A stretch of 64,000 nt of DNA, taken from the NCBI RefSeq assembly GCF_900142705.1, contig NZ_FRBV01000005.1, forward strand, positions 124,001 through 188,000. The letters run 5' to 3'. Shown in pieces: positions 1 to 64,000 of the stretch; position 1 is the first letter of the stretch; the number at the start of each line of letters is the position of its first letter. Position numbers and translations under genes: made by a program. Below the pieces are notes generated by a model. It did not search any database. It was not told where the DNA came from and was given only the letters and a program-made list of their open reading frames with translations. The stretch comes from Nitrosospira sp. Nsp11. GTDB taxonomy: Bacteria; Pseudomonadota; Gammaproteobacteria; Burkholderiales; Nitrosomonadaceae.

Positions 1-319
1 GCAAGAGGCCACTACCCGCGCCAATCGCAGCACCGGTTCCCCCGCCGAAAGCCCCACCTGCCGCCGCGCCAACACCTGTACCGATGGCGGCAGTTCCCAA
101 GCCGCTGAGTATCGAGGCCCGATTCGGCGTCTCTCCTCCAATTTGCGCACTCGCGTACTGTTTGCAGTAGGTATCGTCTTCTCGAAACTGATCGAATGTT
201 TTGCCTGAGCCAGGCAATGCCATTACGCTGGGGCCGCTGGGAATGCTTGCGCACGACGCCAGGAAAAAAGGCGCAAGCAGTGTCAACAGTAAAGGCGCGC
301 CGTATTGCATCTTTGTCAT
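1..319 (-). CDS. Glycine-zipper lipoprotein, 3' part outside window
   Basis: The reading frame starts at 319 and runs off the left edge, so only about 106 residues are seen. The N-terminus is a lipoprotein signal peptide ending in the lipobox LASC with the acylated Cys at residue 23. A charged stretch (DQFREDDTYCKQYA) follows, then a Gly/Ala-rich zipper (GTGVGAAAGGAFGGGTGAA) typical of glycine-zipper outer-membrane-associated lipoproteins. Such proteins are thought to insert or oligomerise in membranes, but no precise role can be assigned. It lies 14 bp downstream of the next gene on the same strand, so the two may be co-transcribed. Confidence 0.75.
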   Translation of the reverse strand, partial: MTKMQYGAPLLLTLLAPFFLASCASIPSGPSVMALPGSGKTFDQFREDDTYCKQYASAQIGGETPNRASILSGLGTAAIGTGVGAAAGGAFGGGTGAAIGAGSGLL

Positions 320-333
320 GGTGGATTCTCGTC

Positions 334-804
334 TCAATTTTGGCTGGAAGGTTCAGGCGCTACCTGCAACCAGCCATCAGGGCACTTTTTAACGTAAGGG
401 TAATAGCCTTCAGGATTTCTGCAATAGTGCCAGTAATTGATTTGTGGCTGCGGCACAGCTTGCTGGGGCTGCGGTTGCTGTTGTTGAATATATATTTGCG
501 GAGCCGTTGGCACAGCCACTACGGGGGGATAGGCATAGTACGGGGCGCCATAACCATAACCGCCATAGCCACCGTAGCCACCGTAGCGAAAACCACCATA
601 ATAGCCCAGGCCATAACCCATCCCTAATCCTAGTCCATATGCACCGAAGGCATAGCCCGGATAAAAACCTCCCCCATAATGATGGTGGCCACCCCCATGA
701 TGGCCGCCGCCGTGACCTCCGCCATGGCCACCCCTTGCCCACAAGGCGGAGCCGGAAGTCAGCCCGAGCCCAAGGACGATAAGGCATACTAATTTAATTT
801 TCAC
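334..804 (-). CDS. Secreted Gly/His/Tyr-rich protein
   Basis: 156 residues from a GTG start; GGAG stands 6 nt upstream. A Sec signal peptide (about residues 1-23, cleavage after SALWA) precedes a low-complexity region rich in Gly, His and Tyr (HGGGHHGGGHHHYGGG, then GY repeats), a Gln/Pro stretch, and a conserved-looking C-terminal block with two Cys (YCRNPEGYYPYVKKCPDGW). This tail recurs in short exported proteins of Betaproteobacteria whose function is unknown to me. The His-rich part could bind metal, but that is only a guess. A weak copy of a palindromic motif found elsewhere in the window lies at 860-873, about 60 bp upstream. Confidence 0.75.
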   Translation of the reverse strand: MKIKLVCLIVLGLGLTSGSALWARGGHGGGHGGGHHGGGHHHYGGGFYPGYAFGAYGLGLGMGYGLGYYGGFRYGGYGGYGGYGYGAPYYAYPPVVAVPTAPQIYIQQQQPQPQQAVPQPQINYWHYCRNPEGYYPYVKKCPDGWLQVAPEPSSQN

Positions 805-1127
805 ATAAGCTCCAGTTCTGTATCAGCGCACCTTCGCAATTTAGCTTAACGCATCAAGCCCGCATTAGTGAACACATCAATATCATTTCATTTGGTTAGA
901 ACATCAATCGCTCGCGGCGTTCCAAGGCCCGGATGAACCGGGTGAGAGTACTGTTGCGTCGCGCTGAATGAGCGTAGGCTATGGATATTGATAGTACTGC
1001 CTGGATCGGAACCCAGGATTTTTGGTGGAAACCCGGGCAGAGCAACCATGCATCTTTAGCAAGCTGTTCTTTTTCGATTAGAATTACCACATCCAATCTC
1101 CTGCGAACCCGCTTTAAAGGAACAATT
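805..1127. other. Intergenic region between divergent genes
   Basis: 323 bp with no convincing gene. It holds the promoters for the leftward Gly-rich protein and for egtB. A weak match (11 of 14) to the GTGCGTTAGTGAAC palindrome lies at 860-873. The reading frame of egtB is open upstream to 981, but that stretch has no ribosome binding site and no EgtB similarity. Confidence 0.5.
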
Positions 1128-2435
1128 ATGACGCTGTCATCACTATCTCCTGAATATACCGCCATCCGCAACCGGACACTGGAACTGGTCGAGCCGTTGC
1201 TGGATGAGGACTGCTGCGTACAGTCGATGCCCGAAACCAGCCCGGTCAAGTGGCACCTGGGCCATGTGGCCTGGTTCTTTGAAGCCTTTGTGCTCCGGCA
1301 TTATGAAAAGCCGTTCAAACCCTTCCATGATGCGTTTCTCACCATGTTCAGTTCTTATAATGCCACCGGCCAGCCCCATCCCGATCCCAAGCGAGGACTG
1401 TTCACGCGGCCTTCATTGCTGGTAACCCGGGATTATTGCCAAAATGTCTCCGAACGGATGGGCCGGCTTTTAAGAGAATCCCCCGAGGATAAAATGCTGC
1501 GCATGCTGGTTGTCCTTGGCCTGCATCATGAGCAGCAGCATCAGGAGCTTATACTCGCCGATATCAAGCACCTCTTATCGCAGAGCCCGTTGAATCCATG
1601 CTATAAACCGCCGCAGGCGCCACAATCGACATCGCACCCGGCAGCACCTCCTCCGCTTAAATGGCATCATTTCGATGGGGGTCTTGTAGAGATAGGCTAC
1701 CAGGGCGAGGGGTTCAGCTATGACAATGAATCTCCCCGGCACAAGCAGTATTTGCAACCCTACCAATTGGGATCGCGATTGATAACTAACGGAGAATATC
1801 TTCACTTCATGGAAACGGGCGGGTACGACAACCCCGCAGTATGGCTCGTGGAAGGATGGGATTGGATGAAGACCAACGAGCGTAACCATCCCCTATACTG
1901 GCGCCGGAATGACGGCGGATGGGACGAATTCACGCTCAGCGGCCCCATGTCGCTGAATCCGAGTTTGCCCGTCATCCACATCTCGTTCTACGAGGCAGAC
2001 GCCTTCGCGCGATGGTCCGATGCGCGGCTACCTAGCGAAGTTGAGTGGGAGAATGCCGCCTCGCAACAGAAAATAGAGGGGTGTTTTGCCGATAACAACC
2101 GTTTTCATCCTTGCTCTGCGGGTACCATCGCTGATGCGGCTGATAATGGGGAGCTTGCCCAGCTTTATGGCGATGCGTGGGAATGGACGCAGTCGAGCTA
2201 TTCGCCCTACCCCGGCTACAACCCGGCAAAAGCGAATGCCAATGAACCCATGTCGCAGGTATGGGATGAGGCGGTGGGCGAATACAACAGCAGATCGATG
2301 GTGAACCAGTATGTGCTGCGTGGAGGCTCCTGTGCAATTCCGAAGGCGCGGATTCGCGCAAGCTTCCGCAACTTCTTACCGGCGAGCACGTGCTGGCAGT
2401 TTTCAGGTATCCGGCTGGCGCGCGATGTCACCTGA
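1128..2435 (+). CDS. egtB: Ergothioneine biosynthesis protein EgtB (sulfoxide synthase)
   Basis: 435 residues. EgtB is a non-haem iron enzyme that joins hercynine to a thiol donor with O2 to give a sulfoxide intermediate of ergothioneine, a cytoplasmic antioxidant. The N-terminal DinB-like domain shows HLGHVAWFFE (H43, H46) and HHEQQHQE (H133-E140), which supply the iron-binding histidines; the C-terminal formylglycine-synthase-like domain ends in LRGGSC and FSGIRLARD. The start at 1128 was chosen because AAAGGA stands upstream; the frame is open to 981, but that extension resembles nothing. The usual partner egtD is not adjacent, so it must be elsewhere or the enzyme works on another substrate. 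Confidence 0.92.
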   Translation: MTLSSLSPEYTAIRNRTLELVEPLLDEDCCVQSMPETSPVKWHLGHVAWFFEAFVLRHYEKPFKPFHDAFLTMFSSYNATGQPHPDPKRGLFTRPSLLVTRDYCQNVSERMGRLLRESPEDKMLRMLVVLGLHHEQQHQELILADIKHLLSQSPLNPCYKPPQAPQSTSHPAAPPPLKWHHFDGGLVEIGYQGEGFSYDNESPRHKQYLQPYQLGSRLITNGEYLHFMETGGYDNPAVWLVEGWDWMKTNERNHPLYWRRNDGGWDEFTLSGPMSLNPSLPVIHISFYEADAFARWSDARLPSEVEWENAASQQKIEGCFADNNRFHPCSAGTIADAADNGELAQLYGDAWEWTQSSYSPYPGYNPAKANANEPMSQVWDEAVGEYNSRSMVNQYVLRGGSCAIPKARIRASFRNFLPASTCWQFSGIRLARDVT

Positions 2436-2463
2436 GAGCCACGTCGGAGAAGCTGAGGAACGA

Positions 2464-2780
2464 ATGTTCAGTCTGTTGAAGAACATCGCCTTGAGTGCTG
2501 CCTTTATCGGACTGGCGGCAGGCTGCTCCACTACCCAAAAAGCAACCTCGTCGCTCAATTTCAGACCGGATATGTAAAGTTCTACCTGGATATCTTCAAG
2601 CTGCCGTCAGAGCAATTTGTCCAGTCCACGCCCGTGTTCCTTGCCGAGACCTATTACAACAATCATACGTTGCTGCTTTTTGTATCGTTTACCCGCACCG
2701 ATCTCACCGCTCCGCCACAAATGAGTATTTTTCGCAAAGCGGTCAATACGGGAGATATTCCGCTGGAAAGCGGGAAATAA
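2464..2780 (+). pseudogene. Small lipoprotein gene with a frameshift at an A-run
   Basis: An ATG at 2464 begins a lipoprotein signal (FIGLAAGC) and the frame stops at 2577 after 37 codons. In the next frame the sequence continues without interruption to the TAA at 2778-2780, giving residues such as VAQFQTGYVKFYLDIFKLP and LLLFVSFTRTDL, which look like genuine protein. One extra A in the run of five at 2537-2541 would join both parts into a protein of about 105 residues. This is either a real disruption, a sequencing error in a homopolymer, or slippage. It follows egtB by 28 bp on the same strand. The product family is unknown to me. Confidence 0.55.
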
Positions 2781-2810
2781 GCCAACGCGGTCAGGCAGCC
2801 CGGGTCTCGG

Positions 2811-4172
2811 TTACTTCGAAACGTCCACAACCTGGCCCGTCAAAAAGGCGGCCGTCATCAGTGCCATGGTTCGCGTACCAACCACGAGCGCCCGCTCATC
2901 GACGAAGAAATTCGGACTGTGGTTTGGCGCCGCCTTTAAAGGATCCTGACCTTCGGGCGTGATGCCCAGAAAGAGATACAAGCCAGGAGCCCCTTGCGCC
3001 AGATAGGAGAAATCTTCGGATGCCCCGGTCAACCGCGCAACGGCAACCTTGCCGTCGGCAGCCTTGCGAATGATCGGCTCCATCTTTGCAGCCAACGCAG
3101 TGTCGTTGACCGTGGTTGCGTAGATGGGTATGACCGCAACCTCAGCCTTCGCTCCGGCGCTCTCGGCAATGTGCTCGGCGCTCAGCTTCACATCCCGGCC
3201 GACCTGGTCGCGAACGCTTTGATCGTAGGCCCGGATAGTGCCCGACATGTCGACGCGATCCGGGATGATGTTCGGCCCGCTCCCGCCTTTGATCATGCCG
3301 ATCGTCACGATTGCGGGGGACAATGCCAGATTCGCCCGCCGACTGACGACGGTCTGCAAACCTGCAAGCACTTGCCCTGACGTGACGATCGGATCGATCG
3401 TATTCCACGGCATGCCACCGTGGCCCTGACGGCCGTGGACGCTGATCTTGAGCATGTCGCCACTTGCTGTGGTCGCGCCCGTGCGCCAACTGATCTCGCC
3501 AGATGGCCCCGGCATGACATGAACCGCAAAGATGGCATCCGGCTTAACGTTCTTGAAGAGTCCCTCCTCCAGCATCAGCTTTGCCCCCCAGCTTTTGCCT
3601 TCGCCGGGCATGACGATGCTGGAGCCTTCCTCGGCCGGCTGAAAAATGAACATCACCGTTCCCGGCAATTGCTCCTTCATGCCTGCAAGGACCTGGGCTG
3701 TCGCCATCAGCATCGCCGTGTGTGCATCGTGGCCGCACGCATGCATGACCCCCACCTCGTCGCCGTGATAAGCTGCCCTCGCCCTGGAGGCGAAAGGCAG
3801 TCCCTCAGGCTCCGTGACAGGCAGTGCATCCATGTCGGCGCGCAGTCCTACGACCGGTCCCGGTTTTGCGCCCTTCAGAATGCCGACGACGCCTGTTCTG
3901 CCCACTCCGGTCCGGACATCCAGACCCAGACGCTTCAGGTGCTCTGCGACAAGTCGGGATGTGCGCTGCTCCTGGTCTCCAAGTTCCGGGTGCTGGTGTA
4001 TGTCGCGACGCCAATCGATCAGTTGCTTTTCGACTGCCGCCGAGCGTTCGCGAATTTGCGCTTCCAACGATGCCTCCTGGGCTTCAGCCGATGGCGTCCC
4101 AACTATCAAGAGCGCAACCACCAGCGCCCGCATCTTGAAGCAAACATCTGCCGCAAAACCGGTTTTCTTCAT
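2811..4172 (-). CDS. Exported M20 family amidohydrolase (hippurate hydrolase-like)
   Basis: 453 residues. M20D metallo-amidohydrolases cleave N-acyl amino acids or similar amides with a di-metal centre. Metal-site signatures are visible: MHACGHDAH near residue 150, QPAEEG, and a late HSPNFFVDE. The dimerisation lid domain (HGRQGHGGMPWNTIDP) lies in the middle. An N-terminal signal peptide (MKKTGFAADVCFKMRALVV, cleavage near AEAQ) indicates a periplasmic enzyme, unlike cytoplasmic HipO. The start at 4172 has AAGGAGG 7 nt upstream; a longer frame to 4235 lacks one. It lies 49 bp downstream of metY on the same strand and may be cotranscribed. Confidence 0.85.
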   Translation of the reverse strand: MKKTGFAADVCFKMRALVVALLIVGTPSAEAQEASLEAQIRERSAAVEKQLIDWRRDIHQHPELGDQEQRTSRLVAEHLKRLGLDVRTGVGRTGVVGILKGAKPGPVVGLRADMDALPVTEPEGLPFASRARAAYHGDEVGVMHACGHDAHTAMLMATAQVLAGMKEQLPGTVMFIFQPAEEGSSIVMPGEGKSWGAKLMLEEGLFKNVKPDAIFAVHVMPGPSGEISWRTGATTASGDMLKISVHGRQGHGGMPWNTIDPIVTSGQVLAGLQTVVSRRANLALSPAIVTIGMIKGGSGPNIIPDRVDMSGTIRAYDQSVRDQVGRDVKLSAEHIAESAGAKAEVAVIPIYATTVNDTALAAKMEPIIRKAADGKVAVARLTGASEDFSYLAQGAPGLYLFLGITPEGQDPLKAAPNHSPNFFVDERALVVGTRTMALMTAAFLTGQVVDVSK

Positions 4173-4221
4173 CGTCAGCCTCCTTGGATCCAGAAAAGCT
4201 ACAAGCGAGTGCCCAAGCGTT

Positions 4222-5496
4222 TCAATCCGCTGCATCCAGCGCCTGGGATATATCCGCGATAATGTCCTCGATGTGCTCGATACCCACGGATATTCGGACC
4301 AGGCCTTCAGAAACCCCGGCTTTTTTCAACTCTTCCGGATTGAGCTGGCGATGGGTGGTGGATGCGGGGTGGCAAGCAAGCGATTTCGCATCGCCGATAT
4401 TGACCAGGCGCAAAATCATCTTCAGCGCATCGATGAACTGCGCGCCGGCGGCAGCCCCGCCCCTGATCCCGAAACTCAGCAGGCCGGACGCTTTTCCCTT
4501 GCTTAACCGATTACACAGGTCATGATACCGGTTGCTTGGCAATGCCGCGTAGTTGACCCACTCCACTTTTGGATGCTGCTCAAGGAATTGCGCGACCTTC
4601 AATGCGTTTTCGCAGTGCCGATCCATTCTCAGGCCCAGCGTTTCCAGCCCTTGCAGTAGCAGGAAAGCGCTGTGCGGCGACAGTGCCGCACCGGTGTTGC
4701 GTAGCGGCACCACCCGGCACCTCCCAATGTACGCTGCGTTTTCGAAAGCCTCGGTATACACGACCCCATGATAGGACGGGTCGGGCTCGTTCAAAAGCCG
4801 GAAACGCGCTTTGTGCTCCACCCAGTCGAACTTCCCTGAATCGACTATCGCGCCCCCTACTGTCGTGCCATGGCCACCGATGTATTTCGTGAGGGAGTGT
4901 ACGACGATATCGCCGCCAAACTTGAAAGGCTGGCATAAGTAAGGCGTGGAAACGGTGCTGTCCACAATGAGCGGTAAGCCATGCTTGTGCGCGATATCAG
5001 CCAATTTTTCAATATCGACGACATTACCCGCGGGATTCCCGATCGATTCGCAAAAAATCGCCCTGGTATGGTCATCTATCTGTTTCTCCACCGCGCCATA
5101 GTCATCATGCGAGACCATGCGCACCTCTATGCCTTGCCGCGGAAACGTGTGGGCAAACAAGTTGTAAGTGCCGCCATAGAGCTGGGCAGTGCTGATGATA
5201 TTGTCGCCAGCGCTCGTAATGCACTGGATGGCATAAGTGATCGCCGCCATGCCGGAAGCCACGGCTAGCGCGCCGACCCCACCCTCCATCTCCGCGATGC
5301 GCTTTTCCAGCACATCGGTGGTGGGGTTCATGATGCGCGTATAAATATTCCCCGCCACCTTCAGGTCGAACAGGTCGGCACCATGCTGGGTATTGTCGAA
5401 GGTGTAGGAAGTTGTCTGATATATGGGAACCGCCGCCGCTTTCGTCGTCGCTTCGGATTCATACCCATAGTGCAATGCCAGCGATTCTAATTTCAT
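4222..5496 (-). CDS. metY: O-acetylhomoserine sulfhydrylase (MetY type)
   Basis: 424 residues, the usual length of O-acetylhomoserine aminocarboxypropyltransferases. These cytoplasmic PLP enzymes make homocysteine from O-acetylhomoserine and sulfide in methionine synthesis. Seen in the sequence: the N-terminal YQTTSYTFD and NIYTRIMNPTTDVLE blocks, the PLP-lysine motif SLTKYIGGHG, and the C-terminal SLACHPASTTH and VRISVGIEHIEDI of the Cys/Met metabolism family. The loop usually written DNTFATPYL is DSTVSTPYL here. AGAGGG precedes the start at 5496. Confidence 0.93.
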   Translation of the reverse strand: MKLESLALHYGYESEATTKAAAVPIYQTTSYTFDNTQHGADLFDLKVAGNIYTRIMNPTTDVLEKRIAEMEGGVGALAVASGMAAITYAIQCITSAGDNIISTAQLYGGTYNLFAHTFPRQGIEVRMVSHDDYGAVEKQIDDHTRAIFCESIGNPAGNVVDIEKLADIAHKHGLPLIVDSTVSTPYLCQPFKFGGDIVVHSLTKYIGGHGTTVGGAIVDSGKFDWVEHKARFRLLNEPDPSYHGVVYTEAFENAAYIGRCRVVPLRNTGAALSPHSAFLLLQGLETLGLRMDRHCENALKVAQFLEQHPKVEWVNYAALPSNRYHDLCNRLSKGKASGLLSFGIRGGAAAGAQFIDALKMILRLVNIGDAKSLACHPASTTHRQLNPEELKKAGVSEGLVRISVGIEHIEDIIADISQALDAAD

Positions 5497-5597
5497 ATCG
5501 GCCCTCTAGTTTTATCTGGATAAGTGATCCATTGTCATATGGCTTCCGCGACTTTAGCAACGACTTCAGCAACAATTAGTACTTAGGCGGCTACATT

Positions 5598-6290
5598 CTA
5601 AAACCAGCAAGCGTTAAGCCGGTCAAGTTTCCTGCCGCCACTTGCCTCTTGCCACTGGAAAAATCCTACAGGTTTTCCATCAATAACGAAACGACGCCCT
5701 CCGACATTTTTTTCATATGTCTCCATCATATTCCCGGGGTCTTCGAGGTACTCTTCAAATGATCGGCCCGGCAGGCTGTCATTCCTGGCAGGAAGGTAAT
5801 CATATCGCTCCCACAGTTTCTCGCCTTTTGCTGACATCAACCTGCCGGTGACTCCCAGTATGGGTCGATACTCACTCGAGAATCCATGCGTTTGGGTTAT
5901 ACCGTAGACTTTTACCTCGACTTCAAATCTGCCATCCGCATCGGTGGCGGCAGTAGTAAATTGCTTATCGAGAAACTTCGGGTGTTTTTTTACCTGGCTC
6001 TGGAATTCCTCAAGAACAATATTGCCGATATCGATCCCATTACTCTTCATATAATCCGTTATGAGCTGATCATTAGTCTTGATCGCCTCCGTAAGAAGCA
6101 CCCCTATCACCCCAAACGCCAAGCCTGCAGATTGCGCCGGCCCATGGTAATAGGCTTTGGGAGGCACTTTGACAGCACTATCGAAGCTTATAGTCCTGAT
6201 ATCGGCCTCGTTTTTGCCAGCCAGCTTGGTAGTGGAAGCACAAGCAGTAAGCAGAAAGCATAAAACCCAGACCAGATAATTTTTTGTCAT
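5598..6290 (-). CDS. Predicted lipoprotein of unknown function
   Basis: 230 residues, starting at 6290 behind AAGGGGAAT. The signal peptide ends in LLTAC (Cys 17), so the mature protein is lipid-anchored. A hydrophobic patch near residues 53-68 (AGLAFGVIGVLLTEAI) is followed by a mixed alpha/beta region and a Cys near the C-terminus. No family is recognised with confidence. Neighbours (metY upstream on the same strand order, a membrane protein beyond 6563) do not suggest a pathway. Confidence 0.75.
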   Translation of the reverse strand: MTKNYLVWVLCFLLTACASTTKLAGKNEADIRTISFDSAVKVPPKAYYHGPAQSAGLAFGVIGVLLTEAIKTNDQLITDYMKSNGIDIGNIVLEEFQSQVKKHPKFLDKQFTTAATDADGRFEVEVKVYGITQTHGFSSEYRPILGVTGRLMSAKGEKLWERYDYLPARNDSLPGRSFEEYLEDPGNMMETYEKNVGGRRFVIDGKPVGFFQWQEASGGRKLDRLNACWF

Positions 6291-6562
6291 ATTCCCCTTA
6301 TTTTCTTTTATTTTCCTCTCTCTCGATACGCTCCCGTGCTGGATTAAACACGTGCGTGTCGAGCCTGCGAGCCCAGAATTCTATCAAATCTGTCGTATCT
6401 GTCATCATCTGCGGGAAGGAAAACCGGAAGAGACACGTCGGGCAGCAAAGGTGACCTGCAAGCCGTGCGATTCCTGGCGGCAGGCACAAAAAAGGGAAGG
6501 ACGAAGGCCGGGAATCGAGGATGAGCATTGGAACGGGGAACCGGCGCATCGACGTCCCGCGC

Positions 6563-7087
6563 TTACTCGCGCTTCTCTCGTACCACCCCGATCAGGTCAC
6601 GCGCGGCAAGCCCTATGGCAAGCGTGGCAAAGATGGTAGCGAGTGATTTTGGGGAAAGGCGTTTTTCGAACCCAGGCGTGAAACGTTTAGGGATAAGGTG
6701 ATAATCGATTACATAGGCGGCCGTTGTCACCGCCGCTGCCCCGAGGATAGGCTCCGCCAACGATGCCGGCGCCGTGCGGCTGCAGGCGCGGGCGCGGCCA
6801 TGCTCTGCAGAGTGTCGGCCAAATAACTTTTCATAAAACAATGCCCAGAATATTGCCGAAGCATGGTTCAGCAAAAAACCGGTAAGCGTATATTTTAGTG
6901 AAGGGCTATCCTGAAGCGCCGCTTCATCTCCCCATATGATATGACTCGTCGCGTTCAGGGGCGCGTAATATGAGCCCGTTTCACGCTTTCCTTCCACTAG
7001 TGCAGCGGTCGCGGTTGCCAATCCACTTATGGTTCCCGAGGTCACTGCGCGTTTGAGAAAGCCTTGCGATTCCTGTTTTTTTCTCAT
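6563..7087 (-). CDS. Integral membrane protein of unknown function
   Basis: 174 residues from the ATG at 7087; AGGTGAG lies just upstream. A GTG three codons earlier (7096) is also possible. Four hydrophobic stretches are visible: around SGTISGLATATAALV, TGFLLNHASAIFWALFYE, ILGAAAVTTAAYVIDYHL and SLATIFATLAIGLAARDLI. The first 20 residues are basic, which suggests the N-terminus is in the cytoplasm. The HAS..W..FYEKLFG and YVIDYHLIPKR pieces look like conserved family signatures, but I cannot name the family. Confidence 0.65.
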   Translation of the reverse strand: MRKKQESQGFLKRAVTSGTISGLATATAALVEGKRETGSYYAPLNATSHIIWGDEAALQDSPSLKYTLTGFLLNHASAIFWALFYEKLFGRHSAEHGRARACSRTAPASLAEPILGAAAVTTAAYVIDYHLIPKRFTPGFEKRLSPKSLATIFATLAIGLAARDLIGVVREKRE

Positions 7088-7286
7088 ATTGCTCACCTGA
7101 TTTGATACTGATAATTGGCTCGTAAGATCATAACTGCCTCCACCATGCTACCCCCGAAGACGTGAAACTGCTGTTCGGCCGCGCACATACGCCGGAATGA
7201 CAGCCTGTCAATGGTGAAAGCAATTTATAGAGACAGGAATATTACCGACTCGGGCTGGGCCTGTACCGTGCCGTTTGTAGCCTCCT

Positions 7287-9812
7287 TCACCTGGTTTCCG
7301 GACTCTCGCCCTGATGCGCTGCAATAACGGCCGTGCCGGTCCCTGCCTCGGCTTCCGGCGGAGGTGTTGGGGAAGATCCGGGCAATTGCGCCACCACTTG
7401 CCTTTTCTGGGGATTGGCAAACTGGATGCCCCGTTCGCGGAAGCGCTGCAGGATGAGCCGGTTAAAGCCGCGCTGCACTGGCCATCGGCCTCTATCCATC
7501 GTGCGTATTTGCCCAAGGATGGTAATCATTGAGCCATCGACCTGATCCACCCCCCAGATATCCACATCCGCGAGGATCAGATCCTTAAATCTTGGATCGG
7601 CCCGCATCTCTTCGCCCACGCTCGTGATCGCCTCAAGAACCTTGTCTACATCCGAGTCGGGCGTTACGCTGACTCTGACGGAGGCGTTGCCAATGCCGCG
7701 ATTGACATTGGTGACGGTTGAAACGGAGCTGAACGGCACCACATGCAACGCGCCATCGGAAGCACGTAGACGCACGGTACGTATCGACAGGTGCTCGACC
7801 GACCCCGACACATCCGCCACCGTGATGAAGTCGCCAACCTGAATGGCGTTTTCCATCAGAAGGAAGAGGCCGGTAATGAAATCCTGCACCAGCTTCTGGG
7901 AGCCGAAGCCCAATGCGACACCGATAATGCTGGCGCCCGCCAGCAGCGGCGCAATGGTAATGCCTAGCTGGTTTAGCGCTGCGAGCAGCACGATCAGCCC
8001 AATGATAAAGAACACGGTGGCCCGCAACATGGGCACTAAAGTGCGAAGACGTGCGGCCCGCGCAGCATCCCCAACCTCCGTCCACTGGTCGATGCGCTGG
8101 CACATCGCTCTGTTGAGCGCTTCCCACGCCATGAACGCCATCATGCAGGTAACGGCGATCGTGGCGACAGCAGAAGCAAGGCGGCGCCCTACTGACCCGC
8201 TTTCAAACCAGGAAAGGGTATCCACTCCCCACACTTGCAGCAACGCAATGAACGCGACGATGCCGATCAACGTGGAGACCGCGCGATACACCAGCAGGTG
8301 GTAAGTGTTTTTTGCGGCGGACTCGGGCAGCGTAACCGCAGGCTGGTCGGATTGGCCCAGCTGCGCCCGTTTGTTTTCTATATTTTCGATGAATGCGCGG
8401 TCAATCGCGCCCAGAACAAAAATTGACACCAGACTCGCGCAAACGATTACCGCCGCGGACCAGGCAAAGACTTGAAGCACGTGCTGAAAACCGTTCTCCG
8501 CCCCTGCCGACCACAGTAACCACATGGCGACGATAACGAATGTCGCGACAAACGACCAGCTATCGGCCAGCATCCCGCGAATTCCCAACAAGTCCTGGCT
8601 ATCTGAAGCGGTACCACGGATAGCCGCCGCCGTGGCTTTCCGGCTGCGGAAGACCATGATCAGCAACATCACATGAACAGCCAGGCCGACCAACCGGGAA
8701 AGCGCAAGATGCGTATCGGAGGTCGCGCCGGTTTGCAGGGCGATATCGGCAATGGCGGTGCCAAATACCGCGACCACGACAATTCGCCGTAGCCAGCGAT
8801 TGAGGAAATCCGCTGCGCCATCGCTGATGTGCATGAGCCGAAGACGCTGCCCGAGCGGTGAGGCCATGAGATGAACCACGCTCAACGCTATTCGCGTAGT
8901 GGCGAACGCGCCGACTATCAAGATTGTAGCACTGTAAAACGGAGTGGATCGGCCCCCGAACGCATTGAGCAATACGATGGAGACAGCAACAAAAGCAGCC
9001 AGCGGAAGCAATTCCAGTACCCAGTGCGCGACTGCAAACGGCAGGCGGCGCAGAAGGCTCCAGTGGCGATCAGCGGCGGGGACCTTTTGCCTGGACTCAA
9101 CAGTTTGTTCACTCGGGGAAGCCGGACCAGGGACCGCTTCCCCTTTCGGTTGTGCAACGGCCGGCTGCCTGAAGGCCTGACGGGCAGCCGCGCGATCCTC
9201 GACCAGCTTGCGAGGACGACGGAGCGCGAACGCCAGCAGCCAAAACGCGAGAAGCGCTCCAGCCAGTGTAAGGGCTGTTTCCGCCAGTGCATCGAGCACC
9301 ACCGCGCGGCGCTCCGGTACACCCAGGTTATACTCCCACCAGTCGCCCACGGTCCTGATCTGAAACAGCATGCGCGTAGTGGATCGCAGTTGATCAACAA
9401 CGGCATCCACGCGTTTTGCCAACAGGTCAAACACCTGGGCAATCAGGCCGCCTTTCGCCAGTTCTATAGGCAGTGCTTTTTTTTCCACCGCCGGTTCGGC
9501 AGGCTCTACAGGCGTAGCAGTTGCAGCGGGCATGGTTACATCGAGCGGTACTCCGCCCGTGGCTTGGGCTATTGCGCTCAAGGTTTCTTCGAGCTCTGCT
9601 CGTTTCCTGTCATCCTGAAGAATGGCAAGCGTACGCTTCGCTTGTGCCGGGGTCAGCTGTGCTGGCGCGGGTTGTGCCGGGGCGAGTTGTGCGGGCTCGG
9701 CGCCGGGTTGACGAACCTGTTCATCCGCGAGTACCGTGTTGAAGAAGGGGCTAACCAACGATAAAACGAGCGCCACCAGCAAGGCGGCAACTGAATTCAT
9801 TTGGAAGAACAT
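7287..9812 (-). CDS. Large mechanosensitive channel of the MscS family (YbiO-like)
   Basis: 841 residues. MscS-type channels release solutes on osmotic downshock. The N-terminus has a signal sequence ending near LADEQ, then a Pro/Ala/Gln-rich periplasmic part, about ten hydrophobic segments, and a C-terminal MscS core: pore helix ITIAPLLAGASIIGVALGFG, then QKLVQDFITGLFLLMENAIQVGDFITV and the beta domain (TVRLRASDGALHVVPFSSV). Size and layout fit the YbiO/YnaI large-channel group. Starts at 9812 or 9800 are equally plausible because no strong ribosome binding site is seen; the frame is open to 9959, but that extension is not signal-like. Confidence 0.88.
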   Translation of the reverse strand: MFFQMNSVAALLVALVLSLVSPFFNTVLADEQVRQPGAEPAQLAPAQPAPAQLTPAQAKRTLAILQDDRKRAELEETLSAIAQATGGVPLDVTMPAATATPVEPAEPAVEKKALPIELAKGGLIAQVFDLLAKRVDAVVDQLRSTTRMLFQIRTVGDWWEYNLGVPERRAVVLDALAETALTLAGALLAFWLLAFALRRPRKLVEDRAAARQAFRQPAVAQPKGEAVPGPASPSEQTVESRQKVPAADRHWSLLRRLPFAVAHWVLELLPLAAFVAVSIVLLNAFGGRSTPFYSATILIVGAFATTRIALSVVHLMASPLGQRLRLMHISDGAADFLNRWLRRIVVVAVFGTAIADIALQTGATSDTHLALSRLVGLAVHVMLLIMVFRSRKATAAAIRGTASDSQDLLGIRGMLADSWSFVATFVIVAMWLLWSAGAENGFQHVLQVFAWSAAVIVCASLVSIFVLGAIDRAFIENIENKRAQLGQSDQPAVTLPESAAKNTYHLLVYRAVSTLIGIVAFIALLQVWGVDTLSWFESGSVGRRLASAVATIAVTCMMAFMAWEALNRAMCQRIDQWTEVGDAARAARLRTLVPMLRATVFFIIGLIVLLAALNQLGITIAPLLAGASIIGVALGFGSQKLVQDFITGLFLLMENAIQVGDFITVADVSGSVEHLSIRTVRLRASDGALHVVPFSSVSTVTNVNRGIGNASVRVSVTPDSDVDKVLEAITSVGEEMRADPRFKDLILADVDIWGVDQVDGSMITILGQIRTMDRGRWPVQRGFNRLILQRFRERGIQFANPQKRQVVAQLPGSSPTPPPEAEAGTGTAVIAAHQGESPETR

Positions 9813-10103
9813 GGGCAAAGACACCGTGTACAGATGAGGGAGATGCTTGTGCCGCAGCTGGCGAGGCAGCCCGACAAGACAAAGCAGAGCGTCCGGAACG
9901 GTCCCAGGTACGCGCTGTAAAATCGCCGGCGCATACACTTTGTTGCCGTCCCGACGCATCGCGGAAGTGAAGTTACACCTTTTTCATCCGCGAAAGAATT
10001 ATTCCATCCTTGATACGCAACGGGCAGGCCGGCGCACCGGCCGCCCGTAACTGCGGGTTCATTACATGGACTGAGTTACATTGATAAAGTTACGTTCACC
10101 GAG

Positions 10104-12476
10104 TTACGTTGACAGAGGCGGCTCGATTTCCCTTTCAAAATGGCGGTGCGCGGCAATCGCTTCAATGAACTGCGGCAGGATATCGTCAAGGTTGCCATCC
10201 TGAAAATAAAGTATTCCAGGATCGAGCTCGCCGGAAGGGAGCGTCAATTTTACACCTGCGCTTTCGATCATGCTCCTGCCATTTCCCAGTACCAGGATGG
10301 GCTTGCAGTGGCGATACTGGTCCTTGATGAATTGGGTAGCCTCCGCGGAATGCGCCAGAACCTTGCTACCTTCGCGGAAACCGGGCACTACAAGGGCATC
10401 AAAAAGAACAGATGGCATTGTTTCAAAGGTGGCGTCGACTTCGATCGCATCACTATCGCCGGCTTGTACGGCGCCGAGGCGGGCACCCACAAAACGCGGC
10501 ACGGCCTGCTCGCTCGAGAGCCCGGCGTATAACGCCGCTGCGGACTTCCCATCTACCCCATCCGCGACCAGAATTGCGATTCTGCGTGTGCGGATGCTAC
10601 TCTCGCCCGGCCGGGCAAAAAGCGAAAGCGCGGGCGACGACATCACTTCCGGCACAGGTGGATTTTGCGTTGCCCTCGGTTGAGCAGGCGGAACACGCAT
10701 GCCAAGTCCATCGGCGACACTTTCCGCCAGATCTTCTGCAACATTGACGAGCAGCGAAACCATGCGTTCCCGTATCGCGGGTGTTTGCACCCGCGTCAGC
10801 TCGAAACGAAACGCGTTGATGATATGGGCTTTTTCGATGGGGGCCTGGCTGTTCCAGAATAATGTTGCCTGGGTATAGTGATCGGCGAACCGCTCCGGCT
10901 TCCCACGCACCTTATCCCCCTCCACCGGTTCGCGAAATGAGGTGAAACCGGCTGCGCCGGCCTGGAATGGACACCCTCCTCCCAGCGAATTCGGCTCATA
11001 GGCAACACGGCCTCGGTTGATAGCCTGGCGATGCATTCCATCCCGCTGGTTGTTATGCGCTTGCGCCACCGGAGAATTGATGGGTATTTCGTGGAAATTC
11101 GGCCCGCCCAGGCGCGATATCTGGGTATCGACGTAAGAGTGAATGCGGCCTGCCAGCAGCGGGTCACTACTGAAATCCAGCCCAGGCACGATATGCGCCG
11201 CGCAAAAGGCAACCTGCTCTGTTTCCGCAAAGAAATTATCCGGGTTCCGGTTGAGTGTCATTTTGCCGACAGGCATAACCGGCACGAGCTCTTCCGGGAC
11301 TATTTTCGTCGCGTCCAGCACATCGAAGCTGAATTCGGCGGCTTGCGCTTCAGTAAAAATTTGCATGCCAAGCTCATATTCCGGGTAGGCTCCGCACTCG
11401 ATCGCTTCCCACAGGTCGCGGCGGTGGAAGTCGGGATCGGCACCGGAGATTTTAACCGCCTCGTCCCATTCAAGCGAGTGGGTCCCGGCAAGCGGTTGCC
11501 AATGAAACTTCACAAAGTTTGATGTGCCATCGGCTGCCACCAGCCGGAAGGTATGAACGCCGAAACCTTGCATCATGCGAAAGCTGCGCGGTATCCCGCG
11601 ATCCGACATCGCCCACATCAGCATGTGCATGGATTCCGGCATAAGGGAAACAAAGTCCCAGAAGGTATCGTGCGCGGTTGAAGCTTGCGGCATGGCGAAA
11701 TGAGGCTCAGGCTTGGAGGCGTGCACCAGGTCAGGAAATTTCATTGCGTCCTGGATAAAAAATACGGGAATATTGTTCCCCACCAGATCCCAGTTTCCTT
11801 CGTCCGTGTAGAATTTTACGGCGAAGCCGCGTGCATCCCGCACCGTGTCGGCCGAGCCGCGTTCCCCAAATACCGTTGAAAAGCGCACGAATACAGGAGT
11901 TTTCTTTCCGGCGGCCGAGAACAGGGAAGCGCGGGTATATCTTTCCAATGACTCGTAACATTCAAAGTATCCGTGTGCGCCCGAGCCCCGCGCATGTACG
12001 ATGCGTTCCGGTATGCGCTCGTGATCGAAATGCGTGATCTTCTCCCGGAGAATGAAATCTTCCAGCAGAGCTGGACCGCGATAGCCGGCTTTCAAGGAAT
12101 TTTGATTGTCGCCGACAGGCACACCCTGGTTGGTCGTCAGCACCCGGCTACTTGAATCGGCCCGCACCCGATCGAGCGATTCATTGCCGGCGTTGAAGCC
12201 GGGCTGTGGATCGCCACTGCCCGTTTTATCGGAGCCATTCATTTCGGTTAACGTGCTCCCCGTCGTAGCGGGATCGGCAGGCTCCACCGTCTGGCCTTTT
12301 TCCGGAACGCCGGAAACGTCTCCGTACTCAAGCGCCTTGTTGGTATTGTAAGGCATCGCCGCAGCCAGTTCCTGCGTCGCGGCAAGCTTGGCAGTGAAAT
12401 CATTCGCTGGCGTGCCGTCCTGATGGGCGGGACCACCGACGGTAGAACAATTGTCTGTTTTATCGGGTGCTTTCAT
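10104..12476 (-). CDS. katE: Monofunctional catalase, HPII (KatE) type
   Basis: 790 residues, the large-subunit class of haem catalases that disproportionate H2O2. The N-terminal extension (about 120 residues) precedes the catalase core with the distal His in [10 protein letters not shown], the distal Asn in [13 protein letters not shown], and the proximal haem Tyr in [18 protein letters not shown]. The C-terminal DJ-1/PfpI-like domain begins at [13 protein letters not shown] and contains [11 protein letters not shown], as in E. coli HPII. The start at 12476 was chosen because AGGAGCAG lies 5-6 nt upstream; the longer frame to 12638 overlaps a pseudogene remnant and has no support. Its stop lies beside three imperfect 14-bp direct repeats at about 10068-10112. 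Confidence 0.95.
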
Positions 12477-12967
12477 AGATCTGCTCCTGAATGTAATCGA
12501 GGGATTTTGGGTTAACGACCATATTGATCTCTCCACGCAGCGGCTTCCGTGCGACATCATACATAGGGAAGCTATTTCTTCGCCCGATTGCGATCCATGG
12601 ATAACGGGTTCAGCCACATCCTCATTTCCACCAGTCATCGTTGCCCCGGCCTGCTTTGAAAGGCTGCCCCGCGCGCAACTGCTGCAACCACGGCGAGCAG
12701 GCAGAACATTTCAAGTTGAGCGTGAAGTTGAGGGTGAAACCGGCGGCATTCAGGATTACATTTTTTTTCTTAGACTTACTGACATTGGCTGGCAAGTGTC
12801 CATGTGCTTACATACCGTCAGCGGGCTGCTGCGCCTAATGTGTTGCTTCGTACGGAAGCGAAAAGACAATAGGAGTACAGTCGCCGGCAGAACTCGCGTT
12901 GTGTAGGCGTCCTTTCAGATGCATCCCCATTCTTCGCGATTAAAACGATGAAACACGATGAAACACG
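12477..12967. other. Intergenic region upstream of katE
   Basis: About 490 bp between divergent katE and the flavoprotein gene. It must contain the katE promoter. Part of it (12595-12740) is a decayed copy of the flavoprotein gene described separately. Just before the flavoprotein start a 10-bp unit, AAACACGATG, is repeated (12949-12970). Confidence 0.6.
12590..12740 (+). pseudogene. Relic copy of the adjacent flavoprotein gene
   Basis: The DNA from about 12595 aligns with 13077-13215 inside the intact flavoprotein gene. Shared landmarks are GGATAACGG.TTCAGCC, CCAGTCAT, CGCAACTGCTGCA and CAGGCAGA.CATTTCAA. Several small insertions and deletions destroy the frame. A weaker trace of the upstream codons may extend to about 12535. 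It lies directly in front of the intact gene, so it is probably what remains of a tandem duplicate. Confidence 0.7.
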
Positions 12968-13906
12968 ATGAACCTGAGCCCCATCGATAGGGTCGATTGC
13001 CTGATCATTGGCGCAGGACCCGCTGGTTTGACGGCTGCAATCTATCTAGCGCGGTTTCGCCGCACGATTATGATCGTGGATAACGGATTCAGCCGCGCCT
13101 CACTCATTCCCGCCAGTCATAATTGCCCAGGTTTTCCTGAAGGGGTATCCGGCACGCAACTGCTGCATCTGTTGCGCAAACAGGCAGAGCATTTCAATGT
13201 GAGTGTCGAAACGGGCGAGGTTACAGCCCTGAAGCGAACTGGCAACGCATTCGAAGCGACTACTGCGGGCAGCGTCGAAAGCAACGGAGCTTCTACAGCG
13301 GTGCATGCAGCGACCGTATTATTGGCGACCGGCACAGCGGATAGAATCCGCAACATCCCTGACTGGATAACCGGCGTCAAGCGCGGCGTCATTCGCCTGT
13401 GCCCTATTTGCGACGCCTATGAAGCAAAGGATCAAAGGATTGCGGTGCTATCCTCTTCGGCGCAAAAAGGGATAAAGCACGCCTTGTTCTTGCGCAGCTA
13501 TACTCCCGCCTTGACCTTGATCCTCTCTGAAGCGACGCTGCAAGAGGCCGAGCGAAGAAAACTTCGCCGGGCAAATATTGATGTGATTGAGGATAACCCC
13601 CGCGATATTCGCGTCATCGGGCAGGCCAAGCCCACGATTACTCTCTCGGACGGAAAAGAACTTTATTTCGACGTCATCTACCCCATGCTGGGCGAAAGTC
13701 CGAGATCGGCGCTGGCAACCGAATTAGGCGCCAGATGCAATAAAGAAGGGAAACTCGTTGTTGATCGTCATCAGCGTACGACGGTTCCTGCTTTATACGC
13801 CGCGGGAGATGTGGTTGACGAACTGAACCAGATCAGTGTGGCTGTCGGGCATGCCGCGCTCGCGGCGACGGATATTCATAACCGGTTGGACCGGTCTCGC
13901 ACCTAA
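12968..13906 (+). CDS. Thioredoxin-reductase-like FAD/NAD(P)H oxidoreductase
   Basis: 312 residues, the usual length of low-Mr thioredoxin reductases. The FAD-binding motif [10 protein letters not shown] is at residues 16-25, the redox pair CPIC is near residue 145 (thioredoxin reductase has CATC), and the C-terminal FAD motif is [22 protein letters not shown]. The NAD(P)H-binding region lacks a clear GGGxxA (it reads [14 protein letters not shown]), which suggests altered or lost nucleotide specificity. The enzyme probably reduces a thioredoxin-like partner or works in peroxide stress, given katE next door. The start at 12968 follows repeats rather than a clean ribosome binding site. Confidence 0.85.
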
Positions 13907-13976
13907 TGAAAGCTGTAGCGGAAGAACCGTTGCGCCTGCAGGCCTGACAAACCCGAAAATGGACAGGCCCGAGCTA

Positions 13977-14432
13977 TTACGGAATGGCAGGCCAGATCAG
14001 TGTAAGCTTCTCATGCTGCCCCTTCTGAATGTTCAGCTGACGGTAAAGCTTTATCGACTGGTAGGTGGCCGCCAGAGAATATTTTCCCGGGGGAAGTTTT
14101 ATCAGCAGGAAAGGACCCTCCGCAACCGTATCCAGCACAATCTTGCCCGATTCATCGCTAATTGTTACCGGGACATCACTGATATATTCAGCGCGAGGTG
14201 TGCTTGTTTGTGCCAGTTCAAGCATGAGTGGCCATGAAATTGCTGCCTTCTTTATAGCATCCGATTCATCCCCGCCGATACCGCCTGAAAGAAACTCTGC
14301 GTGACCTTGCGACCGTGTCGGCGGCAACGATGTGCTCGGGCTCAGGTTATCGCTCTCAGCAAATCCGCATGTCGAAAATACGGCGAGAAATGTCAAGGCT
14401 AAACCTGCTTTCGTGAATTCAGTTCTCTTCAT
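13977..14432 (-). CDS. Exported small protein with carboxypeptidase-regulatory-like fold
   Basis: 151 residues with a strong ribosome binding site (GAGGAG) before the start at 14432. A signal peptide ends near CGFAES. The mature C-terminal half (VPVTISDESGKIVLDTVAEGPFLLIKLPPGKYSLAATYQ) has the pattern of a transthyretin-like/carboxypeptidase regulatory beta-sandwich, seen in many small periplasmic proteins. Function unknown. It lies on the opposite strand, 70 bp beyond the flavoprotein stop. Confidence 0.7.
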   Translation of the reverse strand: MKRTEFTKAGLALTFLAVFSTCGFAESDNLSPSTSLPPTRSQGHAEFLSGGIGGDESDAIKKAAISWPLMLELAQTSTPRAEYISDVPVTISDESGKIVLDTVAEGPFLLIKLPPGKYSLAATYQSIKLYRQLNIQKGQHEKLTLIWPAIP

Positions 14433-14556
14433 CAACCACTCCTCATTAATGAAAAAATTCCTGGCAGCAGCAGCACGTCCTGCCCGCACATGCCAGCCCT
14501 ATCGCGCGGTTCGGCACATTGAGCCGGCAACCTTTCACGCTAATGCGATCGCCCAC

Positions 14557-14964
14557 TCAAGGGGATTTACCGGCCTTTTTGTCTTTGTCGCCGGAAGGAT
14601 TATCCCCGCCTTTCCCGGGATTCTTGCTTTCAGCGGCTGAAGGAAGCGAGCAGTGGCCGAAGCCGAAAATATCGGAAGGTATCCCCCTGCAATCGGTATC
14701 CTCCAGGCCACGTTCGATGTCATCCGCCGCCTGCCCCATCACGGCACGTCCTAGTTCGGTTTCATTAGGATTACCGGTTGACGCGGCGCCGGTCGTTTCG
14801 TCCCGTTCGTGCGGAAGCAGAGACTGCCCCTCTGCCTTCTCGTGCCCCTGCTGCGCGGAATCCGCTTTATTAAGCTTTACGTCCTCTGTTACCAGACCGG
14901 TTTCTGTGCAATTCGTTTCCCCCGGTGGCGCTTCCTTTCCTGGGTGCCTGTCAGCGTTGGTCAT
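14557..14964 (-). CDS. Conserved hydrophilic protein of unknown function
   Basis: 135 residues, ATG at 14964 with GGAGGGG 7 nt upstream. There is no signal peptide or membrane segment. The middle (LLPHERDETT, then GQAADDIERGLEDTDCRGIPSDI) matches a pattern I know from small acidic hypothetical proteins of Betaproteobacteria; the tail is Gly/Lys-rich (NPGKGGDNPSGDKDKKAG). A palindromic motif GTGCGCTGGCGTAC lies 178 bp upstream and may control it. Confidence 0.65.
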   Translation of the reverse strand: MTNADRHPGKEAPPGETNCTETGLVTEDVKLNKADSAQQGHEKAEGQSLLPHERDETTGAASTGNPNETELGRAVMGQAADDIERGLEDTDCRGIPSDIFGFGHCSLPSAAESKNPGKGGDNPSGDKDKKAGKSP

Positions 14965-15583
14965 CACTTCCCCTCCTCTGCATTGTTTAGCCTATGGCCC
15001 ACTAGCCTGTACTTTGCCGCGACTACGATACAGCATTTGCATTTACTCGCTGTATGCCACCGCACATAACCCGCATTGCCAGATAGTCGCGAGATCGACC
15101 ATACAAATACAGCAAGAATACGTCAATACACCCGAACTTATGTGCGCTGGCGTACTGTTCATAGAGGGATATTCGCTTATATTTGTTCAGGGAAATACGC
15201 AACAAATTGACGTCTAAATGACGTCCGCACATGAATCGACCGTGTTGTGAATCCTCGCTCTCAGTGATTAAACACGCACGTCTCTTTGCGTTTCGGATTC
15301 AGGCTGCGCTTTGATAAAAATTATGCATTGTGATTACCCGCCATGCTCCCTGTGTATGCGCGATTGGAGAGGTATACGCCCTTGCCTTCAAAACTGAAAC
15401 CCGAAAAAACAGGTGGCTGTGCTCCTCCAGGGCTTATCGATTTTGCTGTTGAAGAAAAATCCCATCATCGCTTGGCGCCGAGGTATGACGCCGCCGCTGC
15501 TGGCATGCGTAACACACCCAACCAGCAAAACGGTGAGGGGGAAGCATAGACACTTTCATAAGTTCCGGCTAATCGTGAGCGGA
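14965..15583. other. Intergenic region with one palindromic motif
   Basis: About 620 bp between divergent genes. No gene is supported here: open frames of 60-70 codons lack ribosome binding sites and recognisable content. It contains the palindrome at 15142-15155 and leads into the first J-domain relic at 15584. Confidence 0.45.
15142..15155. promoter_or_regulatory. Palindromic motif, GTGCGCTGGCGTAC
   Basis: 14-bp near-palindrome of the form GTnCGCTrGCGnAC. The same motif is found at 37392, 38527 and, less perfectly, 49399. It lies 178 bp upstream of the leftward gene starting at 14964. It may be an operator for a regulator encoded elsewhere. Confidence 0.5.
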
Positions 15584-15690
15584 TACGAATATAAAGATTG
15601 CCAAAGTGTTTGGAATGGCATCTCGCGATGACGAACCGGGCCACCTTCGGTAAGTGAGCGCACCGCGATACCACGCAATTAAATAGCAGA
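15584..15690 (+). pseudogene. J-domain relic 1 (decayed 5' end of cbpA)
   Basis: The segment reads EYKD at its start (GAATATAAAGATT) and then follows the order of the cbpA 5' end at 17500 with many changes and stops; it ends in the same GCGCACCGC...CGCAATTA junction as relic 2. It sits 137 bp before the first PRC-barrel gene, the same position relic 2 has before the second. Similarity is weaker than for relic 2, so it is the older copy. Confidence 0.5.
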
Positions 15691-15691
15691 C

Positions 15692-15709
15692 ATCAATCAA
15701 TCAATCAAT
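15692..15709 (+). repeat. Tetranucleotide repeat (ATCA)4 before a ribosome binding site
   Basis: Four ATCA units plus AT end directly before the AGGAG of the first PRC-barrel gene. The second PRC-barrel gene lacks the repeat. Slippage here would change the 5' leader but not the reading frame. Confidence 0.7.
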
Positions 15710-15720
15710 AGGAGATCAAC

Positions 15721-16245
15721 ATGAACCTGAAACGTATCCGACAAATAATTATTGCGGCAATTTGCAGCTTTTCCTTGATCGGCATAGCGGCAGCCCAGAA
15801 AGATATGACGAGTGCTCCCGGAACGGGTACAACCGGCGAGGATATGAAGAGCGCTCCGGGAACCACTGCTGCCCCCGGCGCCATTACGACTGCCCCGGGA
15901 ACGAATACGCCCGCTGAAGGTTACCACAGCGCTCTCGCGCCCACTGCGGCTGAGTCCGGCCTCATTGCCACTGGCTGGCGCGTATCGAAACTCAATAAAG
16001 CAACTATTTATAACGACGCCAATGAGAAAGTTGGAAAAATTGATGATTTTATCGTTACCAAAGATGGCTCCTTGACTTTTGCCATTGTTAACCTGGGCCG
16101 ATTCCTGGGGTATGGAAATTATCTGGTTGCTATTCCCGTAAATAGATTCTCTCAAATCGTTCCCAAGGCAATTCTTCCCGGGAAGACCAAAGCTGATCTG
16201 GAAAAGCTGCCCAGATTCGAATATAAGCTCATCCTGGGGAAATAA
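15721..16245 (+). CDS. Exported PRC-barrel domain protein, copy 1
   Basis: 174 residues, AGGAG 7 nt before the start. A signal peptide (cleavage near IAAAQ) is followed by a Pro/Gly/Thr-rich region with repeated TAPGT-like units (SAPGTGTT, SAPGTTAA, TAPGTNTP), then a PRC-barrel (about residues 84-170: GWRVSKLNKATIYNDANEKVG, IDDFIVTKDGSLTFAIVNLG). PRC-barrels are small beta-barrels that mediate protein contacts; periplasmic versions are common in Betaproteobacteria and are often stress-induced. It is a paralogue of the next gene, about 80 percent identical in the barrel by eye. Confidence 0.85.
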   Translation: MNLKRIRQIIIAAICSFSLIGIAAAQKDMTSAPGTGTTGEDMKSAPGTTAAPGAITTAPGTNTPAEGYHSALAPTAAESGLIATGWRVSKLNKATIYNDANEKVGKIDDFIVTKDGSLTFAIVNLGRFLGYGNYLVAIPVNRFSQIVPKAILPGKTKADLEKLPRFEYKLILGK

Positions 16246-16249
16246 TATG

Positions 16250-16295
16250 ACGTCCGGGAGTTGTCTCGGGGCCTCCCGGCCGTGAAATCTTTTTT
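16250..16295 (+). terminator. Intrinsic terminator after PRC-barrel copy 1
   Basis: Inverted arms around CCGGGAG and CTCCCGG (16254-16279), extended by outer ACG/CGT, then a T-run at 16289-16295, starting 5 bp after the stop codon. Confidence 0.7.
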
Positions 16296-16506
16296 CCTGC
16301 TTCACATTGGAAGTCCGCATTCCAGCGGGAAGTTTTGGCCAGTTCAGTTGCGACGCGAGGAGGAATGTGCGCCGCAACATTAAAACGCGCTCAGGTATAA
16401 AGTCAGCTCGCTGAAGCAGGTGGCGCCAAAGCGATGGGGTGAAGCGCAAACAAGATTTCGCCAGGCATGTTCTCGCACGATTTAATTTATAGAAGCTTGC
16501 TCAATA
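16296..16506. other. Duplicated cbpA upstream region
   Basis: This stretch resembles the sequence before intact cbpA (17278-17496): GGTATAAA.TCAG, GTGAAGCG.AAACA, GCACGAT...AATTTATAGAAGCT. It is the promoter-side part of the duplicated unit and probably no longer drives a gene. Confidence 0.55.
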
Positions 16507-16606
16507 TTGGAATACAAAGATTACTAAAAAATAATGGGTGTTGTACGCGATGCTTCGCAGGACGACATCAGGCGGGGTACAGGAAGTGGGCGCACCGCAA
16601 GGCCGC
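16507..16606 (+). pseudogene. J-domain relic 2 (decayed 5' end of cbpA)
   Basis: The segment matches cbpA codons 1-34 closely: LEYKDY, stop, KIMGVVRDASQDDIRR, then a frameshift at the former AYRKLARK. The start ATG is TTG (16507) and the seventh codon is TAA. It ends abruptly and the second PRC-barrel gene follows 32 bp later. It shows that the cbpA 5' end was duplicated together with the PRC-barrel gene. Confidence 0.85.
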
Positions 16607-16637
16607 GCAATTAGATGGCAAACAATAGGAGACCAAC

Positions 16638-17228
16638 ATGAACCTGAAGCGTATGCGAAAAATAATTATTGCCGCAATTTGCAGCTTTTCCTTGATAGGT
16701 GTAGCAGCAGCGCAGACGACCGCTCCCGGAACGGATACAACGCGCACCGATATGAAGAATACTCCTGGAACCAATGCCGCTCCTGGCATGACGAACGCTC
16801 CCGGAGTGAAACCAGACCGCAGGCCGATGCGGGGTCCTGCTCCCGGGCCCACTGCTGCTCCGGGTGCCATTACGACAGCTCCCGGCATGGATACGCCTGC
16901 TGCCGATAGCAACGATGCCGTGCGGGACCCGGTCCAGTCCGGTCTTATTGCGAGCGGCTGGCGCGTTTCGAAGCTGAAAAAAGCAACTGTCTATAACGAC
17001 GCTAACCAGAAAATTGGAAAAATTGATGACTTTATCGTTACCAAAGATGGTTCTTTGACCTTTGCCGTTGTTAACCTGGGTAGATTTCCGGGCCGTGGCA
17101 CCTATATGGTCGCGATTCCCACGAATGACTTCTCACAAATCGTCCCCAAGGTCATTCTTCCCGGGAAAACCAAAGCAGATCTGAGACAGCTGCCCAGATT
17201 CGAGTATAAGCTCGTGCTCGGGAAATAA
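16638..17228 (+). CDS. Exported PRC-barrel domain protein, copy 2
   Basis: 196 residues with AGGAG upstream. The layout is as in copy 1: signal peptide (cleavage near VAAAQ), a longer Pro/Gly/Ala/Thr-rich linker (NAAPGMTNAPGVKP, RGPAPGPTAAPG), then the PRC-barrel (GWRVSKLKKATVYNDANQKIG, IDDFIVTKDGSLTFAVVNLG). The linker differs by insertions of the APG-type units while the barrel is conserved, which suggests the barrel is under selection. The start is 917 bp from that of copy 1. Confidence 0.85.
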   Translation: MNLKRMRKIIIAAICSFSLIGVAAAQTTAPGTDTTRTDMKNTPGTNAAPGMTNAPGVKPDRRPMRGPAPGPTAAPGAITTAPGMDTPAADSNDAVRDPVQSGLIASGWRVSKLKKATVYNDANQKIGKIDDFIVTKDGSLTFAVVNLGRFPGRGTYMVAIPTNDFSQIVPKVILPGKTKADLRQLPRFEYKLVLGK

Positions 17229-17232
17229 TCTG

Positions 17233-17275
17233 ACGTTCTGGAGTTGCCGCGGCAGCTTCAGAACGTGCGATCGTT
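17233..17275 (+). terminator. Intrinsic terminator after PRC-barrel copy 2
   Basis: Arms ACGTTCTGGAG (17233-17243) and CTTCAGAACGT (17256-17266) form an 11-bp stem, followed by TTTTT after GCGATCG. It corresponds in position to the terminator after copy 1. Confidence 0.75.
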
Positions 17276-17496
17276 TTTCATTTTTCAAATATTGAAAGTT
17301 CGCGTTCCAGGAGTATCAGTTTTGGCTAGGGCTTTTGGCCAGTTCATTTGGCACTTCAGGAAGAATGTGTGCCGTAACATTTAATTTAGAACACGATCGG
17401 GTATAAAATCAGTCCGTAAAGCGGCGACCGTGAAGCGTAAACAGATTTAGCGGGCGATGTTCCCGCACGATGCAATTTATAGAAGCTCGCTTATCG

Positions 17497-18477
17497 ATGG
17501 AATACAAGGATTATTACAAAATAATGGGTGTCGCACGCGACGCCTCGCAGGACGACCTCAAGCGTGCGTACAGGAAGCTGGCGCGCAAGTACCATCCGGA
17601 CGTAAGCAAGGAACCACAGGCTGAAGCTCGCTTCAAAGAGTTGGGCGAAGCCTATGAAGTTCTCAAGGACCCTGAAAAACGGGTTGCATACGACCAACTC
17701 GGCACGAACTGGAAAGCAAACCAGGAGTTCCGGCCGCCGCCGGGCTGGAATGCCGGTTTCGAATTTTCCCAGCAGGGGTTTACCGGGGGGGACGCTTCGC
17801 AGTTCAGCGATTTTTTCGAATCATTGTTCGGCCGGGGCTTTCACTCACAGGACAACCGGTCCGGCAGCGCGCCGGGCGCTGGCCGAAGCCCATCTCATCA
17901 CGCTCCGGGCGAGGATCACTATGCAAAAGTAATGATCGATCTGGAGGATTCCTACACGGGCGCCACCCGCACCATCTCTTTGCAAGTACCCGAAGTCGAC
18001 GGTCAGGGACGTGTATCGACGCGCGAACACAAGCTCAACGTCGTCATCCCGAGTGGTATTCGACCCAAGCAGTATATTCGCCTTGCGGGACAGGGCGCAT
18101 TGGGCCAGGGACAAGGCAAACGCGGGGATCTGTATCTTGAAGTTGAATTTCGCCCGCACCCCTACTATAGGGTGGAGGACAACGACGTCTATCTCGATCT
18201 GCCGGTTGCGCCATGGGAAACCGCCTTGGGCGCCACCGTGAAAGTACCTACACCCGGCGGAACAATTGAACTCAAGATACCTCCGGGTTCAGCGACAGGG
18301 AGCAAGTTGCGTTTGAAGGGACGCGGCATCCCCGGCAAAACGCCGGGCGATTTCTATGTCGTATTGCGTATCGTATCGCCGCCAGCCACCGATGAAACGG
18401 CCAGGTCGTTCTACCGGAACATGGCCGAGCAGTTCAAGTCTTTCAATCCCCGGGCCAAACTTGGAGTGCCACCATGA
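17497..18477 (+). CDS. cbpA: DnaJ-family co-chaperone CbpA
   Basis: 326 residues. CbpA is a DnaJ paralogue without the zinc-finger domain that stimulates DnaK ATPase and binds curved DNA. The J-domain has EYKDYYKIMGVARDAS and the HPD motif at residues 33-35; a Gly/Phe-rich linker with FFESLFGRGF follows, then the two-part C-terminal substrate-binding domain (LDLPVAPWETALGATVKVPT, GSKLRLKGRGIPG). The start at 17497 matches the family N-terminus; the frame is open to 17470. The stop overlaps the start of cbpM by 4 bp (ATGA). Confidence 0.94.
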   Translation: MEYKDYYKIMGVARDASQDDLKRAYRKLARKYHPDVSKEPQAEARFKELGEAYEVLKDPEKRVAYDQLGTNWKANQEFRPPPGWNAGFEFSQQGFTGGDASQFSDFFESLFGRGFHSQDNRSGSAPGAGRSPSHHAPGEDHYAKVMIDLEDSYTGATRTISLQVPEVDGQGRVSTREHKLNVVIPSGIRPKQYIRLAGQGALGQGQGKRGDLYLEVEFRPHPYYRVEDNDVYLDLPVAPWETALGATVKVPTPGGTIELKIPPGSATGSKLRLKGRGIPGKTPGDFYVVLRIVSPPATDETARSFYRNMAEQFKSFNPRAKLGVPP

Positions 18478-18836
18478 TGGAGGAAAACAGAGGGCCGGAT
18501 ATCCGGCCTGGAAGACTCCCCGAGGCGCAGGCTGAGCTCAGCGCAATCGTTATCGATGAGCAAAACGCCCTGACGCTGTCCGAGCTTAGCCGCGCCTGTG
18601 CCGTACAAACCGGCTATATCATCGAATTGGTAGACGAAGGCTTGCTCACCCCGGAAGCGGCGGAAGAGCATGAGCCTCAGCGCTGGCGCTTTACGGGCAC
18701 GCAAATGCGCCGCGCCAGAGTGGCGCTGCGGCTGCAGCACGATCTTGGCGTCAACCTTGCCGGCGTAGCACTGGCTCTGCAGCTGCTGGATGAAGTTGAA
18801 ATGCTGCGAACGCGGTTAGATACCGAACGCGGTTAG
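18474..18836 (+). CDS. cbpM: Chaperone modulator CbpM
   Basis: 120 residues. CbpM binds the J-domain of CbpA and inhibits it. The MerR-like helix-turn-helix (TLSELSRACAVQTGYIIELVDEGLLTP, residues about 34-60) and the following RWRFTGTQMRRARVALRLQHDLGVNLAGVALAL are typical of the CbpM/MerR_2 family. It overlaps cbpA by 4 bp, so translation is probably coupled. GGAG stands 7 nt before the start. Confidence 0.93.
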   Translation: MMEENRGPDIRPGRLPEAQAELSAIVIDEQNALTLSELSRACAVQTGYIIELVDEGLLTPEAAEEHEPQRWRFTGTQMRRARVALRLQHDLGVNLAGVALALQLLDEVEMLRTRLDTERG

Positions 18837-19015
18837 GTACGTTACACCGGATGACCAGTGATTGAGATTGATAGCCTACTCGTTAATCTGCGCTTAGTCT
18901 GCGTTAGTCTGACAACGATATTGCAACATTGAATCTGCAACATCGTGCTGCCGCATCGGTTGGCTCATCTCTCGCCTGTATCATGGCTTATGCTGCAGTC
19001 GTCTCCTTGATTTTC

Positions 19016-19044
19016 TTGACACCAATTAGATAATATGCTAATAA
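19016..19044 (+). promoter_or_regulatory. Sigma70-type promoter
   Basis: TTGACA at 19016-19021, a 17-bp spacer, and TAATAA at 19039-19044. It points at the small gene starting at 19093. Confidence 0.6.
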
Positions 19045-19092
19045 GTTAGCTATCTTTCTTTATGGAGAAAATCAGGATGAGAGGCAGCGGCA

Positions 19093-19299
19093 ATGCGGGT
19101 TCTTAAAGAAAAAGACAGAATTCTATATGACAAACTGGTTCGTCTTGCGGGCGGTAACTCGGGGATTGTAATTGAGGTTCTTTCCAACCCGCATAGATCT
19201 TCCGTCGACCTGAGAACGGCTATCAGAGAAATTGAAGAACTACGTAATCGCCAAAGCCGCGAACCCGCTTCTTCCATTTCCCAGGCAGCGACTGCTTAA
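19093..19299 (+). CDS. Small hydrophilic protein of unknown function
   Basis: 68 residues, charged, with no signal or membrane segment (MRVLKEKDRILYDKLVRLAGG, then IVIEVLSNPHRSSVDLRTAIREIEELRNRQ). GAGAGGCAGC precedes the ATG, and a good promoter lies 50 bp upstream. A nine-codon frame starting at 19078 overlaps it and could be a leader. No family is recognised. Confidence 0.5.
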   Translation: MRVLKEKDRILYDKLVRLAGGNSGIVIEVLSNPHRSSVDLRTAIREIEELRNRQSREPASSISQAATA

Positions 19300-19369
19300 A
19301 ACTTTGAACGAGCCCGGGGCGCGCTGCGCGCCGAAGCTTATTCAACAATTCCCCCATTCCTGACCACTC

Positions 19370-20233
19370 ATGTCCATTGCCTGGGCAACAGTTGTAATCG
19401 TTGTCCTGCTGCTGCCCGGATTTGCCTTTTTCTGGGGACTTTACGCCCCGAACCAGGTCACGCGAGAAGTATCCCCCGCCAGTCCGCTGGCACAACTGGC
19501 TGGTGTCGTCGTCATCAGCTTCTTTGTGCATGCGTTTGCCTATTTAATCATCAACACAAAGCTTTGCACGAGCCCAAATTTCTTTTTGGAACCGCCCTGT
19601 GTCGATTTCGATGAGCTTTCCGCCCTGCTCCGCATCGACGCCTTCACGCAATCGGGTGCTGGCCCTCACGTATTCCAGCACATGCTTGACCGGTACGTTG
19701 CGTGGATTCTCTTCTACTTCCTGGCGACGGGCTCCCTAACGGGTGTGACCGGGTTCGGGGCCGGTAAGCTGATTGAAAACGGCCATCTTCGCGGATTCAC
19801 GCGCCACCGGTATTTGTTCATGCTGGAGAGAGGAAGAAAAAAGAAGGCATCCGAACTCGTGCGGGCACACGTTTTATCCCGTACCCAGAATTCGAATAAT
19901 GTCGTTTTCTATGATGGGATAGTGCAGGATTTTTTTGCGAAGGCAGACGGCACGATCAGTTATATCGTCCTGCATGATGCAAATACTTCGGCAATAGAGA
20001 TAACCGCGAGCGGCGCCACACATTCCCCAACATCGATTCCTCTCGACATAGGCGGCGGAGGCCGTGGAACAAAACCTTTTCTGGTTATCACCAGCGATGA
20101 TATCGCGAATGTATATTTCGAGCCGCTCAACACTGTAAGAATCGAAAGTGGCGTTGATACGGATATTCTGGACAGAGCCATCGACGAACTGGAACACTTG
20201 AGGAATCAGAATCACTTCGAAGCGGCAGAATGA
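19370..20233 (+). CDS. Membrane-anchored protein of unknown function (DUF6338-like layout)
   Basis: 287 residues. Three hydrophobic segments are visible: residues 5-24 (WATVVIVVLLLPGFAFFWG), 42-63 and 110-130. The remaining 150 residues are soluble and begin with a basic helix (RGRKKKASELVRAHV); they form a beta-rich domain (NNVVFYDGIVQDFFAKADGTISYIVL). This layout resembles DUF6338 membrane proteins, but I am not certain. No clear ribosome binding site precedes 19370. A 19-bp tandem duplication (20224-20261) covers the stop codon. Confidence 0.6.
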   Translation: MSIAWATVVIVVLLLPGFAFFWGLYAPNQVTREVSPASPLAQLAGVVVISFFVHAFAYLIINTKLCTSPNFFLEPPCVDFDELSALLRIDAFTQSGAGPHVFQHMLDRYVAWILFYFLATGSLTGVTGFGAGKLIENGHLRGFTRHRYLFMLERGRKKKASELVRAHVLSRTQNSNNVVFYDGIVQDFFAKADGTISYIVLHDANTSAIEITASGATHSPTSIPLDIGGGGRGTKPFLVITSDDIANVYFEPLNTVRIESGVDTDILDRAIDELEHLRNQNHFEAAE

Positions 20234-20261
20234 GTTCCGGGAGGCAGAATGAGTTCCGGAA
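20224..20261 (+). repeat. 19-bp tandem duplication
   Basis: The unit GGCAGAATGAGTTCCGGGA occurs twice in a row (second copy with one change). The first copy contains the TGA stop of the membrane-protein gene. Confidence 0.8.
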
Positions 20262-20384
20262 ACTTGGGTACCCGGAATCTTACCTTTCGCACCCGTAGTC
20301 AAGGGTTGCGAAAGATATAACTGTTCCAGCGCAAGACGGTCGAAAAAAGATGCGTGTCCTGCTCATTAAAAGGCCCGCCACCCT

Positions 20385-20798
20385 TTAAATCAAGTGTTTT
20401 GCTGCCTCTGGCTCTGTACCTCCAGACTTCGGAACGCACTCGCTACAGCGACCATAAAGAATAAGATCATAACTCTCGACGATGAAATCGGCGGGCGCCG
20501 GAAGATTGTTATTCTTGATCCTCTCATGGATATCAAAAACCTTGCTGCATGAACTGCACTTGAAGTGGTAATGCTTCCCTAGCCTTGTAAGCTCGTAGCG
20601 GTCCGCCTCGCCGGGAAGTTTTACCGGCACGATCCAGCCTTCGGTGATCAAATCCTTCAGCGTCCGGTAAACCGTCGCAATACTCAGCGACGGCACGACG
20701 GCCTGCCCCTCTACTAGAATTTCCTGTGTCGAAAGTGGCCGCCCGACTTCTGTAATCACACCAAGAATGGCATTGCGCTGCCGGGTATTACGCTCCAT
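20385..20798 (-). CDS. zur: Fur-family regulator, probably zinc-responsive (Zur)
   Basis: 137 residues. Fur-family repressors bind DNA when loaded with metal. The winged helix includes the recognition helix SLSIATVYRTLKDL (residues 37-50); the structural zinc site is formed by two CxxC pairs (CSSC at 81-84, CSEC at 118-121), and KHYHFK precedes the first. The start at 20798 fits the family; the frame is open further upstream. It is divergent from a PEP-CTERM gene with a perfect 24-bp palindrome between them. Assignment to zinc rather than iron or peroxide rests on the neighbours (COG0523 GTPase, DksA2-like protein, DUF1826). Confidence 0.82.
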   Translation of the reverse strand: MERNTRQRNAILGVITEVGRPLSTQEILVEGQAVVPSLSIATVYRTLKDLITEGWIVPVKLPGEADRYELTRLGKHYHFKCSSCSKVFDIHERIKNNNLPAPADFIVESYDLILYGRCSECVPKSGGTEPEAAKHLI

Positions 20799-20903
20799 GC
20801 ATCTTATCCCGATAAAAAGAAATATAAGTGGCGGTAGAGGTTGAATGCCTGAGTTTAACGCCGCCGAAAAATCCCTTGAGCAATAATCAGCCTTGACCAT
20901 ATG

Positions 20904-20927
20904 CTATTGATAAACTATTATCAATAG
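20904..20927. promoter_or_regulatory. Fur/Zur-type operator palindrome
   Basis: Arms CTATTGATAA (20904-20913) and TTATCAATAG (20918-20927) are perfect inverted repeats around ACTA. The core TGATAA...TTATCA is typical of Fur-family boxes. It lies between the divergent regulator and PEP-CTERM genes and can control both. Confidence 0.75.
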
Positions 20928-21010
20928 CGCGATTCCCCGGTATAAGCTCGGCTTATGCATTGGCAATGACACGACTACAATTTTATCTTACACCTACACA
21001 TGGAGAAAGT

Positions 21011-21880
21011 ATGCTTTCGAACGCGTTATATGTCGGCTTGGCTGGCTGGGCGGTTATGATGGTTTCCTTCAATGTCTCGGCATCATCACGGCATGATGAA
21101 GGTATCGGCTTCTACATCGGTTACGATGGGCTAGCAACTATCGCTTCAGGCACTTATGCCGGGTTGCCCAATCCCAACGCGGACCATCTCACTCTATTGC
21201 TCGATCACGGCGAGCATTTTCACGGTATCGGCGCCTACAGCTACAGCGGGCAGGCATCTGCCCCCGATGTACTGCCTACCAATGCGAACAATCGTGTTCC
21301 GGAAATTTCCTCCCTCGAAAGTCCCTTGCCACTTGAAATGGGCAGCGGACTCTACGATGGAACATTGCGCAGCACCGTTGGAAGTTCGGAATACAGCCAT
21401 CTCGGCATTGCGTCGATCCAATCTCTCTCGGGTCACGCTTCGGGAAGCATGGAGGACATCCTGTTTCAGAGCAGCAGTAATCGCTGGTCGGGACCGTTGA
21501 ACAATGTGGAGCTTGGCCTCAGGCTTGTTGAGAGCACGGAGGGGTTGCATGTGGGAACCGAAGCGACAAAGGATATCTATGGCACCGGTGATGTATTCAA
21601 CCTGGGCATGAGTAATAACTTCGAGTTCAAGCCGATCTACTGGGTCGACGCATCCGCTCCTGGCGGCATCTATTCTGCGACTTTTGAGCTGCTGAATACG
21701 GAAACAGGCTCGTCCATTAAGGATTCGGGTACTTTCCATCTGGATTTTGCTGTTTCGCCGATTCCGGAACCAAGCACCTACGCCATGCTTCTCGCAGGCC
21801 TGTTCTTTGTGACGTGGGCAGCGCGCAGGCCCCGGACAAGAGCGACAGAGTTTCATCGGCGTGCCAACCATGATGAGTGA
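21011..21880 (+). CDS. PEP-CTERM surface protein, probably Zur-repressed (all3515-like)
   Basis: 289 residues with GGAGAAAG before the ATG at 21011. A signal peptide ends near VSASS. The mature protein has a His-rich beginning ([20 protein letters not shown]) that could bind zinc, a beta-rich body, and a C-terminal sorting signal: [18 protein letters not shown] followed by an Arg-rich tail (AARRPRTRA). PEP-CTERM proteins are processed by an exosortase and exported to the surface or matrix. The position after a Zur-type box and before a COG0523 GTPase matches what I recall of the all3515 family of Zur-repressed PEP-CTERM proteins. Confidence 0.82.
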
Positions 21881-21887
21881 GATTGTA

Positions 21888-23141
21888 ATGACAACAGTGG
21901 AAAAACGTTTGCCGGTGACGGTACTCTCGGGATTTCTCGGCGCAGGCAAGACGACCTTGCTTAATCACGTCCTGGCCAATCGCGAGGGGTTGCGCGTAGC
22001 GGTAATCGTAAACGACATGAGTGAAGTCAATATCGATGCCTCTCTCATCGAAAGAGGCGCCCAAAACGCAGGTGCTGCTTTATCGCGCACTGAAGAAAGA
22101 TTGGTGGAAATGAGTAACGGCTGCATTTGTTGCACCTTGCGCGAGGATTTGCTTACAGAAGTACGCAAGCTCTGCGCCGAGGGTCGTTTCGACTATCTCC
22201 TGATCGAATCGACCGGAATCGGTGAACCGATGCCTGTCGCAGCAACATTTGATTTCCGGGATGAGGATGGCAATTCGCTCAGCGATATCGCCCGGATAGA
22301 CACTATGGTCACTGTGGTCGATGGAGTGAACCTTTTGCGGGATTTCTCCAGCGAAGATCTACTGGCCCAGCGCGGCGAAGTGGCGGGTGATGAAGACAAT
22401 CGATCTTTGGCTGGCCTATTGACGGAGCAGATCGAATTCGCGGACGTAATCGTGATAAGCAAGATAGATCAGGTAACACCAGGCCAACTCAATGAAGTCA
22501 TGGGCGTGATCAAGGCCTTGAATCCGGAAGCGGAAATAACGTACGCCAGGCATGGCGATGTTCCGTTGAACGAAATCCTCAATACAGGCCGGTTCGACCT
22601 AGATCGTGCCAGCAAGATGGCGGGTTGGTTTAAAGAGCTTGCCGGAGAACATACGCCGGAAACAGAGGAATTCGGCATTGTCAGTTTCGTCTTGCGCTTG
22701 CATGCACCATTGCATCCCCAACGTTTTGCAGCCTTTATCGAGCGTCCGCTACGGGGGATCCTGAGGGCAAAAGGCTATATATGGCTGGCAAGCCGTCCCG
22801 AATGGGCAATCTCCTATTCGCGCTGCGGCAACATCGCCAATGTGGAGCCCGTGGGGCGTTGGTGGGCGGCGGTGCCAAAAGAGCGCTGGCCAGCGGAAGG
22901 AAGCGAAGAGCGTGCATCGATAGAGCAGAACTGGCGACAGCCATACGGAGACAGAATCAATGAAGTCGTCTTCATTGGTCGCGATATGGATCGGGATTTG
23001 ATAAAAAAAGCTTTTTCCGAATGCCAGCTTCGGTCTTATGAAATCCGCAAGGGCCTGGATTACTGGCAGAAGCTGCCAGACCAGTTTCCGGAGTGGGTTG
23101 CGGCGGCAGCGCTCGCGGAAGAGGCAGTGGAACACATATGA
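21888..23141 (+). CDS. COG0523 (CobW/G3E) GTPase, metal chaperone
   Basis: 417 residues. COG0523 GTPases move metal to client enzymes; the Zur-regulated ones (ZigA, ZNG1) handle zinc under starvation. Seen: Walker A GFLGAGKT (15-22), the metal motif CICC (C79, C81, C82), IESTGIGEP, the guanine-specificity SKID and a C-terminal CobW_C domain. The start at 21888 is 8 bp after the PEP-CTERM stop; an ATG at 21873 overlapping that gene is the alternative. Its stop overlaps an ATG at 23138, so the next small frame was translationally coupled. Confidence 0.92.
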
Positions 23142-23353
23142 GCGCGATAATTCCACAGGCTTTCGATAAGTGGCGGCAGTAAGTTGAGCACGACTGCGGG
23201 CTTCCACTTACTCAGGAATTCATTCAAAAGCGATTAACCGTATTTCGTCAGCCACGGCATGAGGAAACACTCCGCTTCATTCATCATTATGGAGAAACGC
23301 ACTTGAAAAGAATCCTGGATTATAAGCGTGCGTTTAACAAGCTTTTTAAATAA
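23138..23353 (+). pseudogene. Small conserved-looking gene interrupted by an in-frame TAA
   Basis: ATG at 23138 overlaps the GTPase stop (ATGA). The frame reads [14 protein letters not shown], then TAA at 23180-23182, and continues without another stop for 56 codons (VEHDCGLPLTQEFIQKRL, RHEETLRFIHHYGETHLKRIL) to TAA at 23351. The second part has protein-like composition and no start codon of its own near its beginning. A single C-to-T change (CAA to TAA) would explain the break. I do not know the family; small frames of this kind follow COG0523 genes in other proteobacteria as far as I recall. Confidence 0.7.
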
Positions 23354-23394
23354 TGGGCCGCACGAGGCTGATGGAACCAATGGAAGTTCGCATG

Positions 23395-23423
23395 TTGGCA
23401 CGCCAGCTTGGCTTAACTATGAT
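23395..23423 (+). promoter_or_regulatory. Promoter for the dksA2-like gene
   Basis: TTGGCA at 23395-23400, a 17-bp spacer, and TATGAT at 23418-23423. The expected transcription start falls at or next to the ATG at 23429, and no ribosome binding site is present, which suggests a leaderless mRNA. Confidence 0.55.
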
Positions 23424-23428
23424 ATGTC

Positions 23429-23851
23429 ATGAAAACTAAGCACTCCTCTTCCGTGGAGCACGCCATTCGCGAGGTCCCGTCCGGGGAGTACATGTGCGCG
23501 GCACAATTGGCATTCTTTCGTTTCCGGCTGGAAGATGAGCGGCGCATGTTGCTGGACAGCGCCAAAGGCACGCTCGAGCAGATGCAGGCTATTGTTTCGG
23601 AGTCGGATTCAAACGACCGGGCAAGTATGGAGGAGAAATTTTCCCTTGAGTTTCGAGTGAGGGACCGCGAGCGTAAATTGCTCAAGAAAATCGAAGACGC
23701 CCTCCTGAGTATCGAGGATGGGACGTATGGCTGGTGCGTGGAAACCGGGGAGCCCATCGGCATCGCGCGCCTTTTGGCGAGATCGACGGCGTCGCTCTGC
23801 CTTGAAGCACAAGAGCGTCACGAACGTTACGAGCGAAGTTATCGAATCTAG
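23429..23851 (+). CDS. dksA2: DksA2-like, zinc-independent RNA polymerase regulator
   Basis: 140 residues. DksA binds the secondary channel of RNA polymerase and works with ppGpp. The coiled-coil region (residues about 35-95) is followed by the globular part GWCVETGEPIGIARL and TASLCLEAQERHE. Only the first Cys of each pair is kept (C103, C124); the partners are Thr106 and Ala127. This C-T-C-A pattern is that of Pseudomonas aeruginosa DksA2, which functions without zinc and is induced by zinc starvation. The first 20 residues differ from DksA. Context with Zur and COG0523 supports the same role here. Confidence 0.88.
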   Translation: MKTKHSSSVEHAIREVPSGEYMCAAQLAFFRFRLEDERRMLLDSAKGTLEQMQAIVSESDSNDRASMEEKFSLEFRVRDRERKLLKKIEDALLSIEDGTYGWCVETGEPIGIARLLARSTASLCLEAQERHERYERSYRI

Positions 23852-23863
23852 TGTCCAGGGAAG

Positions 23864-24643
23864 GTGTCGCAATCGACGATGAATGATGAACTCGCTTGCA
23901 TTGGGATGGGTGGTCCAAATCTGCTGCAGGATAGTCGCGAGGCCAGCTTGGCTCAAGCGATGGATAAGCATGCCGAGCCTTCTCAAGCATCATCGCAAGA
24001 TCAAATATCTCATCCGTATGCATGCACTACGGCTGAGCCCGTTGAACTGATACGGATATTTCATCCGCTTATCCAGGTTGTCCGGTGGCGGCGGCAGGCT
24101 GATCCTGGTATGGAGGCTTACTTGCAGCAGACGCCGGTAGATAGCCATTTAAGAAATGGTTTTCGTACCGTTATTCAGGCTGGGGAGAGCCTGGAGCTTG
24201 ATTTCTTGCCAGACCTTCCGGGCCGACGAGCGATGGCTCAGGATATTTCGCTTATTACTGATATTTACTCTGAGCTTCTTGGTTGCGATGAAATCGCCCT
24301 ACGCCTGGAAGTTTCCAGCAAAGCCATGTGCCCACGTTTTCACGTGGATCGCACAGGCATCCGTCTCATTTGCACCTATCGTGGACAGGGAACAGAATGG
24401 ATAGACGACAAGTGGGTTGATCGTAGCAAGCTCGGGCAAGGATCGCTGGGTCTTGCCGATGATGCGTCTGGCTTGTTCGATGCCAGAACCACGGTTGAGG
24501 CAGCCTCACCATTCGACGTCTTGCTCTTGAAGGGCTCGTTGTGGCAGGAGAACATTCGAAAAGGTGCAATCCATCGTTCACCCTCCGTCATTGCCGGGAG
24601 CGGACTGCGCATTCTCCTTGTGATGGATGCACTCTGGACTTGA
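23864..24643 (+). CDS. DUF1826 family protein
   Basis: 259 residues from a GTG at 23864; an ATG at 23879 is the alternative and neither has an ideally placed ribosome binding site. The body shows DUF1826 features: a central MAQDISLITDIYSELLGCDEIALRLEV, CPRFHVDRTGIRLICTYRGQGTEW, and the C-terminal ASPFDVLLLKGSLW...GAIHRSPSV. CPRFHVD and HRSP look like metal or substrate ligands of a cupin-like fold (inference). DUF1826 genes occur in Zur regulons of other proteobacteria. It starts 13 bp after dksA2, so the two form an operon. Confidence 0.82.
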   Translation: MSQSTMNDELACIGMGGPNLLQDSREASLAQAMDKHAEPSQASSQDQISHPYACTTAEPVELIRIFHPLIQVVRWRRQADPGMEAYLQQTPVDSHLRNGFRTVIQAGESLELDFLPDLPGRRAMAQDISLITDIYSELLGCDEIALRLEVSSKAMCPRFHVDRTGIRLICTYRGQGTEWIDDKWVDRSKLGQGSLGLADDASGLFDARTTVEAASPFDVLLLKGSLWQENIRKGAIHRSPSVIAGSGLRILLVMDALWT

Positions 24644-24848
24644 TAAAATAAGCCTGACTTCTCCCCCGAAGCTTTCCGATCCATTCAACGGTCGCTGATC
24701 GTACGAGTGGGCGCTGCCGCTCTCCGCTTCCGCCTTTATGTACGAAAACGAACGGACGAGCGGCTCAACTACCCATACTATCCAGGCTTGATATTCGCCC
24801 CTATGAAAGACGGGGCAATATCCCCATGGAACGAATCAGGAGCTGATA

Positions 24849-25184
24849 ATGGAAAAGGAACCGTTGATCAAGTTAACCTGGCGCGGCCATGAAACGATCG
24901 AATCGATACCGCCGTTGCTGAGTGATGCGCGGCAAATAGAAATTATCCTGCCAACCAACTATAACCACTCTTTGTTTTGCGCGCTTCATCCTGGCGAGCC
25001 TCCAGCTCAGTTGGAAGAAATTAATACTTCGGGTGGCCCGGAGCTTCTCGCTGCCATCGCGACCGTCAAAGGACTGGAAGAGTTTATTGCACTCGCAAGA
25101 GCGCTGACCACAGCGCACATCGAGGTGCATGTCGTCAGTCCACCCAGTGTGATCATCAAGCCCGTCAAGCATCCCGACGCATAA
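24849..25184 (+). CDS. Small protein encoded upstream of a phospholipase D fusion
   Basis: 111 residues with AGGAGCTG before the ATG. No signal peptide or membrane segment; mixed alpha/beta (IKLTWRGHETIESIPPLL, then ELLAAIATVKGLEEFIALARAL). Not recognised. Its TAA shares one base with the ATG of the next gene, so the two are translationally coupled and probably act together. Confidence 0.7.
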   Translation: MEKEPLIKLTWRGHETIESIPPLLSDARQIEIILPTNYNHSLFCALHPGEPPAQLEEINTSGGPELLAAIATVKGLEEFIALARALTTAHIEVHVVSPPSVIIKPVKHPDA

Positions 25185-27328
25185 TGGCGCATTCCGCCAT
25201 CCTGAAGCCAGGCGTTAACTGTTGGCGCATCGAACATGCCGATCGGGCCGCATTTCTTGTGGATGGGGCTGAATTTTTTCGGGCTTTTCGTGAAACAGTA
25301 AAACAGGCACAGCGTTCGGTATTGATCATTGCCTGGGATATCGACAGCCGCATCGATCTTGTTCGGGAAGGCAAACCCGACGGACTGCCGGTGAATTTGA
25401 GTGCTTTCCTCAATTGTATGGTCCAGCGCAATAGCAAACTCCATATCCATGTGCTGGACTGGGACTTCACCATGATCTTCGCGCCCGCGCGGGAGTGGAT
25501 GCCGCTTTACAAGCAGGAATGGAACGGCCATCGGCGATTGCACTTTTTCCTTGACGATCAGCATCCAACGGGCGCGTGCCATCACCAGAAAATTGTCGTG
25601 GTGGATGACCAGGTGGCGTTTGTGGGCGGGTTGGACCTGACAACCGGTCGCTGGGATACGCCCGAGCATCGGCCTGAGGATCCGCGCCGGCGCGATCTGG
25701 AAGCAGAACCGGTACCACAGCCCTATCATGATATTCAGATGATAGTTCGCGGCCCTGTTGCAGCCCTGCTGGGAGATATCGCGCGCGAGCGATGGTTTCG
25801 CGCAACCGGGCAGAAGCTGGCTGCTCCGGAGCGCCGGGCCGGCGCCAGCTACTGGCCTGGCTACCTGGCGCCGGATGTGGAAAACATCCAGGTCGCCATT
25901 GCCCGTACTATTCCAAGATATAAAAACACCGCAGAGGTGCGCGAGGTGGAACAGCTTCTGCTCAATGCCATCGCCGCTGCCCGGAATACAATCTATATTG
26001 AAGCCCAATACTTCACGGCGGACAAGATCGGCGCCGCGCTGGCAAAACGCCTGGAAGAACAAGACGGCCCCGAAATCGCCGTGGTGTTGCCTGAACATAC
26101 GGATGGCTGGTTATCGCAGAACACGATGGATGTCCTTCGGGAACGCTTATTGAGGCGGCTGAAGGCGTCAGACCGTCAGGACCGTTTCCGCCTGTACTAC
26201 CCGTGTATACCCAAGCTTGATGGGAAATGCGTCAATGTACATTCCAAAATGATCATCATTGACGATCAACTGGCACGCGTAGGCTCGGCGAATCTCAACA
26301 ACCGCTCGATGGGGCTTGATACCGAATGCGATCTCGTGCTTGAGGCAAAAGGCGAAACGCACGTTCAGCACGCTATCGCGGCTTTCCGCAACCGCCTGTT
26401 GGGGGAGCATCTCGGCGTGGAGCCCAGCGAGATCGTTGCACGCCTGGCGCAAGACGACTCCCTGATCCGTGCCATCGAGTCACTTCGCGGTACAGCGCGT
26501 ACCTTACTTCCGTTGCCGCTTCGCGTAACGGCCGAGATGGATGCTTTGGTGCCGGATGCCCAGGTTATCGATCCGGACCAGCCTATGGACGCCGACCAAC
26601 TAATCGACGAGTATGTGCTTGGGGAAGAACGCGAACCCGCCCGCTATCATATCTACCTGGTCGCATTCATCCTCGCATCCATCCTGGGATTAACCACCCT
26701 ATGGCACTGGTCGCCGCTTCGGGAGTGGGTTAACGTAGAAACATTGGTAGGCTTGGCCGCCGAATTCGAGCAAGCCCGCGGCGCCCCATTATTTGCGCTT
26801 GGCGTTTTCCTCATCGGCGGCCTGATTGCGTTTCCGCTTACGGTACTTATTATTGCTTGCGTCCTGGTGTTTGGCCCATGGCAGGGTTTTCTTTATTCGC
26901 TGATCGGCGCGTTGTTGAGTGCAATGTCAACCTACGCGCTGGGCCATTTGCTGGGCCGTAATACCGTACGCCGGTTTGCCGGCAAAAAGATTCGGGAACT
27001 GAACAGGCGGCTGGCTTATCGGGGAATCATGACTATCATTATCGTTCGCATCGTTCCACTCGCGCCGTTTTCGGTCATCAATATGATTGCCGGGGCCTCG
27101 CAAATTCGCTTCCGCGATTTTGTCTTCGGCAGCGCCATTGGATTGCTGCCGGGGATGGCAGGAATATCGTTATTTACAGATCGGCTGGCTGCCACGATCC
27201 AAAAACCTGATTTACCGGCCTTTGCGGTCTTGGCAACAGTTGTCGCTATCATTATCGTCAGCGGCTGGACATTCTGGCGGTGGGAAGAACGCAAGCGAAA
27301 CTCCCGATTGAGAGCGCACGCCGATTGA
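25184..27328 (+). CDS. Phospholipase D-family protein fused to a VTT (DedA/TVP38) membrane domain
   Basis: 714 residues. The N-terminal 470 residues contain two HKD motifs, H134-Q-K136 with D141 and a second HSKMIIIDD near residue 350 followed by GSANLNNRS, as in cardiolipin synthases and phospholipases D. A short hydrophobic segment (YLVAFILASILGLTTLW) leads into a C-terminal VTT/SNARE-assoc domain (FPLTVLIIACVLVFGPWQGF, RIVPLAPFSVINMIAGAS). VTT proteins scramble or flip lipids. The fusion suggests a phospholipid-modifying enzyme coupled to lipid movement across the inner membrane. The EEP hydrolase next door is a common partner. Confidence 0.9.
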   Translation: MAHSAILKPGVNCWRIEHADRAAFLVDGAEFFRAFRETVKQAQRSVLIIAWDIDSRIDLVREGKPDGLPVNLSAFLNCMVQRNSKLHIHVLDWDFTMIFAPAREWMPLYKQEWNGHRRLHFFLDDQHPTGACHHQKIVVVDDQVAFVGGLDLTTGRWDTPEHRPEDPRRRDLEAEPVPQPYHDIQMIVRGPVAALLGDIARERWFRATGQKLAAPERRAGASYWPGYLAPDVENIQVAIARTIPRYKNTAEVREVEQLLLNAIAAARNTIYIEAQYFTADKIGAALAKRLEEQDGPEIAVVLPEHTDGWLSQNTMDVLRERLLRRLKASDRQDRFRLYYPCIPKLDGKCVNVHSKMIIIDDQLARVGSANLNNRSMGLDTECDLVLEAKGETHVQHAIAAFRNRLLGEHLGVEPSEIVARLAQDDSLIRAIESLRGTARTLLPLPLRVTAEMDALVPDAQVIDPDQPMDADQLIDEYVLGEEREPARYHIYLVAFILASILGLTTLWHWSPLREWVNVETLVGLAAEFEQARGAPLFALGVFLIGGLIAFPLTVLIIACVLVFGPWQGFLYSLIGALLSAMSTYALGHLLGRNTVRRFAGKKIRELNRRLAYRGIMTIIIVRIVPLAPFSVINMIAGASQIRFRDFVFGSAIGLLPGMAGISLFTDRLAATIQKPDLPAFAVLATVVAIIIVSGWTFWRWEERKRNSRLRAHAD

Positions 27329-27451
27329 AAAATACCTGACGTGGGTTTGCAGCCCGGCAAAAACACTGTGATATTAAATAACAGCGCGGCAGCTTGCTCG
27401 TACTGCTATTCTTCATGATAGAAAGTTTATTCTTTGATCATTACGTAATTT

Positions 27452-28138
27452 ATGCACCTTACGCTGGTTACATACAATATACATGCCTGTGTCGGCACCG
27501 ATGGCCGCTTCGAACCAGCGCGCATCGCAGGCGTGCTTCGTGAGCTGGACGCAGATGTAGTGGCGCTGCAGGAAGTGGACCACCATCATGTCGACGGTCA
27601 TGACCTGCTGGATTACCTGGCTGCGAAAACCGGCTTGACCGCCATTGCCGGCCCTACCCTGCTGCGTGAATCCCGGCATTATGGAAATGCGATATTGACA
27701 AAACTCCCCATTTTGACAGTGAATCGCGTGGATCTGACCCTTCCCGGCCGGGAACCGCGCGGGGCGCTTGATGTGACCCTCGACGGTAAAGAACGGCATG
27801 TGCAGGTGGTCGCAACCCATCTTGGACTCAAACCCTGGGAGCGGCGCCAGCAGGTTCGTCAGTTGCTCAAGCTGTTCGACATTGGCTCCAAGGATATTTA
27901 CGTGCTGCTGGGCGATTTGAACGAATGGTTTCTCTGGGGACGTCCGCTGCGCTGGCTACACGGCCACTTCAGATCCACGCCTCACGTCGCAACCTACCCG
28001 TCGCGCCAACCCTTCATGGCCCTGGACCGGCTTTGGGTGCATCCGCGTCGCCGGCTCGCAAAATTGGAGGTCCACGCCAGCAGCCTCGCACGGATTGCTT
28101 CCGACCACCTTCCCTTGAAAGGTACTATTGAAATTTAA
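27452..28138 (+). CDS. Endonuclease/exonuclease/phosphatase family protein
   Basis: 228 residues. The EEP fold includes DNases, inositol phosphatases and sphingomyelinases. Seen: TYNIHACVG, ALQEVDHHH (metal-binding Glu), GNAILTKLP, ATHLGL, LGDLNEW, and SDHLPLKGTIEI at the end, which together are the full active site. No signal peptide. Position after the phospholipase D/VTT gene suggests a phosphodiesterase of lipid-derived substrates rather than a DNase (inference). Confidence 0.85.
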   Translation: MHLTLVTYNIHACVGTDGRFEPARIAGVLRELDADVVALQEVDHHHVDGHDLLDYLAAKTGLTAIAGPTLLRESRHYGNAILTKLPILTVNRVDLTLPGREPRGALDVTLDGKERHVQVVATHLGLKPWERRQQVRQLLKLFDIGSKDIYVLLGDLNEWFLWGRPLRWLHGHFRSTPHVATYPSRQPFMALDRLWVHPRRRLAKLEVHASSLARIASDHLPLKGTIEI

Positions 28139-28639
28139 CTCGCGAAGATGGAGAGATTTCACCTCATCCTGGGGTTTTCTTGTGCTTTATATCGCGGTGC
28201 TACAGTCTCGTTATCAGCCTGCTTCGGAATTCTCATAGCTGAATTCGGGAATTGGCGCGATTGGGATACATAGCCTCAGCGGGTCATCAGGAAATGGCTC
28301 TTCTCAGAGGTATACCGTGGACACCGTGCAAATACTTGAATAATTGAATAATTGATTGCTCTCACTCCGCGATGGCAGGCTCTCACATGGCCCGAACTTG
28401 CAGTACTTTTGGACTACGTGTACAACCGCACAGATCGCTTGCGGGGGGAAGTACATCATTTTAAAAGAGGTATGATTTGGTGCTGTGTTCACTCAGCCTG
28501 TATAGATAAAACGCAGACAAATTTTCTCTCACGGTCGAGCGAGTCTTCCGCCAGCTCAAGTATCAGGCCAGGTAGAGCTCGCGAATGAAAAAAACTTTCG
28601 GAACGGTGATGGTGCGGCATCTACTTGGAGGAAATTAAA
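28139..28639. other. Intergenic region, about 500 bp
   Basis: No supported gene. An open frame of 78 codons at 28352-28588 has no ribosome binding site. A short TTGAATAA direct repeat occurs near 28337-28354. The ribosome binding site of the next gene is at 28626-28633. Confidence 0.4.
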
Positions 28640-29185
28640 ATGTTAAAAAAACTTGTAACGATCGCTGCGGTTACCGCAGGCGGACTCATGCTGTCAAAAA
28701 AAATCAGGAACTCTCGCGGTTCTGAAAACACGTCGATGATGGAAGATTCGATCGAGGTTAATTTGCCGATAAGCACGGTATACAATCAATGGACCCAGTT
28801 CGAGGATTTTCCCCACTTTATGAAAGGAGTATGCGAAGTACGGCAAATTGATGACACGCATTTGCACTGGCGCGCAAAAATTGGCGGTAAAGAAACGCAA
28901 TGGGACGCTGAGATCACAGAGCAAGTGCCGGAAACGCGAATTGCCTGGCGCAGCACGAGCGGCGCTAAAAACGAAGGCGTCGTCAAGTTCTACAAGATAT
29001 CCGATTCGATAACCCGGATCGTGCTGCAAATGGATTACGGTCCCAAGGGTATTATTGAAGAGATTGGCGATGCGTTGGGGCTGGTAAAGATGAGAACGAG
29101 CGGAGATCTCAAGCGTTTCAAGGAATTTCTTGAAAACCGCGGGAAAGAAACGGGAGAGTGGCGCGGCTCCGTCGCCCAACACTAG
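28640..29185 (+). CDS. SRPBCC-family protein (polyketide cyclase-like)
   Basis: 181 residues with GGAGGAAA before the ATG at 28640. A hydrophobic N-terminus (LVTIAAVTAGGLMLSKKI) probably anchors it. The rest is a START/SRPBCC fold: SIEVNLPISTVYNQWTQFEDFPHFM, WDAEITEQVPETRIAWRS, and a C-terminal helix (SGDLKRFKEFLENRG). This type (COG5637) is common in stress-tolerant bacteria; ligand unknown. Confidence 0.8.
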   Translation: MLKKLVTIAAVTAGGLMLSKKIRNSRGSENTSMMEDSIEVNLPISTVYNQWTQFEDFPHFMKGVCEVRQIDDTHLHWRAKIGGKETQWDAEITEQVPETRIAWRSTSGAKNEGVVKFYKISDSITRIVLQMDYGPKGIIEEIGDALGLVKMRTSGDLKRFKEFLENRGKETGEWRGSVAQH

Positions 29186-29551
29186 CATTCCAGACAAGCC
29201 CCTGAGTTCACTTACGGGGACGGAAGCAGCTTTCCCTGGGCAGGATGGTCGGAAGGCAAAGAGGTGGAGATACGCATCCGCCGACTCTTGACCACGAAAT
29301 TGCAAAGTAGCTCGCCAAGTAGCGCGCGCAGTAACACGTCTTTGCTACTTCAATCCGTACCACCTTTCATGGTGTTCAATCCGGTAGCGCTACCCCTTTT
29401 TCACGGCGTTCCTCAGGTAACCTCCTCACATATCTCCAGGGCGGGCAGAAGCGCTCCACTGGCAACAGCTGGTGCAAATTCCGCAGTAGAGTTTTCATGG
29501 TAGAGTTCATTGCTCAGTTTTTTACTCGACCTATCAAAGCAGGGGATCAAC
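29186..29551. other. Intergenic region, about 365 bp
   Basis: No gene seen. It holds short complementary segments (AAGTAGC near 29305 and GCTACTT near 29344) that could pair. AGGGGATC precedes the start at 29552. Confidence 0.4.
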
Positions 29552-30058
29552 ATGAGAAATCTGCTCTTTTTGGCTGTTGGGCTGGCCGGTTCCGCATTTT
29601 CCGCTGAACAAAAGATCGGCATCGACGATGCGCAAATCGCTCACGTCCTGGTCAGCGCCAACGATGTGACTGTCGAGGCCAGCCAGCTGGCAGGGCTTAA
29701 ATCATCCAGCGAGGAAGTCAAGGCGCTCGCTCATCAAGTTGCATATGAGCACTCGAACGTGAATCAGGCGGTCGCCGAGTTGACAACCAGGCTTGAGCTG
29801 GCCTCCCGGCATAGCCCGATCAGTCAGGAGCTGAAGGCCGATGGTGAAAACCGCCTTGCCGGACTGAAAAGTGCATCTGACGACGAATTTGACAAGGCAT
29901 ACATCGACCAGGTAGTCGCTTTTCACCAGAACCTGCTCGATTTGATTGACAATACACTGATGCCCAACGTCAAGAATCAGGAACTGGCAGCGCTATTATT
30001 CGGCTTATTCGCGCCCCTGTCCGACCATCTCGAGCGCGCCCAGCAGATTCAGAAATAG
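29552..30058 (+). CDS. DUF4142 exported protein
   Basis: 168 residues, AGGGG 6 nt before the ATG. Signal peptide cleaved near AFSAE. The helical body (IGIDDAQIAHVLVSANDVTVEASQLA, then AHQVAYEHSNVNQAVAELTTRL and AYIDQVVAFHQNLLDLIDN) is a DUF4142 ferritin-like four-helix bundle. Family members are periplasmic and stress-induced; the His residues at HQVAYEHS and FHQ could bind metal. Confidence 0.85.
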   Translation: MRNLLFLAVGLAGSAFSAEQKIGIDDAQIAHVLVSANDVTVEASQLAGLKSSSEEVKALAHQVAYEHSNVNQAVAELTTRLELASRHSPISQELKADGENRLAGLKSASDDEFDKAYIDQVVAFHQNLLDLIDNTLMPNVKNQELAALLFGLFAPLSDHLERAQQIQK

Positions 30059-30065
30059 CAGAATA

Positions 30066-30093
30066 AAGCTTGGGCTTGGGCAATCCCAAGCTT
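30066..30093 (+). terminator. Hairpin after the DUF4142 gene
   Basis: Perfect 9-bp arms AAGCTTGGG and CCCAAGCTT with a 10-nt loop, 8 bp after the stop. There is no T-run, so termination would depend on other factors. Confidence 0.45.
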
Positions 30094-30153
30094 ATCCACT
30101 GCATGAACTCTCATGCTCGGCCTCCAATTACGAGAGCATCTTGAACCAGGCGG

Positions 30154-33000
30154 ATGAATACAGCACATCCTGAGCAAGATCAGAAGATCTTTTACCAGCA
30201 AGAGATTGAGAACGTATTGATCGTGCTCGCCATAGACGCGCAGCGCGGCTTGAGCGAGGGGGAAGCGCGGGCACGGCTCGATAGATATGGGAAGAACGAG
30301 CTGGAGGCCGAAAAACCTGTTCCCCGGTGGAAGAAATTCCTCGCCCAATTTCAAAATGTACTGGTTATGCTGCTGCTGATTGCAACGGCGATCTCCACGG
30401 GATTGTGGCTGTACGAACGCGAATCGGCGTGGCCCTATGAAGCGACCGCCATATTCGCGGTCGTGTTGCTGAACGCGCTCATGGGCTACATACAGGAATC
30501 ACGAGCGGAGGAAGCGGTAGCTGCGCTACGCCAGATGTCGGCGGCGCACGCACATGTTATTCGCGATAGCGCCCAGCGAAGCATTCCTGCAACCGATCTC
30601 GTGCCCGGCGACATCATTCTCGTCGAGGAGGGCGATACCATTCCCGCGGACGCCCGGCTGATCGAGTCCGCTGCGCTCCAGACGGCGGAGGCGGCGCTCA
30701 CCGGCGAAAGCCTGCCTGCATCAAAAGACACGCTTACGATCAGGGAAGATGTCGAACTCGGCGACCGCCGCAACATGATCTTCAGCGGTACCGCGGTGGC
30801 TTCCGGGCACGGGCGTGCGGTGGTCGTGGCAACGGGAATGCAAACTCAGATGGGGCACATTGCCGGGATGCTGAAAAATACGCCGGCAGAGATAACACCG
30901 CTACAAAAAGAACTAACGCACGTAGGCAAACTGCTGGGAATCATCGTTGTCGTTATCGCCATTGTGATGATAGCGGCCATTATCACTGTCGAAAATGTAA
31001 GCGGCGCCGCGGCTCTTTTCGACGTGCTTATCCTTGGGGTAGCGCTGGCTGTCGCGGCAATACCCGAAGGTCTGCCTGCGGTGGTAACCGCCGTCCTATC
31101 CCTCGGCGTACAGCGCATGGCAGCCAGAAATGCCATTGTCCGCCACCTCCCGGCCGTCGAAACGCTCGGCTCGGCAACTGTCATCGCCTCCGATAAAACA
31201 GGTACGTTGACCAAAAACGAAATGACCGTGCGTACCATCGTCACCGCAAGCGGGCGTATGTCCGTGGGCGGCGTGGGCTATGCACCGGAAGGAAAGGTAG
31301 CCCAAGTGGGTCCGCATGAAGATGAAGAGCCCGGCCCATACGAAAACAGGATGATTGAGGGCATACTGCGAAACGAACTGGAACAAGCGCTTACCATCGC
31401 CGACCGCGCCAATAATGCCGCTTTACAAGAGCATGATGGGCACTGGAGCGTACAGGGGGATCCCACGGAGGGAGCGCTCATCGTAGCGGCGCGTAAAGCA
31501 GGACTGGAAGTTGGGGTGCTCAATGCGCGTTTTGAACGTGTTGCCGAAATACCCTTCTCATCCGAGCGCAAGCTGATGACGACAATTCATACCGACGACC
31601 TAAAGCGGGAGCAACTGATCGCATTCACCAAAGGCGCGCCGGACCTGCTGCTTGGGCGCTGCTCTTACGAGCTTGTGGGAAGCGAGACAAAAGCTTTGGA
31701 GCCTGATCGCCGTGCAGCGATCAGGAAAATGAATGAAGAGCTTGCGGGCGAAGCCTTACGCACCCTCGGGGTTGCTTTCCGCTTGTTGCCGCCTGACGCT
31801 TTCCAGATCGATGATGTGGACGAACGCGTCGAGCAAGACCTCGTGTTCGCCGGACTGATCGGCATGATCGATCCACCGCGTGAAGAGGCAAAGGAAGCCG
31901 TCGCCCGCGCTAAGAGGGCCGGAATACGCCCGATAATGATAACCGGGGACCATCCGGTCACTGCGGGGGTTATTGCGGCCGACCTTGGCATAGCGGGAAA
32001 TGCGCGGGCCGTTACCGGCGCCCAGCTTGAGAGGCTTTCGGACGATGCTCTCGACCAGACGGTAAAAGAGGTATCGGTTTACGCGCGCGTCAGCCCCGAG
32101 CACAAGCTGCGCATCGTAAAAGCGTTGCAGCGAGGCGGTGCGGTGGTGGCGATGACTGGAGATGGCGTAAACGACGCGCCTGCCTTGAAGACTGCCGATA
32201 TCGGCATAGCAATGGGCATCATGGGGACCGATGTTTCGAAGGCTGCTGCCGATATGGTACTTGCGGACGACAACTTCGCTTCAATCGTTGCGGCTGTCGA
32301 AGAAGGACGCGCCATTTTCTCCAACATCAGAAAGTTCTTGCGCTATCTTCTGTCGTCGAATATCGGTGAAGTGTTCACCATGTTCTTCGGTGTGCTGTTG
32401 ATGGATGTCATCGGGCTGAAGGCCGAGGGACAAACCATAGCGCTCCCGTTGCTGGCGACGCAACTCCTGTGGATCAACCTTGTGACGGATGGCGCACCCG
32501 CGCTAGCCCTTGGCGTCGACCCCGCTGACGCCGGTGTAATGCGCAAGACGCCCCGGCCGAAAGGCGAAGGCGTCATCACGTCCCGGATGTGGTTTGGCAT
32601 CCTGTTCACTGGCATCGTGATGGCAACCGGTACCCTGCTGGTGCTCGACGCCAGCTTGCCCGGCGGGTTCATGGACGGTTCGGGCAGCATGCGCTACGCG
32701 CAGACGATGGCGTTTACAACCCTGGTGATGTTTTCACTTTTCACCGTTTTCAACGCCCGATCCGACGAGCAGAGCGCATTCGTCGGGCTATTCACTAATA
32801 AATGGCTGTGGGCCGCTGTTATGCTGGCGCTCGTGTTACAAGTGGCAGTGGTTTACATACCCGTTCTGCAACAGGCGTTTTCCACCGTAAGCCTGAGCTT
32901 TGGAGATTGGCTGCTTTGCGCGGCCGTGGCAAGCTCGGTGCTTTGGTTGCGTGAACTCAGCAAACTGATACTGCGCATGGCACGGCGTCGTCGTGGTTAA
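30154..33000 (+). CDS. Ca2+-type P-type ATPase (P2A)
   Basis: 948 residues, full length for P2 cation pumps. Seen in order: actuator motif TGES (183-186), ion-site helix PEGLP (304-308), phosphorylation motif DKTGT (Asp347), KGAPD, TGDGVNDAPALK, and the M5-M6 residues in SSNIGEV and LLWINLVTDGAPALALG. The PEGLP, NxxE and NxxTD residues match SERCA/PacL calcium sites, so Ca2+ export is likely; Mn2+ or other ions cannot be excluded. A standalone gene with no dedicated regulator seen. Confidence 0.92.
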   Translation: MNTAHPEQDQKIFYQQEIENVLIVLAIDAQRGLSEGEARARLDRYGKNELEAEKPVPRWKKFLAQFQNVLVMLLLIATAISTGLWLYERESAWPYEATAIFAVVLLNALMGYIQESRAEEAVAALRQMSAAHAHVIRDSAQRSIPATDLVPGDIILVEEGDTIPADARLIESAALQTAEAALTGESLPASKDTLTIREDVELGDRRNMIFSGTAVASGHGRAVVVATGMQTQMGHIAGMLKNTPAEITPLQKELTHVGKLLGIIVVVIAIVMIAAIITVENVSGAAALFDVLILGVALAVAAIPEGLPAVVTAVLSLGVQRMAARNAIVRHLPAVETLGSATVIASDKTGTLTKNEMTVRTIVTASGRMSVGGVGYAPEGKVAQVGPHEDEEPGPYENRMIEGILRNELEQALTIADRANNAALQEHDGHWSVQGDPTEGALIVAARKAGLEVGVLNARFERVAEIPFSSERKLMTTIHTDDLKREQLIAFTKGAPDLLLGRCSYELVGSETKALEPDRRAAIRKMNEELAGEALRTLGVAFRLLPPDAFQIDDVDERVEQDLVFAGLIGMIDPPREEAKEAVARAKRAGIRPIMITGDHPVTAGVIAADLGIAGNARAVTGAQLERLSDDALDQTVKEVSVYARVSPEHKLRIVKALQRGGAVVAMTGDGVNDAPALKTADIGIAMGIMGTDVSKAAADMVLADDNFASIVAAVEEGRAIFSNIRKFLRYLLSSNIGEVFTMFFGVLLMDVIGLKAEGQTIALPLLATQLLWINLVTDGAPALALGVDPADAGVMRKTPRPKGEGVITSRMWFGILFTGIVMATGTLLVLDASLPGGFMDGSGSMRYAQTMAFTTLVMFSLFTVFNARSDEQSAFVGLFTNKWLWAAVMLALVLQVAVVYIPVLQQAFSTVSLSFGDWLLCAAVASSVLWLRELSKLILRMARRRRG

Positions 33001-33264
33001 CAATTTGATTATCTACAAGGTCGCTTCGCTGTTTGACCTATCGGCAATTTCTCGCCCCGCTTGATGGACTCTACCGGCAGCTATGCGCGCCATCGAACAG
33101 ACAGCCGCACGTGAAAATTTATAATCAGTGCCTTATCGATGCCGTTCACCATTCCCCTGGCGACGCTATCCCCGCAGTTGGGCTCATAGTCAGCCAAGTC
33201 ACTTCAGGTGATGGGGAGTGAATTTTGTACGTTATGACGAACAAAACAATCAGGGGGAATAAAT

Positions 33265-33792
33265 ATGTCTGAATTAGTTGTAGTGGGCTTTGAAAACGCC
33301 GAAGAAGCCGATCGTGTACTGTTGAGGCTCAGCAGGTTAAAAAAAGAATACCTTCTGGATCTCGAGGACGCGGTGGTCGTCGTTCGCGATGATGAGGGCA
33401 AGGTCCATCTCAAACAAAGCATTAATCTCGCTACCGCCGGCGCGACGTCTGGTTTTCTTTCCGGTGGCCTCTGGGGCACGCTGGTCGGATTGCTATTCCT
33501 TAACCCGTTTGCCGGATTCGTACTCGGCGGCGCTATTGGCGTCGGAGCAGGGGCACTGTCAGGCTCTCTAATGGATTATGGCATCAACGATGACTTCATC
33601 AAGTCATTGGGCAGCACCATTCCGAATAACTCTTCGGCGCTTTTCATTCTCGTGCGCAAGGCACAGCCGGAAAAAGTCCTGGCTGAACTCTCCGGCGTTA
33701 CCGGCAAGGTACTACGTACATCCCTGTCTCCTGATCAGGAGAGGAAGCTTCAGGAAGCGCTGGCGGGCTCAACAGGGGCAGCCAAAACATAG
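33265..33792 (+). CDS. DUF1269 family membrane-associated protein
   Basis: 175 residues; AGGGGGAATAAAT precedes the ATG. The N-terminal domain (ELVVVGFENAEEADRVLLRL) is followed by a Gly-rich double-hydrophobic segment (TSGFLSGGLWGTLVGLLFLNPFAGFVLGGAIGVGAGALSG split over residues 65-110) and a C-terminal domain (SSALFILVRKAQPEKVLAEL). This is the DUF1269 pattern. Function unknown; often stress-associated. Confidence 0.85.
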   Translation: MSELVVVGFENAEEADRVLLRLSRLKKEYLLDLEDAVVVVRDDEGKVHLKQSINLATAGATSGFLSGGLWGTLVGLLFLNPFAGFVLGGAIGVGAGALSGSLMDYGINDDFIKSLGSTIPNNSSALFILVRKAQPEKVLAELSGVTGKVLRTSLSPDQERKLQEALAGSTGAAKT

Positions 33793-34012
33793 CCTTTTGA
33801 ATTTTAGCCGAGAGCCGATTTGGGTTCCGGCGCAATGAACGCAATGTTCATAATATCTTGCTCGTCGCCCGAAAGCTGTTTATACAGCATCCAGGTAATG
33901 CGTTTAACCCATGCACGGAAGAAGTCAGGGGCCTGGCTGACTTTTTTATAAACTGCACTCCCTGGGGTTATCGATAAGGTTATATTTACGCCTGGCAGTC
34001 AAGACCCGGCGA

Positions 34013-34459
34013 TCAAAGCATGGATTTGGCCTGGTCGAGTATCTTGTTGCATACTTTCTTGATCGCCTTGGCCTTCAGGCCAGCCATACTCAAATCAACG
34101 CTCTGGCCGCCACTGCCAGTAAGGAGGCCATTCACGCCGTTGATATAGTCGGGGTTGTTCTGGGCTGGCTGATCCTCGCTACCGGAAAGTTTTCCCATCA
34201 ACTGATCCTTGACGGGAGCGGCATTTTCACCGCTCAGGTAATTATTCTTGACGCAGTATTCGATAACCCCTGCGGCATTGCCAGTACTTCCTGCCGTTAT
34301 GGATGACAACGACCCCAGGGAAGAGGCTGCGCCGCCGATATCGCTCCCGCCCATGATGCCTTTCAATTGACCCAAGTTTTGCGCTGCAACGGAACCGGAG
34401 AATATCGCTATAGCAATGCTGCCGCCTAATAACAAGGGATGACGCCTGGAAATATTCAT
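34013..34459 (-). CDS. DUF2501 exported protein (YjjA-like)
   Basis: 148 residues with GGAGGAAAG before the ATG at 34459. Signal peptide cleaved near VAAQN. The mature protein is Ser/Gly-rich (MGGSDIGGAASSLGSLSS) and then carries the DUF2501 core (NAAGVIEYCVKNNYL, KKVCNKILDQAKSML) with two Cys that could form a disulfide. E. coli YjjA belongs to this family; its role is not known. Confidence 0.85.
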   Translation of the reverse strand: MNISRRHPLLLGGSIAIAIFSGSVAAQNLGQLKGIMGGSDIGGAASSLGSLSSITAGSTGNAAGVIEYCVKNNYLSGENAAPVKDQLMGKLSGSEDQPAQNNPDYINGVNGLLTGSGGQSVDLSMAGLKAKAIKKVCNKILDQAKSML

Positions 34460-34505
34460 TCGATCTTTCCTCCGGAATGTTAACAAACTGCTGTGATGAG
34501 GCGCA

Positions 34506-35015
34506 TCATGGTGCCGGTAAATTCCGCAAGACCGCGATCTGGCGGTACCAGCGGGCAAGAACGGCTTCCGGCTCGTGCAGGGAAAAAGTCAAGCCGGACT
34601 CCACGTCTGCATAACGCGACAAATGCTTGTGTATGCGCTGTACCTGTCCTTCGAAAATAGCGAGCGCAACGCCAGCAGCTTTACTCTCACCCAGCTTTCG
34701 CATTTTCATCCTTATTTCACACATGCCGCGGTCGAGCGGCATGGTCAGCGTCGAGCGGCCGTCATGAGCCATATTGGTGGCAGTACCCGAACTCGGAAAG
34801 ATAATGAGTCGGATATGCCCGTCCGGCAGCACTAGCATCTCACCGGCGCTGAGCAGGGCGACGTGAGGCCAGCCGTCCGAATCCACAGTAAAGAGCTGGA
34901 GAGCAACATTTTTGGTGGCCAGGTCTTCCCCATTCAAATAGATGGAAATTTCATGGGGAATGTCAACCCGCGATATTTCAGTTGGCGGCAGGTAAAGCGG
35001 GTTGGCTTCGCTCAT
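34506..35015 (-). CDS. Pyridoxamine 5'-phosphate oxidase-fold protein
   Basis: 169 residues. The split-barrel flavin-binding fold is suggested by NVALQLFTVDSDGWPHVALLSAGEMLVL and GHIRLIIFPSSGTATNMAHDGRSTLTM, where the SSGTAT..MAHDGRSTL part resembles the FMN-phosphate region. No signal peptide. Substrate unknown. It lies 46 bp upstream of the DUF2501 gene on the same strand and may be cotranscribed. Confidence 0.7.
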   Translation of the reverse strand: MSEANPLYLPPTEISRVDIPHEISIYLNGEDLATKNVALQLFTVDSDGWPHVALLSAGEMLVLPDGHIRLIIFPSSGTATNMAHDGRSTLTMPLDRGMCEIRMKMRKLGESKAAGVALAIFEGQVQRIHKHLSRYADVESGLTFSLHEPEAVLARWYRQIAVLRNLPAP

Positions 35016-35582
35016 GTTGGTTTCGTCCGCACTGATAGGTTACAACTTACCACTTAAACCTAGCACAGGCTCAATCCATCGTCAACGTAGATATCGGATA
35101 TTGCGATACCGCGAAGTACGAAGTCTATGGCGAAAGCAGAATGCGATTGCGCAACGGCTACGGGAAGCCGCAAAGATTAAAAAAGCCAATCCTGTTTTAA
35201 AGCTACCGGATCCATTTTCACATACGCGAAATAGCTACATAAAATTACCCGCTTGCGCTGGTTGCCGATAATTTAAGGTGGCTTCGAGGATTGACTGTGC
35301 TCGCGGCGTGTTGCCGCGCATTGAATTGCGGCCATCGGTTACGATCTCTTTTGCAATAGCATAAATAGCAGCCTCGCCATTTAAGCCAGGGCAATCCAAG
35401 AAATATTTTTCTTGCTCTACCGGCATCCCTCCCGGCATGTATAAGGCGAGTTTTTTCACAGCCTGGTATGCGAAAACAGAAAAGACACGAACAATGATGA
35501 GCAGGATGAAACAAGCTCATACGCCAGCTCATCAATATCCTGATAAAATTCAGCCCCTTTTACTTTTCCTCAAGGGCGTTGC
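35016..35582. other. Intergenic region, about 570 bp
   Basis: Lies between divergent transcription units. Only one weak small frame (35235-35459, minus) is possible. The ribosome binding region before 35583 is TCAAGGGCGTTGC. Confidence 0.4.
35235..35459 (-). CDS. Possible small protein (uncertain)
   Basis: 74 codons from a GTG at 35459 with CCAGG just upstream. The sequence (KKLALYMPGGMPVEQEKYFL, CPGLNGEAAIYAIAKEIVTDGR) is protein-like in composition, but no family is recognised and there is no better-supported gene in the gap. It may equally be a chance frame. Confidence 0.25.
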   Translation of the reverse strand: MKKLALYMPGGMPVEQEKYFLDCPGLNGEAAIYAIAKEIVTDGRNSMRGNTPRAQSILEATLNYRQPAQAGNFM

Positions 35583-36089
35583 ATGAATCCAGTCTTTAAT
35601 CGATACGTGTCCGGTTTTTTCATTGCGCTGTTTCTCTCAGGATGCGCCATATACACACCGAAGAAGATGTATGAAAGTGAAATAAAAAGTAAAAAGGATG
35701 TTGCAACAATTCTTGGGCTGAATTACAGCGAGACCTGGAACTACCATATACGGGTAGCAGTGCAGAAGGTTGACGGAAATGCTGTATTTTCCAGCTGGCT
35801 GCCGGAATTGATCCCGTTTGTAATTGAGGTTGATCCTGGAGCACATTGGCTAGGGATATTCGCAACTTACGGGAACGGCATGCACTATGTCTTTCATCCA
35901 AAACAGCCAACAATTCAAGTAGACGTCGAAGCAGGACAGGTATACCAGATAGATGCCCAGAATATGGGCGCTTCCGCGGTATACGTGTTGCGGCACATAG
36001 GAAGCCACGAGGAGTACGAGGACTACCTTTTAAAACATCCGGAATATAAGCAAGGCGCATTTCTTTCCAAAATGGAATACAACAAATAA
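35583..36089 (+). CDS. Predicted lipoprotein
   Basis: 168 residues. The lipobox is LSGC (Cys 21). The mature protein has a beta-rich body (IPFVIEVDPGAHWLGIFATYG, TIQVDVEAGQVYQIDAQNMG) and a charged C-terminal helix (SHEEYEDYLLKHPEYKQG). The VDVEAGQVYQID segment is reminiscent of DUF2846-type lipoproteins, which I mention only as a possibility. Confidence 0.72.
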   Translation: MNPVFNRYVSGFFIALFLSGCAIYTPKKMYESEIKSKKDVATILGLNYSETWNYHIRVAVQKVDGNAVFSSWLPELIPFVIEVDPGAHWLGIFATYGNGMHYVFHPKQPTIQVDVEAGQVYQIDAQNMGASAVYVLRHIGSHEEYEDYLLKHPEYKQGAFLSKMEYNK

Positions 36090-36298
36090 TTTTTACCGCC
36101 TCCATTCCAAACTGACTGCCGCTCCGTCCGATTTCACAATAAGTAAATGCGCAGGAAATTCCTGCACGCGCTACCTCATGACCTGTTTTTGCACATGCGA
36201 AAACAGAATAAGTATCAGGTAAGCTCTAGCAGAAAAGCCCCAAACTCGGGCGGTCGGCTTGGAATGTATTATCGGCAAGGAAGAAATGGGATGTTGAC

Positions 36299-36460
36299 AT
36301 GAAAAGTGCGACCCCAGTAGTCCGCTTGCGGCGTTCGCTCTGGGTTAGAGCGACTGGAGCTGATAAAATGTTTGTAAAGCTGGATCTGCCACAAGGTAAT
36401 CATTTATTTCGGGATAAGCGGAGCAAGGCTTTATTAAAGCGACTAGAATCTGGCGGATGA
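36299..36460 (+). CDS. Possible 53-residue protein (uncertain)
   Basis: An ATG at 36299 opens a 54-codon frame (KSATPVVRLRRSLWVRATG, DKMFVKLDLPQGNHLF, DKRSKALLKRLESGG) ending in TGA at 36460, 33 bp before ubiX. It is basic and protein-like, but no ribosome binding site is clear and no family is recognised. Confidence 0.28.
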   Translation: MKSATPVVRLRRSLWVRATGADKMFVKLDLPQGNHLFRDKRSKALLKRLESGG

Positions 36461-36493
36461 CGCCTCTCAATTGAATCCGGAGTACCGAATCTA

Positions 36494-37099
36494 ATGGTCC
36501 CATCACCCAAACAGAGACTTATCGTAGGCATAAGCGGCGCTACCGGGATCATTTATGCGGTGCGAGCCCTCAAAGTGCTTCGTACCATCGGCATCGAAAC
36601 ACATCTGATCGTCAGCCGTGCCGCCGACCTGACGCGGGCGTACGAAACCGATCTCAGCAGGGAGGAACTGGCCGCCATGGCCGATCATGCGTACAACATC
36701 AAGGACGTGGCAGCCCCGATCTCATCAGGTTCGTTTAAGACGATGGGAATGCTCATTGCCCCCGCATCGATGCGGTCGGTCGGAGAAATAGCCACGGGCG
36801 TTACCTCCTCGCTCCTGACGCGCGCTGCCGACGTCGTACTCAAGGAACGGCGTCGATTAGTGCTGATGGTCCGCGAAGCACCGCTGAACCTGATTCATTT
36901 GCGCAACATGGCAACCATTACAGAGGCCGGTGGAATCATCTTTCCCCCCGTGCCCGCGTTCTACTCAAGGCCCACCACACTGGAAGAGGTGATCGATCAA
37001 TCCGTCGGGCGGGCTCTCGACCAGTTTGGCATCAATACGGATATATTCCCGCGATGGGGAGAAGGCCTCCGCAACAAGATGACTCGCCAAAATGAGTAA
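36494..37099 (+). CDS. ubiX: UbiX-family flavin prenyltransferase
   Basis: 201 residues, the family length. UbiX attaches a dimethylallyl group to FMN to make the prenylated flavin used by UbiD-type decarboxylases. Seen: GISGATGIIYAVRAL (FMN-binding Gly/Ser/Thr), the APISSGSFKTMGMLIAPASM loop, KERRRLVLMVREAPL, and PAFYSRPTTLEEVIDQSVGRALDQFGI. All are typical. No ubiD is adjacent. Confidence 0.93.
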   Translation: MVPSPKQRLIVGISGATGIIYAVRALKVLRTIGIETHLIVSRAADLTRAYETDLSREELAAMADHAYNIKDVAAPISSGSFKTMGMLIAPASMRSVGEIATGVTSSLLTRAADVVLKERRRLVLMVREAPLNLIHLRNMATITEAGGIIFPPVPAFYSRPTTLEEVIDQSVGRALDQFGINTDIFPRWGEGLRNKMTRQNE

Positions 37100-37391
37100 C
37101 ACCATATAGCTACCGCTCCTTATCTCACCCGTCCCTATCATCGTCAGGCTCATGAGTATTTCCCGGCTTTAGCTCCCCTGTCGAGCCTCAATTCGAGGTT
37201 GTCCCCCTCCTCCAGCTTCTGTCGTTTGCCCGGTAAAGAGTCGTCGGTGGGATTTATTGTTGACTAAGCCACTGCCTCCCCTCCGTATTAGGTTCTATGA
37301 CGAAGCCCTAAGCACACGGGTGAGAACGCCCTAAGGCTTGCAGGGAAACACGATACGAATGGGAAAAGAAATTCCTGAATAAGTTGCTTAT
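37100..37391. other. Intergenic region after ubiX
   Basis: About 290 bp (404 bp to the next gene). No gene seen. It ends at the palindromic motif at 37392. Confidence 0.4.
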
Positions 37392-37405
37392 GTGCGCTGG
37401 CGCGC
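37392..37405. promoter_or_regulatory. Palindromic motif, GTGCGCTGGCGCGC
   Basis: Same motif as at 15142, sharing TTATGTGCGCTGGCG with that copy. It lies 99 bp upstream of the 24-residue peptide gene. Confidence 0.5.
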
Positions 37406-37503
37406 AGAAAACCACAATGAGTCAGGGGAGAATTGATGACAAGTGGACGCGGCTATCCAGCTTCGCGTTATTCCATCAATAACCCGATATTCAAGGAAAC
37501 GAA

Positions 37504-37578
37504 ATGAACAATATCATCTGGTGGGTAGGCTTCATTGTTATTCTTCTCGCTGTATTGAGTTTCGTCGGGCTGCGTTAA
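37504..37578 (+). CDS. 24-residue membrane peptide
   Basis: MNNIIWWVGFIVILLAVLSF plus VGLR. AAGGAAACGA stands immediately upstream as a good ribosome binding site. Nearly the whole peptide is one hydrophobic helix with a positive end. I recall very similar tiny frames (ending in LSFxGLR) in other Betaproteobacteria, where gene finders often miss them. It is probably a single-span inner-membrane peptide, perhaps stress-related, under control of the palindrome at 37392. Confidence 0.7.
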   Translation: MNNIIWWVGFIVILLAVLSFVGLR

Positions 37579-37587
37579 GGAAAAATA

Positions 37588-37613
37588 CCTCGGTGTACTT
37601 GTGTACGCCGAGG
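37588..37613 (-). terminator. Strong hairpin, terminator for leftward transcription
   Basis: Arms CCTCGGTGTAC and GTACGCCGAGG (one wobble pair) with a 4-nt loop. On the minus strand the stem is followed by TATTTTT, so it terminates transcripts coming from the EexN-type gene. It also follows the 24-residue peptide gene by 9 bp. Confidence 0.65.
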
Positions 37614-37930
37614 GGAATTCCTTGTTCTCGAAGACATGGTCAGCGGACAAAGGCGGAAGGATCACGCTGTCAGCAAAAGCGGACTCTGACCTGTCAATGT
37701 AGCCGACGGAACCGCTGGCCGGCCCGGCCTTCGTGCCGGGGCTCCGCCAGGCGCTTACCACGGGCTATACGTCAAGAGCATAAAACGGGGTCCCGCCCCT
37801 CCCCCTTCTCTTTTACGCCTCATTCACCCACAGCATCATCACGACTGATTCCCAGGACAATAAACACCTGCATAAATTCCCGACCACGAGGCAGGGCAAT
37901 CCTCTACTCGTCAATTAGCACAACGCAGAG
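37614..37930. other. Intergenic region, about 320 bp
   Basis: No gene supported. A GC-rich segment near 37720-37745 (GGCCCGGCC..GCCGGGGC) can form a hairpin. Confidence 0.4.
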
Positions 37931-38233
37931 TCAGTTGGGACTGGGAAGAGTGGGCACCGTTCTGACCCCTTCGCTTGACGTTCCCCACTTGGCGTTGGCT
38001 TTCACGTTATTTTCCGCGCGGCTCGCGTTCACGCAATTGGGGGTTGCGTCAATGCTGCGCGGACTATTCTTGCATTCATTCAGCTTCGCAGCACGCTCGG
38101 GGTCATTTGCTTCATACCAGTCAACCGGGCGGACTTCTTCCTGCGGCTGATGGGTTTCACAACCCATCAGCGTCATTAGCAATAGCGCCCCCACTGCCAT
38201 GGAAACAGCCGTCACTGTCTTTTTTGTATTCAT
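37931..38233 (-). CDS. EexN-family lipoprotein
   Basis: 100 residues. The lipobox is LMGC (Cys 25). The mature part contains VDWYEANDPERAAKLNECKNSPRS and TPNCVNASRAE, the two-Cys signature of EexN (entry exclusion) lipoproteins known from IncN/IncW plasmids but also widespread on chromosomes. No conjugation genes are near, so an entry-exclusion role is unlikely here; the family name is only a label. A terminator lies downstream at 37588. Confidence 0.85.
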   Translation of the reverse strand: MNTKKTVTAVSMAVGALLLMTLMGCETHQPQEEVRPVDWYEANDPERAAKLNECKNSPRSIDATPNCVNASRAENNVKANAKWGTSSEGVRTVPTLPSPN

Positions 38234-38375
38234 GATTTTCGCTCTTTAATATGCGCATTAACAATTCAGACTCGTGCTCTCGGAGGATGCGTAAGCATAG
38301 GGCCTGCTCTACTTTTCCTGCACCAGGAACACAAACACATCCTCGATCGTGTAGCTGGCAGGTGGATGGAGGCTG

Positions 38376-38414
38376 AAAACCGGGCTTATCGGGATCAACG
38401 ATGAGCCCGGTTTT
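38376..38414. terminator. Bidirectional terminator at the end of the phage operon
   Basis: Arms AAAACCGGGCTTATCG (38376-38391) and CGATGAGCCCGGTTTT (38399-38414), 15 of 16 pairs plus one wobble, with terminal T4 on both strands. It lies 171 bp beyond the last leftward phage gene. Confidence 0.75.
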
Positions 38415-38526
38415 GCCCTACCCCATCCTTTGTCATCAGGACAACATCCGATAAGGCCGGGGGCAGCGACGACCGGAGGTCTTGTCTATTTCATTTTGAG
38501 CATTACATGACACAAATTGTTGCTCT

Positions 38527-38540
38527 GTGCGCTAGCGAAC
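38527..38540. promoter_or_regulatory. Palindromic motif, GTGCGCTAGCGAAC
   Basis: The most symmetrical copy of the GTnCGCTrGCGnAC motif. It lies between the phage remnant and the EexN-type gene (294 bp upstream of the latter). Confidence 0.5.
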
Positions 38541-38584
38541 CTATAGGTGAAGATGCGGTTGGGCTTACATAACCACGCCGCCAG

Positions 38585-39112
38585 CTACGCCATCTCGCCA
38601 ACCATCGGGCTCCGCAACAAATCACGACTCTCCATTTCTTTTCGCAAGATATCCATGGCCTGGTTATGGATCATATCCAGCGCGTCATAGCCCCGGTTGC
38701 GCAACGATGCTGCCTTGAGCATCCCGCACGCCATCGATTTTCTGAGTTCGCGCAAACCTGATTTTTCCCCGCAGTAGGTGCGGATTATTTGTTCCGTGCC
38801 TCTTCGGCTGTGCATCCCCGTGCCAAAATTTGCGGTCAGGTGGCGCACCAGCAAATCAAAACCGCTCGCTTCCCTGCCGAATTGGACGCTTATGTAAGCC
38901 ATGTGCAACGCGGGCAATATGCGTTCGCACAGCCCGAGTATCAACGCCGCTTGAGCGTGCCGGTCGTATGCGGTCAGCTCGCCATTGGCGCCCTCCCCGC
39001 CCCCATCGGTTCCACGCATGGCATTCACGGACGAGATTTTCACGATCGGCCTGCTGCAGGTTTCATAAGCCCATCCAAGGGCGTGCTGCGGATCATTAAA
39101 TTTCATTGTCAT
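38585..39112 (-). CDS. Phage protein, possible late-gene regulator
   Basis: 175 residues. Start at 39112 overlaps the upstream gene stop (ATGA), with AAGGA in front. No signal peptide. The sequence reads HALGWAYETCSRPIVKISSV, then YDRHAQAALILGLCERIL and FGTGMHSRRGTEQIIRTYCG and SGLRELRKSMACGMLKAA. This last-gene position in an early operon and the helical, Arg-rich character suit an antiterminator or late regulator of the Q type, but that is inference; I do not recognise the family with certainty. Confidence 0.7.
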   Translation of the reverse strand: MTMKFNDPQHALGWAYETCSRPIVKISSVNAMRGTDGGGEGANGELTAYDRHAQAALILGLCERILPALHMAYISVQFGREASGFDLLVRHLTANFGTGMHSRRGTEQIIRTYCGEKSGLRELRKSMACGMLKAASLRNRGYDALDMIHNQAMDILRKEMESRDLLRSPMVGEMA

Positions 39113-39360
39113 ATTCCTTCTGGTTGATCTGGTTGATATAGCGCACAATGTTTCCCATGCTTCCGCCCTCTCCCGCAATATTTCGTGTGTTGCGACGCAA
39201 AAAAGATAGTTTCTTCATATCGACAGCCATGACACGACTGCGCCTGCCTGCGAGCGGCAACCTCTTCGGGATTTCCGTATTCCCAGCGCTCGAGATTCGC
39301 GGAGGCGTTGCCTGCTTTGGTCGCGCTGGTCGCGCTAGTCGTTACTCTGGCGCTATTCAT
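39109..39360 (-). CDS. Small Cys/His-containing phage protein
   Basis: 83 residues with GGAGGAAA before the start at 39360. The N-terminus is Ser/Ala/Thr-rich (encoded by a short GGTCGCGCT direct repeat). The second half has CHGCRYEE, HTKYCGRGRKHGKHCALY, four Cys and several His that could make a zinc site. It overlaps neighbours on both sides in the operon. Confidence 0.6.
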   Translation of the reverse strand: MNSARVTTSATSATKAGNASANLERWEYGNPEEVAARRQAQSCHGCRYEETIFFASQHTKYCGRGRKHGKHCALYQPDQPEGI

Positions 39361-39547
39361 TTTCCTCCGCTCCGATGTACCGGATGTTCCTCATGCACCT
39401 CGAAGGTTGCGATATTTCGGGTATTTCTCCTTGTATCCATTTGTTTTTACCTTCTCCATGTTTAATTATGACTTCACAAACTTCCGTTGCCCCTTTCTCG
39501 ACACCGTACCGATCAACCTGCCTTTCTTTCATATTTCGCCTGCCCAT
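39353..39547 (-). CDS. Small phage protein of unknown function
   Basis: About 64 residues from an ATG at 39547; ATGs at 39589 and 39532 in the same frame are alternatives. Charged (NMKERQVDRYGVEKGATEV, KHGEGKNKWIQGEIPEIS). It overlaps the stop of the upstream gene and the start of the downstream gene by a few bases, as usual for phage early operons. Confidence 0.5.
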   Translation of the reverse strand: MGRRNMKERQVDRYGVEKGATEVCEVIIKHGEGKNKWIQGEIPEISQPSRCMRNIRYIGAEENE

Positions 39548-40190
39548 TTCGGCTATGCAATCCTTCTCCAATAGCCTCGTCCAGACCATCGCTCATGCGT
39601 TTCAAACCCAGCGCCGGCTGATCCGTTCCTCCGTGCAGCACCTGCTTAGCCAACTGCTCGTTCCCGATCAACAGCGGCCGGTCATTGCGGAAACCCTTCA
39701 GGTTGTTATGGGCTGCCGCGATGCCGATTAGTGTCGCCGGGTAGTGCGGACGCTCGCTGCGTGAACAGAAGCCCCGGTAACGGTTCTCGAATTCCTTTGC
39801 CACAAACGGCCATTCATCTTCGGCTTTGGTTCCAAGCGCAATCCAGCCGCCCATGTCATGGATCACCCGGTGGATCAGCGCGTCATCGAACACCACGTCG
39901 CAATAAGTTCCCGCCTGCCGCACGGCCTGATCGACCTTGGCCCAGGCTCTCAGCGCGGCATCCTGCGTCGAGCCTTGTAACATGCGGATGATGTCAGCGG
40001 GTTTGGGCGCAAACTGTCCCGAGTCCGGATTCGCCAGATGCCGGTTAAAAGCATCCACAATCGCGGCCAAGTCATACCTCTTGAGCGCCGTCCACCATAC
40101 ATCCAGCGCAAAAGTGGATACGCTTTTGCCATAAAACCCCATTACCCCGGCAATTCCATCCTGAAATTTCTGAAAATCATCAGTTTGCAT
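39513..40190 (-). CDS. Phage DUF6475-like protein
   Basis: 225 residues from the ATG at 40190 with AGGGG 9 nt upstream; an ATG at 40199 is also in frame. The N-terminal half (FALDVWWTALKRYDLAAIVDAF, ADIIRMLQGSTQDAALRAWAKV) and the later YRGFCSRSERPHYPATLIG are typical of phage replication-region proteins annotated DUF6475. It overlaps the end of the DUF1376 gene by 11 bp or more. Confidence 0.7.
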   Translation of the reverse strand: MQTDDFQKFQDGIAGVMGFYGKSVSTFALDVWWTALKRYDLAAIVDAFNRHLANPDSGQFAPKPADIIRMLQGSTQDAALRAWAKVDQAVRQAGTYCDVVFDDALIHRVIHDMGGWIALGTKAEDEWPFVAKEFENRYRGFCSRSERPHYPATLIGIAAAHNNLKGFRNDRPLLIGNEQLAKQVLHGGTDQPALGLKRMSDGLDEAIGEGLHSRNGQAKYERKAG

Positions 40191-41163
40191 GCTGGGCATC
40201 CCCTGATTGCGGCTCTCCAGCTTCCGCCAGCCTCAACTCCGGCGGCAGCCATCCTTTCGTCGCAGCCCTGTTCGATGATTCGAGCAATTCCTGCCTGTTT
40301 GGCATCCGCCCCTGATGCAAGACCAGTTTTGCGGCCTCTTCGCGCTGGCGCTTTACCGTACCTATGACGTAAGCAAAACTCTCCTTTCCCTTTGCAATGG
40401 CATTTTTCGCCGCCTGCACAAACTCATCCTCCACCGCGCCTGCCTGCAATAACGCAAGCAACGTCGGATGATGAGGATTGCTGCCTTGCACCCCATGCCG
40501 GGCCAAAGCCTTGCAACAGGCCCCTGCCGCGCCCGGTGGCGCTGAACTTCGGCTTTCAGCTTCAAAGGGTTGGATGGGGCTGGAATGGACGTCGCAAATA
40601 ACCGGGGAAGTCACACCAGACGCGATGTCGGATACACGCACCTGCTCTTCTGGCGAGTAAATAGTTCGTGTAGAACTACAGTCTCTATCTTGATTGGGTT
40701 GGTGCTGGTGCTGGTGCTGGTGAGCTTTGCCACCGGGCTCCCCAACGGGTATTGCGGCGGTTATGTTGCCGCAACCCATGGATAACCCATCGGGTATGCC
40801 CCGGGTTTCCTGCCGGGTTTGCTGGAAGGATTCTTTTGGCGGACGGCCGCCTTTTTTGCCGTTGATACGTGCTGCCTCTATTTTAGGCCGGGCCTTGGCG
40901 ATCTCGCGGTCGGCACGATGGTTATGGCGCAATCCATCCATCTCGGAAACAGGAAAAAACTGATCGGCAACCACCTTCACGGCGTGCTGCTCAAGCCGGG
41001 TCATTGCCCTGCAAACCCTGTAGAGACTGGACAAATCCTTGGGCAAGGGCTTTTCTACGCTAAAGTAAGTATCGAGCAGCATCGTGTAAGCCCCGTGCTC
41101 CGCCAAAGACAAGTGTGCTGTGTCCCGCTGATAGTCGCCGCAATATCGTTCGTAATAATTCAC
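40180..41163 (-). CDS. DUF1376 (YdaU-family) phage protein
   Basis: 327 residues. The N-terminus MNYYERYCGDYQRDTAHLSL and EHGAYTMLLDTYFSVEKPLP is DUF1376, found in the replication region of lambdoid prophages (YdaU of Rac). A basic patch (KKGGRPPKE) and a disordered linker with the His/Gln run HQHQHQHQP follow; the run is encoded by a hexamer repeat at 40697-40722. The C-terminal part (LLALLQAGAVEDEFVQAAKNA) is helical and may bind a replication partner. First gene of the leftward operon. Confidence 0.82.
   Translation of the reverse strand: MNYYERYCGDYQRDTAHLSLAEHGAYTMLLDTYFSVEKPLPKDLSSLYRVCRAMTRLEQHAVKVVADQFFPVSEMDGLRHNHRADREIAKARPKIEAARINGKKGGRPPKESFQQTRQETRGIPDGLSMGCGNITAAIPVGEPGGKAHQHQHQHQPNQDRDCSSTRTIYSPEEQVRVSDIASGVTSPVICDVHSSPIQPFEAESRSSAPPGAAGACCKALARHGVQGSNPHHPTLLALLQAGAVEDEFVQAAKNAIAKGKESFAYVIGTVKRQREEAAKLVLHQGRMPNRQELLESSNRAATKGWLPPELRLAEAGEPQSGDAQHAN
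40697..40722. repeat. Hexanucleotide repeat GGTGCT, about 4 units
   Basis: In-frame repeat encoding the HQHQHQHQ run of the DUF1376 protein. Copy-number change would alter the linker without a frameshift. Confidence 0.7.
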
Positions 41164-41268
41164 GAAATAACTCCATTTATTCGCTGTAACTGAATATGAA
41201 TCCGGTAATCCGGCTGGTCGGATCGCATAATGAAACCTTTTTTAATCGGCGCTCTCCAATAGAAGGCA

Positions 41269-41296
41269 TTATTACAAGTTTAACTTGTTCAGTCAA
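41269..41296 (-). promoter_or_regulatory. Leftward early promoter (PL-like)
   Basis: On the minus strand TTGACT (41296-41291), a 16-bp spacer and TAATAA (41274-41269). The spacer holds operator 1. It drives the DUF1376 operon. Confidence 0.65.
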
Positions 41297-41331
41297 GTTA
41301 TTCTTGTAAGCAGATTGCAAGAGTTGCTTGT
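41274..41331. promoter_or_regulatory. Three repressor operators
   Basis: O1 at 41274-41288 is the perfect palindrome ACAAGTTTAACTTGT. O2 at 41293-41307 reads, on the minus strand, ACAAGAATAACTTGA. O3 at 41317-41331 is GCAAGAGTTGCTTGT. All fit ACAAGnnTAACTTGW with decreasing quality, and centres are 19 and 24 bp apart, as in a lambda-type three-operator region. A TATTAT at 41331-41336 lies 7 nt before the repressor ATG, so the repressor mRNA may be leaderless. Confidence 0.75.
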
Positions 41332-41342
41332 ATTATGAATGA

Positions 41343-41885
41343 ATGGATATTGCGAAAATAATTCGGGAGGGGCGTGAAAAGCTTAACTTGAACCAGTCCC
41401 AGTTGGCTGATCTGGTTGGCGTATCGCCGCAGGCTGTTCAACAATGGGAGGCGGGCGCAACCCAGCCGCGCGGAAAAAGATTGAACAAGATTGCGCAGAT
41501 ACTCAAGCTGTCGCCAACGGTGACGCATTTCGGTGCGCCCTCGGACGCACCGGCGGCGCCTGGAGTAAAACCACATGGTGAACGCAGGGGCACAAGAGCC
41601 GGCCCATCCGCCAAAGCGGATCCTGAAAAACGCAACTCGGATCATGATCCGCTTATCGATCAAGTTATTGAAGCAATGCGGCGCATGTCGAAAGAAGACG
41701 CTGCCCGCCTGGTAACAATAAGCAAGGCCCTTGTCGGCGAAGGGTCTGTGGAAAGGGCGGAGGCTATGCCCGACCTGAAACCATTGCCTGTTCCCGATCT
41801 AGCCGCTCATCCGGCACCCGCTTTTCCTCCGCGTCGGATGTCCCCGGCAGGAACAAAGGGTCGGGGAAAGACGGCAGTCAGATAG
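41343..41885 (+). CDS. CI-like phage repressor, XRE family
   Basis: 180 residues. The helix-turn-helix is at residues 16-38 (LNQSQLADLVGVSPQAVQQWEAG). The rest is Pro/Ala-rich and disordered except a short helix (DPLIDQVIEAMRRMSKEDAARLVTISKAL) that could dimerise. The peptidase S24 (LexA/CI) self-cleavage domain is absent, so induction cannot be by RecA-promoted cleavage of that domain. It faces three operators and lies back to back with the early operon. No ribosome binding site is seen at the ATG. Confidence 0.85.
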   Translation: MDIAKIIREGREKLNLNQSQLADLVGVSPQAVQQWEAGATQPRGKRLNKIAQILKLSPTVTHFGAPSDAPAAPGVKPHGERRGTRAGPSAKADPEKRNSDHDPLIDQVIEAMRRMSKEDAARLVTISKALVGEGSVERAEAMPDLKPLPVPDLAAHPAPAFPPRRMSPAGTKGRGKTAVR

Positions 41886-41942
41886 AAGGCTGCACGATCG
41901 GCATCAACTGGACAGGCGGAAATTTGACAGGCGCCGAGGCTA

Positions 41943-41990
41943 GCAGCCTGTCGGACTTGAAGAATCTCAGCTAAAAAGTGACTGGGCGAG
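41943..41990. repeat. Intergenic repeat family, copy 1
   Basis: AGCAGCCTGTCGGACTTGAA followed by GAATCTCAGC and GTGACTGGGCGA. About 80 percent of bases match the copy at 55448-55497; a related palindromic copy lies at 52313-52378. It follows the repressor stop by 57 bp. Confidence 0.6.
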
Positions 41991-42178
41991 CGACAGATTT
42001 TTAAGGATTTTGAAGGTCAATAGCTATTCTATCGGCAAGAAAGCGGCGAAATATGAATCGGCCAGACGTTTTTGCAGCCAATCCCCTTAAGTCCGCAGGT
42101 TGCTGGTAAGCTGCCGAAGAGAAGCCAGGGAATAATAAACAACCACAGTGCAACCGACCTAACCAAGACCATAACAAT

Positions 42179-42400
42179 ATGAAATCCTCCAACGGTATTC
42201 TCCCCTATGACAGCACAGAGATGCTGTTCGCTTTTCATGTTTCGGAAAAGGCTCGCGCCAAACGAGAGAAATATATTATGCAATTCCCTCCACAATTGCG
42301 CGAAGTGGAAAAGCGTAGCTATACGCTCGAGCAAGCGGTAAAGGAAATTCTTGCGGATGTGGCCGAAGTCGCCCTGCTCATCAAGGAATTGGAGAGCTAG
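42179..42400 (+). CDS. Small protein downstream of the repressor
   Basis: 73 residues (MLFAFHVSEKARAKREKYIM, then SYTLEQAVKEILADVAEVALLIKELES). Helical and charged, no signal peptide, no family recognised. It and the next gene lie between the repressor and the rightward promoter, the place of rexAB in lambda. No clear ribosome binding site; the downstream M at residue 15 is a possible start. Confidence 0.5.
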   Translation: MKSSNGILPYDSTEMLFAFHVSEKARAKREKYIMQFPPQLREVEKRSYTLEQAVKEILADVAEVALLIKELES

Positions 42401-42487
42401 CACGCCTGGGCCCGTCCATGCGGGGGCTCTTCCGCTTACCGCGTAACGCCTTTTAAAAATAATTATTTGTATCTTTTGGAGTGCACT

Positions 42488-42820
42488 ATGAAACCCGCTA
42501 TTGTCGCTTTGCTCAGCATATTAGTCCTTTCTTCATGCGCCATGGGGCCAAAAATGAACCGCCTGCATGAAGGCATGACAAAATCCGAGGTCCTGAGCGC
42601 TGTCGGTAGCCCCGATGGCTACCAGCGCAGCGGCGAGTATGAGGTATTGCTCTACGTTGACCGGAACACCACCCCCTGGACTTTTTTTGGGGGTTATTAT
42701 CGCGATGTCTCGGATTATTCAGTCATCTTACAAGACGGCCAGGTAGTGGAGTATGGCCCAGGACGTACGCATCAGCGCGACTCCGAGGTGTCGCCTTTCG
42801 TAAGAATACCAAGCCGATAA
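42488..42820 (+). CDS. Lipoprotein with SmpA/OmlA (BamE-like) fold
   Basis: 110 residues with TTGGAG before the ATG at 42488. Lipobox LSSC (Cys 17). The core (MNRLHEGMTKSEVLSAVGSPD, then YEVLLYVDRNT and YSVILQDGQVVEYGPG) is a BamE/SmpA-type fold in which the helix-GMTKxEV-GSP motif is typical. It may act in the outer membrane as a lysogenic-conversion product, given its place inside the phage control region (inference). Confidence 0.8.
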   Translation: MKPAIVALLSILVLSSCAMGPKMNRLHEGMTKSEVLSAVGSPDGYQRSGEYEVLLYVDRNTTPWTFFGGYYRDVSDYSVILQDGQVVEYGPGRTHQRDSEVSPFVRIPSR

Positions 42821-42880
42821 GCTTCGTTTAGTCAAATCCGCAATCCCTCAGTTCGAAACTTGTAGTGCGGGCAAGGCGCT

Positions 42881-42920
42881 ACAAGTTCTCCTTGACAATT
42901 ACAAGATTAACTTGTAATAT
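42881..42920 (+). promoter_or_regulatory. Rightward early promoter with two operators (PR-like)
   Basis: TTGACA (42892-42897), a 17-bp spacer and TAATAT (42915-42920) form a near-consensus sigma70 promoter. Operator 5 (ACAAGATTAACTTGT, 42901-42915) fills the spacer and operator 4 (ACAAGTTCTCCTTGA, 42881-42895) covers the -35. Binding of the repressor would block it completely. Confidence 0.8.
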
Positions 42921-42925
42921 GCTCT

Positions 42926-42975
42926 CCGTGCTGCAACACCTCAGTTTGTTTGGTCCAGGTGTTTGCAGCATCCGC
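42926..42975 (+). other. Hairpin in the leader of the rightward transcript
   Basis: GTGCTGCAACACC (from 42928) and GGTGTTTGCAGCA (42957-42969) are complementary except for a short bulge. The 220-nt leader of the rightward mRNA thus starts with a stable hairpin, a possible attenuator or antitermination (nut-like) element. Confidence 0.5.
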
Positions 42976-43148
42976 GAAACAGACGTGTAGCCCGATCCGG
43001 CATAGCCTCGATCCAGTAAGCCCCCGGCGGCGTGGAAAGACAAGCGGTCGCGTGAAGGAAACGCACAAAGAAATGTCCAGGCTGTGCCTGGCGCGGAATT
43101 GAGCCCGATTTGAAAGGGCAAACAACGTAAACTCGAGGGAAAAGCGTG

Positions 43149-43406
43149 ATGACGGAAAACGGGGCCGGGCGTTGGATGAACTGGATGGAGATATGGACCG
43201 AACGCCGCCCGGCTCCCCTTAATCTCTCAGATAGCGAAATACTGGACTGGTTAGGCGAATACTGCGACCAGGCAATTTATAACCGCCCTACCCCGCAATA
43301 TGGAGGCGGCTTCACCTTGTATTGCGACGAGATCAAGACAAAGGGCGCGACCCTGCGCGAAGCGGTTTGCCTTGCGGCGGCGAAGTGGAATGAGGTTAAT
43401 GAATAA
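43149..43406 (+). CDS. Small phage protein in the rightward operon
   Basis: 85 residues from the ATG at 43149 (GTG at 43146 also possible) with GAGGG upstream. The sequence (NLSDSEILDWLGEYCDQAIY, then TKGATLREAVCLAAAKWNEV) has the pattern of small NinX/DUF2591-type phage proteins. It is the only gene seen after the rightward promoter before the strand changes, so the operon is truncated. Confidence 0.65.
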   Translation: MTENGAGRWMNWMEIWTERRPAPLNLSDSEILDWLGEYCDQAIYNRPTPQYGGGFTLYCDEIKTKGATLREAVCLAAAKWNEVNE

Positions 43407-43419
43407 GCAGCCACAGCGG

Positions 43420-43473
43420 CTACAGATATTCTGTAGATTGTGCGCTAACATAAAGAGCCTGTAGCGCAACAAT
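43420..43473 (+). terminator. Two hairpins after the rightward phage gene
   Basis: CTACAGA/TCTGTAG (43420-43436, perfect) is followed by TTGTGCGCTA/TAGCGCAACAA (43439-43473). The pair probably ends the rightward transcript, although no clear T-run follows. Confidence 0.45.
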
Positions 43474-43544
43474 GGTGTTTTAGCACATAGCACAAAAAAA
43501 ATTAACGGCTAAGCGCATGAAATAGTGGCGCTTCCGCAGCCCTC

Positions 43545-44723
43545 TTATTCCCTATAGCTGATTTGAGACAGAAAACCTTCGCTTGGGGAGGCGATTACTT
43601 CCGGCTCTCTTGAAGCAACGATGGGGGGCGGGGGCGTTCCGAACCGCTTCCTGCGGGCTGCGCGTTCAACCACTGTGATGAATACATAATCCGGCTTGAA
43701 GGTTTCCACCAGGCGGGCAAACACTTCCGGATGCGCCTCGTCATAATGCAGTTGCAGTGTTTCGGTAAAAGTGGCAGCCATGAAGGGTGACATCGCCGTC
43801 CCGAAAGAATCGCGTAACCACAACACTCTCTTCTCATTCAAGGCATGTTTCGATTTAACGAGTAATGGACGCCGCGCGGTATGAATTTCAGGGTTGCCCC
43901 CCGATCGCTTGAGGCTGCCCGTATCGAAATCGTAATGCTCGGTTTCGATAGCGCGATCACTGATAATTTTGATGACCACCTCTGTATCTCGCAACGTTTC
44001 CTTCAATCTCAGGAATTTCGCCAAATCCCCTCCCTGGCGCTCAGTCACCATGAAACGACGTATCGGTTGCTCGGTAAGCCGCCGCAACCCTTCCTCGGAG
44101 CGAGCAATTTCGGTTTCGAAAGCGCTAAAAGCGACCCATGCGCCAAGGCTGTTCCAATGCGTGTCTGTTTTGTAGTAGAGCGATTCGGGAAACTGAGACT
44201 TTGCGGCTCGCAAGGCCGTTCTGGTGTCAACATAGAGCCCCTCGCTGACATTGGCCAGCAACATATCCGTTGCAGAGTGGGCAGCAGGCTGCGCCCAGTC
44301 CGGCAGGAACTCGGGATAGATCGTCCCCTTGTCGGGTCCCAGCATGACCCGAAACATGCTGACGCCTTTTTGATTCAGCCACTGGCTCCAGGATTCGGTC
44401 GCACTCCCTATCAACCCGGCTATTTGCGCGTCCTTGGCCGTTGTCCCGTGACGTCCCTGGGCGACGGTTTTGTTGTACTGATCCCCGAGATAAAGCCAGT
44501 CTTCTTTTCCGATGAACACCTGGCTCGGATTAGTGGAAATCCCATGGGGATAAGAAAAACGGCTCAGCAAAGCCAATGCAAAGTCGAAATTGTAGAGTAC
44601 GGATTCGCTCCACCATTCCTGCCCTTCATTCTTCTGCCCGTTCAGCATGCTCAGGTTGATCACGGGCACCACCGCCAATGCAAGCAAGGCAACGCAAACG
44701 AACATTAAAACTCTTTTTTTCAT
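43545..44723 (-). CDS. algJ: AlgJ/AlgX-like O-acetyltransferase (SGNH fold)
   Basis: 392 residues. AlgJ-type proteins pass acetyl groups from AlgI to an extracellular polysaccharide in the periplasm. An N-terminal signal anchor (VLMFVCVALLALAVVPVI) is followed by GKEDWLYLGD, YKTDTHWNSLGAW (Asp187, His189) and LWLRDSFGTA (Ser306), which form the Ser-His-Asp triad of the family. The frame is open far upstream to 45362 inside algI, but the start at 44723 fits the signal and lies 17 bp after the algI stop. Confidence 0.87.
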   Translation of the reverse strand: MKKRVLMFVCVALLALAVVPVINLSMLNGQKNEGQEWWSESVLYNFDFALALLSRFSYPHGISTNPSQVFIGKEDWLYLGDQYNKTVAQGRHGTTAKDAQIAGLIGSATESWSQWLNQKGVSMFRVMLGPDKGTIYPEFLPDWAQPAAHSATDMLLANVSEGLYVDTRTALRAAKSQFPESLYYKTDTHWNSLGAWVAFSAFETEIARSEEGLRRLTEQPIRRFMVTERQGGDLAKFLRLKETLRDTEVVIKIISDRAIETEHYDFDTGSLKRSGGNPEIHTARRPLLVKSKHALNEKRVLWLRDSFGTAMSPFMAATFTETLQLHYDEAHPEVFARLVETFKPDYVFITVVERAARRKRFGTPPPPIVASREPEVIASPSEGFLSQISYRE

Positions 44724-44740
44724 GCGGGGGCCGCTTAGAC

Positions 44741-46219
44741 TTAAAAATTGAAGTAAAGAAATATCGAGCTCGTCGTTACCATCGTGCAATACATGGCAAC
44801 GCAAAACAACAGCAGCGCGCCCGATAGTTTTGCGGTCCCATAGCCGTCCGCCATCAACTCGAAGGAGTTCTTCCGGCTGATGATTCCCAGTGTAAGCAGG
44901 ATCGCTGTGAAGCAGAATACGTTCGCCGCAAGACCAGCAGGCAGCCACCTCAGGAGATGATCGGAAAACCAGCCGCCCCACATGAGGCCGCTGGTTTGCA
45001 CGTCCATTGCCGAAAAATGAAAGAGCGAGCCCACATCCGCCATTCCACGCATGACCCTGAGTGCATCTTCCAGGGTATTGGCTCGAAAGAAAATCCAGGT
45101 AAAATTGATGAAGTTGAATGTCAACAGCCATGCCAATGCCTTCGGCATGCGCAGGCCCAGCCCGCTCCATGCCCGATGCAGAACAAGTGCAACACCGTGA
45201 AATGCCCCCCACATCACGAACATCCAGCTTGCACCATGCCAGAGCCCGCCCAATATGAAGGTTGCCATGAGGTTCAGGTACACCCGGGGCGTGGAGCAAC
45301 GATTGCCGCCAAGCGGAATATAGAGGTAATCGCGCAGGTAGCGGCTGAGCGTAATGTGCCACCTTCGCCAGAAATCCTGGATATCCAGTGCCTGGTAAGG
45401 AGAATTGAAATTGATGGGCAGCCAGATGTTGAACAGCAATGCCGCCCCGATCGCCATGTCGCAGTAGCCGCTGAAATCGAAATAAAGCTGAAAGGTATAG
45501 GAAAGGCTGGCTCCCCAGGCACTGAAAAAATCAAGCGCTGTTTCACCATCGAACCCGGCATTTGCCCAGATTGCAAAAGTATCGGCGATGACCACCTTCT
45601 TGAACAAGCCGATGCTGAAGATGAACAGTCCGAGGGCAATATTGCGGTAGCGCACCGCGAGGTTCCAGCGCGATTTGAACTGCGTCATCATCTCATGGTG
45701 ATGCAGAATGGGCCCTGCTATCAAATGAGGAAAGAAGGTGACAAACAGTGCGTAATTCAGGAAATCATATTCCCTGGCTTCGCCGCGATAGCTGTCGACG
45801 AGGTAGGCGATTTGCGTGAATGTAAAAAAACTGATGCCGAGCGGCAGCAAAATGTCGGGCAAGGCAAGGCCAACATTGAAAGCGGCATTGATATTGTCTG
45901 TCAGAAAGTTGGCGTACTTGAAATATCCAAGCAACCCAAGGTTTGCAGCAATTCCGCCAGCCAGAACAAGACGGGGCGGGAACCTCGAATATCCTGCCGC
46001 AGAGTTCGAAGAAAGATGGGTGCCGACAGCGAAGTTAAATAGTATGGAGCCGACGAGAATCGGCAGGTAGGCTATGTTCCAATACGCATAAAAAAAAAGG
46101 CTTACCGCCACCAGCCATGCCTTGCCCGCGAGGACAAGCCGCATTCGAATCAACGCGAAATAACCGAGGAACGCGATCGGTAGAAACAGCAGAATGAACG
46201 TCGGGGAGCTAAAAATCAT
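44741..46219 (-). CDS. algI: MBOAT O-acyltransferase AlgI
   Basis: 492 residues. AlgI moves acetyl groups across the inner membrane for O-acetylation of polysaccharides. About ten membrane segments; conserved pieces include FFTFTQIAYLVDSYRGE, FPHLIAGPILHHHEM, YFDFSGYCDMAIG, DFWRRWHITLSRYLRDYLYI, and GGLWHGASWMFVMWGAFHG with the catalytic His328. Together with the downstream algJ-like gene it makes a two-gene cassette. No alginate or cellulose synthesis genes are near, so the acceptor is unknown. Confidence 0.93.
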   Translation of the reverse strand: MIFSSPTFILLFLPIAFLGYFALIRMRLVLAGKAWLVAVSLFFYAYWNIAYLPILVGSILFNFAVGTHLSSNSAAGYSRFPPRLVLAGGIAANLGLLGYFKYANFLTDNINAAFNVGLALPDILLPLGISFFTFTQIAYLVDSYRGEAREYDFLNYALFVTFFPHLIAGPILHHHEMMTQFKSRWNLAVRYRNIALGLFIFSIGLFKKVVIADTFAIWANAGFDGETALDFFSAWGASLSYTFQLYFDFSGYCDMAIGAALLFNIWLPINFNSPYQALDIQDFWRRWHITLSRYLRDYLYIPLGGNRCSTPRVYLNLMATFILGGLWHGASWMFVMWGAFHGVALVLHRAWSGLGLRMPKALAWLLTFNFINFTWIFFRANTLEDALRVMRGMADVGSLFHFSAMDVQTSGLMWGGWFSDHLLRWLPAGLAANVFCFTAILLTLGIISRKNSFELMADGYGTAKLSGALLLFCVAMYCTMVTTSSIFLYFNF

Positions 46220-46670
46220 CTGTGTATCGCTCTTCCATGGATTAGCCAGGCACGTTTTATTGCGCCGGCATTTTTACAGACGATCCCACGCTCGCCTGTA
46301 TCTCATCAATCTTCTCCCGGGCCGAGTTGTGCTAGCGGAGCTCCTTCCAGCCTCGCCTTGAAAAATAACGCCTCGGCAATCATAAAAAATTCTGACGCGG
46401 GTAGGTGCTGCCGAGACAAGCCCGGCCAAGGTATACCCTACAATGGGGCGAGAAGTCGTTAACCCCATCTGCGTCTTGCAATATTCGGATACGATGCCAC
46501 TGAAGTACCAAGTACCAATCCTGATATAAACCTGACCAGCGCGGAATGGGCAAGCGGCATGAAAAATGAGGCTGGCTTAAATAGGGCTGAATCAGGCTGC
46601 ACGCCACCCCGACAGCTTATTCTGCCCTGCCGGAAAATTATACGCTTTTGAAGCCCGACGTCGAGGGGCT
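46220..46670. other. Intergenic region upstream of algI
   Basis: About 450 bp with no supported gene. It should hold the algI promoter; no consensus is obvious. It ends at the left end of the MITE. Confidence 0.4.
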
Positions 46671-46923
46671 ATTTTAAAATATGCCTCTGCACCCTTCTCA
46701 GCGTTATGGCGCACCTTATATAGGATGGGTGGTGGAGCGTAGTGCAATCCATCATTCTGGCAGTTATTTTGCTACTCTCATACCCTACTCATACCCTACC
46801 ACGCAGGCATCGCAACGGTATCCGGTCGTGGTTAATGTTTAATGTAACTGTTGCGTGCTTTTGATGGGTTGCGCTACGCTCCACCCATCCTACTTAAAAC
46901 CGCACAGAGGCATATTTTAAAAT
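46671..46923. mobile_element. MITE with 19-bp terminal inverted repeats
   Basis: 253 bp. Left end ATTTTAAAATATGCCTCTG (46671-46689) and right end CAGAGGCATATTTTAAAAT (46905-46923) are perfect inverted repeats. A second, inner pair is TAGGATGGGTGG.GGAGCGTA (46721-46741) and its complement near 46872-46892, a type of intergenic repeat (GGATGGGT...GCGCTACGCTCCACCC) common in proteobacteria. No coding capacity. The right end contains the first codon of the DUF1624 gene. Confidence 0.8.
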
Positions 46924-48145
46924 GCGGCCGATGCCAGCAATAAATGCCAGCAATACCGGGCTATCAGGTGTGAATCATCCATCTTCGGCAATTCCGGCAA
47001 GGATCCCCCACATCGCGTCTTTGGATTTAATGCGCGGGCTGGTGATCGTCCTCATGGCGCTGGATCATGTGCGCTGGTATTTCCTGGATGCCGATTTCAG
47101 TCCTACCGATCTTTCGCGCACGGATTCGGCCCTGTTTCTGACCCGCTGGGCGACGCATCTTTGCGCGCCTACCTTTGTCTTCCTGGCCGGCACCAGCGCC
47201 TTCTTATCGGCGGCTCACAGTACGGATCGCCATCAGCTTGCCGCCCGGTTGTTCACCCGGGGGCTCTGGCTCGTCATTCTCGAGCTTACGATTGTCCGCC
47301 TTGCGTGGTTTTTCAATCTGGACTATAGCCAGATGGATCTGCAGGTCATTTGGGCCTTGGGGTGGTCGATGGTCGTGCTGGCCGGGCTTGTCTATATGCC
47401 ATTGTGGTCGATAGCCGTGTTGGGTATCGGCATGATTGCGGCGCACAACCTGCTGGATGGTATACGGCTCGAGGACTTCGAGATGGCGGATGGATCGCTG
47501 GGGTGGCAGGGATGGTTGTTAAGTGTGCTCCATATTCCGCGCTTCCCGGTGGGGTATCCCCTCATCCCCTGGATCGGCGTCATGGCTGCGGGCTACGCCT
47601 TCGGCCCTTTGATGCTGACGACGTCGAAGACAAGGAAACAGCTGGCGCTTGCAGCTGGCGCGGCCCTCATCGCGGCCTTCGTTATTTTACGGGCCTACAA
47701 TGCCTATGGCGACCCTTCGTCCTGGTCTACTCGGGAAACGGCCTTGTTCACGCTTTTTTCCTTTCTGAATACGACAAAATATCCCCCTTCCCTGCTGTTC
47801 CTGCTGATGACCTTGGGGGCCATGTTCATCCTGCTTTCAGTATTCGAGCGGCGGCATGGGCTCGTGGAAGATTTTTTCATCACCTTCGGACGCGTGCCCC
47901 TGTTTTTTTACGTCCTCCATCTATACGTCATTCATGGGCTGGTTATCGTATTTGGCTATGCGATAAGGGGCGATATCGATTCATTCATGACGATTCCGGT
48001 TTTTTTCCCACCCTGGTGGGGCTTCAGCCTCCCCGTCGTCTATCTGATCTGGGTTGCGGTAACCGCATCGCTCTATCCCGTTTGCCGATGGTTTGCCGCT
48101 ATCAAGTCAAGGCATAGGGGAAGATGGTGGACCTATTATGTATAG
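46922..48145 (+). CDS. DUF1624 (heparan-alpha-glucosaminide N-acetyltransferase-like) membrane protein
   Basis: 407 residues. The signature SLDLMRGLVIVLMALDHVRWYF (split here at residues 32-53) identifies the DUF1624/HGSNAT domain, an acyltransferase-3-like membrane family that acetylates glycans from acetyl-CoA. About ten membrane helices. The ATG at 46922 lies in the terminal repeat of the MITE; ATG 46931 is the next in-frame start. Residues 1-28 (Asn/Ser/Pro-rich) are probably not part of the domain. With algI/algJ next door, it suggests surface-glycan acetylation. Confidence 0.85.
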   Translation: MRPMPAINASNTGLSGVNHPSSAIPARIPHIASLDLMRGLVIVLMALDHVRWYFLDADFSPTDLSRTDSALFLTRWATHLCAPTFVFLAGTSAFLSAAHSTDRHQLAARLFTRGLWLVILELTIVRLAWFFNLDYSQMDLQVIWALGWSMVVLAGLVYMPLWSIAVLGIGMIAAHNLLDGIRLEDFEMADGSLGWQGWLLSVLHIPRFPVGYPLIPWIGVMAAGYAFGPLMLTTSKTRKQLALAAGAALIAAFVILRAYNAYGDPSSWSTRETALFTLFSFLNTTKYPPSLLFLLMTLGAMFILLSVFERRHGLVEDFFITFGRVPLFFYVLHLYVIHGLVIVFGYAIRGDIDSFMTIPVFFPPWWGFSLPVVYLIWVAVTASLYPVCRWFAAIKSRHRGRWWTYYV

Positions 48146-48229
48146 ACATAGTGATTGATCGTCAGATCACTTGCACCCGCTGCTCGCCACAAGCAGCAAT
48201 ACCTCACCGGCGACGACGGTATATCCCGG

Positions 48230-49246
48230 TCACATAGTAATGACCGTTTTCCCGAAACGGTCCTCGGCCTGGTTGAACTGATAGGCATAGGCATAGTTTG
48301 CGTGATCGAAGGGAAATGTGCGGGAGATCACCGGGCGCAATCCGGAAGTGGCGATGGCAAGATTCATTGCGCGGAACATCTCGGCAGAGCCCACATTGAT
48401 ACCGTACATACGTATCGAGCGCAGCATCAACGGTAAAGGATCAATTTTCCCGAAACCCGCCATCAGCCCGATCAGCGTTACCATTCCGCCAAAACGCGCC
48501 GCCCTCAAAGAGCGCTCAAGCGTCTGTGCGCCCCCAACTTCCACCACGATATCCACACCTCGTCCATCGGTCAGCTTCATGACTTCCTCATCCCACTCCG
48601 GCGTATTCTCATAGTTGATAAGATGATCGGCTCCCATTGCCTTGGCCTGCTCCAGCTTCTCGTCGCTGCTTGAAGTCTGTATAACGATTGCACTATGCAA
48701 CTTGGCGAACTGCAAAGCGAACAGGCTTACCCCACCTGTGCCCAGCAGGAGCACAGTCTGGCCCGCCCGAATGCGTCCGGCCTTGACCAGCGCATGCCAT
48801 GCGGTCACGCCGGCGTTCGGCAGGGTTGCCGCTTCCTCGTAAGTCAGGTGCTCTGGAAACGGTATGGCTGCACGTTGGGGAAGCACCACATATTCGGCGA
48901 GCATGCCATCGAGTGGTCCACCAAGCGAACGTTGAAAGATTTCCTGCGTCAATGGGCCCGATACCCAGTCGGGAAAAAAGCACCCTGCAACGCGATCGCC
49001 TACCTTGACGGTTGTGACGTTCATCCCGACCTCAACCACATCACCGGCGCCATCCGAAAGCGGAATCACGCAATGCTTCACCCCGGCGGGGTACTGGCCG
49101 TGCGCCACGATATAATCGCGAAAATTCAATGAAGTGGCGCGTACTTGAATCAGCACCTCGTCGGGGCCCGGTTCGGGTTTCTCCAGATTACAGCGCAACA
49201 TCAGGCCGCCTGTGCCGCAAGTTTCTTCAAGTTGAAAAGCTTTCAT
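48230..49246 (-). CDS. Zinc-independent MDR oxidoreductase (quinone reductase-like)
   Basis: 338 residues. Medium-chain dehydrogenase/reductase fold: GroES-like N-terminal half (VLIQVRATSLNFRDYIVAHGQYP), LPNAGVTAWHALV, and a Rossmann half with VLLLGTGGVSLFALQFAKL. The zinc-ligand residues of alcohol dehydrogenase are absent, as in the ZADH-type NAD(P)H:quinone or enoyl reductases. Substrate unknown. The stop overlaps the end of an intergenic gap of 84 bp after the DUF1624 gene. Confidence 0.85.
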   Translation of the reverse strand: MKAFQLEETCGTGGLMLRCNLEKPEPGPDEVLIQVRATSLNFRDYIVAHGQYPAGVKHCVIPLSDGAGDVVEVGMNVTTVKVGDRVAGCFFPDWVSGPLTQEIFQRSLGGPLDGMLAEYVVLPQRAAIPFPEHLTYEEAATLPNAGVTAWHALVKAGRIRAGQTVLLLGTGGVSLFALQFAKLHSAIVIQTSSSDEKLEQAKAMGADHLINYENTPEWDEEVMKLTDGRGVDIVVEVGGAQTLERSLRAARFGGMVTLIGLMAGFGKIDPLPLMLRSIRMYGINVGSAEMFRAMNLAIATSGLRPVISRTFPFDHANYAYAYQFNQAEDRFGKTVITM

Positions 49247-49398
49247 CGGACGATATCCCCCATATGCTCTACCGACAATCTCCGCTCAAGCCGGCATCCC
49301 TGGCAGCGCGCCTCCTGGCGTCAATCACGGCTGTTGCCGGAACCAGAACTTCCGGCATGCTGCATCTATTCTTCTACCATCGCCTGCCGCCGCCGTAT

Positions 49399-49412
49399 GT
49401 GCGTTAGTGAAC
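49399..49412. promoter_or_regulatory. Palindromic motif, GTGCGTTAGTGAAC
   Basis: Variant of the GTnCGCTrGCGnAC motif, 60 bp upstream of the BssS-like gene. Confidence 0.45.
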
Positions 49413-49471
49413 GAAGTAATAAAGCTTCGTTTGCTAAACTTCGGTTTTCCAATTTAATGAGGAGTGCTCTC

Positions 49472-49738
49472 ATGGGCGACGATCTTTTTCAATTCCCGAT
49501 AACCGGATGGGAAGTAAAAACCGAGCCAGTCGACGGCCTGCTCTCTATCCGCTTTCCATTTTTATCGCATGAGCAGCAAAAGCTGGCCGAAGCCGACCCC
49601 GGCAGGCCTTACGTCATGCAGGCGGAGCAGGCGCGTGAGTTCCGGGACGCGTTATCCAGGGCACTCGAGCGAATGAGCGACCAGGAGTATGCAGCTCCCT
49701 CGTTCATGGGAATGCCAAACGATCTGTCGATTTACTGA
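49472..49738 (+). CDS. BssS-like small protein
   Basis: 88 residues with GAGGAG 9 nt before the ATG at 49472. The sequence (FQFPITGWEVKTEPVDGLLSIRFPFLS, split, then YVMQAEQAREFRDALSRALERM) lines up by eye with E. coli BssS (PLVGWDISTVDSYDALMLRL and LTTDVARQFISILEAGIAKI). BssS influences biofilm formation and indole signalling. The match is only by pattern, so the function is tentative. A palindromic motif lies 60 bp upstream. Confidence 0.6.
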   Translation: MGDDLFQFPITGWEVKTEPVDGLLSIRFPFLSHEQQKLAEADPGRPYVMQAEQAREFRDALSRALERMSDQEYAAPSFMGMPNDLSIY

Positions 49739-49835
49739 TCGCGTCGCAATCGTTGCGCAATGGGGCCGTGCAAAACCGGGCCAAGTCCAGCTTTTCCTGT
49801 ACCTATAGCAACACACCCTTCGCGCGACCCCTGAA

Positions 49836-51683
49836 GTGACACCCGAAGCTCCGTCGAACCGGCTAGACCGGCCTGTGGACGAGGCGTACGACCATGTGCT
49901 GGGTCCGCCGGATGCCGAGATCACGCTGGTCGAATACGGCAGCTATGGCGATCAGCCTTCGAGCGCGGCCCACGAGCGCGTCATCAAGATGCGCAACCGG
50001 TTCGGCAGACGTTTGCGCTACGTATTTCGCCACCGCCCCATCCCGGGAAACGATATCGCCCGCCACGCTGCCGAGTTGGCGGAGTCATACGCCGGTGATC
50101 CAGCGCACTTCTGGAACGTGCATGTCGCGCTGATGGCGCGTTCAAACAAGCTGACCAAGGAAGACCTCAGCACCCTCGCCGCGGATTTGAGCCTTGGTGC
50201 GAATACCGCGTCCCAAGAAGACAACACTGCTGCCCGAGCCGCCGCACGGGTGGATGCGGACATCGAAAGTGCGGCCGAGAGCGGCGTCACCGTTACACCG
50301 ACTTTTTTCATCAATGAACGGCGCTACGACGGCCCGTGGGATACAGGCTCTCTTTCCGATGCGATGCTGGGCTCACTGGGGCATGTCGTCCACTCGGCTG
50401 CGCTGGATTTCGCTAAATGGGCGCCTTCGACCGGCATCATGCTGCTGCTGGCGACAGGGCTTGCAGTCATGCTGAGCAATTCCACGATCGGCCCGGACTT
50501 TAATGATTTATGGAATCTGCCCCTGGGATTTACTTTCGCCGGCGACGGGTTCGAACTCTCCCTGCGGCATTGGATAAACGACGGGCTGCTTGTCATCTTC
50601 TTCCTGGTCGTCGGTTTGGAGATCAAGCGGGAATTCACGGTGGGCCACCTTGCGAGCCGGCAAGCCGCGATGCTACCGGTTGCCGCCGCCATTGGCGGTA
50701 TGGTTGTGCCCGCCATGCTGTATCTGATACTGGTGCCCGAGGGTCCAGCAGGGGCGTGGTCACTGGGCTGGGGCGTACCGATGGCAACAGACACCGCCTT
50801 TGCCGTCGCGTTGATTGCCATGATGGGCAAACGTGTCCCGATAGAGCTTCGCGTTTTTCTTACTGCGGCCGCTATTGTCGATGATATTGGCGCAATCATC
50901 GTCGTGGCGATTTTCTATTCCGGCAGCCTCCACTTCAGCTATCTTGCCAGCGCGGCCGCAATCGCAGGATTGCTGGCGCTACTCAATCAAGGCGGCATAT
51001 ACCGCGCGTCTCCCTATGTCTTCCTCGGTATCGGTTTATGGGTATGCGTATACTCCGGCGGAATACATGGGACCCTGGCCGGCGTTATTCTCGCTGTCTT
51101 TATTCCGACCCGGCCGCCGCCTAATCTTCAAGCCCTGATGCTGCAAGCCGATGCCATCCTGACCGCCGAAACGCAGCGCGGCAAGGAAGTTCTGCGGTAC
51201 GGGCCTTCCGAGCCCTCTCTGGAAGCGTTGGACGCGATACATGACCGGCTTGAATCACCCGCCGACCGCATGCTCCGTCATGTCGCGCCAAGGTCGAGTT
51301 TTCTGGTGCTACCGGTGTTCGCCCTGGCTAATGCAGGGGTAGTAGTCGATACCGATGTATTCAGCGGCCACTTGCCATTGATAATGGGTACGACCGCGGC
51401 ACTGGTGGTCGGCAAGCCACTCGGGTTTATTGCCGCCACCGCTGCCGCAGTATGGCTGGGTATCGCAGCCAAGCCGGACAATTACTCCTGGTGCCAATTG
51501 GCCGGCGCCGGCGCGTTGGCCGGAATCGGCTTTACCATGTCTCTATTCATAGCAAGCCAGGCTTTTCCCCAGGAAAGCGATTATGCTGCCGTCAAGATTG
51601 CAATTTTCGCAGGCTCGATTTTATCGGCGATCATTGGCGTAGCGATATTGTGGAATGGGCGATCCACCCCGGATTCCCGGTAG
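49836..51683 (+). CDS. nhaA: NhaA Na+/H+ antiporter fused to a degenerate thioredoxin-fold domain
   Basis: 615 residues from a GTG. The first about 190 residues are DsbA/thioredoxin-like: DAEITLVEYGSYGDQPSSAAHE at the place of the CxxC motif, then RRLRYVFRHRPI and GVTVTPTFFINERRYDGPW. The usual cysteines are missing (the motif is GDQPSS), so no redox activity is expected. Residues about 200-610 are NhaA: LVVGLEIKREFTVG, VPMATDTAFAVALIAM, AAAIVDDIGAIIVV with the DD ion pair, and GIGFTMSLFIASQAF. Fusions of NhaA with a thioredoxin-fold domain exist in other bacteria. Confidence 0.9.
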   Translation: MTPEAPSNRLDRPVDEAYDHVLGPPDAEITLVEYGSYGDQPSSAAHERVIKMRNRFGRRLRYVFRHRPIPGNDIARHAAELAESYAGDPAHFWNVHVALMARSNKLTKEDLSTLAADLSLGANTASQEDNTAARAAARVDADIESAAESGVTVTPTFFINERRYDGPWDTGSLSDAMLGSLGHVVHSAALDFAKWAPSTGIMLLLATGLAVMLSNSTIGPDFNDLWNLPLGFTFAGDGFELSLRHWINDGLLVIFFLVVGLEIKREFTVGHLASRQAAMLPVAAAIGGMVVPAMLYLILVPEGPAGAWSLGWGVPMATDTAFAVALIAMMGKRVPIELRVFLTAAAIVDDIGAIIVVAIFYSGSLHFSYLASAAAIAGLLALLNQGGIYRASPYVFLGIGLWVCVYSGGIHGTLAGVILAVFIPTRPPPNLQALMLQADAILTAETQRGKEVLRYGPSEPSLEALDAIHDRLESPADRMLRHVAPRSSFLVLPVFALANAGVVVDTDVFSGHLPLIMGTTAALVVGKPLGFIAATAAAVWLGIAAKPDNYSWCQLAGAGALAGIGFTMSLFIASQAFPQESDYAAVKIAIFAGSILSAIIGVAILWNGRSTPDSR

Positions 51684-51886
51684 AAAACCAAACCGCCGTG
51701 CCAGGTGCGAAACGCGCGTACCCGCCATGGTTTCATGTCGAAATAAGAGAGTCCCGCGTTATTGGCTCATCGGTGAGGTACCGAACAGACCAGCAGCGCT
51801 CCAGAACGCAATGTAGTTGTCTTTTCACAAATCGATCACCGGTCATTTACCCGCAAGCAACTTTTCTTGCAACAGGAGGCGCGATC

Positions 51887-52315
51887 ATGACAACCAAGAA
51901 AGCATGGGCAGTCTGGAAGGGCGGAATCAAAGACGGAGGCGGCACCATTTCCACCGAAACCGGCGTACTCAAGGAAGCGCCTTATGGTTTCAAATCGAGA
52001 TTCGAAAATGGAAAAGGCACGAATCCCGAAGAGCTGATCGGCGCTGCGCACGCCGGCTGTTTTTCGATGGCGCTTTCTTTAATGCTCGGCGAGGCGGGCC
52101 TGACGGCGGAGAAAATCGAAACGCACGCCGACGTGACGATTGACAAGGCAGGGGAAGGGTTCGAAATCACCGCAAGCCATCTTACCGTATCGGCGAAAAT
52201 TCCCGGCGCGGATAAGGCCCAGTTTGAGGAGATTGCCAACAAGGCCAAAGTCGGGTGCCCCGTATCCAAACTCCTGAAGGCAAAGATTACGATGGATGCC
52301 AAACTGGAGCCCTAG
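51887..52315 (+). CDS. osmC: OsmC-family peroxiredoxin
   Basis: 142 residues, AGGAGGCG before the ATG. OsmC/Ohr proteins reduce organic hydroperoxides with two Cys. Seen: TNPEELIGAAHAGCFSMALS (first Cys near residue 58) and KAKVGCPVSKLLKA (second Cys near 125). KDGGGTISTETGVL at the N-terminus is typical of OsmC rather than Ohr. Its TAG stop is part of the following intergenic repeat. Confidence 0.9.
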   Translation: MTTKKAWAVWKGGIKDGGGTISTETGVLKEAPYGFKSRFENGKGTNPEELIGAAHAGCFSMALSLMLGEAGLTAEKIETHADVTIDKAGEGFEITASHLTVSAKIPGADKAQFEEIANKAKVGCPVSKLLKAKITMDAKLEP

Positions 52316-52378
52316 CAGCCTGCCCGACTTAAAGGAAATCGGCTGCAAAACTGCGATTCTTCAAGTCCGACAGGCTTC
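52313..52378. repeat. Palindromic intergenic repeat, copy 2
   Basis: AGCAGCCTGCCCGACTTAAA at the left and CTTCAAGTCCGACAGGCTT at the right form an imperfect hairpin. The left arm matches the repeats at 41943 and 55448, so this is a REP-like family. It begins within the osmC stop codon. Confidence 0.6.
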
Positions 52379-52565
52379 TGGCACCGCCAATCATACCGGG
52401 AAGTGCGGGGCTGCAGCGCGGCAACCCGAACCTGCCTATGATTCCAGCTTGGCTGGGGGACGATAACGCTGTTTTTCAGCCTGGTTTAATAACCGTGATT
52501 ACTGGCGATGTCAGCACTGTCCGCAGTATTCACTTTATTCGCGTTAGCGCAGCATAACCAGCAAT
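52379..52565. other. Intergenic region without a gene
   Basis: Part of the 453-bp gap between osmC and the CotH-like gene. A weak, 10-of-14 version of the palindromic motif occurs at 52539-52552. No gene seen. Confidence 0.4.
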
Positions 52566-52703
52566 CTGCGCGACATAAAGATATTTATGTCGCGCAGGCT
52601 GAACGCTCATCTTGCAATAAGTAAAAGATAGCCCGGCGCAGGATCACTGCCGCCGGGCTATAGGCATCGCTGCCTTGGGAGAAATCAGGTTATTCTCCCA
52701 AGG
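52566..52703 (+). promoter_or_regulatory. Three consecutive perfect hairpins upstream of the CotH-like gene
   Basis: Hairpin A: CTGCGCGACATAAA, loop GATA, TTTATGTCGCGCAG (52566-52597, 14 bp). Hairpin B: TAGCCCGGCG and CGCCGGGCTA (52629-52660, 10 bp, 12-nt loop). Hairpin C: CCTTGGGAGAA and TTCTCCCAAGG (52673-52703, 11 bp, 9-nt loop). All are perfect. None has a T-run. If transcribed they would form a stacked 5' leader or a small structured RNA ending 65 bp before the start codon. Confidence 0.65.
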
Positions 52704-52768
52704 TGCAATCTTACCGGCTTTCGGCAGGTTGCCTATTGGACTGAAGTACACTCGGGAACCAGGCTTTC

Positions 52769-54301
52769 ATGGACAAGAAATGGATATTGCCAGCTTGCTG
52801 CATTACAGTTTTACTCAACCTTTCCCTCGACACCGATCCCTCCTTTGCACAAAAACCGCTAAAGCGCGGCGCCCAGTCCGCATTACAGCCTGCCGTAGAA
52901 ACGGGGCGCCCGGAAGCATCCGGTAAAGATTTGTGGGCGCTTACAGAAAGCGGATTATTCAATGGAGAGCTGCACCGGATTTCGATTCGCATGAACCAGG
53001 CGGTCTGGGATCGGCTTCATGAAGACGAGAAACGCAACGAATGCCGTAAGGCCGCCCACGCCGGGTGGGCTCATGTACGCGACTTTACATTCAATGATGT
53101 CACCATGAAGGATGTTGCGATCAAGGTACGGGGCAACAGCTCGCGCTGCGTTCCGCGCTTGCAATTCAGTGTTTCCTTCGACAGGGCAAATGGCGTCTAC
53201 ACCCGGCAAGGAACCGAGGACTGGCACGAGGTCAATTACGACGAGCAGAGCGGGGCAGCAATGAAGGGCCGAACCTTGCACGGCCTCCAGGAACTGAGCC
53301 TGCGCCGCAGCTACAACGACTCAAGCAGCGAGCATGACAGCGGTAACGGTATGCTCGCACGCGAATTCGTCGCAACATGGGCGAGCGCCAGGACGGAGGA
53401 CATCGCCAGAACGACGCTTCGAGGTCCTCCCACTTACCGAACGGCTTACGCTCTCGTCGAGTTCCGGTTTTGCGCCAACGATGCGGACAATGCTTGCAAC
53501 AATCGAATTGTTCGCGCCTACCTTATCGCCGAACCACTCGATAAGGGTTTCTTCAAAATGCGTTATGACGACGAGAAACCGACCTTTTTCTCGATGGCCC
53601 ATGGCTGCGCCCTGAGGGTCGACAAAGGGAATGAAGGCTTTACCTATCGTTGCATTGAGCCCGAATACATGGATGGTAAAAAGATCGGAGAGGCCAATGC
53701 GGAAGACCTGCTGAAGGCCATGGCTCACATCAACGGAACCGAAGGCCTGAAGGCACGCCTCGATGCGGCGGACAGCCCATCGGAACTCGGCAAAGTTCTC
53801 GATCTCGGTTCGATCATGAATTACGCGGCATTCGCAACCACTGCGGGCCATTGGGATAGCGCCTACGGGAATTTCAATAACGATGTGCTGTACTTTCATC
53901 CGCCCAGCGGCAAGTGGAAGCTCATCGCCTCGGATATGGATGACACATTCGACTATGATGGCGCCAGCGGCACAGCGCGCAGCTATTCCTATGCCGAGGT
54001 TGTCAGCGCCCCACGCATACTGTTCGATGAATTGTTTGATACGCCCGAGCTCGATGCGGAATTCAGAAAGCACCTCGGCAAATACCTGACCACGCTCTAC
54101 GGCTCAAATGGCTCGGATAGCCCGCTCAAGAACAAGATCCTGGACGCGCGCGACCGCTATATCATCAAAACCAACGATGAACTGCCCAGTACCGAGCACC
54201 AGAATATCGAGCGCGCAAAAGAGATGATCGACTATGCAAGGCAACGCTTGCGCGTGCTGAGAAATCAGCCGCGGCCACCAGGACCCGAAGGGCGAAACTA
54301 G
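52769..54301 (+). CDS. CotH-kinase-family exported protein
   Basis: 510 residues. A signal peptide (PACCITVLLNLSL, cleavage near SFAQ) is followed by a CotH-type protein kinase-like domain: IKVRGNSSRC, RAYLIAEPLDKGFFKMRY, DLGSIMNYAAFATTAGHWDS, FNNDVLYFHPPSGKWKLIASDMDDTF with the metal-binding DMDDTF. CotH enzymes phosphorylate surface proteins in spore-formers; in Gram-negative bacteria their targets are unknown. It is followed 20 bp later by a second exported protein, probably in one operon. Confidence 0.8.
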   Translation: MDKKWILPACCITVLLNLSLDTDPSFAQKPLKRGAQSALQPAVETGRPEASGKDLWALTESGLFNGELHRISIRMNQAVWDRLHEDEKRNECRKAAHAGWAHVRDFTFNDVTMKDVAIKVRGNSSRCVPRLQFSVSFDRANGVYTRQGTEDWHEVNYDEQSGAAMKGRTLHGLQELSLRRSYNDSSSEHDSGNGMLAREFVATWASARTEDIARTTLRGPPTYRTAYALVEFRFCANDADNACNNRIVRAYLIAEPLDKGFFKMRYDDEKPTFFSMAHGCALRVDKGNEGFTYRCIEPEYMDGKKIGEANAEDLLKAMAHINGTEGLKARLDAADSPSELGKVLDLGSIMNYAAFATTAGHWDSAYGNFNNDVLYFHPPSGKWKLIASDMDDTFDYDGASGTARSYSYAEVVSAPRILFDELFDTPELDAEFRKHLGKYLTTLYGSNGSDSPLKNKILDARDRYIIKTNDELPSTEHQNIERAKEMIDYARQRLRVLRNQPRPPGPEGRN

Positions 54302-54321
54302 ATGAAAGGGGCGGAAACAGC

Positions 54322-55431
54322 GTGAACGAACGGACTGCCAGCCCATCGGCAGGGACGATTAAAGCAGCCGTGCCAAAAGCGCCTGCGCAGCTACCGGTAC
54401 TTACCGCCTGTGCTTATATTTTTACCGTGCTGGGCTTGGGCAATGCGACCTCTACCGCCGCTGACGCTGCCGGAAATCCGAAGAAGGCGCTGACCGTCAC
54501 CCAGCAATATAACGTGCCTATTGCAGAGGTCTCCGGACTCGCCATCGTGCGGTCGACAAAAAAGGAAAGCAAAGAAACGGATGAGGATGGCGTCAACCTC
54601 TACGTTGTTGGCGATAAAACCCACGAAGTTGCCCGCTTTCGCTTCAGCGGCATGGCGGACGCGATCATTGATGTGCATGATGCCGCGCCTGTCATCGGCA
54701 AGGATAAAAAAGATGTGTCCGGGTGGGAAGCCATCGCGGCGGACGGGAAAGATACGATCTGCATGCTGAACGAAACCCGCAGCGAAATTTCCTGCCTTGA
54801 CCTTGGCTTGCAGCAAGACCGGGGGAATTTCAGCCTGGATACCTCCAGCATCAGTGACCTCGACTCAGCCTGGAAAGCACACTCCAACTCGCGCGGAGAA
54901 GGGATGATACTCATGAAAAAGGGCCACGTCCTTGTCCTCAAGGAAAAGGAACCACCCATGCTGGTCGAGTTCGGCCCCGAGGGGGATGTTCCCATGGGTT
55001 ATGGCCCGGCAACGTTTCTTCAGGAAGACGACTCCTTCGTCGGGCTTTCGGATAAGGCTGATCAACAAAACCAGCCTGATCGCCGTGCGTACCCGCAACG
55101 CCTGGTAGCGCTGAAGACATGGAAGTTTTCCGCGCGCTTGAGCGATCTCGCCAAAGATGCCAGCGAGATCACGCTCGGGCCCGATGACAGTGTCTACCTG
55201 CTATCGCAAGAGGGATCAGCCTTGATCCGTCTGGAAAAGACACTGAAGCCTGATGAAAACAAGGTCGGGGTGGATCACGGCGCTTACTGGAATCTTCCAG
55301 CGGGACTCGAAAAAGCCGAAGGGCTGGTGATCGACAACCACATGCGGCCATGGATCGGCATCGACATCAAGCAAACCCACAAGCCCAATCTTTTCCGGCT
55401 ATCGCCCATCGAGGCAGCAGCGCCTGAATAG
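54322..55431 (+). CDS. Exported beta-propeller-like protein
   Basis: 369 residues from a GTG with GGGGCGG 8 nt upstream. An internal hydrophobic signal (LPVLTACAYIFTVLGLG, cleavage near STAADAA) exports it. The repeats VSGLAIVRST, VNLYVVGDKTHEVARF, GWEAIAADGKDTICML and GLVIDNHMRPWIGID resemble SdiA-regulated/phytase-like propellers, in which a Ca2+-dependent esterase or binding role is possible. No catalytic residues can be named. Confidence 0.68.
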   Translation: MNERTASPSAGTIKAAVPKAPAQLPVLTACAYIFTVLGLGNATSTAADAAGNPKKALTVTQQYNVPIAEVSGLAIVRSTKKESKETDEDGVNLYVVGDKTHEVARFRFSGMADAIIDVHDAAPVIGKDKKDVSGWEAIAADGKDTICMLNETRSEISCLDLGLQQDRGNFSLDTSSISDLDSAWKAHSNSRGEGMILMKKGHVLVLKEKEPPMLVEFGPEGDVPMGYGPATFLQEDDSFVGLSDKADQQNQPDRRAYPQRLVALKTWKFSARLSDLAKDASEITLGPDDSVYLLSQEGSALIRLEKTLKPDENKVGVDHGAYWNLPAGLEKAEGLVIDNHMRPWIGIDIKQTHKPNLFRLSPIEAAAPE

Positions 55432-55447
55432 GTGGCTTTGATCCGCC

Positions 55448-55497
55448 TTGCAGCCGTCAGACTTAAAGAATTTCAGCGAAAACGTGATTGGGTGAAA
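55448..55497. repeat. Intergenic repeat family, copy 3
   Basis: GCAGCCGTCAGACTTAAAGA, TTTCAGC and GTGATTGGGTGA follow the copy at 41943 in the same order. It lies 17 bp after the propeller gene. Confidence 0.6.
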
Positions 55498-55529
55498 AGC
55501 AGGAGAATACACGTACTGGAGAACCGGAT

Positions 55530-55904
55530 ATGACAAAGAAGAAAGTTGAAATCAAGTGGTTGAGCGAACCGGAAGAACACGACTACCCAGCGGCCACGTC
55601 ATATTTGAGCCTGCTGTATGATGAGTCCGTTATCGATGCGTATGTGGAGAAATTGAAGCGCGCTTCCACATCGGTGTTCAAGGCAAAAGACATTTTCAGG
55701 GCATCCGGTCTCCCGCTGGTTGGGGTCAGCAACGCACACGTCGAAAAAGATCAACAGAAAATAGAGTCAGGGCAAGCGCTCGCTCCGCTTCTATTGATAC
55801 GAGACTCGACCAATGGCAAGGTCATCATTGCCGATGGTTATCACCGGTTGTGCGCGATCTACTCGTATGATGAGGACGCTATCATTTCCTGTAAAATCGT
55901 GTAG
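55530..55904 (+). CDS. ParB-nuclease-fold-like protein
   Basis: 124 residues, TGGAGAACC before the ATG. The sequence LAPLLLIRDSTNGKVIIADGYHRLCAIYSY contains the ADGYHR motif that in ParB/sulfiredoxin-like (ParBc) proteins forms the nucleotide-binding GxxR-type site. The N-terminal half (HDYPAATSYLSLLYDESVID, LKRASTSVFKAKDIFRASG) is unfamiliar. It is not next to parA and is too small for a partition protein; probably a CTPase/nuclease-fold protein of unknown target. Confidence 0.65.
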   Translation: MTKKKVEIKWLSEPEEHDYPAATSYLSLLYDESVIDAYVEKLKRASTSVFKAKDIFRASGLPLVGVSNAHVEKDQQKIESGQALAPLLLIRDSTNGKVIIADGYHRLCAIYSYDEDAIISCKIV

Positions 55905-56025
55905 GCAAGTTTTCGATTAAGCGGAGCAATAGCCAGTACTCGGCGTGGCGCTGACTGTCCGGCTTCCGCTATGGCACTTTGAATCCTAAAGGGAGCCGGG
56001 CAGTCCGAAGTCGCTGATACATTTA

Positions 56026-57612
56026 TCACTGCCGCAACTCACGCTTGAGAATTTTGCCGGTGGCGCTGGTTGGCAGGTGATCACGAAACTCGACGTGCCT
56101 GGGATACTTGTAAGCGGCAAACTCCTCCTTGCACCAGGCCACGAGTTCCTTCTCGGTAGTTTCCATGCCGGCTTTCCTGACAACAAAGGCTTTTATTTCC
56201 TCGCCCAGTTTCTCGTCGGGTATACCAATTACCGCTACCAGCGATACCGATGGATGGGTCATCATGACGTCTTCCAGTTCGCGTGGATAAACGCTGTAGC
56301 CGCCGCGCAAAATCATGTCTTTTTTTCGGTCGACTATCGACAGATAACCCTCTTCATCAAGGATGCCGATGTCGCCGGTATGAAACCAGCCGTTACGCAT
56401 GGCTTCGGCCGTGGCCTCGGGGCGCTTGTAGTAGCCCTTCATGATGTTGTGGCCCCGGATCAGCACTTCCCCTCGCTCGCCTGTTGAAACTGGCCGGTCA
56501 TTATCGTCCGCACATATGATATCCACGCCCCAGAGTGCTTGGCCGACCGTACCCGGTTTGGAGGGCTTGTCCATATGGTTGAAGGAAGCGACAGGTGCTG
56601 TTTCCGATAAACCATACCCTTCCATGATCCTGACGCCAAACATTCCTTCGAACTGTTTCATCACTTCCACCGGCATCGGCGCACCGCCGGAAGACGCCAG
56701 CCGCAGGGAGGCCGCAATCGGCGCGATGTCGATATTATTCGCGGCAGCGTAATGCAACAAGGCGTGAAACATGGTGGGAACACCCGTCCAGAAATTCACC
56801 TTGTCGCGTTTCATCACTTCCAGTACCGCACCTGCCTCGAAGCGCGGCATGAGCGTCAGGGTAGCGCCAGCCAGCAGATTCGCGTTCATCTGCGCTTGCT
56901 GGGCAGTGGCGTGGAACAGGGGCAAAGTAATCAGCACGACATTTTCGGCATCCGCACCCGTTTCCATCACCGTAGCGACCAGATCACGCACAACCATCGC
57001 ATTCATCAGCAGGTTCATATGGCTTAACTCCGCACCTTTGGGCTGGCCGGTGGTTCCGGAGGTGTAGAGTATGACAGCGGTGTCGTCGGCCTGCGGCGCA
57101 TGGGCAGCGAATGTCGGCGGCTGGTTATGCATCAACTGCCCCAATGTCCTGGCCTCTTCGATAGGCGTGGGTGATGCCGGATTGGCCGTGATGACAATCA
57201 TGTGCTCGCATTGCGGCGCTGTGTCGAATGCGGTTTTGCCCATCTGGCCCATCGGCAACTCGGCTGTGCCTTCAAAGCAAAGAAACGCCTTGGCTTCGCT
57301 ATCTTGCAGGTGATAGGCAATCTCACGCGGCTTGAGCAATACATTAAGGGTGACTACTACCCCGCCTGCCTTGATTATCCCGTAGTAGGCCATCGGAAAA
57401 TACGGCAGATTCGGGCACGACAGGGCAACATGGTCGCCCGGTTTGATACCGAGGTTCACCAGCCCATTGGCAATCATATTAGCCATCGCGTTGAGCTGAC
57501 CGTAGGAAAAACGCCGGTCATTATAAATAATCGCTGTGCGATCGGAACGCTTGCGGGCGTGATCTTCAATAATGGAAACCATGCTGAGTGTCGTTGCTGC
57601 GTGGGCAATCAT
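56026..57612 (-). CDS. AMP-forming acyl-CoA ligase
   Basis: 528 residues. Adenylate-forming enzymes activate acids to acyl-CoA. Seen: ILYTSGTTGQPKGAELSH (P-loop), MEGYGLSETAP, GWFHTGDIGILDEEGYLSIVDRKKDM, and the C-terminal SATGKILKREL with catalytic Lys. A long-chain or medium-chain fatty acid is likely; the exact substrate is not readable. Start at 57612 has GGAG 9 nt upstream; an upstream frame to 57666 is open. Confidence 0.9.
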   Translation of the reverse strand: MIAHAATTLSMVSIIEDHARKRSDRTAIIYNDRRFSYGQLNAMANMIANGLVNLGIKPGDHVALSCPNLPYFPMAYYGIIKAGGVVVTLNVLLKPREIAYHLQDSEAKAFLCFEGTAELPMGQMGKTAFDTAPQCEHMIVITANPASPTPIEEARTLGQLMHNQPPTFAAHAPQADDTAVILYTSGTTGQPKGAELSHMNLLMNAMVVRDLVATVMETGADAENVVLITLPLFHATAQQAQMNANLLAGATLTLMPRFEAGAVLEVMKRDKVNFWTGVPTMFHALLHYAAANNIDIAPIAASLRLASSGGAPMPVEVMKQFEGMFGVRIMEGYGLSETAPVASFNHMDKPSKPGTVGQALWGVDIICADDNDRPVSTGERGEVLIRGHNIMKGYYKRPEATAEAMRNGWFHTGDIGILDEEGYLSIVDRKKDMILRGGYSVYPRELEDVMMTHPSVSLVAVIGIPDEKLGEEIKAFVVRKAGMETTEKELVAWCKEEFAAYKYPRHVEFRDHLPTSATGKILKRELRQ

Positions 57613-58128
57613 TGAGGCTAGCTCCGTATATAATAGAAAATAACCCGAGATGCCGGGAATCCGCACGCCAACGCCACCAGCACGACCGACGCGACGATAG
57701 GTGGCAGTTGCGCGACTGCCTCATCAAGATATTCATGCCAAGCCGCGGGAAAGCGTGACGATCATTGCAAATAACGTTGAAAAACGCTGAGTTTAACCTC
57801 GAAAGTGCAAGGTAGTGTTCGTATTATTTATTTTTTTACGTTTACTCTGAATTACAAAAAGAGATGAACTAAAATATCAGATACCAACGTCTATCGGATG
57901 AAGTTTTAAAAAACCACCAGGAAAGCATCCCGCCGGGATTGGATTTCATGGAATGTGTGTGAAAGCCTTGATTCCGATTTTTCAGCCGGAAATCAAACTC
58001 GTTTATTTCACGATTCGTTACTGATGGTTCAAGTGATCTTCGCTACCTTCCTTTGTAAATCCGTCGGTGAATACCTTTGTTCCGTGTGACAATAAGCCCG
58101 ACCCATCATCTGGAAAACAATAAACCCT
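57613..58128. other. Intergenic region between divergent genes, about 515 bp
   Basis: An AT-rich part (57820-57890) probably holds the promoter of the NYN gene. A minus-strand open stretch near 57625-57760 (EYLDEAVAQLPPIVASVVLVALACG) is membrane-like but has no start codon, and may be a fragment of a lost gene. Confidence 0.4.
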
Positions 58129-59409
58129 ATGGCTTCATCCCACGAAAACGTCAGCATGGCTGTATTTTGCGACTTCGAAAACGTCGCACTTGGCGTACGC
58201 GATGCGAAATACGATAAGTTCGATATAAAGCCGATACTCGAGCGTCTCTTGCTCAAAGGCAGCATCGTCATCAAGAAGGCCTACTGCGACTGGGATCGTT
58301 ACAAGAGCTTCAAGTCCACAATGCATGAAGCCAACTTCGAGCTGATCGAAATTCCGCATATACGCCAGTCAGGCAAGAACTCGGCCGACATCCGCCTGGT
58401 GGTGGATGCTTTGGACCTTTGCTACACCAAATCGCACGTCAATACCTTTGTCATCATCAGTGGGGATTCCGATTTTTCGCCGCTGGTCTCCAAGCTGCGC
58501 GAGAATGCCAAACAGGTGATAGGCGTCGGCGTCAAGCAATCGACCTCTGACCTGCTGATCGCCAACTGCGACGAATTCATCTTTTACGACGATCTGGTAC
58601 GCGAGAGCCAGCGGGCGGCCAAACGCGATACAGAGGAAGTGCAGCCCGAGACCAGGCGCTCGCCCGATGAGGAAAAGCACCGCAAGGAAGAACTGGAAGC
58701 GCGCAAGAGCAAGGCAATAGAAATAGCGGTGGAAACGTTCGATGCGCTGGTATCGGAGCGCGGAGACAGCGGCAAGATTTGGGCATCCGCGCTAAAACAG
58801 GCGATCAAGCGGCGCAAGCCTGATTTCAATGAGTCCTACTTTGGCTTCCGCGCCTTTGGCAATTTGCTTGACGAGGCACAGCTGCGCGGTTTGCTTGAAC
58901 TGGGTCGTGACGAGAAATCCGGCACCTACGTTTATCGCAGCAGCGGCGGAACGTTGCCCGGCAAGGCCGTAGCCGAGCAGGCGCCGGACGTACCGGTCGC
59001 GGAAGTGGTAGCAGAAGCGAAAGCCGACGCCAAGCCAGTGGAGGTCGTGGAAACCCGCGGCAAGCAGGAGACGGCCCACCAGAAACGTGGCAGCCGCAAA
59101 CCGGTGGAAAAAAAGGCAAAGACCGGGGTATCAAAGACGACTGGCAGGCCTCTTTCGCCAGAAACAGCCAATGTGCCTGACGGACCTGATTTGGCTGCTT
59201 CCCTGGCAGCGCCTGACTCGACTGCTTCCTCAGCCAAGCCGCGTGCCGCCGATGCGCCTCTACCCGATGCAGCGCGGGCAGCACAAGCGGTTGCCGAGCC
59301 AACGGCTCAAGCCACGCCTAAGGAAGCAGCACCCAACCCCCCCCGCAAACCTGCTGCCCCCACCCGTCGCAGGCGTAAACCGGAAGTAGCGCCAGACAGC
59401 ACCACTTGA
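58129..59409 (+). CDS. NYN-domain RNase-like protein with LOTUS (OST-HTH) domain
   Basis: 426 residues. The NYN (PIN-like) domain is at about 8-160: VFCDFENVALG, KNSADIRLVVDALDL and IISGDSDFSPLVSKLRE hold the acidic residues of the nuclease site. The OST-HTH/LOTUS domain (residues about 190-270, GKIWASALKQAIKRRKPDFNE, FGFRAFGNLLDEA) probably binds RNA. The last 150 residues are Lys, Ala and Pro-rich and disordered. This is a bacterial LabA/DUF88-type protein and a likely RNA-processing factor. Confidence 0.87.
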   Translation: MASSHENVSMAVFCDFENVALGVRDAKYDKFDIKPILERLLLKGSIVIKKAYCDWDRYKSFKSTMHEANFELIEIPHIRQSGKNSADIRLVVDALDLCYTKSHVNTFVIISGDSDFSPLVSKLRENAKQVIGVGVKQSTSDLLIANCDEFIFYDDLVRESQRAAKRDTEEVQPETRRSPDEEKHRKEELEARKSKAIEIAVETFDALVSERGDSGKIWASALKQAIKRRKPDFNESYFGFRAFGNLLDEAQLRGLLELGRDEKSGTYVYRSSGGTLPGKAVAEQAPDVPVAEVVAEAKADAKPVEVVETRGKQETAHQKRGSRKPVEKKAKTGVSKTTGRPLSPETANVPDGPDLAASLAAPDSTASSAKPRAADAPLPDAARAAQAVAEPTAQATPKEAAPNPPRKPAAPTRRRRKPEVAPDSTT

Positions 59410-59414
59410 GCATG

Positions 59415-59730
59415 GCCAGATACTTTCTGGCAGCATCGTATTACCGCTATAACGGCAAAGAGTATCCTCAGAGACGCGCTGATGCAGTTGCCGCACAGCC
59501 TGTTGTACCGTGTCACCGATGGCATGCCCATAGGTGTTGTTAACCAGTTTAAAACGATCAAGATCACTAAAGATTATCGCCAAAAACCAGTTATTTCGTC
59601 TGGCAGAGCAATTGCTTGTTCGATGCGAACAGGTAAATTTTCCAACTTGGTTATACCAAACGCAAGGAACGCTTCAACCGAGATCTCTACCAGCATGCAA
59701 CTCTCGAGAGAGAACATCGGATTGATTCTG
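59415..59730 (-). pseudogene. Degenerate GGDEF-domain fragment
   Basis: On the minus strand the text LAIIFSDLDRFKLVNNTYGHAIGDTV and VSEDTLCRYSGN is that of a GGDEF diguanylate cyclase, preceded after a frameshift by LPVRIEQAIA. The GGDEF/SGDEF loop itself is lost (SGNTML) and the rest is cut off at the neighbouring gene. It therefore cannot make cyclic-di-GMP. It lies just downstream of a response-regulator gene, its probable former partner. Confidence 0.75.
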
Positions 59731-59766
59731 CGCAGCGGAGTCAGAGGTGGACTTATGGTTCATATC

Positions 59767-60180
59767 TCAAGGCATCTCGCTGACAGTCCAATACGTATCA
59801 ATTGACCGCATGACTTCGACGAATTGCCAGTAGTCAACGGGTTTCGCCATATATCCGGCCACGCCGAAGTTAAAGCTGTTTAGCTTATCCTGTTGTTCGT
59901 CCGATGTAGTCAGTACCACCACGGGAACTTGCCTTAGCTGCTCATCATCTTTTACCGCTCTCAGGAATTCGACGCCGTTCATGATGGGCATGTTCAAGTC
60001 GAGCAAAATGATGCAGGGCTTTTCGTTGTCCTCATCCCTGAGGTAATTTAGCGCGTCCTCCCCGTTTTCCAGGTGCACAACTTTATTTGTAACGTGAACC
60101 TGCTTGAGCGCGCGGATAACCATCATCATATCCACTCGATCATCTTCGACGAGGAGAATGGATTTGTTCGTAACCCTCAC
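59767..60180 (-). CDS. Stand-alone receiver-domain response regulator
   Basis: 137 residues from a GTG at 60180, with AAAGGAG 8 nt upstream; an ATG at 60204 is the alternative. CheY-like receiver: acidic pair in VEDD (12-14), phospho-acceptor Asp61 in LLDLNMP, VLTTSDE (switch Thr), and Lys in YMAKPVD. Similar to Rcp1-type single-domain regulators. No kinase is adjacent; a broken GGDEF follows on the same strand. Confidence 0.87.
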   Translation of the reverse strand: MRVTNKSILLVEDDRVDMMMVIRALKQVHVTNKVVHLENGEDALNYLRDEDNEKPCIILLDLNMPIMNGVEFLRAVKDDEQLRQVPVVVLTTSDEQQDKLNSFNFGVAGYMAKPVDYWQFVEVMRSIDTYWTVSEMP

Positions 60181-60435
60181 GATATTTTCTCCTTTGTCAT
60201 ACATTACCTTCCCGCTATTCGCTGCTCAGTAACCTCTGAACAGTATAGGAGATCAGATTAATACTAATCGGGATCTCATACTGTTCGGTGTCTCACACTC
60301 ATATTTAAACCCGTAAGCAGGGATTTCGTGGGTGCGGTACCGAACATATTCCTTGCATGAAGATTGGCAAAATGCGCCCAGTCCTGAAGCCCAGGGCTTT
60401 TTCTGACTGATTGTATCCCTGCCGGAAGAAATGTT

Positions 60436-60639
60436 ATGAAGAAACGAAGATACGTTGACCTGTATGGTTACACGCAGGATGAGTTTGACTGCTGGTTGGA
60501 AAGCGGTATTAACAAAAAGCTCCGCTCTGCGGGTAAGCCCAGGCTGGAGCTGGACAAGGACATTGTCTTCGCGGTTTATAAAGATGAAACTCGCAAACTC
60601 CCTCGCCGTCGACTCCGCGAAATGCGAATTGCCGCCTGA
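60436..60639 (+). CDS. Small basic protein of unknown function
   Basis: 67 residues starting with MKKRRYVDLYGYTQDEFDCW and ending RKLPRRRLREMRIAA. GGAAGAAATG lies upstream. Charged, with no signal or membrane part. No family recognised. Confidence 0.45.
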   Translation: MKKRRYVDLYGYTQDEFDCWLESGINKKLRSAGKPRLELDKDIVFAVYKDETRKLPRRRLREMRIAA

Positions 60640-60900
60640 TCTCCAGTTAGAGGCACTGTAAGATCAGTCTGTTGAAAAGAGGTGACACGGGTGGCACTTG
60701 AATGAATGAGGCAATAAGCAAGTGGCTAAGAGTGGCTAAGCGTGGGTCCAAGGTATCGAATCGCGAGAGGAGCGGATGGAAGCCATGGACAACTCGTGGG
60801 AAGCTGAAGGCTTTTTGCGTAGCGTTAGCTATTGCACCGAAAACAAGGGACCCGAGGACCTACTCCTCAGGGTGTTACCGACAACTCAATTTCATCTGCT

Positions 60901-61317
60901 TTATTTTGTCACAAGCAGATTTTTAACCTCTTTCACTCCAGCCACCGCACCAGCCAGTGCTTTAGCCCTATCGCTGCTTGGCCACGAATCGACTGATCCG
61001 CTTAATGTCACAACGCCTTTTATGGTATCAACACCGATTTGTAGCGTTTTGAGACCGGGCTCGGCAAAAATGCCTGCTTTAACCTTGGTCGTAATCTCGG
61101 CATCATCAATGGTCACACTGGCTTTCTCGCCTTGCTCGCCGAGTTTTTTACCGATTTCATCGGTTGCTTCATCTATTCTCTTGCTGGCTTCACCGCTCAT
61201 CTGATCTATTTTTTTACCAGCGGTTTCTGCGGGGCCCGGCTTGTCACATGCGGTAAGCCCAAAAACGAGTAGCATCAAGGAGATCCCGATTAATGTGAAA
61301 TTCTCTTTTACTTTCAT
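60901..61317 (-). CDS. BON-domain lipoprotein
   Basis: 138 residues. Lipobox LTAC (Cys 24). A Lys/Glu-rich linker (KKIDQMSGEASKRIDEATDE) precedes a BON domain (DDAEITTKVKAGIFAEPGLKTLQIGVDT, VTLSGSVDSWPSSDRA). BON proteins of the OsmY/Kbp type bind phospholipids or other envelope parts and are induced by osmotic stress. Confidence 0.87.
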   Translation of the reverse strand: MKVKENFTLIGISLMLLVFGLTACDKPGPAETAGKKIDQMSGEASKRIDEATDEIGKKLGEQGEKASVTIDDAEITTKVKAGIFAEPGLKTLQIGVDTIKGVVTLSGSVDSWPSSDRAKALAGAVAGVKEVKNLLVTK

Positions 61318-61493
61318 TTCGGTTCCTTTTTAATTTTTATACCGCCAAAATACATCCTCATTGATCGGCGGACCCAATGAAGAATACCACACCCCCCCAC
61401 TCCCCTCCGATATTCGTAAATCCGATTCGTGGGCTGCGTGCAATACCGCAACGCAGTCCTACGGTTTTTGCCTCGTTCCCGGCATGAGCAACC

Positions 61494-64000
61494 TCACCGC
61501 TGCCATAAAATCCAGGCCGCCTCCAGCGGAACTTCCGCGGCGTGGTGGTGGGGTATGAGCCGAACGGTGTAGTCCGACTCCGGACGATCCGACGGCACGG
61601 ATGCATGATAGGCAAAACCCGTGGCTGCGGCTATCAGTGGATGCAGCCGCGTCATCTCGTGGCGCACGGGAGTGCCGCCAAAAATAGCGTCCGCATACAG
61701 CTCGACCCGCACCGACTCGGGATCGAGGTCATTCAGATATACATGAATTACAAATTTGTGATACTCGCTGTCGGTCTCGACCCTCAATTCGCCGAAACGC
61801 AAGGCAGACCAGTTATGCTCCAGCGCATGCCGCCAGGTTTCCACCTGCACACCCAGCGCGCCGTTGTCGGCGCTCCGTTCGCCGTACGCGGCCGCTGCCG
61901 GAAGGTAATGGCGCTCGGTATATTCGCGCACCACCCGGTTGGTGGAAAAACGGGGCGTCAATTGCGCCATGCTCTTGCGCATGCGCGTGACCCAGGCGGT
62001 GGGAATACCTTGCTCGTCGCGAGTATAGAATTCCGGAATTACCTCGTGCTCAAGCAGATCATAAAGGGCTTCGGCTTCAATCGCATCCCAGGCGGGATCA
62101 TCGCCATGCTCGTTCCCGTCGCCCAGCGCCCATCCCACTTCTGGGGTGTACGCTTCCGCCCACCAGCCATCGAGTTCCGACAAATTGATGCCACCATTGA
62201 CAAGTACTTTCATTCCGCTGGTTCCACTTGCCTCCCAGGGCCGGCGGGGGGTATTGAGCCAGACATCCACCCCCTGCACCAGTTGCTCGGTCAAGTGCAT
62301 GTCATAGTCGCTCAAAAAAATGACCGAGGCGCGTGCGCCGGCGCGATGGATGAAACGCATCCACTCCTGGATCAACGCTTTGCCTGCCTCGTCCGCCGGG
62401 TGCGCCTTGCCGGCCATGACGAGTTGTACCGGGCGCTGCGGATTAGTCAACAGCCGCAGCAACCGCTCGGGATCGTGCAGCAGCAGATCCGGTCTTTTGT
62501 AGGTCGCAAAGCGGCGCGCAAAACCCAGAGTCAGCGTATCGGGGTCAAACATGCTTTTGGCCGCCTCGACCGCTGCGGGCGGTTCCCCCGTGACGGCAAG
62601 TTGCCGGGTGAACCGCTTGCGGATGTACTCGACAAGCGATTTGCTCGCGACACTACGAAATCGCCACAGATCGATGTCGGAAACACAGAGGATATTCTGT
62701 TCCAGCATTTCCGTAGTCCCGCCCCAGCGATTTTCTCCACAGGCCTGTTTCCATAGCTTGGCCGCCGGTACCGAATCCCAAGTCGGTACATGAATACCGT
62801 TGGTTACATGGCCCACAGGGACTTCGCTCGCCGGCCAGTGCGGGAAAACGGGTCCGAAGAGGTGCCTGCTCACTTTTCCGTGCAAGCGGCTCACTCCATT
62901 TATCGCCCCGCTCCCATGGATAGCGAGATAGGCCATGTTGAAAGGCTCCGTTGCGTCGTCCGGATCGCCACGCCCCAGCGCCAGCAGATCTTGACAAGTT
63001 ATGCCCAGCCCCGTTCTGGCATAGTCGGCAAGATATCGCTCGATCAGATCCGGGTCGAAGCGGTCGAAACCCGCGTCTACCGCCGTGTGCGTGGTAAAAA
63101 GATTGCCCACGCGAGTGATGGATAACGAGGTCTTGAAGTCATGCCCCATCTCCTCCATGCAGTGCCGCGCGCGCTCCAGGACGGCAAAGGCGGCGTGGCC
63201 CTCATTCAGATGGCAGACTTCCGGCTTGATGCCCAGTTCAACAAGTAATCGCCACCCGCCGATGCCCAGCAAGATTTCCTGCTCGAGCCGCAGCTCCGGG
63301 CCGCCTCCGTAAAGCTCGCTGGTGATGCCGCGGTGAGCGGGATAGTTTGCCGCATCATTGCTGTCCAGCAGATACAGCTTCACCCTGCCCACCTGGACCT
63401 GCCAGGCACGCAGCCAGACGGAATAGCCCGGCAATTTGACCTCGAGCCGCAACCACTCCCCGTTCTGGCGGCGCAACGGTGTAATAGGCAACTGGCCGGG
63501 GTCGTTATAAGGGAAGAGCGCCTGCTGGACGCCGTCCTTGTCGATCACCTGGCGAAAATAGCCCTGTTGATAGAGCAACCCTACCCCAACGACCGGCACG
63601 CCCAGATCATTGGCGGCCTTGAGCTGATCCCCGGCTACATTGCCCAGCCCGCCCGAGTAAATGGGGAGCGCTTCATTCAGCATGAATTCCATGCAAAAAT
63701 AGGCAATGCAGTTCAGAGGAGATACTGGATAGGTTTGCTGAAACCAGCCGGGCGCGGCCGCCGCCTCATGCCTTTCCCGCGCCAGCTCGGCGACGTCCTT
63801 GCTGAACACGGGGTCGGCAAAGACGCTCTGAAGTTTTTCTCGCGACACCGTTTGCAGCACGACCCATGGATTGCGCGTCAAATCCCATAGCCCCGGGTCC
63901 AGTTGTTCCCATATATGGTCACCACTGTGATCCCACGACGTTCGCATGTCCAGCGCCAGATCGGCCAAAAAATTGTATCCGTCGACATCTTTGGTGGGAT
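61494..64000 (-). CDS. glgP: Alpha-glucan (glycogen) phosphorylase, 5' end outside window
   Basis: The frame is open to the right edge, so the N-terminus is missing; at least 835 residues are present. GT35 phosphorylases release glucose 1-phosphate from alpha-glucans with PLP. Seen: CMEFMLNEALPIYSGGLGNVAGD, HLNEGHAAFAVLER, and the PLP region EASGTSGMKVLVNGGINLSELDGWW. The sequence is of the short type (TIGR02094) with an N-terminal extension and a C-terminal domain ending ETDSEYHKFVIHVYLNDLDP. Supports intracellular glycogen storage. Confidence 0.92.
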   Translation of the reverse strand, partial: PTKDVDGYNFLADLALDMRTSWDHSGDHIWEQLDPGLWDLTRNPWVVLQTVSREKLQSVFADPVFSKDVAELARERHEAAAAPGWFQQTYPVSPLNCIAYFCMEFMLNEALPIYSGGLGNVAGDQLKAANDLGVPVVGVGLLYQQGYFRQVIDKDGVQQALFPYNDPGQLPITPLRRQNGEWLRLEVKLPGYSVWLRAWQVQVGRVKLYLLDSNDAANYPAHRGITSELYGGGPELRLEQEILLGIGGWRLLVELGIKPEVCHLNEGHAAFAVLERARHCMEEMGHDFKTSLSITRVGNLFTTHTAVDAGFDRFDPDLIERYLADYARTGLGITCQDLLALGRGDPDDATEPFNMAYLAIHGSGAINGVSRLHGKVSRHLFGPVFPHWPASEVPVGHVTNGIHVPTWDSVPAAKLWKQACGENRWGGTTEMLEQNILCVSDIDLWRFRSVASKSLVEYIRKRFTRQLAVTGEPPAAVEAAKSMFDPDTLTLGFARRFATYKRPDLLLHDPERLLRLLTNPQRPVQLVMAGKAHPADEAGKALIQEWMRFIHRAGARASVIFLSDYDMHLTEQLVQGVDVWLNTPRRPWEASGTSGMKVLVNGGINLSELDGWWAEAYTPEVGWALGDGNEHGDDPAWDAIEAEALYDLLEHEVIPEFYTRDEQGIPTAWVTRMRKSMAQLTPRFSTNRVVREYTERHYLPAAAAYGERSADNGALGVQVETWRHALEHNWSALRFGELRVETDSEYHKFVIHVYLNDLDPESVRVELYADAIFGGTPVRHEMTRLHPLIAAATGFAYHASVPSDRPESDYTVRLIPHHHAAEVPLEAAWILWQR

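Follow-up and report, generated by a model that had tools for sequence, protein, structure and literature searches.

A FUR-family regulator in a conserved block of zinc-linked genes of Nitrosospira: a probable dedicated repressor beside a second Zur-like protein

In Nitrosospira sp. Nsp11 the gene of a FUR-family regulator, here called Fur2, is found back to back with zepA (all3515)-zigA-broken small gene-dksA2-DUF1826. The locus raises the question of what this regulator is: the Zur protein of the cell, as an earlier note made from the DNA had it, a sensor of another signal, or a dedicated repressor of the genes beside it. The last of these is our preferred reading, with a probability of about 0.78: the block is a zinc-starvation operon with Fur2 as its own repressor and as a second zinc regulator beside another protein, Fur3. 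The window, meaning the whole stretch of DNA that was analysed, is 64,000 nucleotides long, and the block contains the following features:

20385..20798, minus strand: Fur2, a FUR-family regulator of 137 amino acids with CxxC pairs at residues 81/84 and 118/121; start placed by conservation
20903..20928, no strand: candidate operator GCTATTGATAA-ACTA-TTATCAATAGC, from an arm search and comparison of Fur2 loci
20893..20921, plus strand: promoter-like TTGACC-17-TATTAT on the zepA side, overlapped by the operator; consensus match
20896..20924, minus strand: promoter-like TTGATA-17-TATGGT on the regulator side, overlapped by the operator; consensus match
21011..21880, plus strand: ZepA (all3515 family) PEP-CTERM exoprotein, by NF040463; start from the ribosome-binding site and relatives
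21888..23141, plus strand: ZigA-type COG0523 GTPase with a CICC motif; profile match and motif
about 23138..23353, plus strand: small conserved gene with an early in-frame stop in this copy; intact copies in relatives
23429..23851, plus strand: DksA paralogue with the pattern C-T-C-A, lacking two of the four zinc-finger cysteines; TIGR02420 and motif
23864..24643, plus strand: DUF1826 protein, by PF08856

The gene families first read from the DNA held up against profile models and motifs. Fur2 belongs to the FUR superfamily (PF01475, 64.5 bits, cut-off 23.1), and ZepA to the all3515/ZepA family (NF040463, 282 bits, cut-off 75); the latter also exceeds the cut-off of the PEP-CTERM model PF07589 (23.9 against 20.7), and its N-terminus shows a hydrophobic start when judged by eye. 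The ZigA-type GTPase matches NF038288 over its full length with 592.8 bits, just under the cut-off of 600, and the DUF1826 protein reaches 170 bits with PF08856 (cut-off 22). The DksA paralogue scores 126 bits with TIGR02420 (cut-off 115.5). Its C-T-C-A pattern is also found in 10 of 10 translated relatives, and an ordinary C4 DksA is encoded at G000:C11 in the same genome; it thus has both marks of a zinc-sparing DksA2, cysteine loss and a C4 paralogue elsewhere. The small gene, whose frame overlaps the ZigA stop, is indeed broken as had been proposed: the frame is open in six of eight relatives examined (L021, L022, L024, L026, L029, and L140, the start codon not being clear in L026), broken in L081 and absent in L080. 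An intact relative gave no match in Pfam or NCBIfam. ZepA most likely starts at 21011, while the start of Fur2, at first placed at 20900, is most likely 20798, which is the start conserved in relatives.

Several of these families are known from zinc-linked systems. A 2024 description of ZepA included a FUR gene next to it and a 16-bp palindrome, and the excerpts of that paper indicate that ZepA and its neighbourhood were shown or proposed to be zinc-linked (PMC10957091, PLoS Biol). As in the present locus, zepA is there found beside genes for a FUR protein, DksA, a COG0523 protein, a TonB receptor, and PEP-CTERM proteins. The palindrome lies upstream of proteobacterial zepA, mostly overlapping or following the promoter; TGATAA-N4-TTATCA in Nsp11 is also 16 bp, a likeness judged by length. 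The authors called the FUR gene a likely Zur whose identity is not deducible from sequence, and the excerpts do not mention that a genome has another Zur-like regulator besides, the place that Fur3 takes here (PMC10957091). The P. aeruginosa dksA2-zigA-PA5534 neighbourhood, which like the present block joins a DksA paralogue and ZigA with a further gene, has an upstream Zur site and rises without zinc, according to an excerpt of the source (PMC11761036). That operon is governed by the global Zur, whereas the Nitrosospira block contains ZepA in addition and a local regulator from another FUR branch. Zur-regulated COG0523 clusters have also been reported, in an excerpt, to come with DUF1826 and with DksA paralogues that lack the C4 motif (PMC2770081).

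Fur2 is present in 12 of 23 Nitrosospira genomes, and the genes for ZigA, DksA2, and DUF1826 are found beside it in all 12, although ZigA and DksA2 are truncated in L028. ZepA accompanies it in 10 of the 12 loci. Full-length DUF1826 is encoded in exactly the 12 Fur2 genomes and is absent from the other 11 (Fisher p 7e-7, uncorrected for relatedness). The comparison thereby establishes the gene block and its co-inheritance. It also bears out the proposal that the genes form one conserved zinc-starvation block, with the box as candidate operator; their assignment as a putative zinc-starvation operon is well supported. The island can hardly be called complete, as the earlier note did. This copy of the block has only one box and a broken small gene, a search of the genome for ZnuA gave no match at E 0.001, and the gene of the ZnuD-like receptor is at a distant site with another operator. 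A ZIP-family gene is present in the genome.

The candidate operator had been taken for a perfect 24-bp palindrome at 20904-20927. The palindrome is real, but it consists of two perfect 11-bp arms, 20903-20913 and 20918-20928, with a non-palindromic spacer of 4 nt between them. The box is located 105 bp upstream of the Fur2 start at 20798 and overlaps both divergent promoter-like sites. The block has no other perfect arm pair of at least 10 bp (gap up to 10), and the window has four in all. When 20200-24800 was shuffled by dinucleotides, 3 of 200 shuffles gave 11-bp arms separated by 4 nt or less; for the intergenic stretch 1 of 2000 did so. That stretch has 4 promoter-like matches, about the number seen in shuffles (3.5), and the TTGAC of the zepA-side site is kept in all 10 aligned loci. 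Elsewhere in the genome, a near match to the box at G000:C24:333928 adjoins an integrase-like gene and is taken as chance or unknown.

All 12 Fur2 loci of the genus contain the box. This is partly expected, because the search pattern was taken from the box in the window and the matrix was built from 10 of the 12 genus boxes; further boxes in the islands and the 69 distant loci described below are cleaner tests. The Fur2 genomes hold 30 pattern matches, 19 of them within 10 kb of Fur2, and the 11 found elsewhere are as many as the 11 genomes that lack Fur2 have in total. Among the 19, seven come on top of the boxes adjoining Fur2 itself, and the matrix adds one in G013. These eight additional boxes recur in five islands and all precede a PEP-CTERM gene; three also precede a divergent ZnuD-like receptor. 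A perfect copy of the box in G015, which lacks Fur2, is located away from zinc genes and near dehydrogenase- and hydrolase-like genes (named by eye), and this counts against the box being the Fur2 operator. A second-site match in G014 (C202:164449), suggestive but single, precedes a MerC-family gene by 109 bp. This gene is accompanied by a fragment of the NicO family and a frame resembling part of ZnuD by eye, and a Fur3-type box is located close by.

Outside the nitrifiers, 50 of 69 loci with Fur2 relatives have a box of at least 12 bits upstream, compared with 2 of 1380 control windows drawn from the same loci, this being the stricter control and the one relied on; the other 19 loci have no box at 12 bits. 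A first control used block shuffles, 60 for each locus, and 71 of 80 loci gave p under 0.02. Allowing up to 2 mismatches, half sites are found 4 nt apart in 54 of 80 loci and 3 nt apart in none; at 2 mismatches, spacings of 1 and 7 nt are seen in 12 and 20 of the 80 loci, respectively. The spacing bears on whether the main Fur protein, Fur1, which is present in the genome, could use the box as an iron Fur box. The TGATAA and TTATCA halves do resemble a Fur box. The 7-1-7 Fur box has half sites 3 nt apart, precisely the arrangement not seen at the Fur2 loci, and although a FUR match is obtained in all genomes of the genus, those lacking Fur2 have only background numbers of the box. A role as iron Fur box is thus extremely unlikely. 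In each comparative test made the box behaves as the operator of the block, and this assignment is supported.

The divergent neighbours of the distant Fur2 relatives were scanned as 66 ORFs from 65 of the 69 non-nitrifier loci. L156 and L162 were left out, L163 and L192 gave no ORF, L143 gave two, and the nearest ORF was used instead of the longest for L187, L188, L206, and L210. The scan yielded 11 COG0523 proteins, 7 ABC ATPases, 6 ZnuA-type proteins, 4 TonB receptors, 3 DUF1826 proteins, 2 ABC-3 proteins, and 1 ZrgA, leaving 32 ORFs outside these families if none is counted twice. The count is probably low, because many antisense frames were called as ORFs in the GC-rich loci. The facing genes that can be named belong mostly to zinc families.

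Fur2 and the E. coli-type Zur have the FUR fold, two CxxC pairs, and zinc-gene targets in common, but Fur2 falls outside the Zur branch, has no cysteine at the Zur sensor position and is associated with a different operator. A tree was made with 21 of 81 Fur2-type and 9 of 21 Fur3-type proteins, actinobacterial and Bacillus Zur not being included. It separates E. coli Zur, Fur3, and a G010 protein from Fur2 and Fur1 with a support of 94/90, which narrowly misses the star level; support for the Fur2 group is 89/75. An AlphaFold2 model of Fur2 (mean pLDDT 85.5) matches FUR structures, in a fold search that does not separate Zur from Fur or PerR, and the best solved relative is a PerR chain. At the Zur sensor site, the ScZur C79 position, Fur2 has T71 (alignment with 3mwm), and a cysteine is found there in 1 of 81 relatives. 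By these comparisons Fur2 is not the E. coli-type Zur but belongs to a separate FUR branch, and calling it "the" Zur was premature, as Fur3 is closer to that protein. Through its target families and operator Fur2 would still fit a Zur by function, presumably with zinc as the metal.

The similarity to PerR opens for a reading where Fur2 is a PerR- or Mur-like sensor of manganese or peroxide and this signal induces the zinc genes. Indeed, the best curated NCBIfam model for Fur2 is the Mn-dependent PerR NF047406, with 73 bits at a cut-off of 200; no direct source for the Mn-dependent PerR of Thermus was found among the literature matches listed. Residues E69, H76, and H78 are invariant in the 81 Fur2-type proteins and D89 is conserved (68 D, 13 E), as in PerR-like sites. 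In Meiothermus the Fur2 relatives have MntC-like neighbours, and for the three facing binding proteins examined the best-scoring model is one for manganese, although its cut-off is not reached, so the metal may not be uniform across the Fur2 clade. However, PerR His37, the ligand oxidised by peroxide, aligns with R20 of Fur2, and all 81 proteins have arginine here. No catalase, peroxiredoxin, or superoxide dismutase was seen among the 25 of 26 neighbour families shown, and the conserved neighbours in Nitrosospira are zinc-starvation families. Sensing of manganese or peroxide is consequently regarded as very unlikely.

Fur3 is encoded in the same genome, next to the gene of a ZnuD-like receptor, and has a conserved operator that differs from the box. 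It comes out closest to E. coli Zur in the solved-structure search, in NCBIfam, and in the tree, and is found in 20 of 23 Nitrosospira genomes. Its operator TGCAAC-N3-GTTGCA is perfect in 15 of 20 loci, and the other five have one changed outer base. One might then ask if Fur3 runs this operon within a single zinc regulon, leaving Fur2 some other purpose, and weak Fur3-type matches with 2 mismatches do occur in 5 of 11 other Fur2 islands. However, no Fur3 operator with up to 2 mismatches is found at positions 15000-30000 of the window, and the operator of the block tracks Fur2 rather than Fur3, being kept in G017, which has Fur2 and lacks Fur3, and upstream of the distant Fur2 relatives. Moreover, 4 of 13 Fur2 carriers outside the genus have a Fur3-type gene. 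Control by Fur3 is therefore given very little probability, and the comparison establishes separate operators.

According to the preferred reading, with Fur2 as dedicated repressor, zinc would act as co-repressor on a block that is probably one transcript. When zinc is sufficient, zinc-bound Fur2 would sit on 20903-20928, covering the -10 region and spacer of the zepA promoter as well as the divergent promoter of its own gene, and both would be off. As zinc falls Fur2 would be released, and ZepA, ZigA, the DksA paralogue, and the DUF1826 protein would be made. ZepA may then catch zinc at the surface, ZigA is a GTPase thought to pass zinc to priority proteins, and the DksA paralogue presumably needs less zinc or none. 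The Fur3 circuit, with its different operator at the ZnuD-like receptor, would run alongside.

Gene sets of this kind are known; what is less ordinary is the arrangement with two regulators. Two zinc regulators from different FUR branches might divide the work in one cell, Fur3 serving the core uptake at the outer membrane, while Fur2 would be a travelling local switch for the ZepA/ZigA block, acting through a 6-4-6 operator of its own. The Fur2 branch is patchily distributed over Betaproteobacteria and Meiothermus. Different zinc set levels could then give a stepped response, with two sensors instead of one with graded sites; we consider the chances of this division of work to be even. For two Zur proteins per cell, one genomic remark was found, on a second Zur in Frankia DC12 (excerpt of PMC4531530), and more may be in print.

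For a soil ammonia oxidiser, the locus represents a compact set of zinc-saving and zinc-catching genes with an apparent local switch. For the FUR gene that adjoins zepA in these nitrifiers it offers a concrete identity that can be tested; genes of this kind were named from context only in the excerpts of PMC10957091. It is also a warning that annotation of such genes by similarity as PerR or Fur is likely to be wrong. With the operator rule, a pair of TGATAA half sites spaced by 4 nt, targets can be searched for in many genomes. If both regulators sense zinc, nitrifiers would provide a natural example of a cell with two zinc sensors, each having its own operator.

The zinc block lies on contig C33 of a 3.2-Mb genome. 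The earlier note had placed a FUR-family gene, a gene for a PEP-CTERM surface protein (here zepA), a COG0523 gene, a broken frame, a DksA paralogue with the C-T-C-A pattern and a DUF1826 gene at 20385-24643, and all of these are present there; the gene starts and the precise extent of the palindrome had to be revised.

Genes of the zinc block
Within 20385-24643, - strand: FUR-family gene (Fur2), divergent from the zepA side
Within 20385-24643, + strand: zepA (all3515 family), first gene opposite Fur2
Within 20385-24643, + strand: ZigA-type COG0523 GTPase, after zepA
23138-23353, + strand: small frame, broken, between ZigA and the DksA paralogue
Within 20385-24643, + strand: DksA paralogue with C-T-C-A, after the broken small frame
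Within 20385-24643, + strand: DUF1826, last gene of the block

The small gene at 23138-23353 is conserved and is broken by an early stop in Nsp11, while the frame is open in six of the eight relatives inspected; no named family was found for it. Between the CbpA-CbpM pair and Fur2 lies an ORF of 287 amino acids (19370-20233) for which neither Pfam nor NCBIfam gives a match at E 0.01; tblastn did not find it in a relative (L024) that retains CbpA, CbpM and the zinc block. Other features of the window, as judged by eye, are tandem near-duplicate, secreted-looking proteins (15721-16245 and 16638-17228), an ORF resembling a fusion of phospholipase-D-like and DedA-like membrane domains (25184-27328), and one resembling a fusion between a DsbA-like domain and an NhaA antiporter (49836-51683).

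The candidate operator between Fur2 and zepA, the box, had been described as a perfect 24-bp palindrome. The inverted repeat is real, and its actual form is two perfect 11-bp arms separated by a 4-nt spacer. Such an arm pair is rare according to a shuffling control, and the box overlaps a promoter-like pair on either strand. In an alignment of ten loci from the genus, the intergenic DNA is poorly conserved except for two conspicuous elements, a TTGAC motif and the box. The box is also found in two further Fur2 genomes (G013 and G020). The remaining perfect inverted repeats of the window are located at 52566-52597 (14-bp arms), 52673-52703 (11-bp) and 38146-38171 (11-bp).

The genome encodes three FUR proteins, Fur2 among them. 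Fur1 is an iron Fur (NF006999, 187 bits, cut-off 146). Fur3 has E. coli Zur (4mtd) as its closest solved structure and Zur as its top NCBIfam model (40 bits, below the cut-off of 167); its gene precedes one for a small protein and then a TonB receptor whose top curated model is ZnuD (483 bits, below the cut-off of 950). When 41 sequences were placed in one tree, E. coli Zur and E. coli Fur serving as yardsticks, Fur3 groups with E. coli Zur and Fur2 falls on the opposite side (94/90), the support for the Fur2 group being 89/75. The warning in the earlier note that the regulator could be misread was justified: similarity alone would mislead. The closest solved structure to Fur2 is PerR; R20 of Fur2 aligns with the position of PerR His37, and T71 with the sensor cysteine of Streptomyces Zur. 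R20, E69, H76, H78 and four cysteines are invariant across 81 Fur2-type proteins, and a cysteine is found at the T71 position in only one of these 81.

Within the genus the block travels as a unit. Fur2 is found in 12 of 23 genomes, and it is adjoined by ZigA, DksA2 and DUF1826 in all 12, ZigA and DksA2 being truncated in one locus (L028), and by ZepA in ten. No full-length DUF1826 was found in any of the 11 genus genomes without Fur2; one of them (G010) has a 38-residue fragment. In L028, from an N. multiformis MAG, a ZigA remnant of about 54 residues runs into a DksA2 without a start (10236-10664), which could be an assembly fault. Extra boxes occur in the islands of G014, G017 and G018 (two each) and of G013 and G016 (one each). 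All eight precede a gene with a PEP-CTERM-like tail on its product (two tails checked with Pfam), and three additionally precede a divergent ZnuD-like receptor, one of these scoring 339 bits with NCBIfam, below the cut-off of 950. Outside the islands, matches to the box pattern are equally common with and without Fur2, at 11 in the 12 Fur2 genomes and 11 in the 11 others.

Fur3 is associated with another operator. TGCAAC-N3-GTTGCA is found upstream of Fur3 in 15 of 20 genus loci, and a one-base variant in the other five. Around Fur2 in the window no copy of it occurs, allowing up to two mismatches; five other Fur2 islands contain scattered matches at two mismatches. The island of G013 contains a true Fur3 box because the Fur3 gene is located there, about 3.6 kb from Fur2, each gene retaining its own operator type. 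Fur3-type and Fur2-type boxes also lie about 540 bp apart in a stretch of contig C202 of G014 (L126, around 6900-8065), together with a MerC-family gene, a fragment of the NicO family and a frame that by eye looks like what is left of ZnuD. Both regulators are encoded in 11 of the 23 genomes. In G017 Fur2 is present and Fur3 was not found, and neither was found in G002, a genome that is 80% complete. G010 is without both; there a Zur of the E. coli type (138 bits, below the cut-off of 167) adjoins a ZnuD-like receptor, and the locus (L069, contig C15) also holds the DUF1826 fragment, a picture that would fit an exchange of the zinc regulator. Among 200 genomes of the order, 13 carriers of Fur2 lie outside the genus, and a Fur3-type gene (139 bits or more) is found in four of them; some of the others may thus have Fur2 as their sole regulator of this kind.

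A scan of named genomes gave 340 Fur2 relatives, and the best 80 loci, which were retained, come from nitrifiers, Burkholderiales, Meiothermus, Gemmatimonadetes and others. In the 69 of these that are not from Nitrosospira, Nitrosovibrio or Nitrosomonas, a box of at least 12 bits is found upstream of the regulator in 50, versus 2 of 1380 windows drawn from these 69 loci. When up to two mismatches are allowed, a half-site spacing of 4 nt occurs in 54 of the best 80 loci, one of 7 nt in 20, one of 1 nt in 12 and one of 3 nt in none; with up to one mismatch the 4-, 1- and 7-nt spacings are found in 34, 4 and 1. The divergent neighbours that could be named belong mostly to zinc families (34 of 66 ORFs, provided none is counted twice). 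Three neighboring ABC ATPases that were inspected have zinc AztA as top model, and one exceeds its cut-off. Caution as to the metal sensed is called for mainly because three binding proteins from Meiothermus match manganese MntC best, all below cut-off.

In Anabaena, ZepA is an exoprotein under Zur control that mediates zinc uptake, and proteobacterial homologues adjoin a FUR gene; genes for DksA, COG0523 and TonB proteins are nearby, and a 16-bp palindrome lies upstream (PMC10957091). The Nsp11 block is alike in having zepA beside a FUR gene, DksA, COG0523 and an upstream palindrome. Other studies describe Zur sites and a zinc response for the DksA2-ZigA neighborhood of P. aeruginosa (PMC11761036), and DksA paralogues without a zinc finger as well as DUF1826 in Zur clusters (PMC2770081). 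The module thus belongs to a type already described. Of the three FUR genes of N. europaea, one groups with Zur and another with iron Furs despite missing their ligands (PMC3050691). The portions available of these four papers (PMC10957091, PMC11761036, PMC2770081, PMC3050691) contain no mention of a separate regulator branch, of a 4-nt-spaced operator across distant taxa, or of coexistence with a second Zur-like regulator that has a different operator.

Zinc as the metal sensed and repression as the mode of action are proposed for Fur2 from the sequence comparisons. These comparisons give good support to the arrangement as a zinc-starvation operon that is genuine, conserved and equipped with a putative local repressor.
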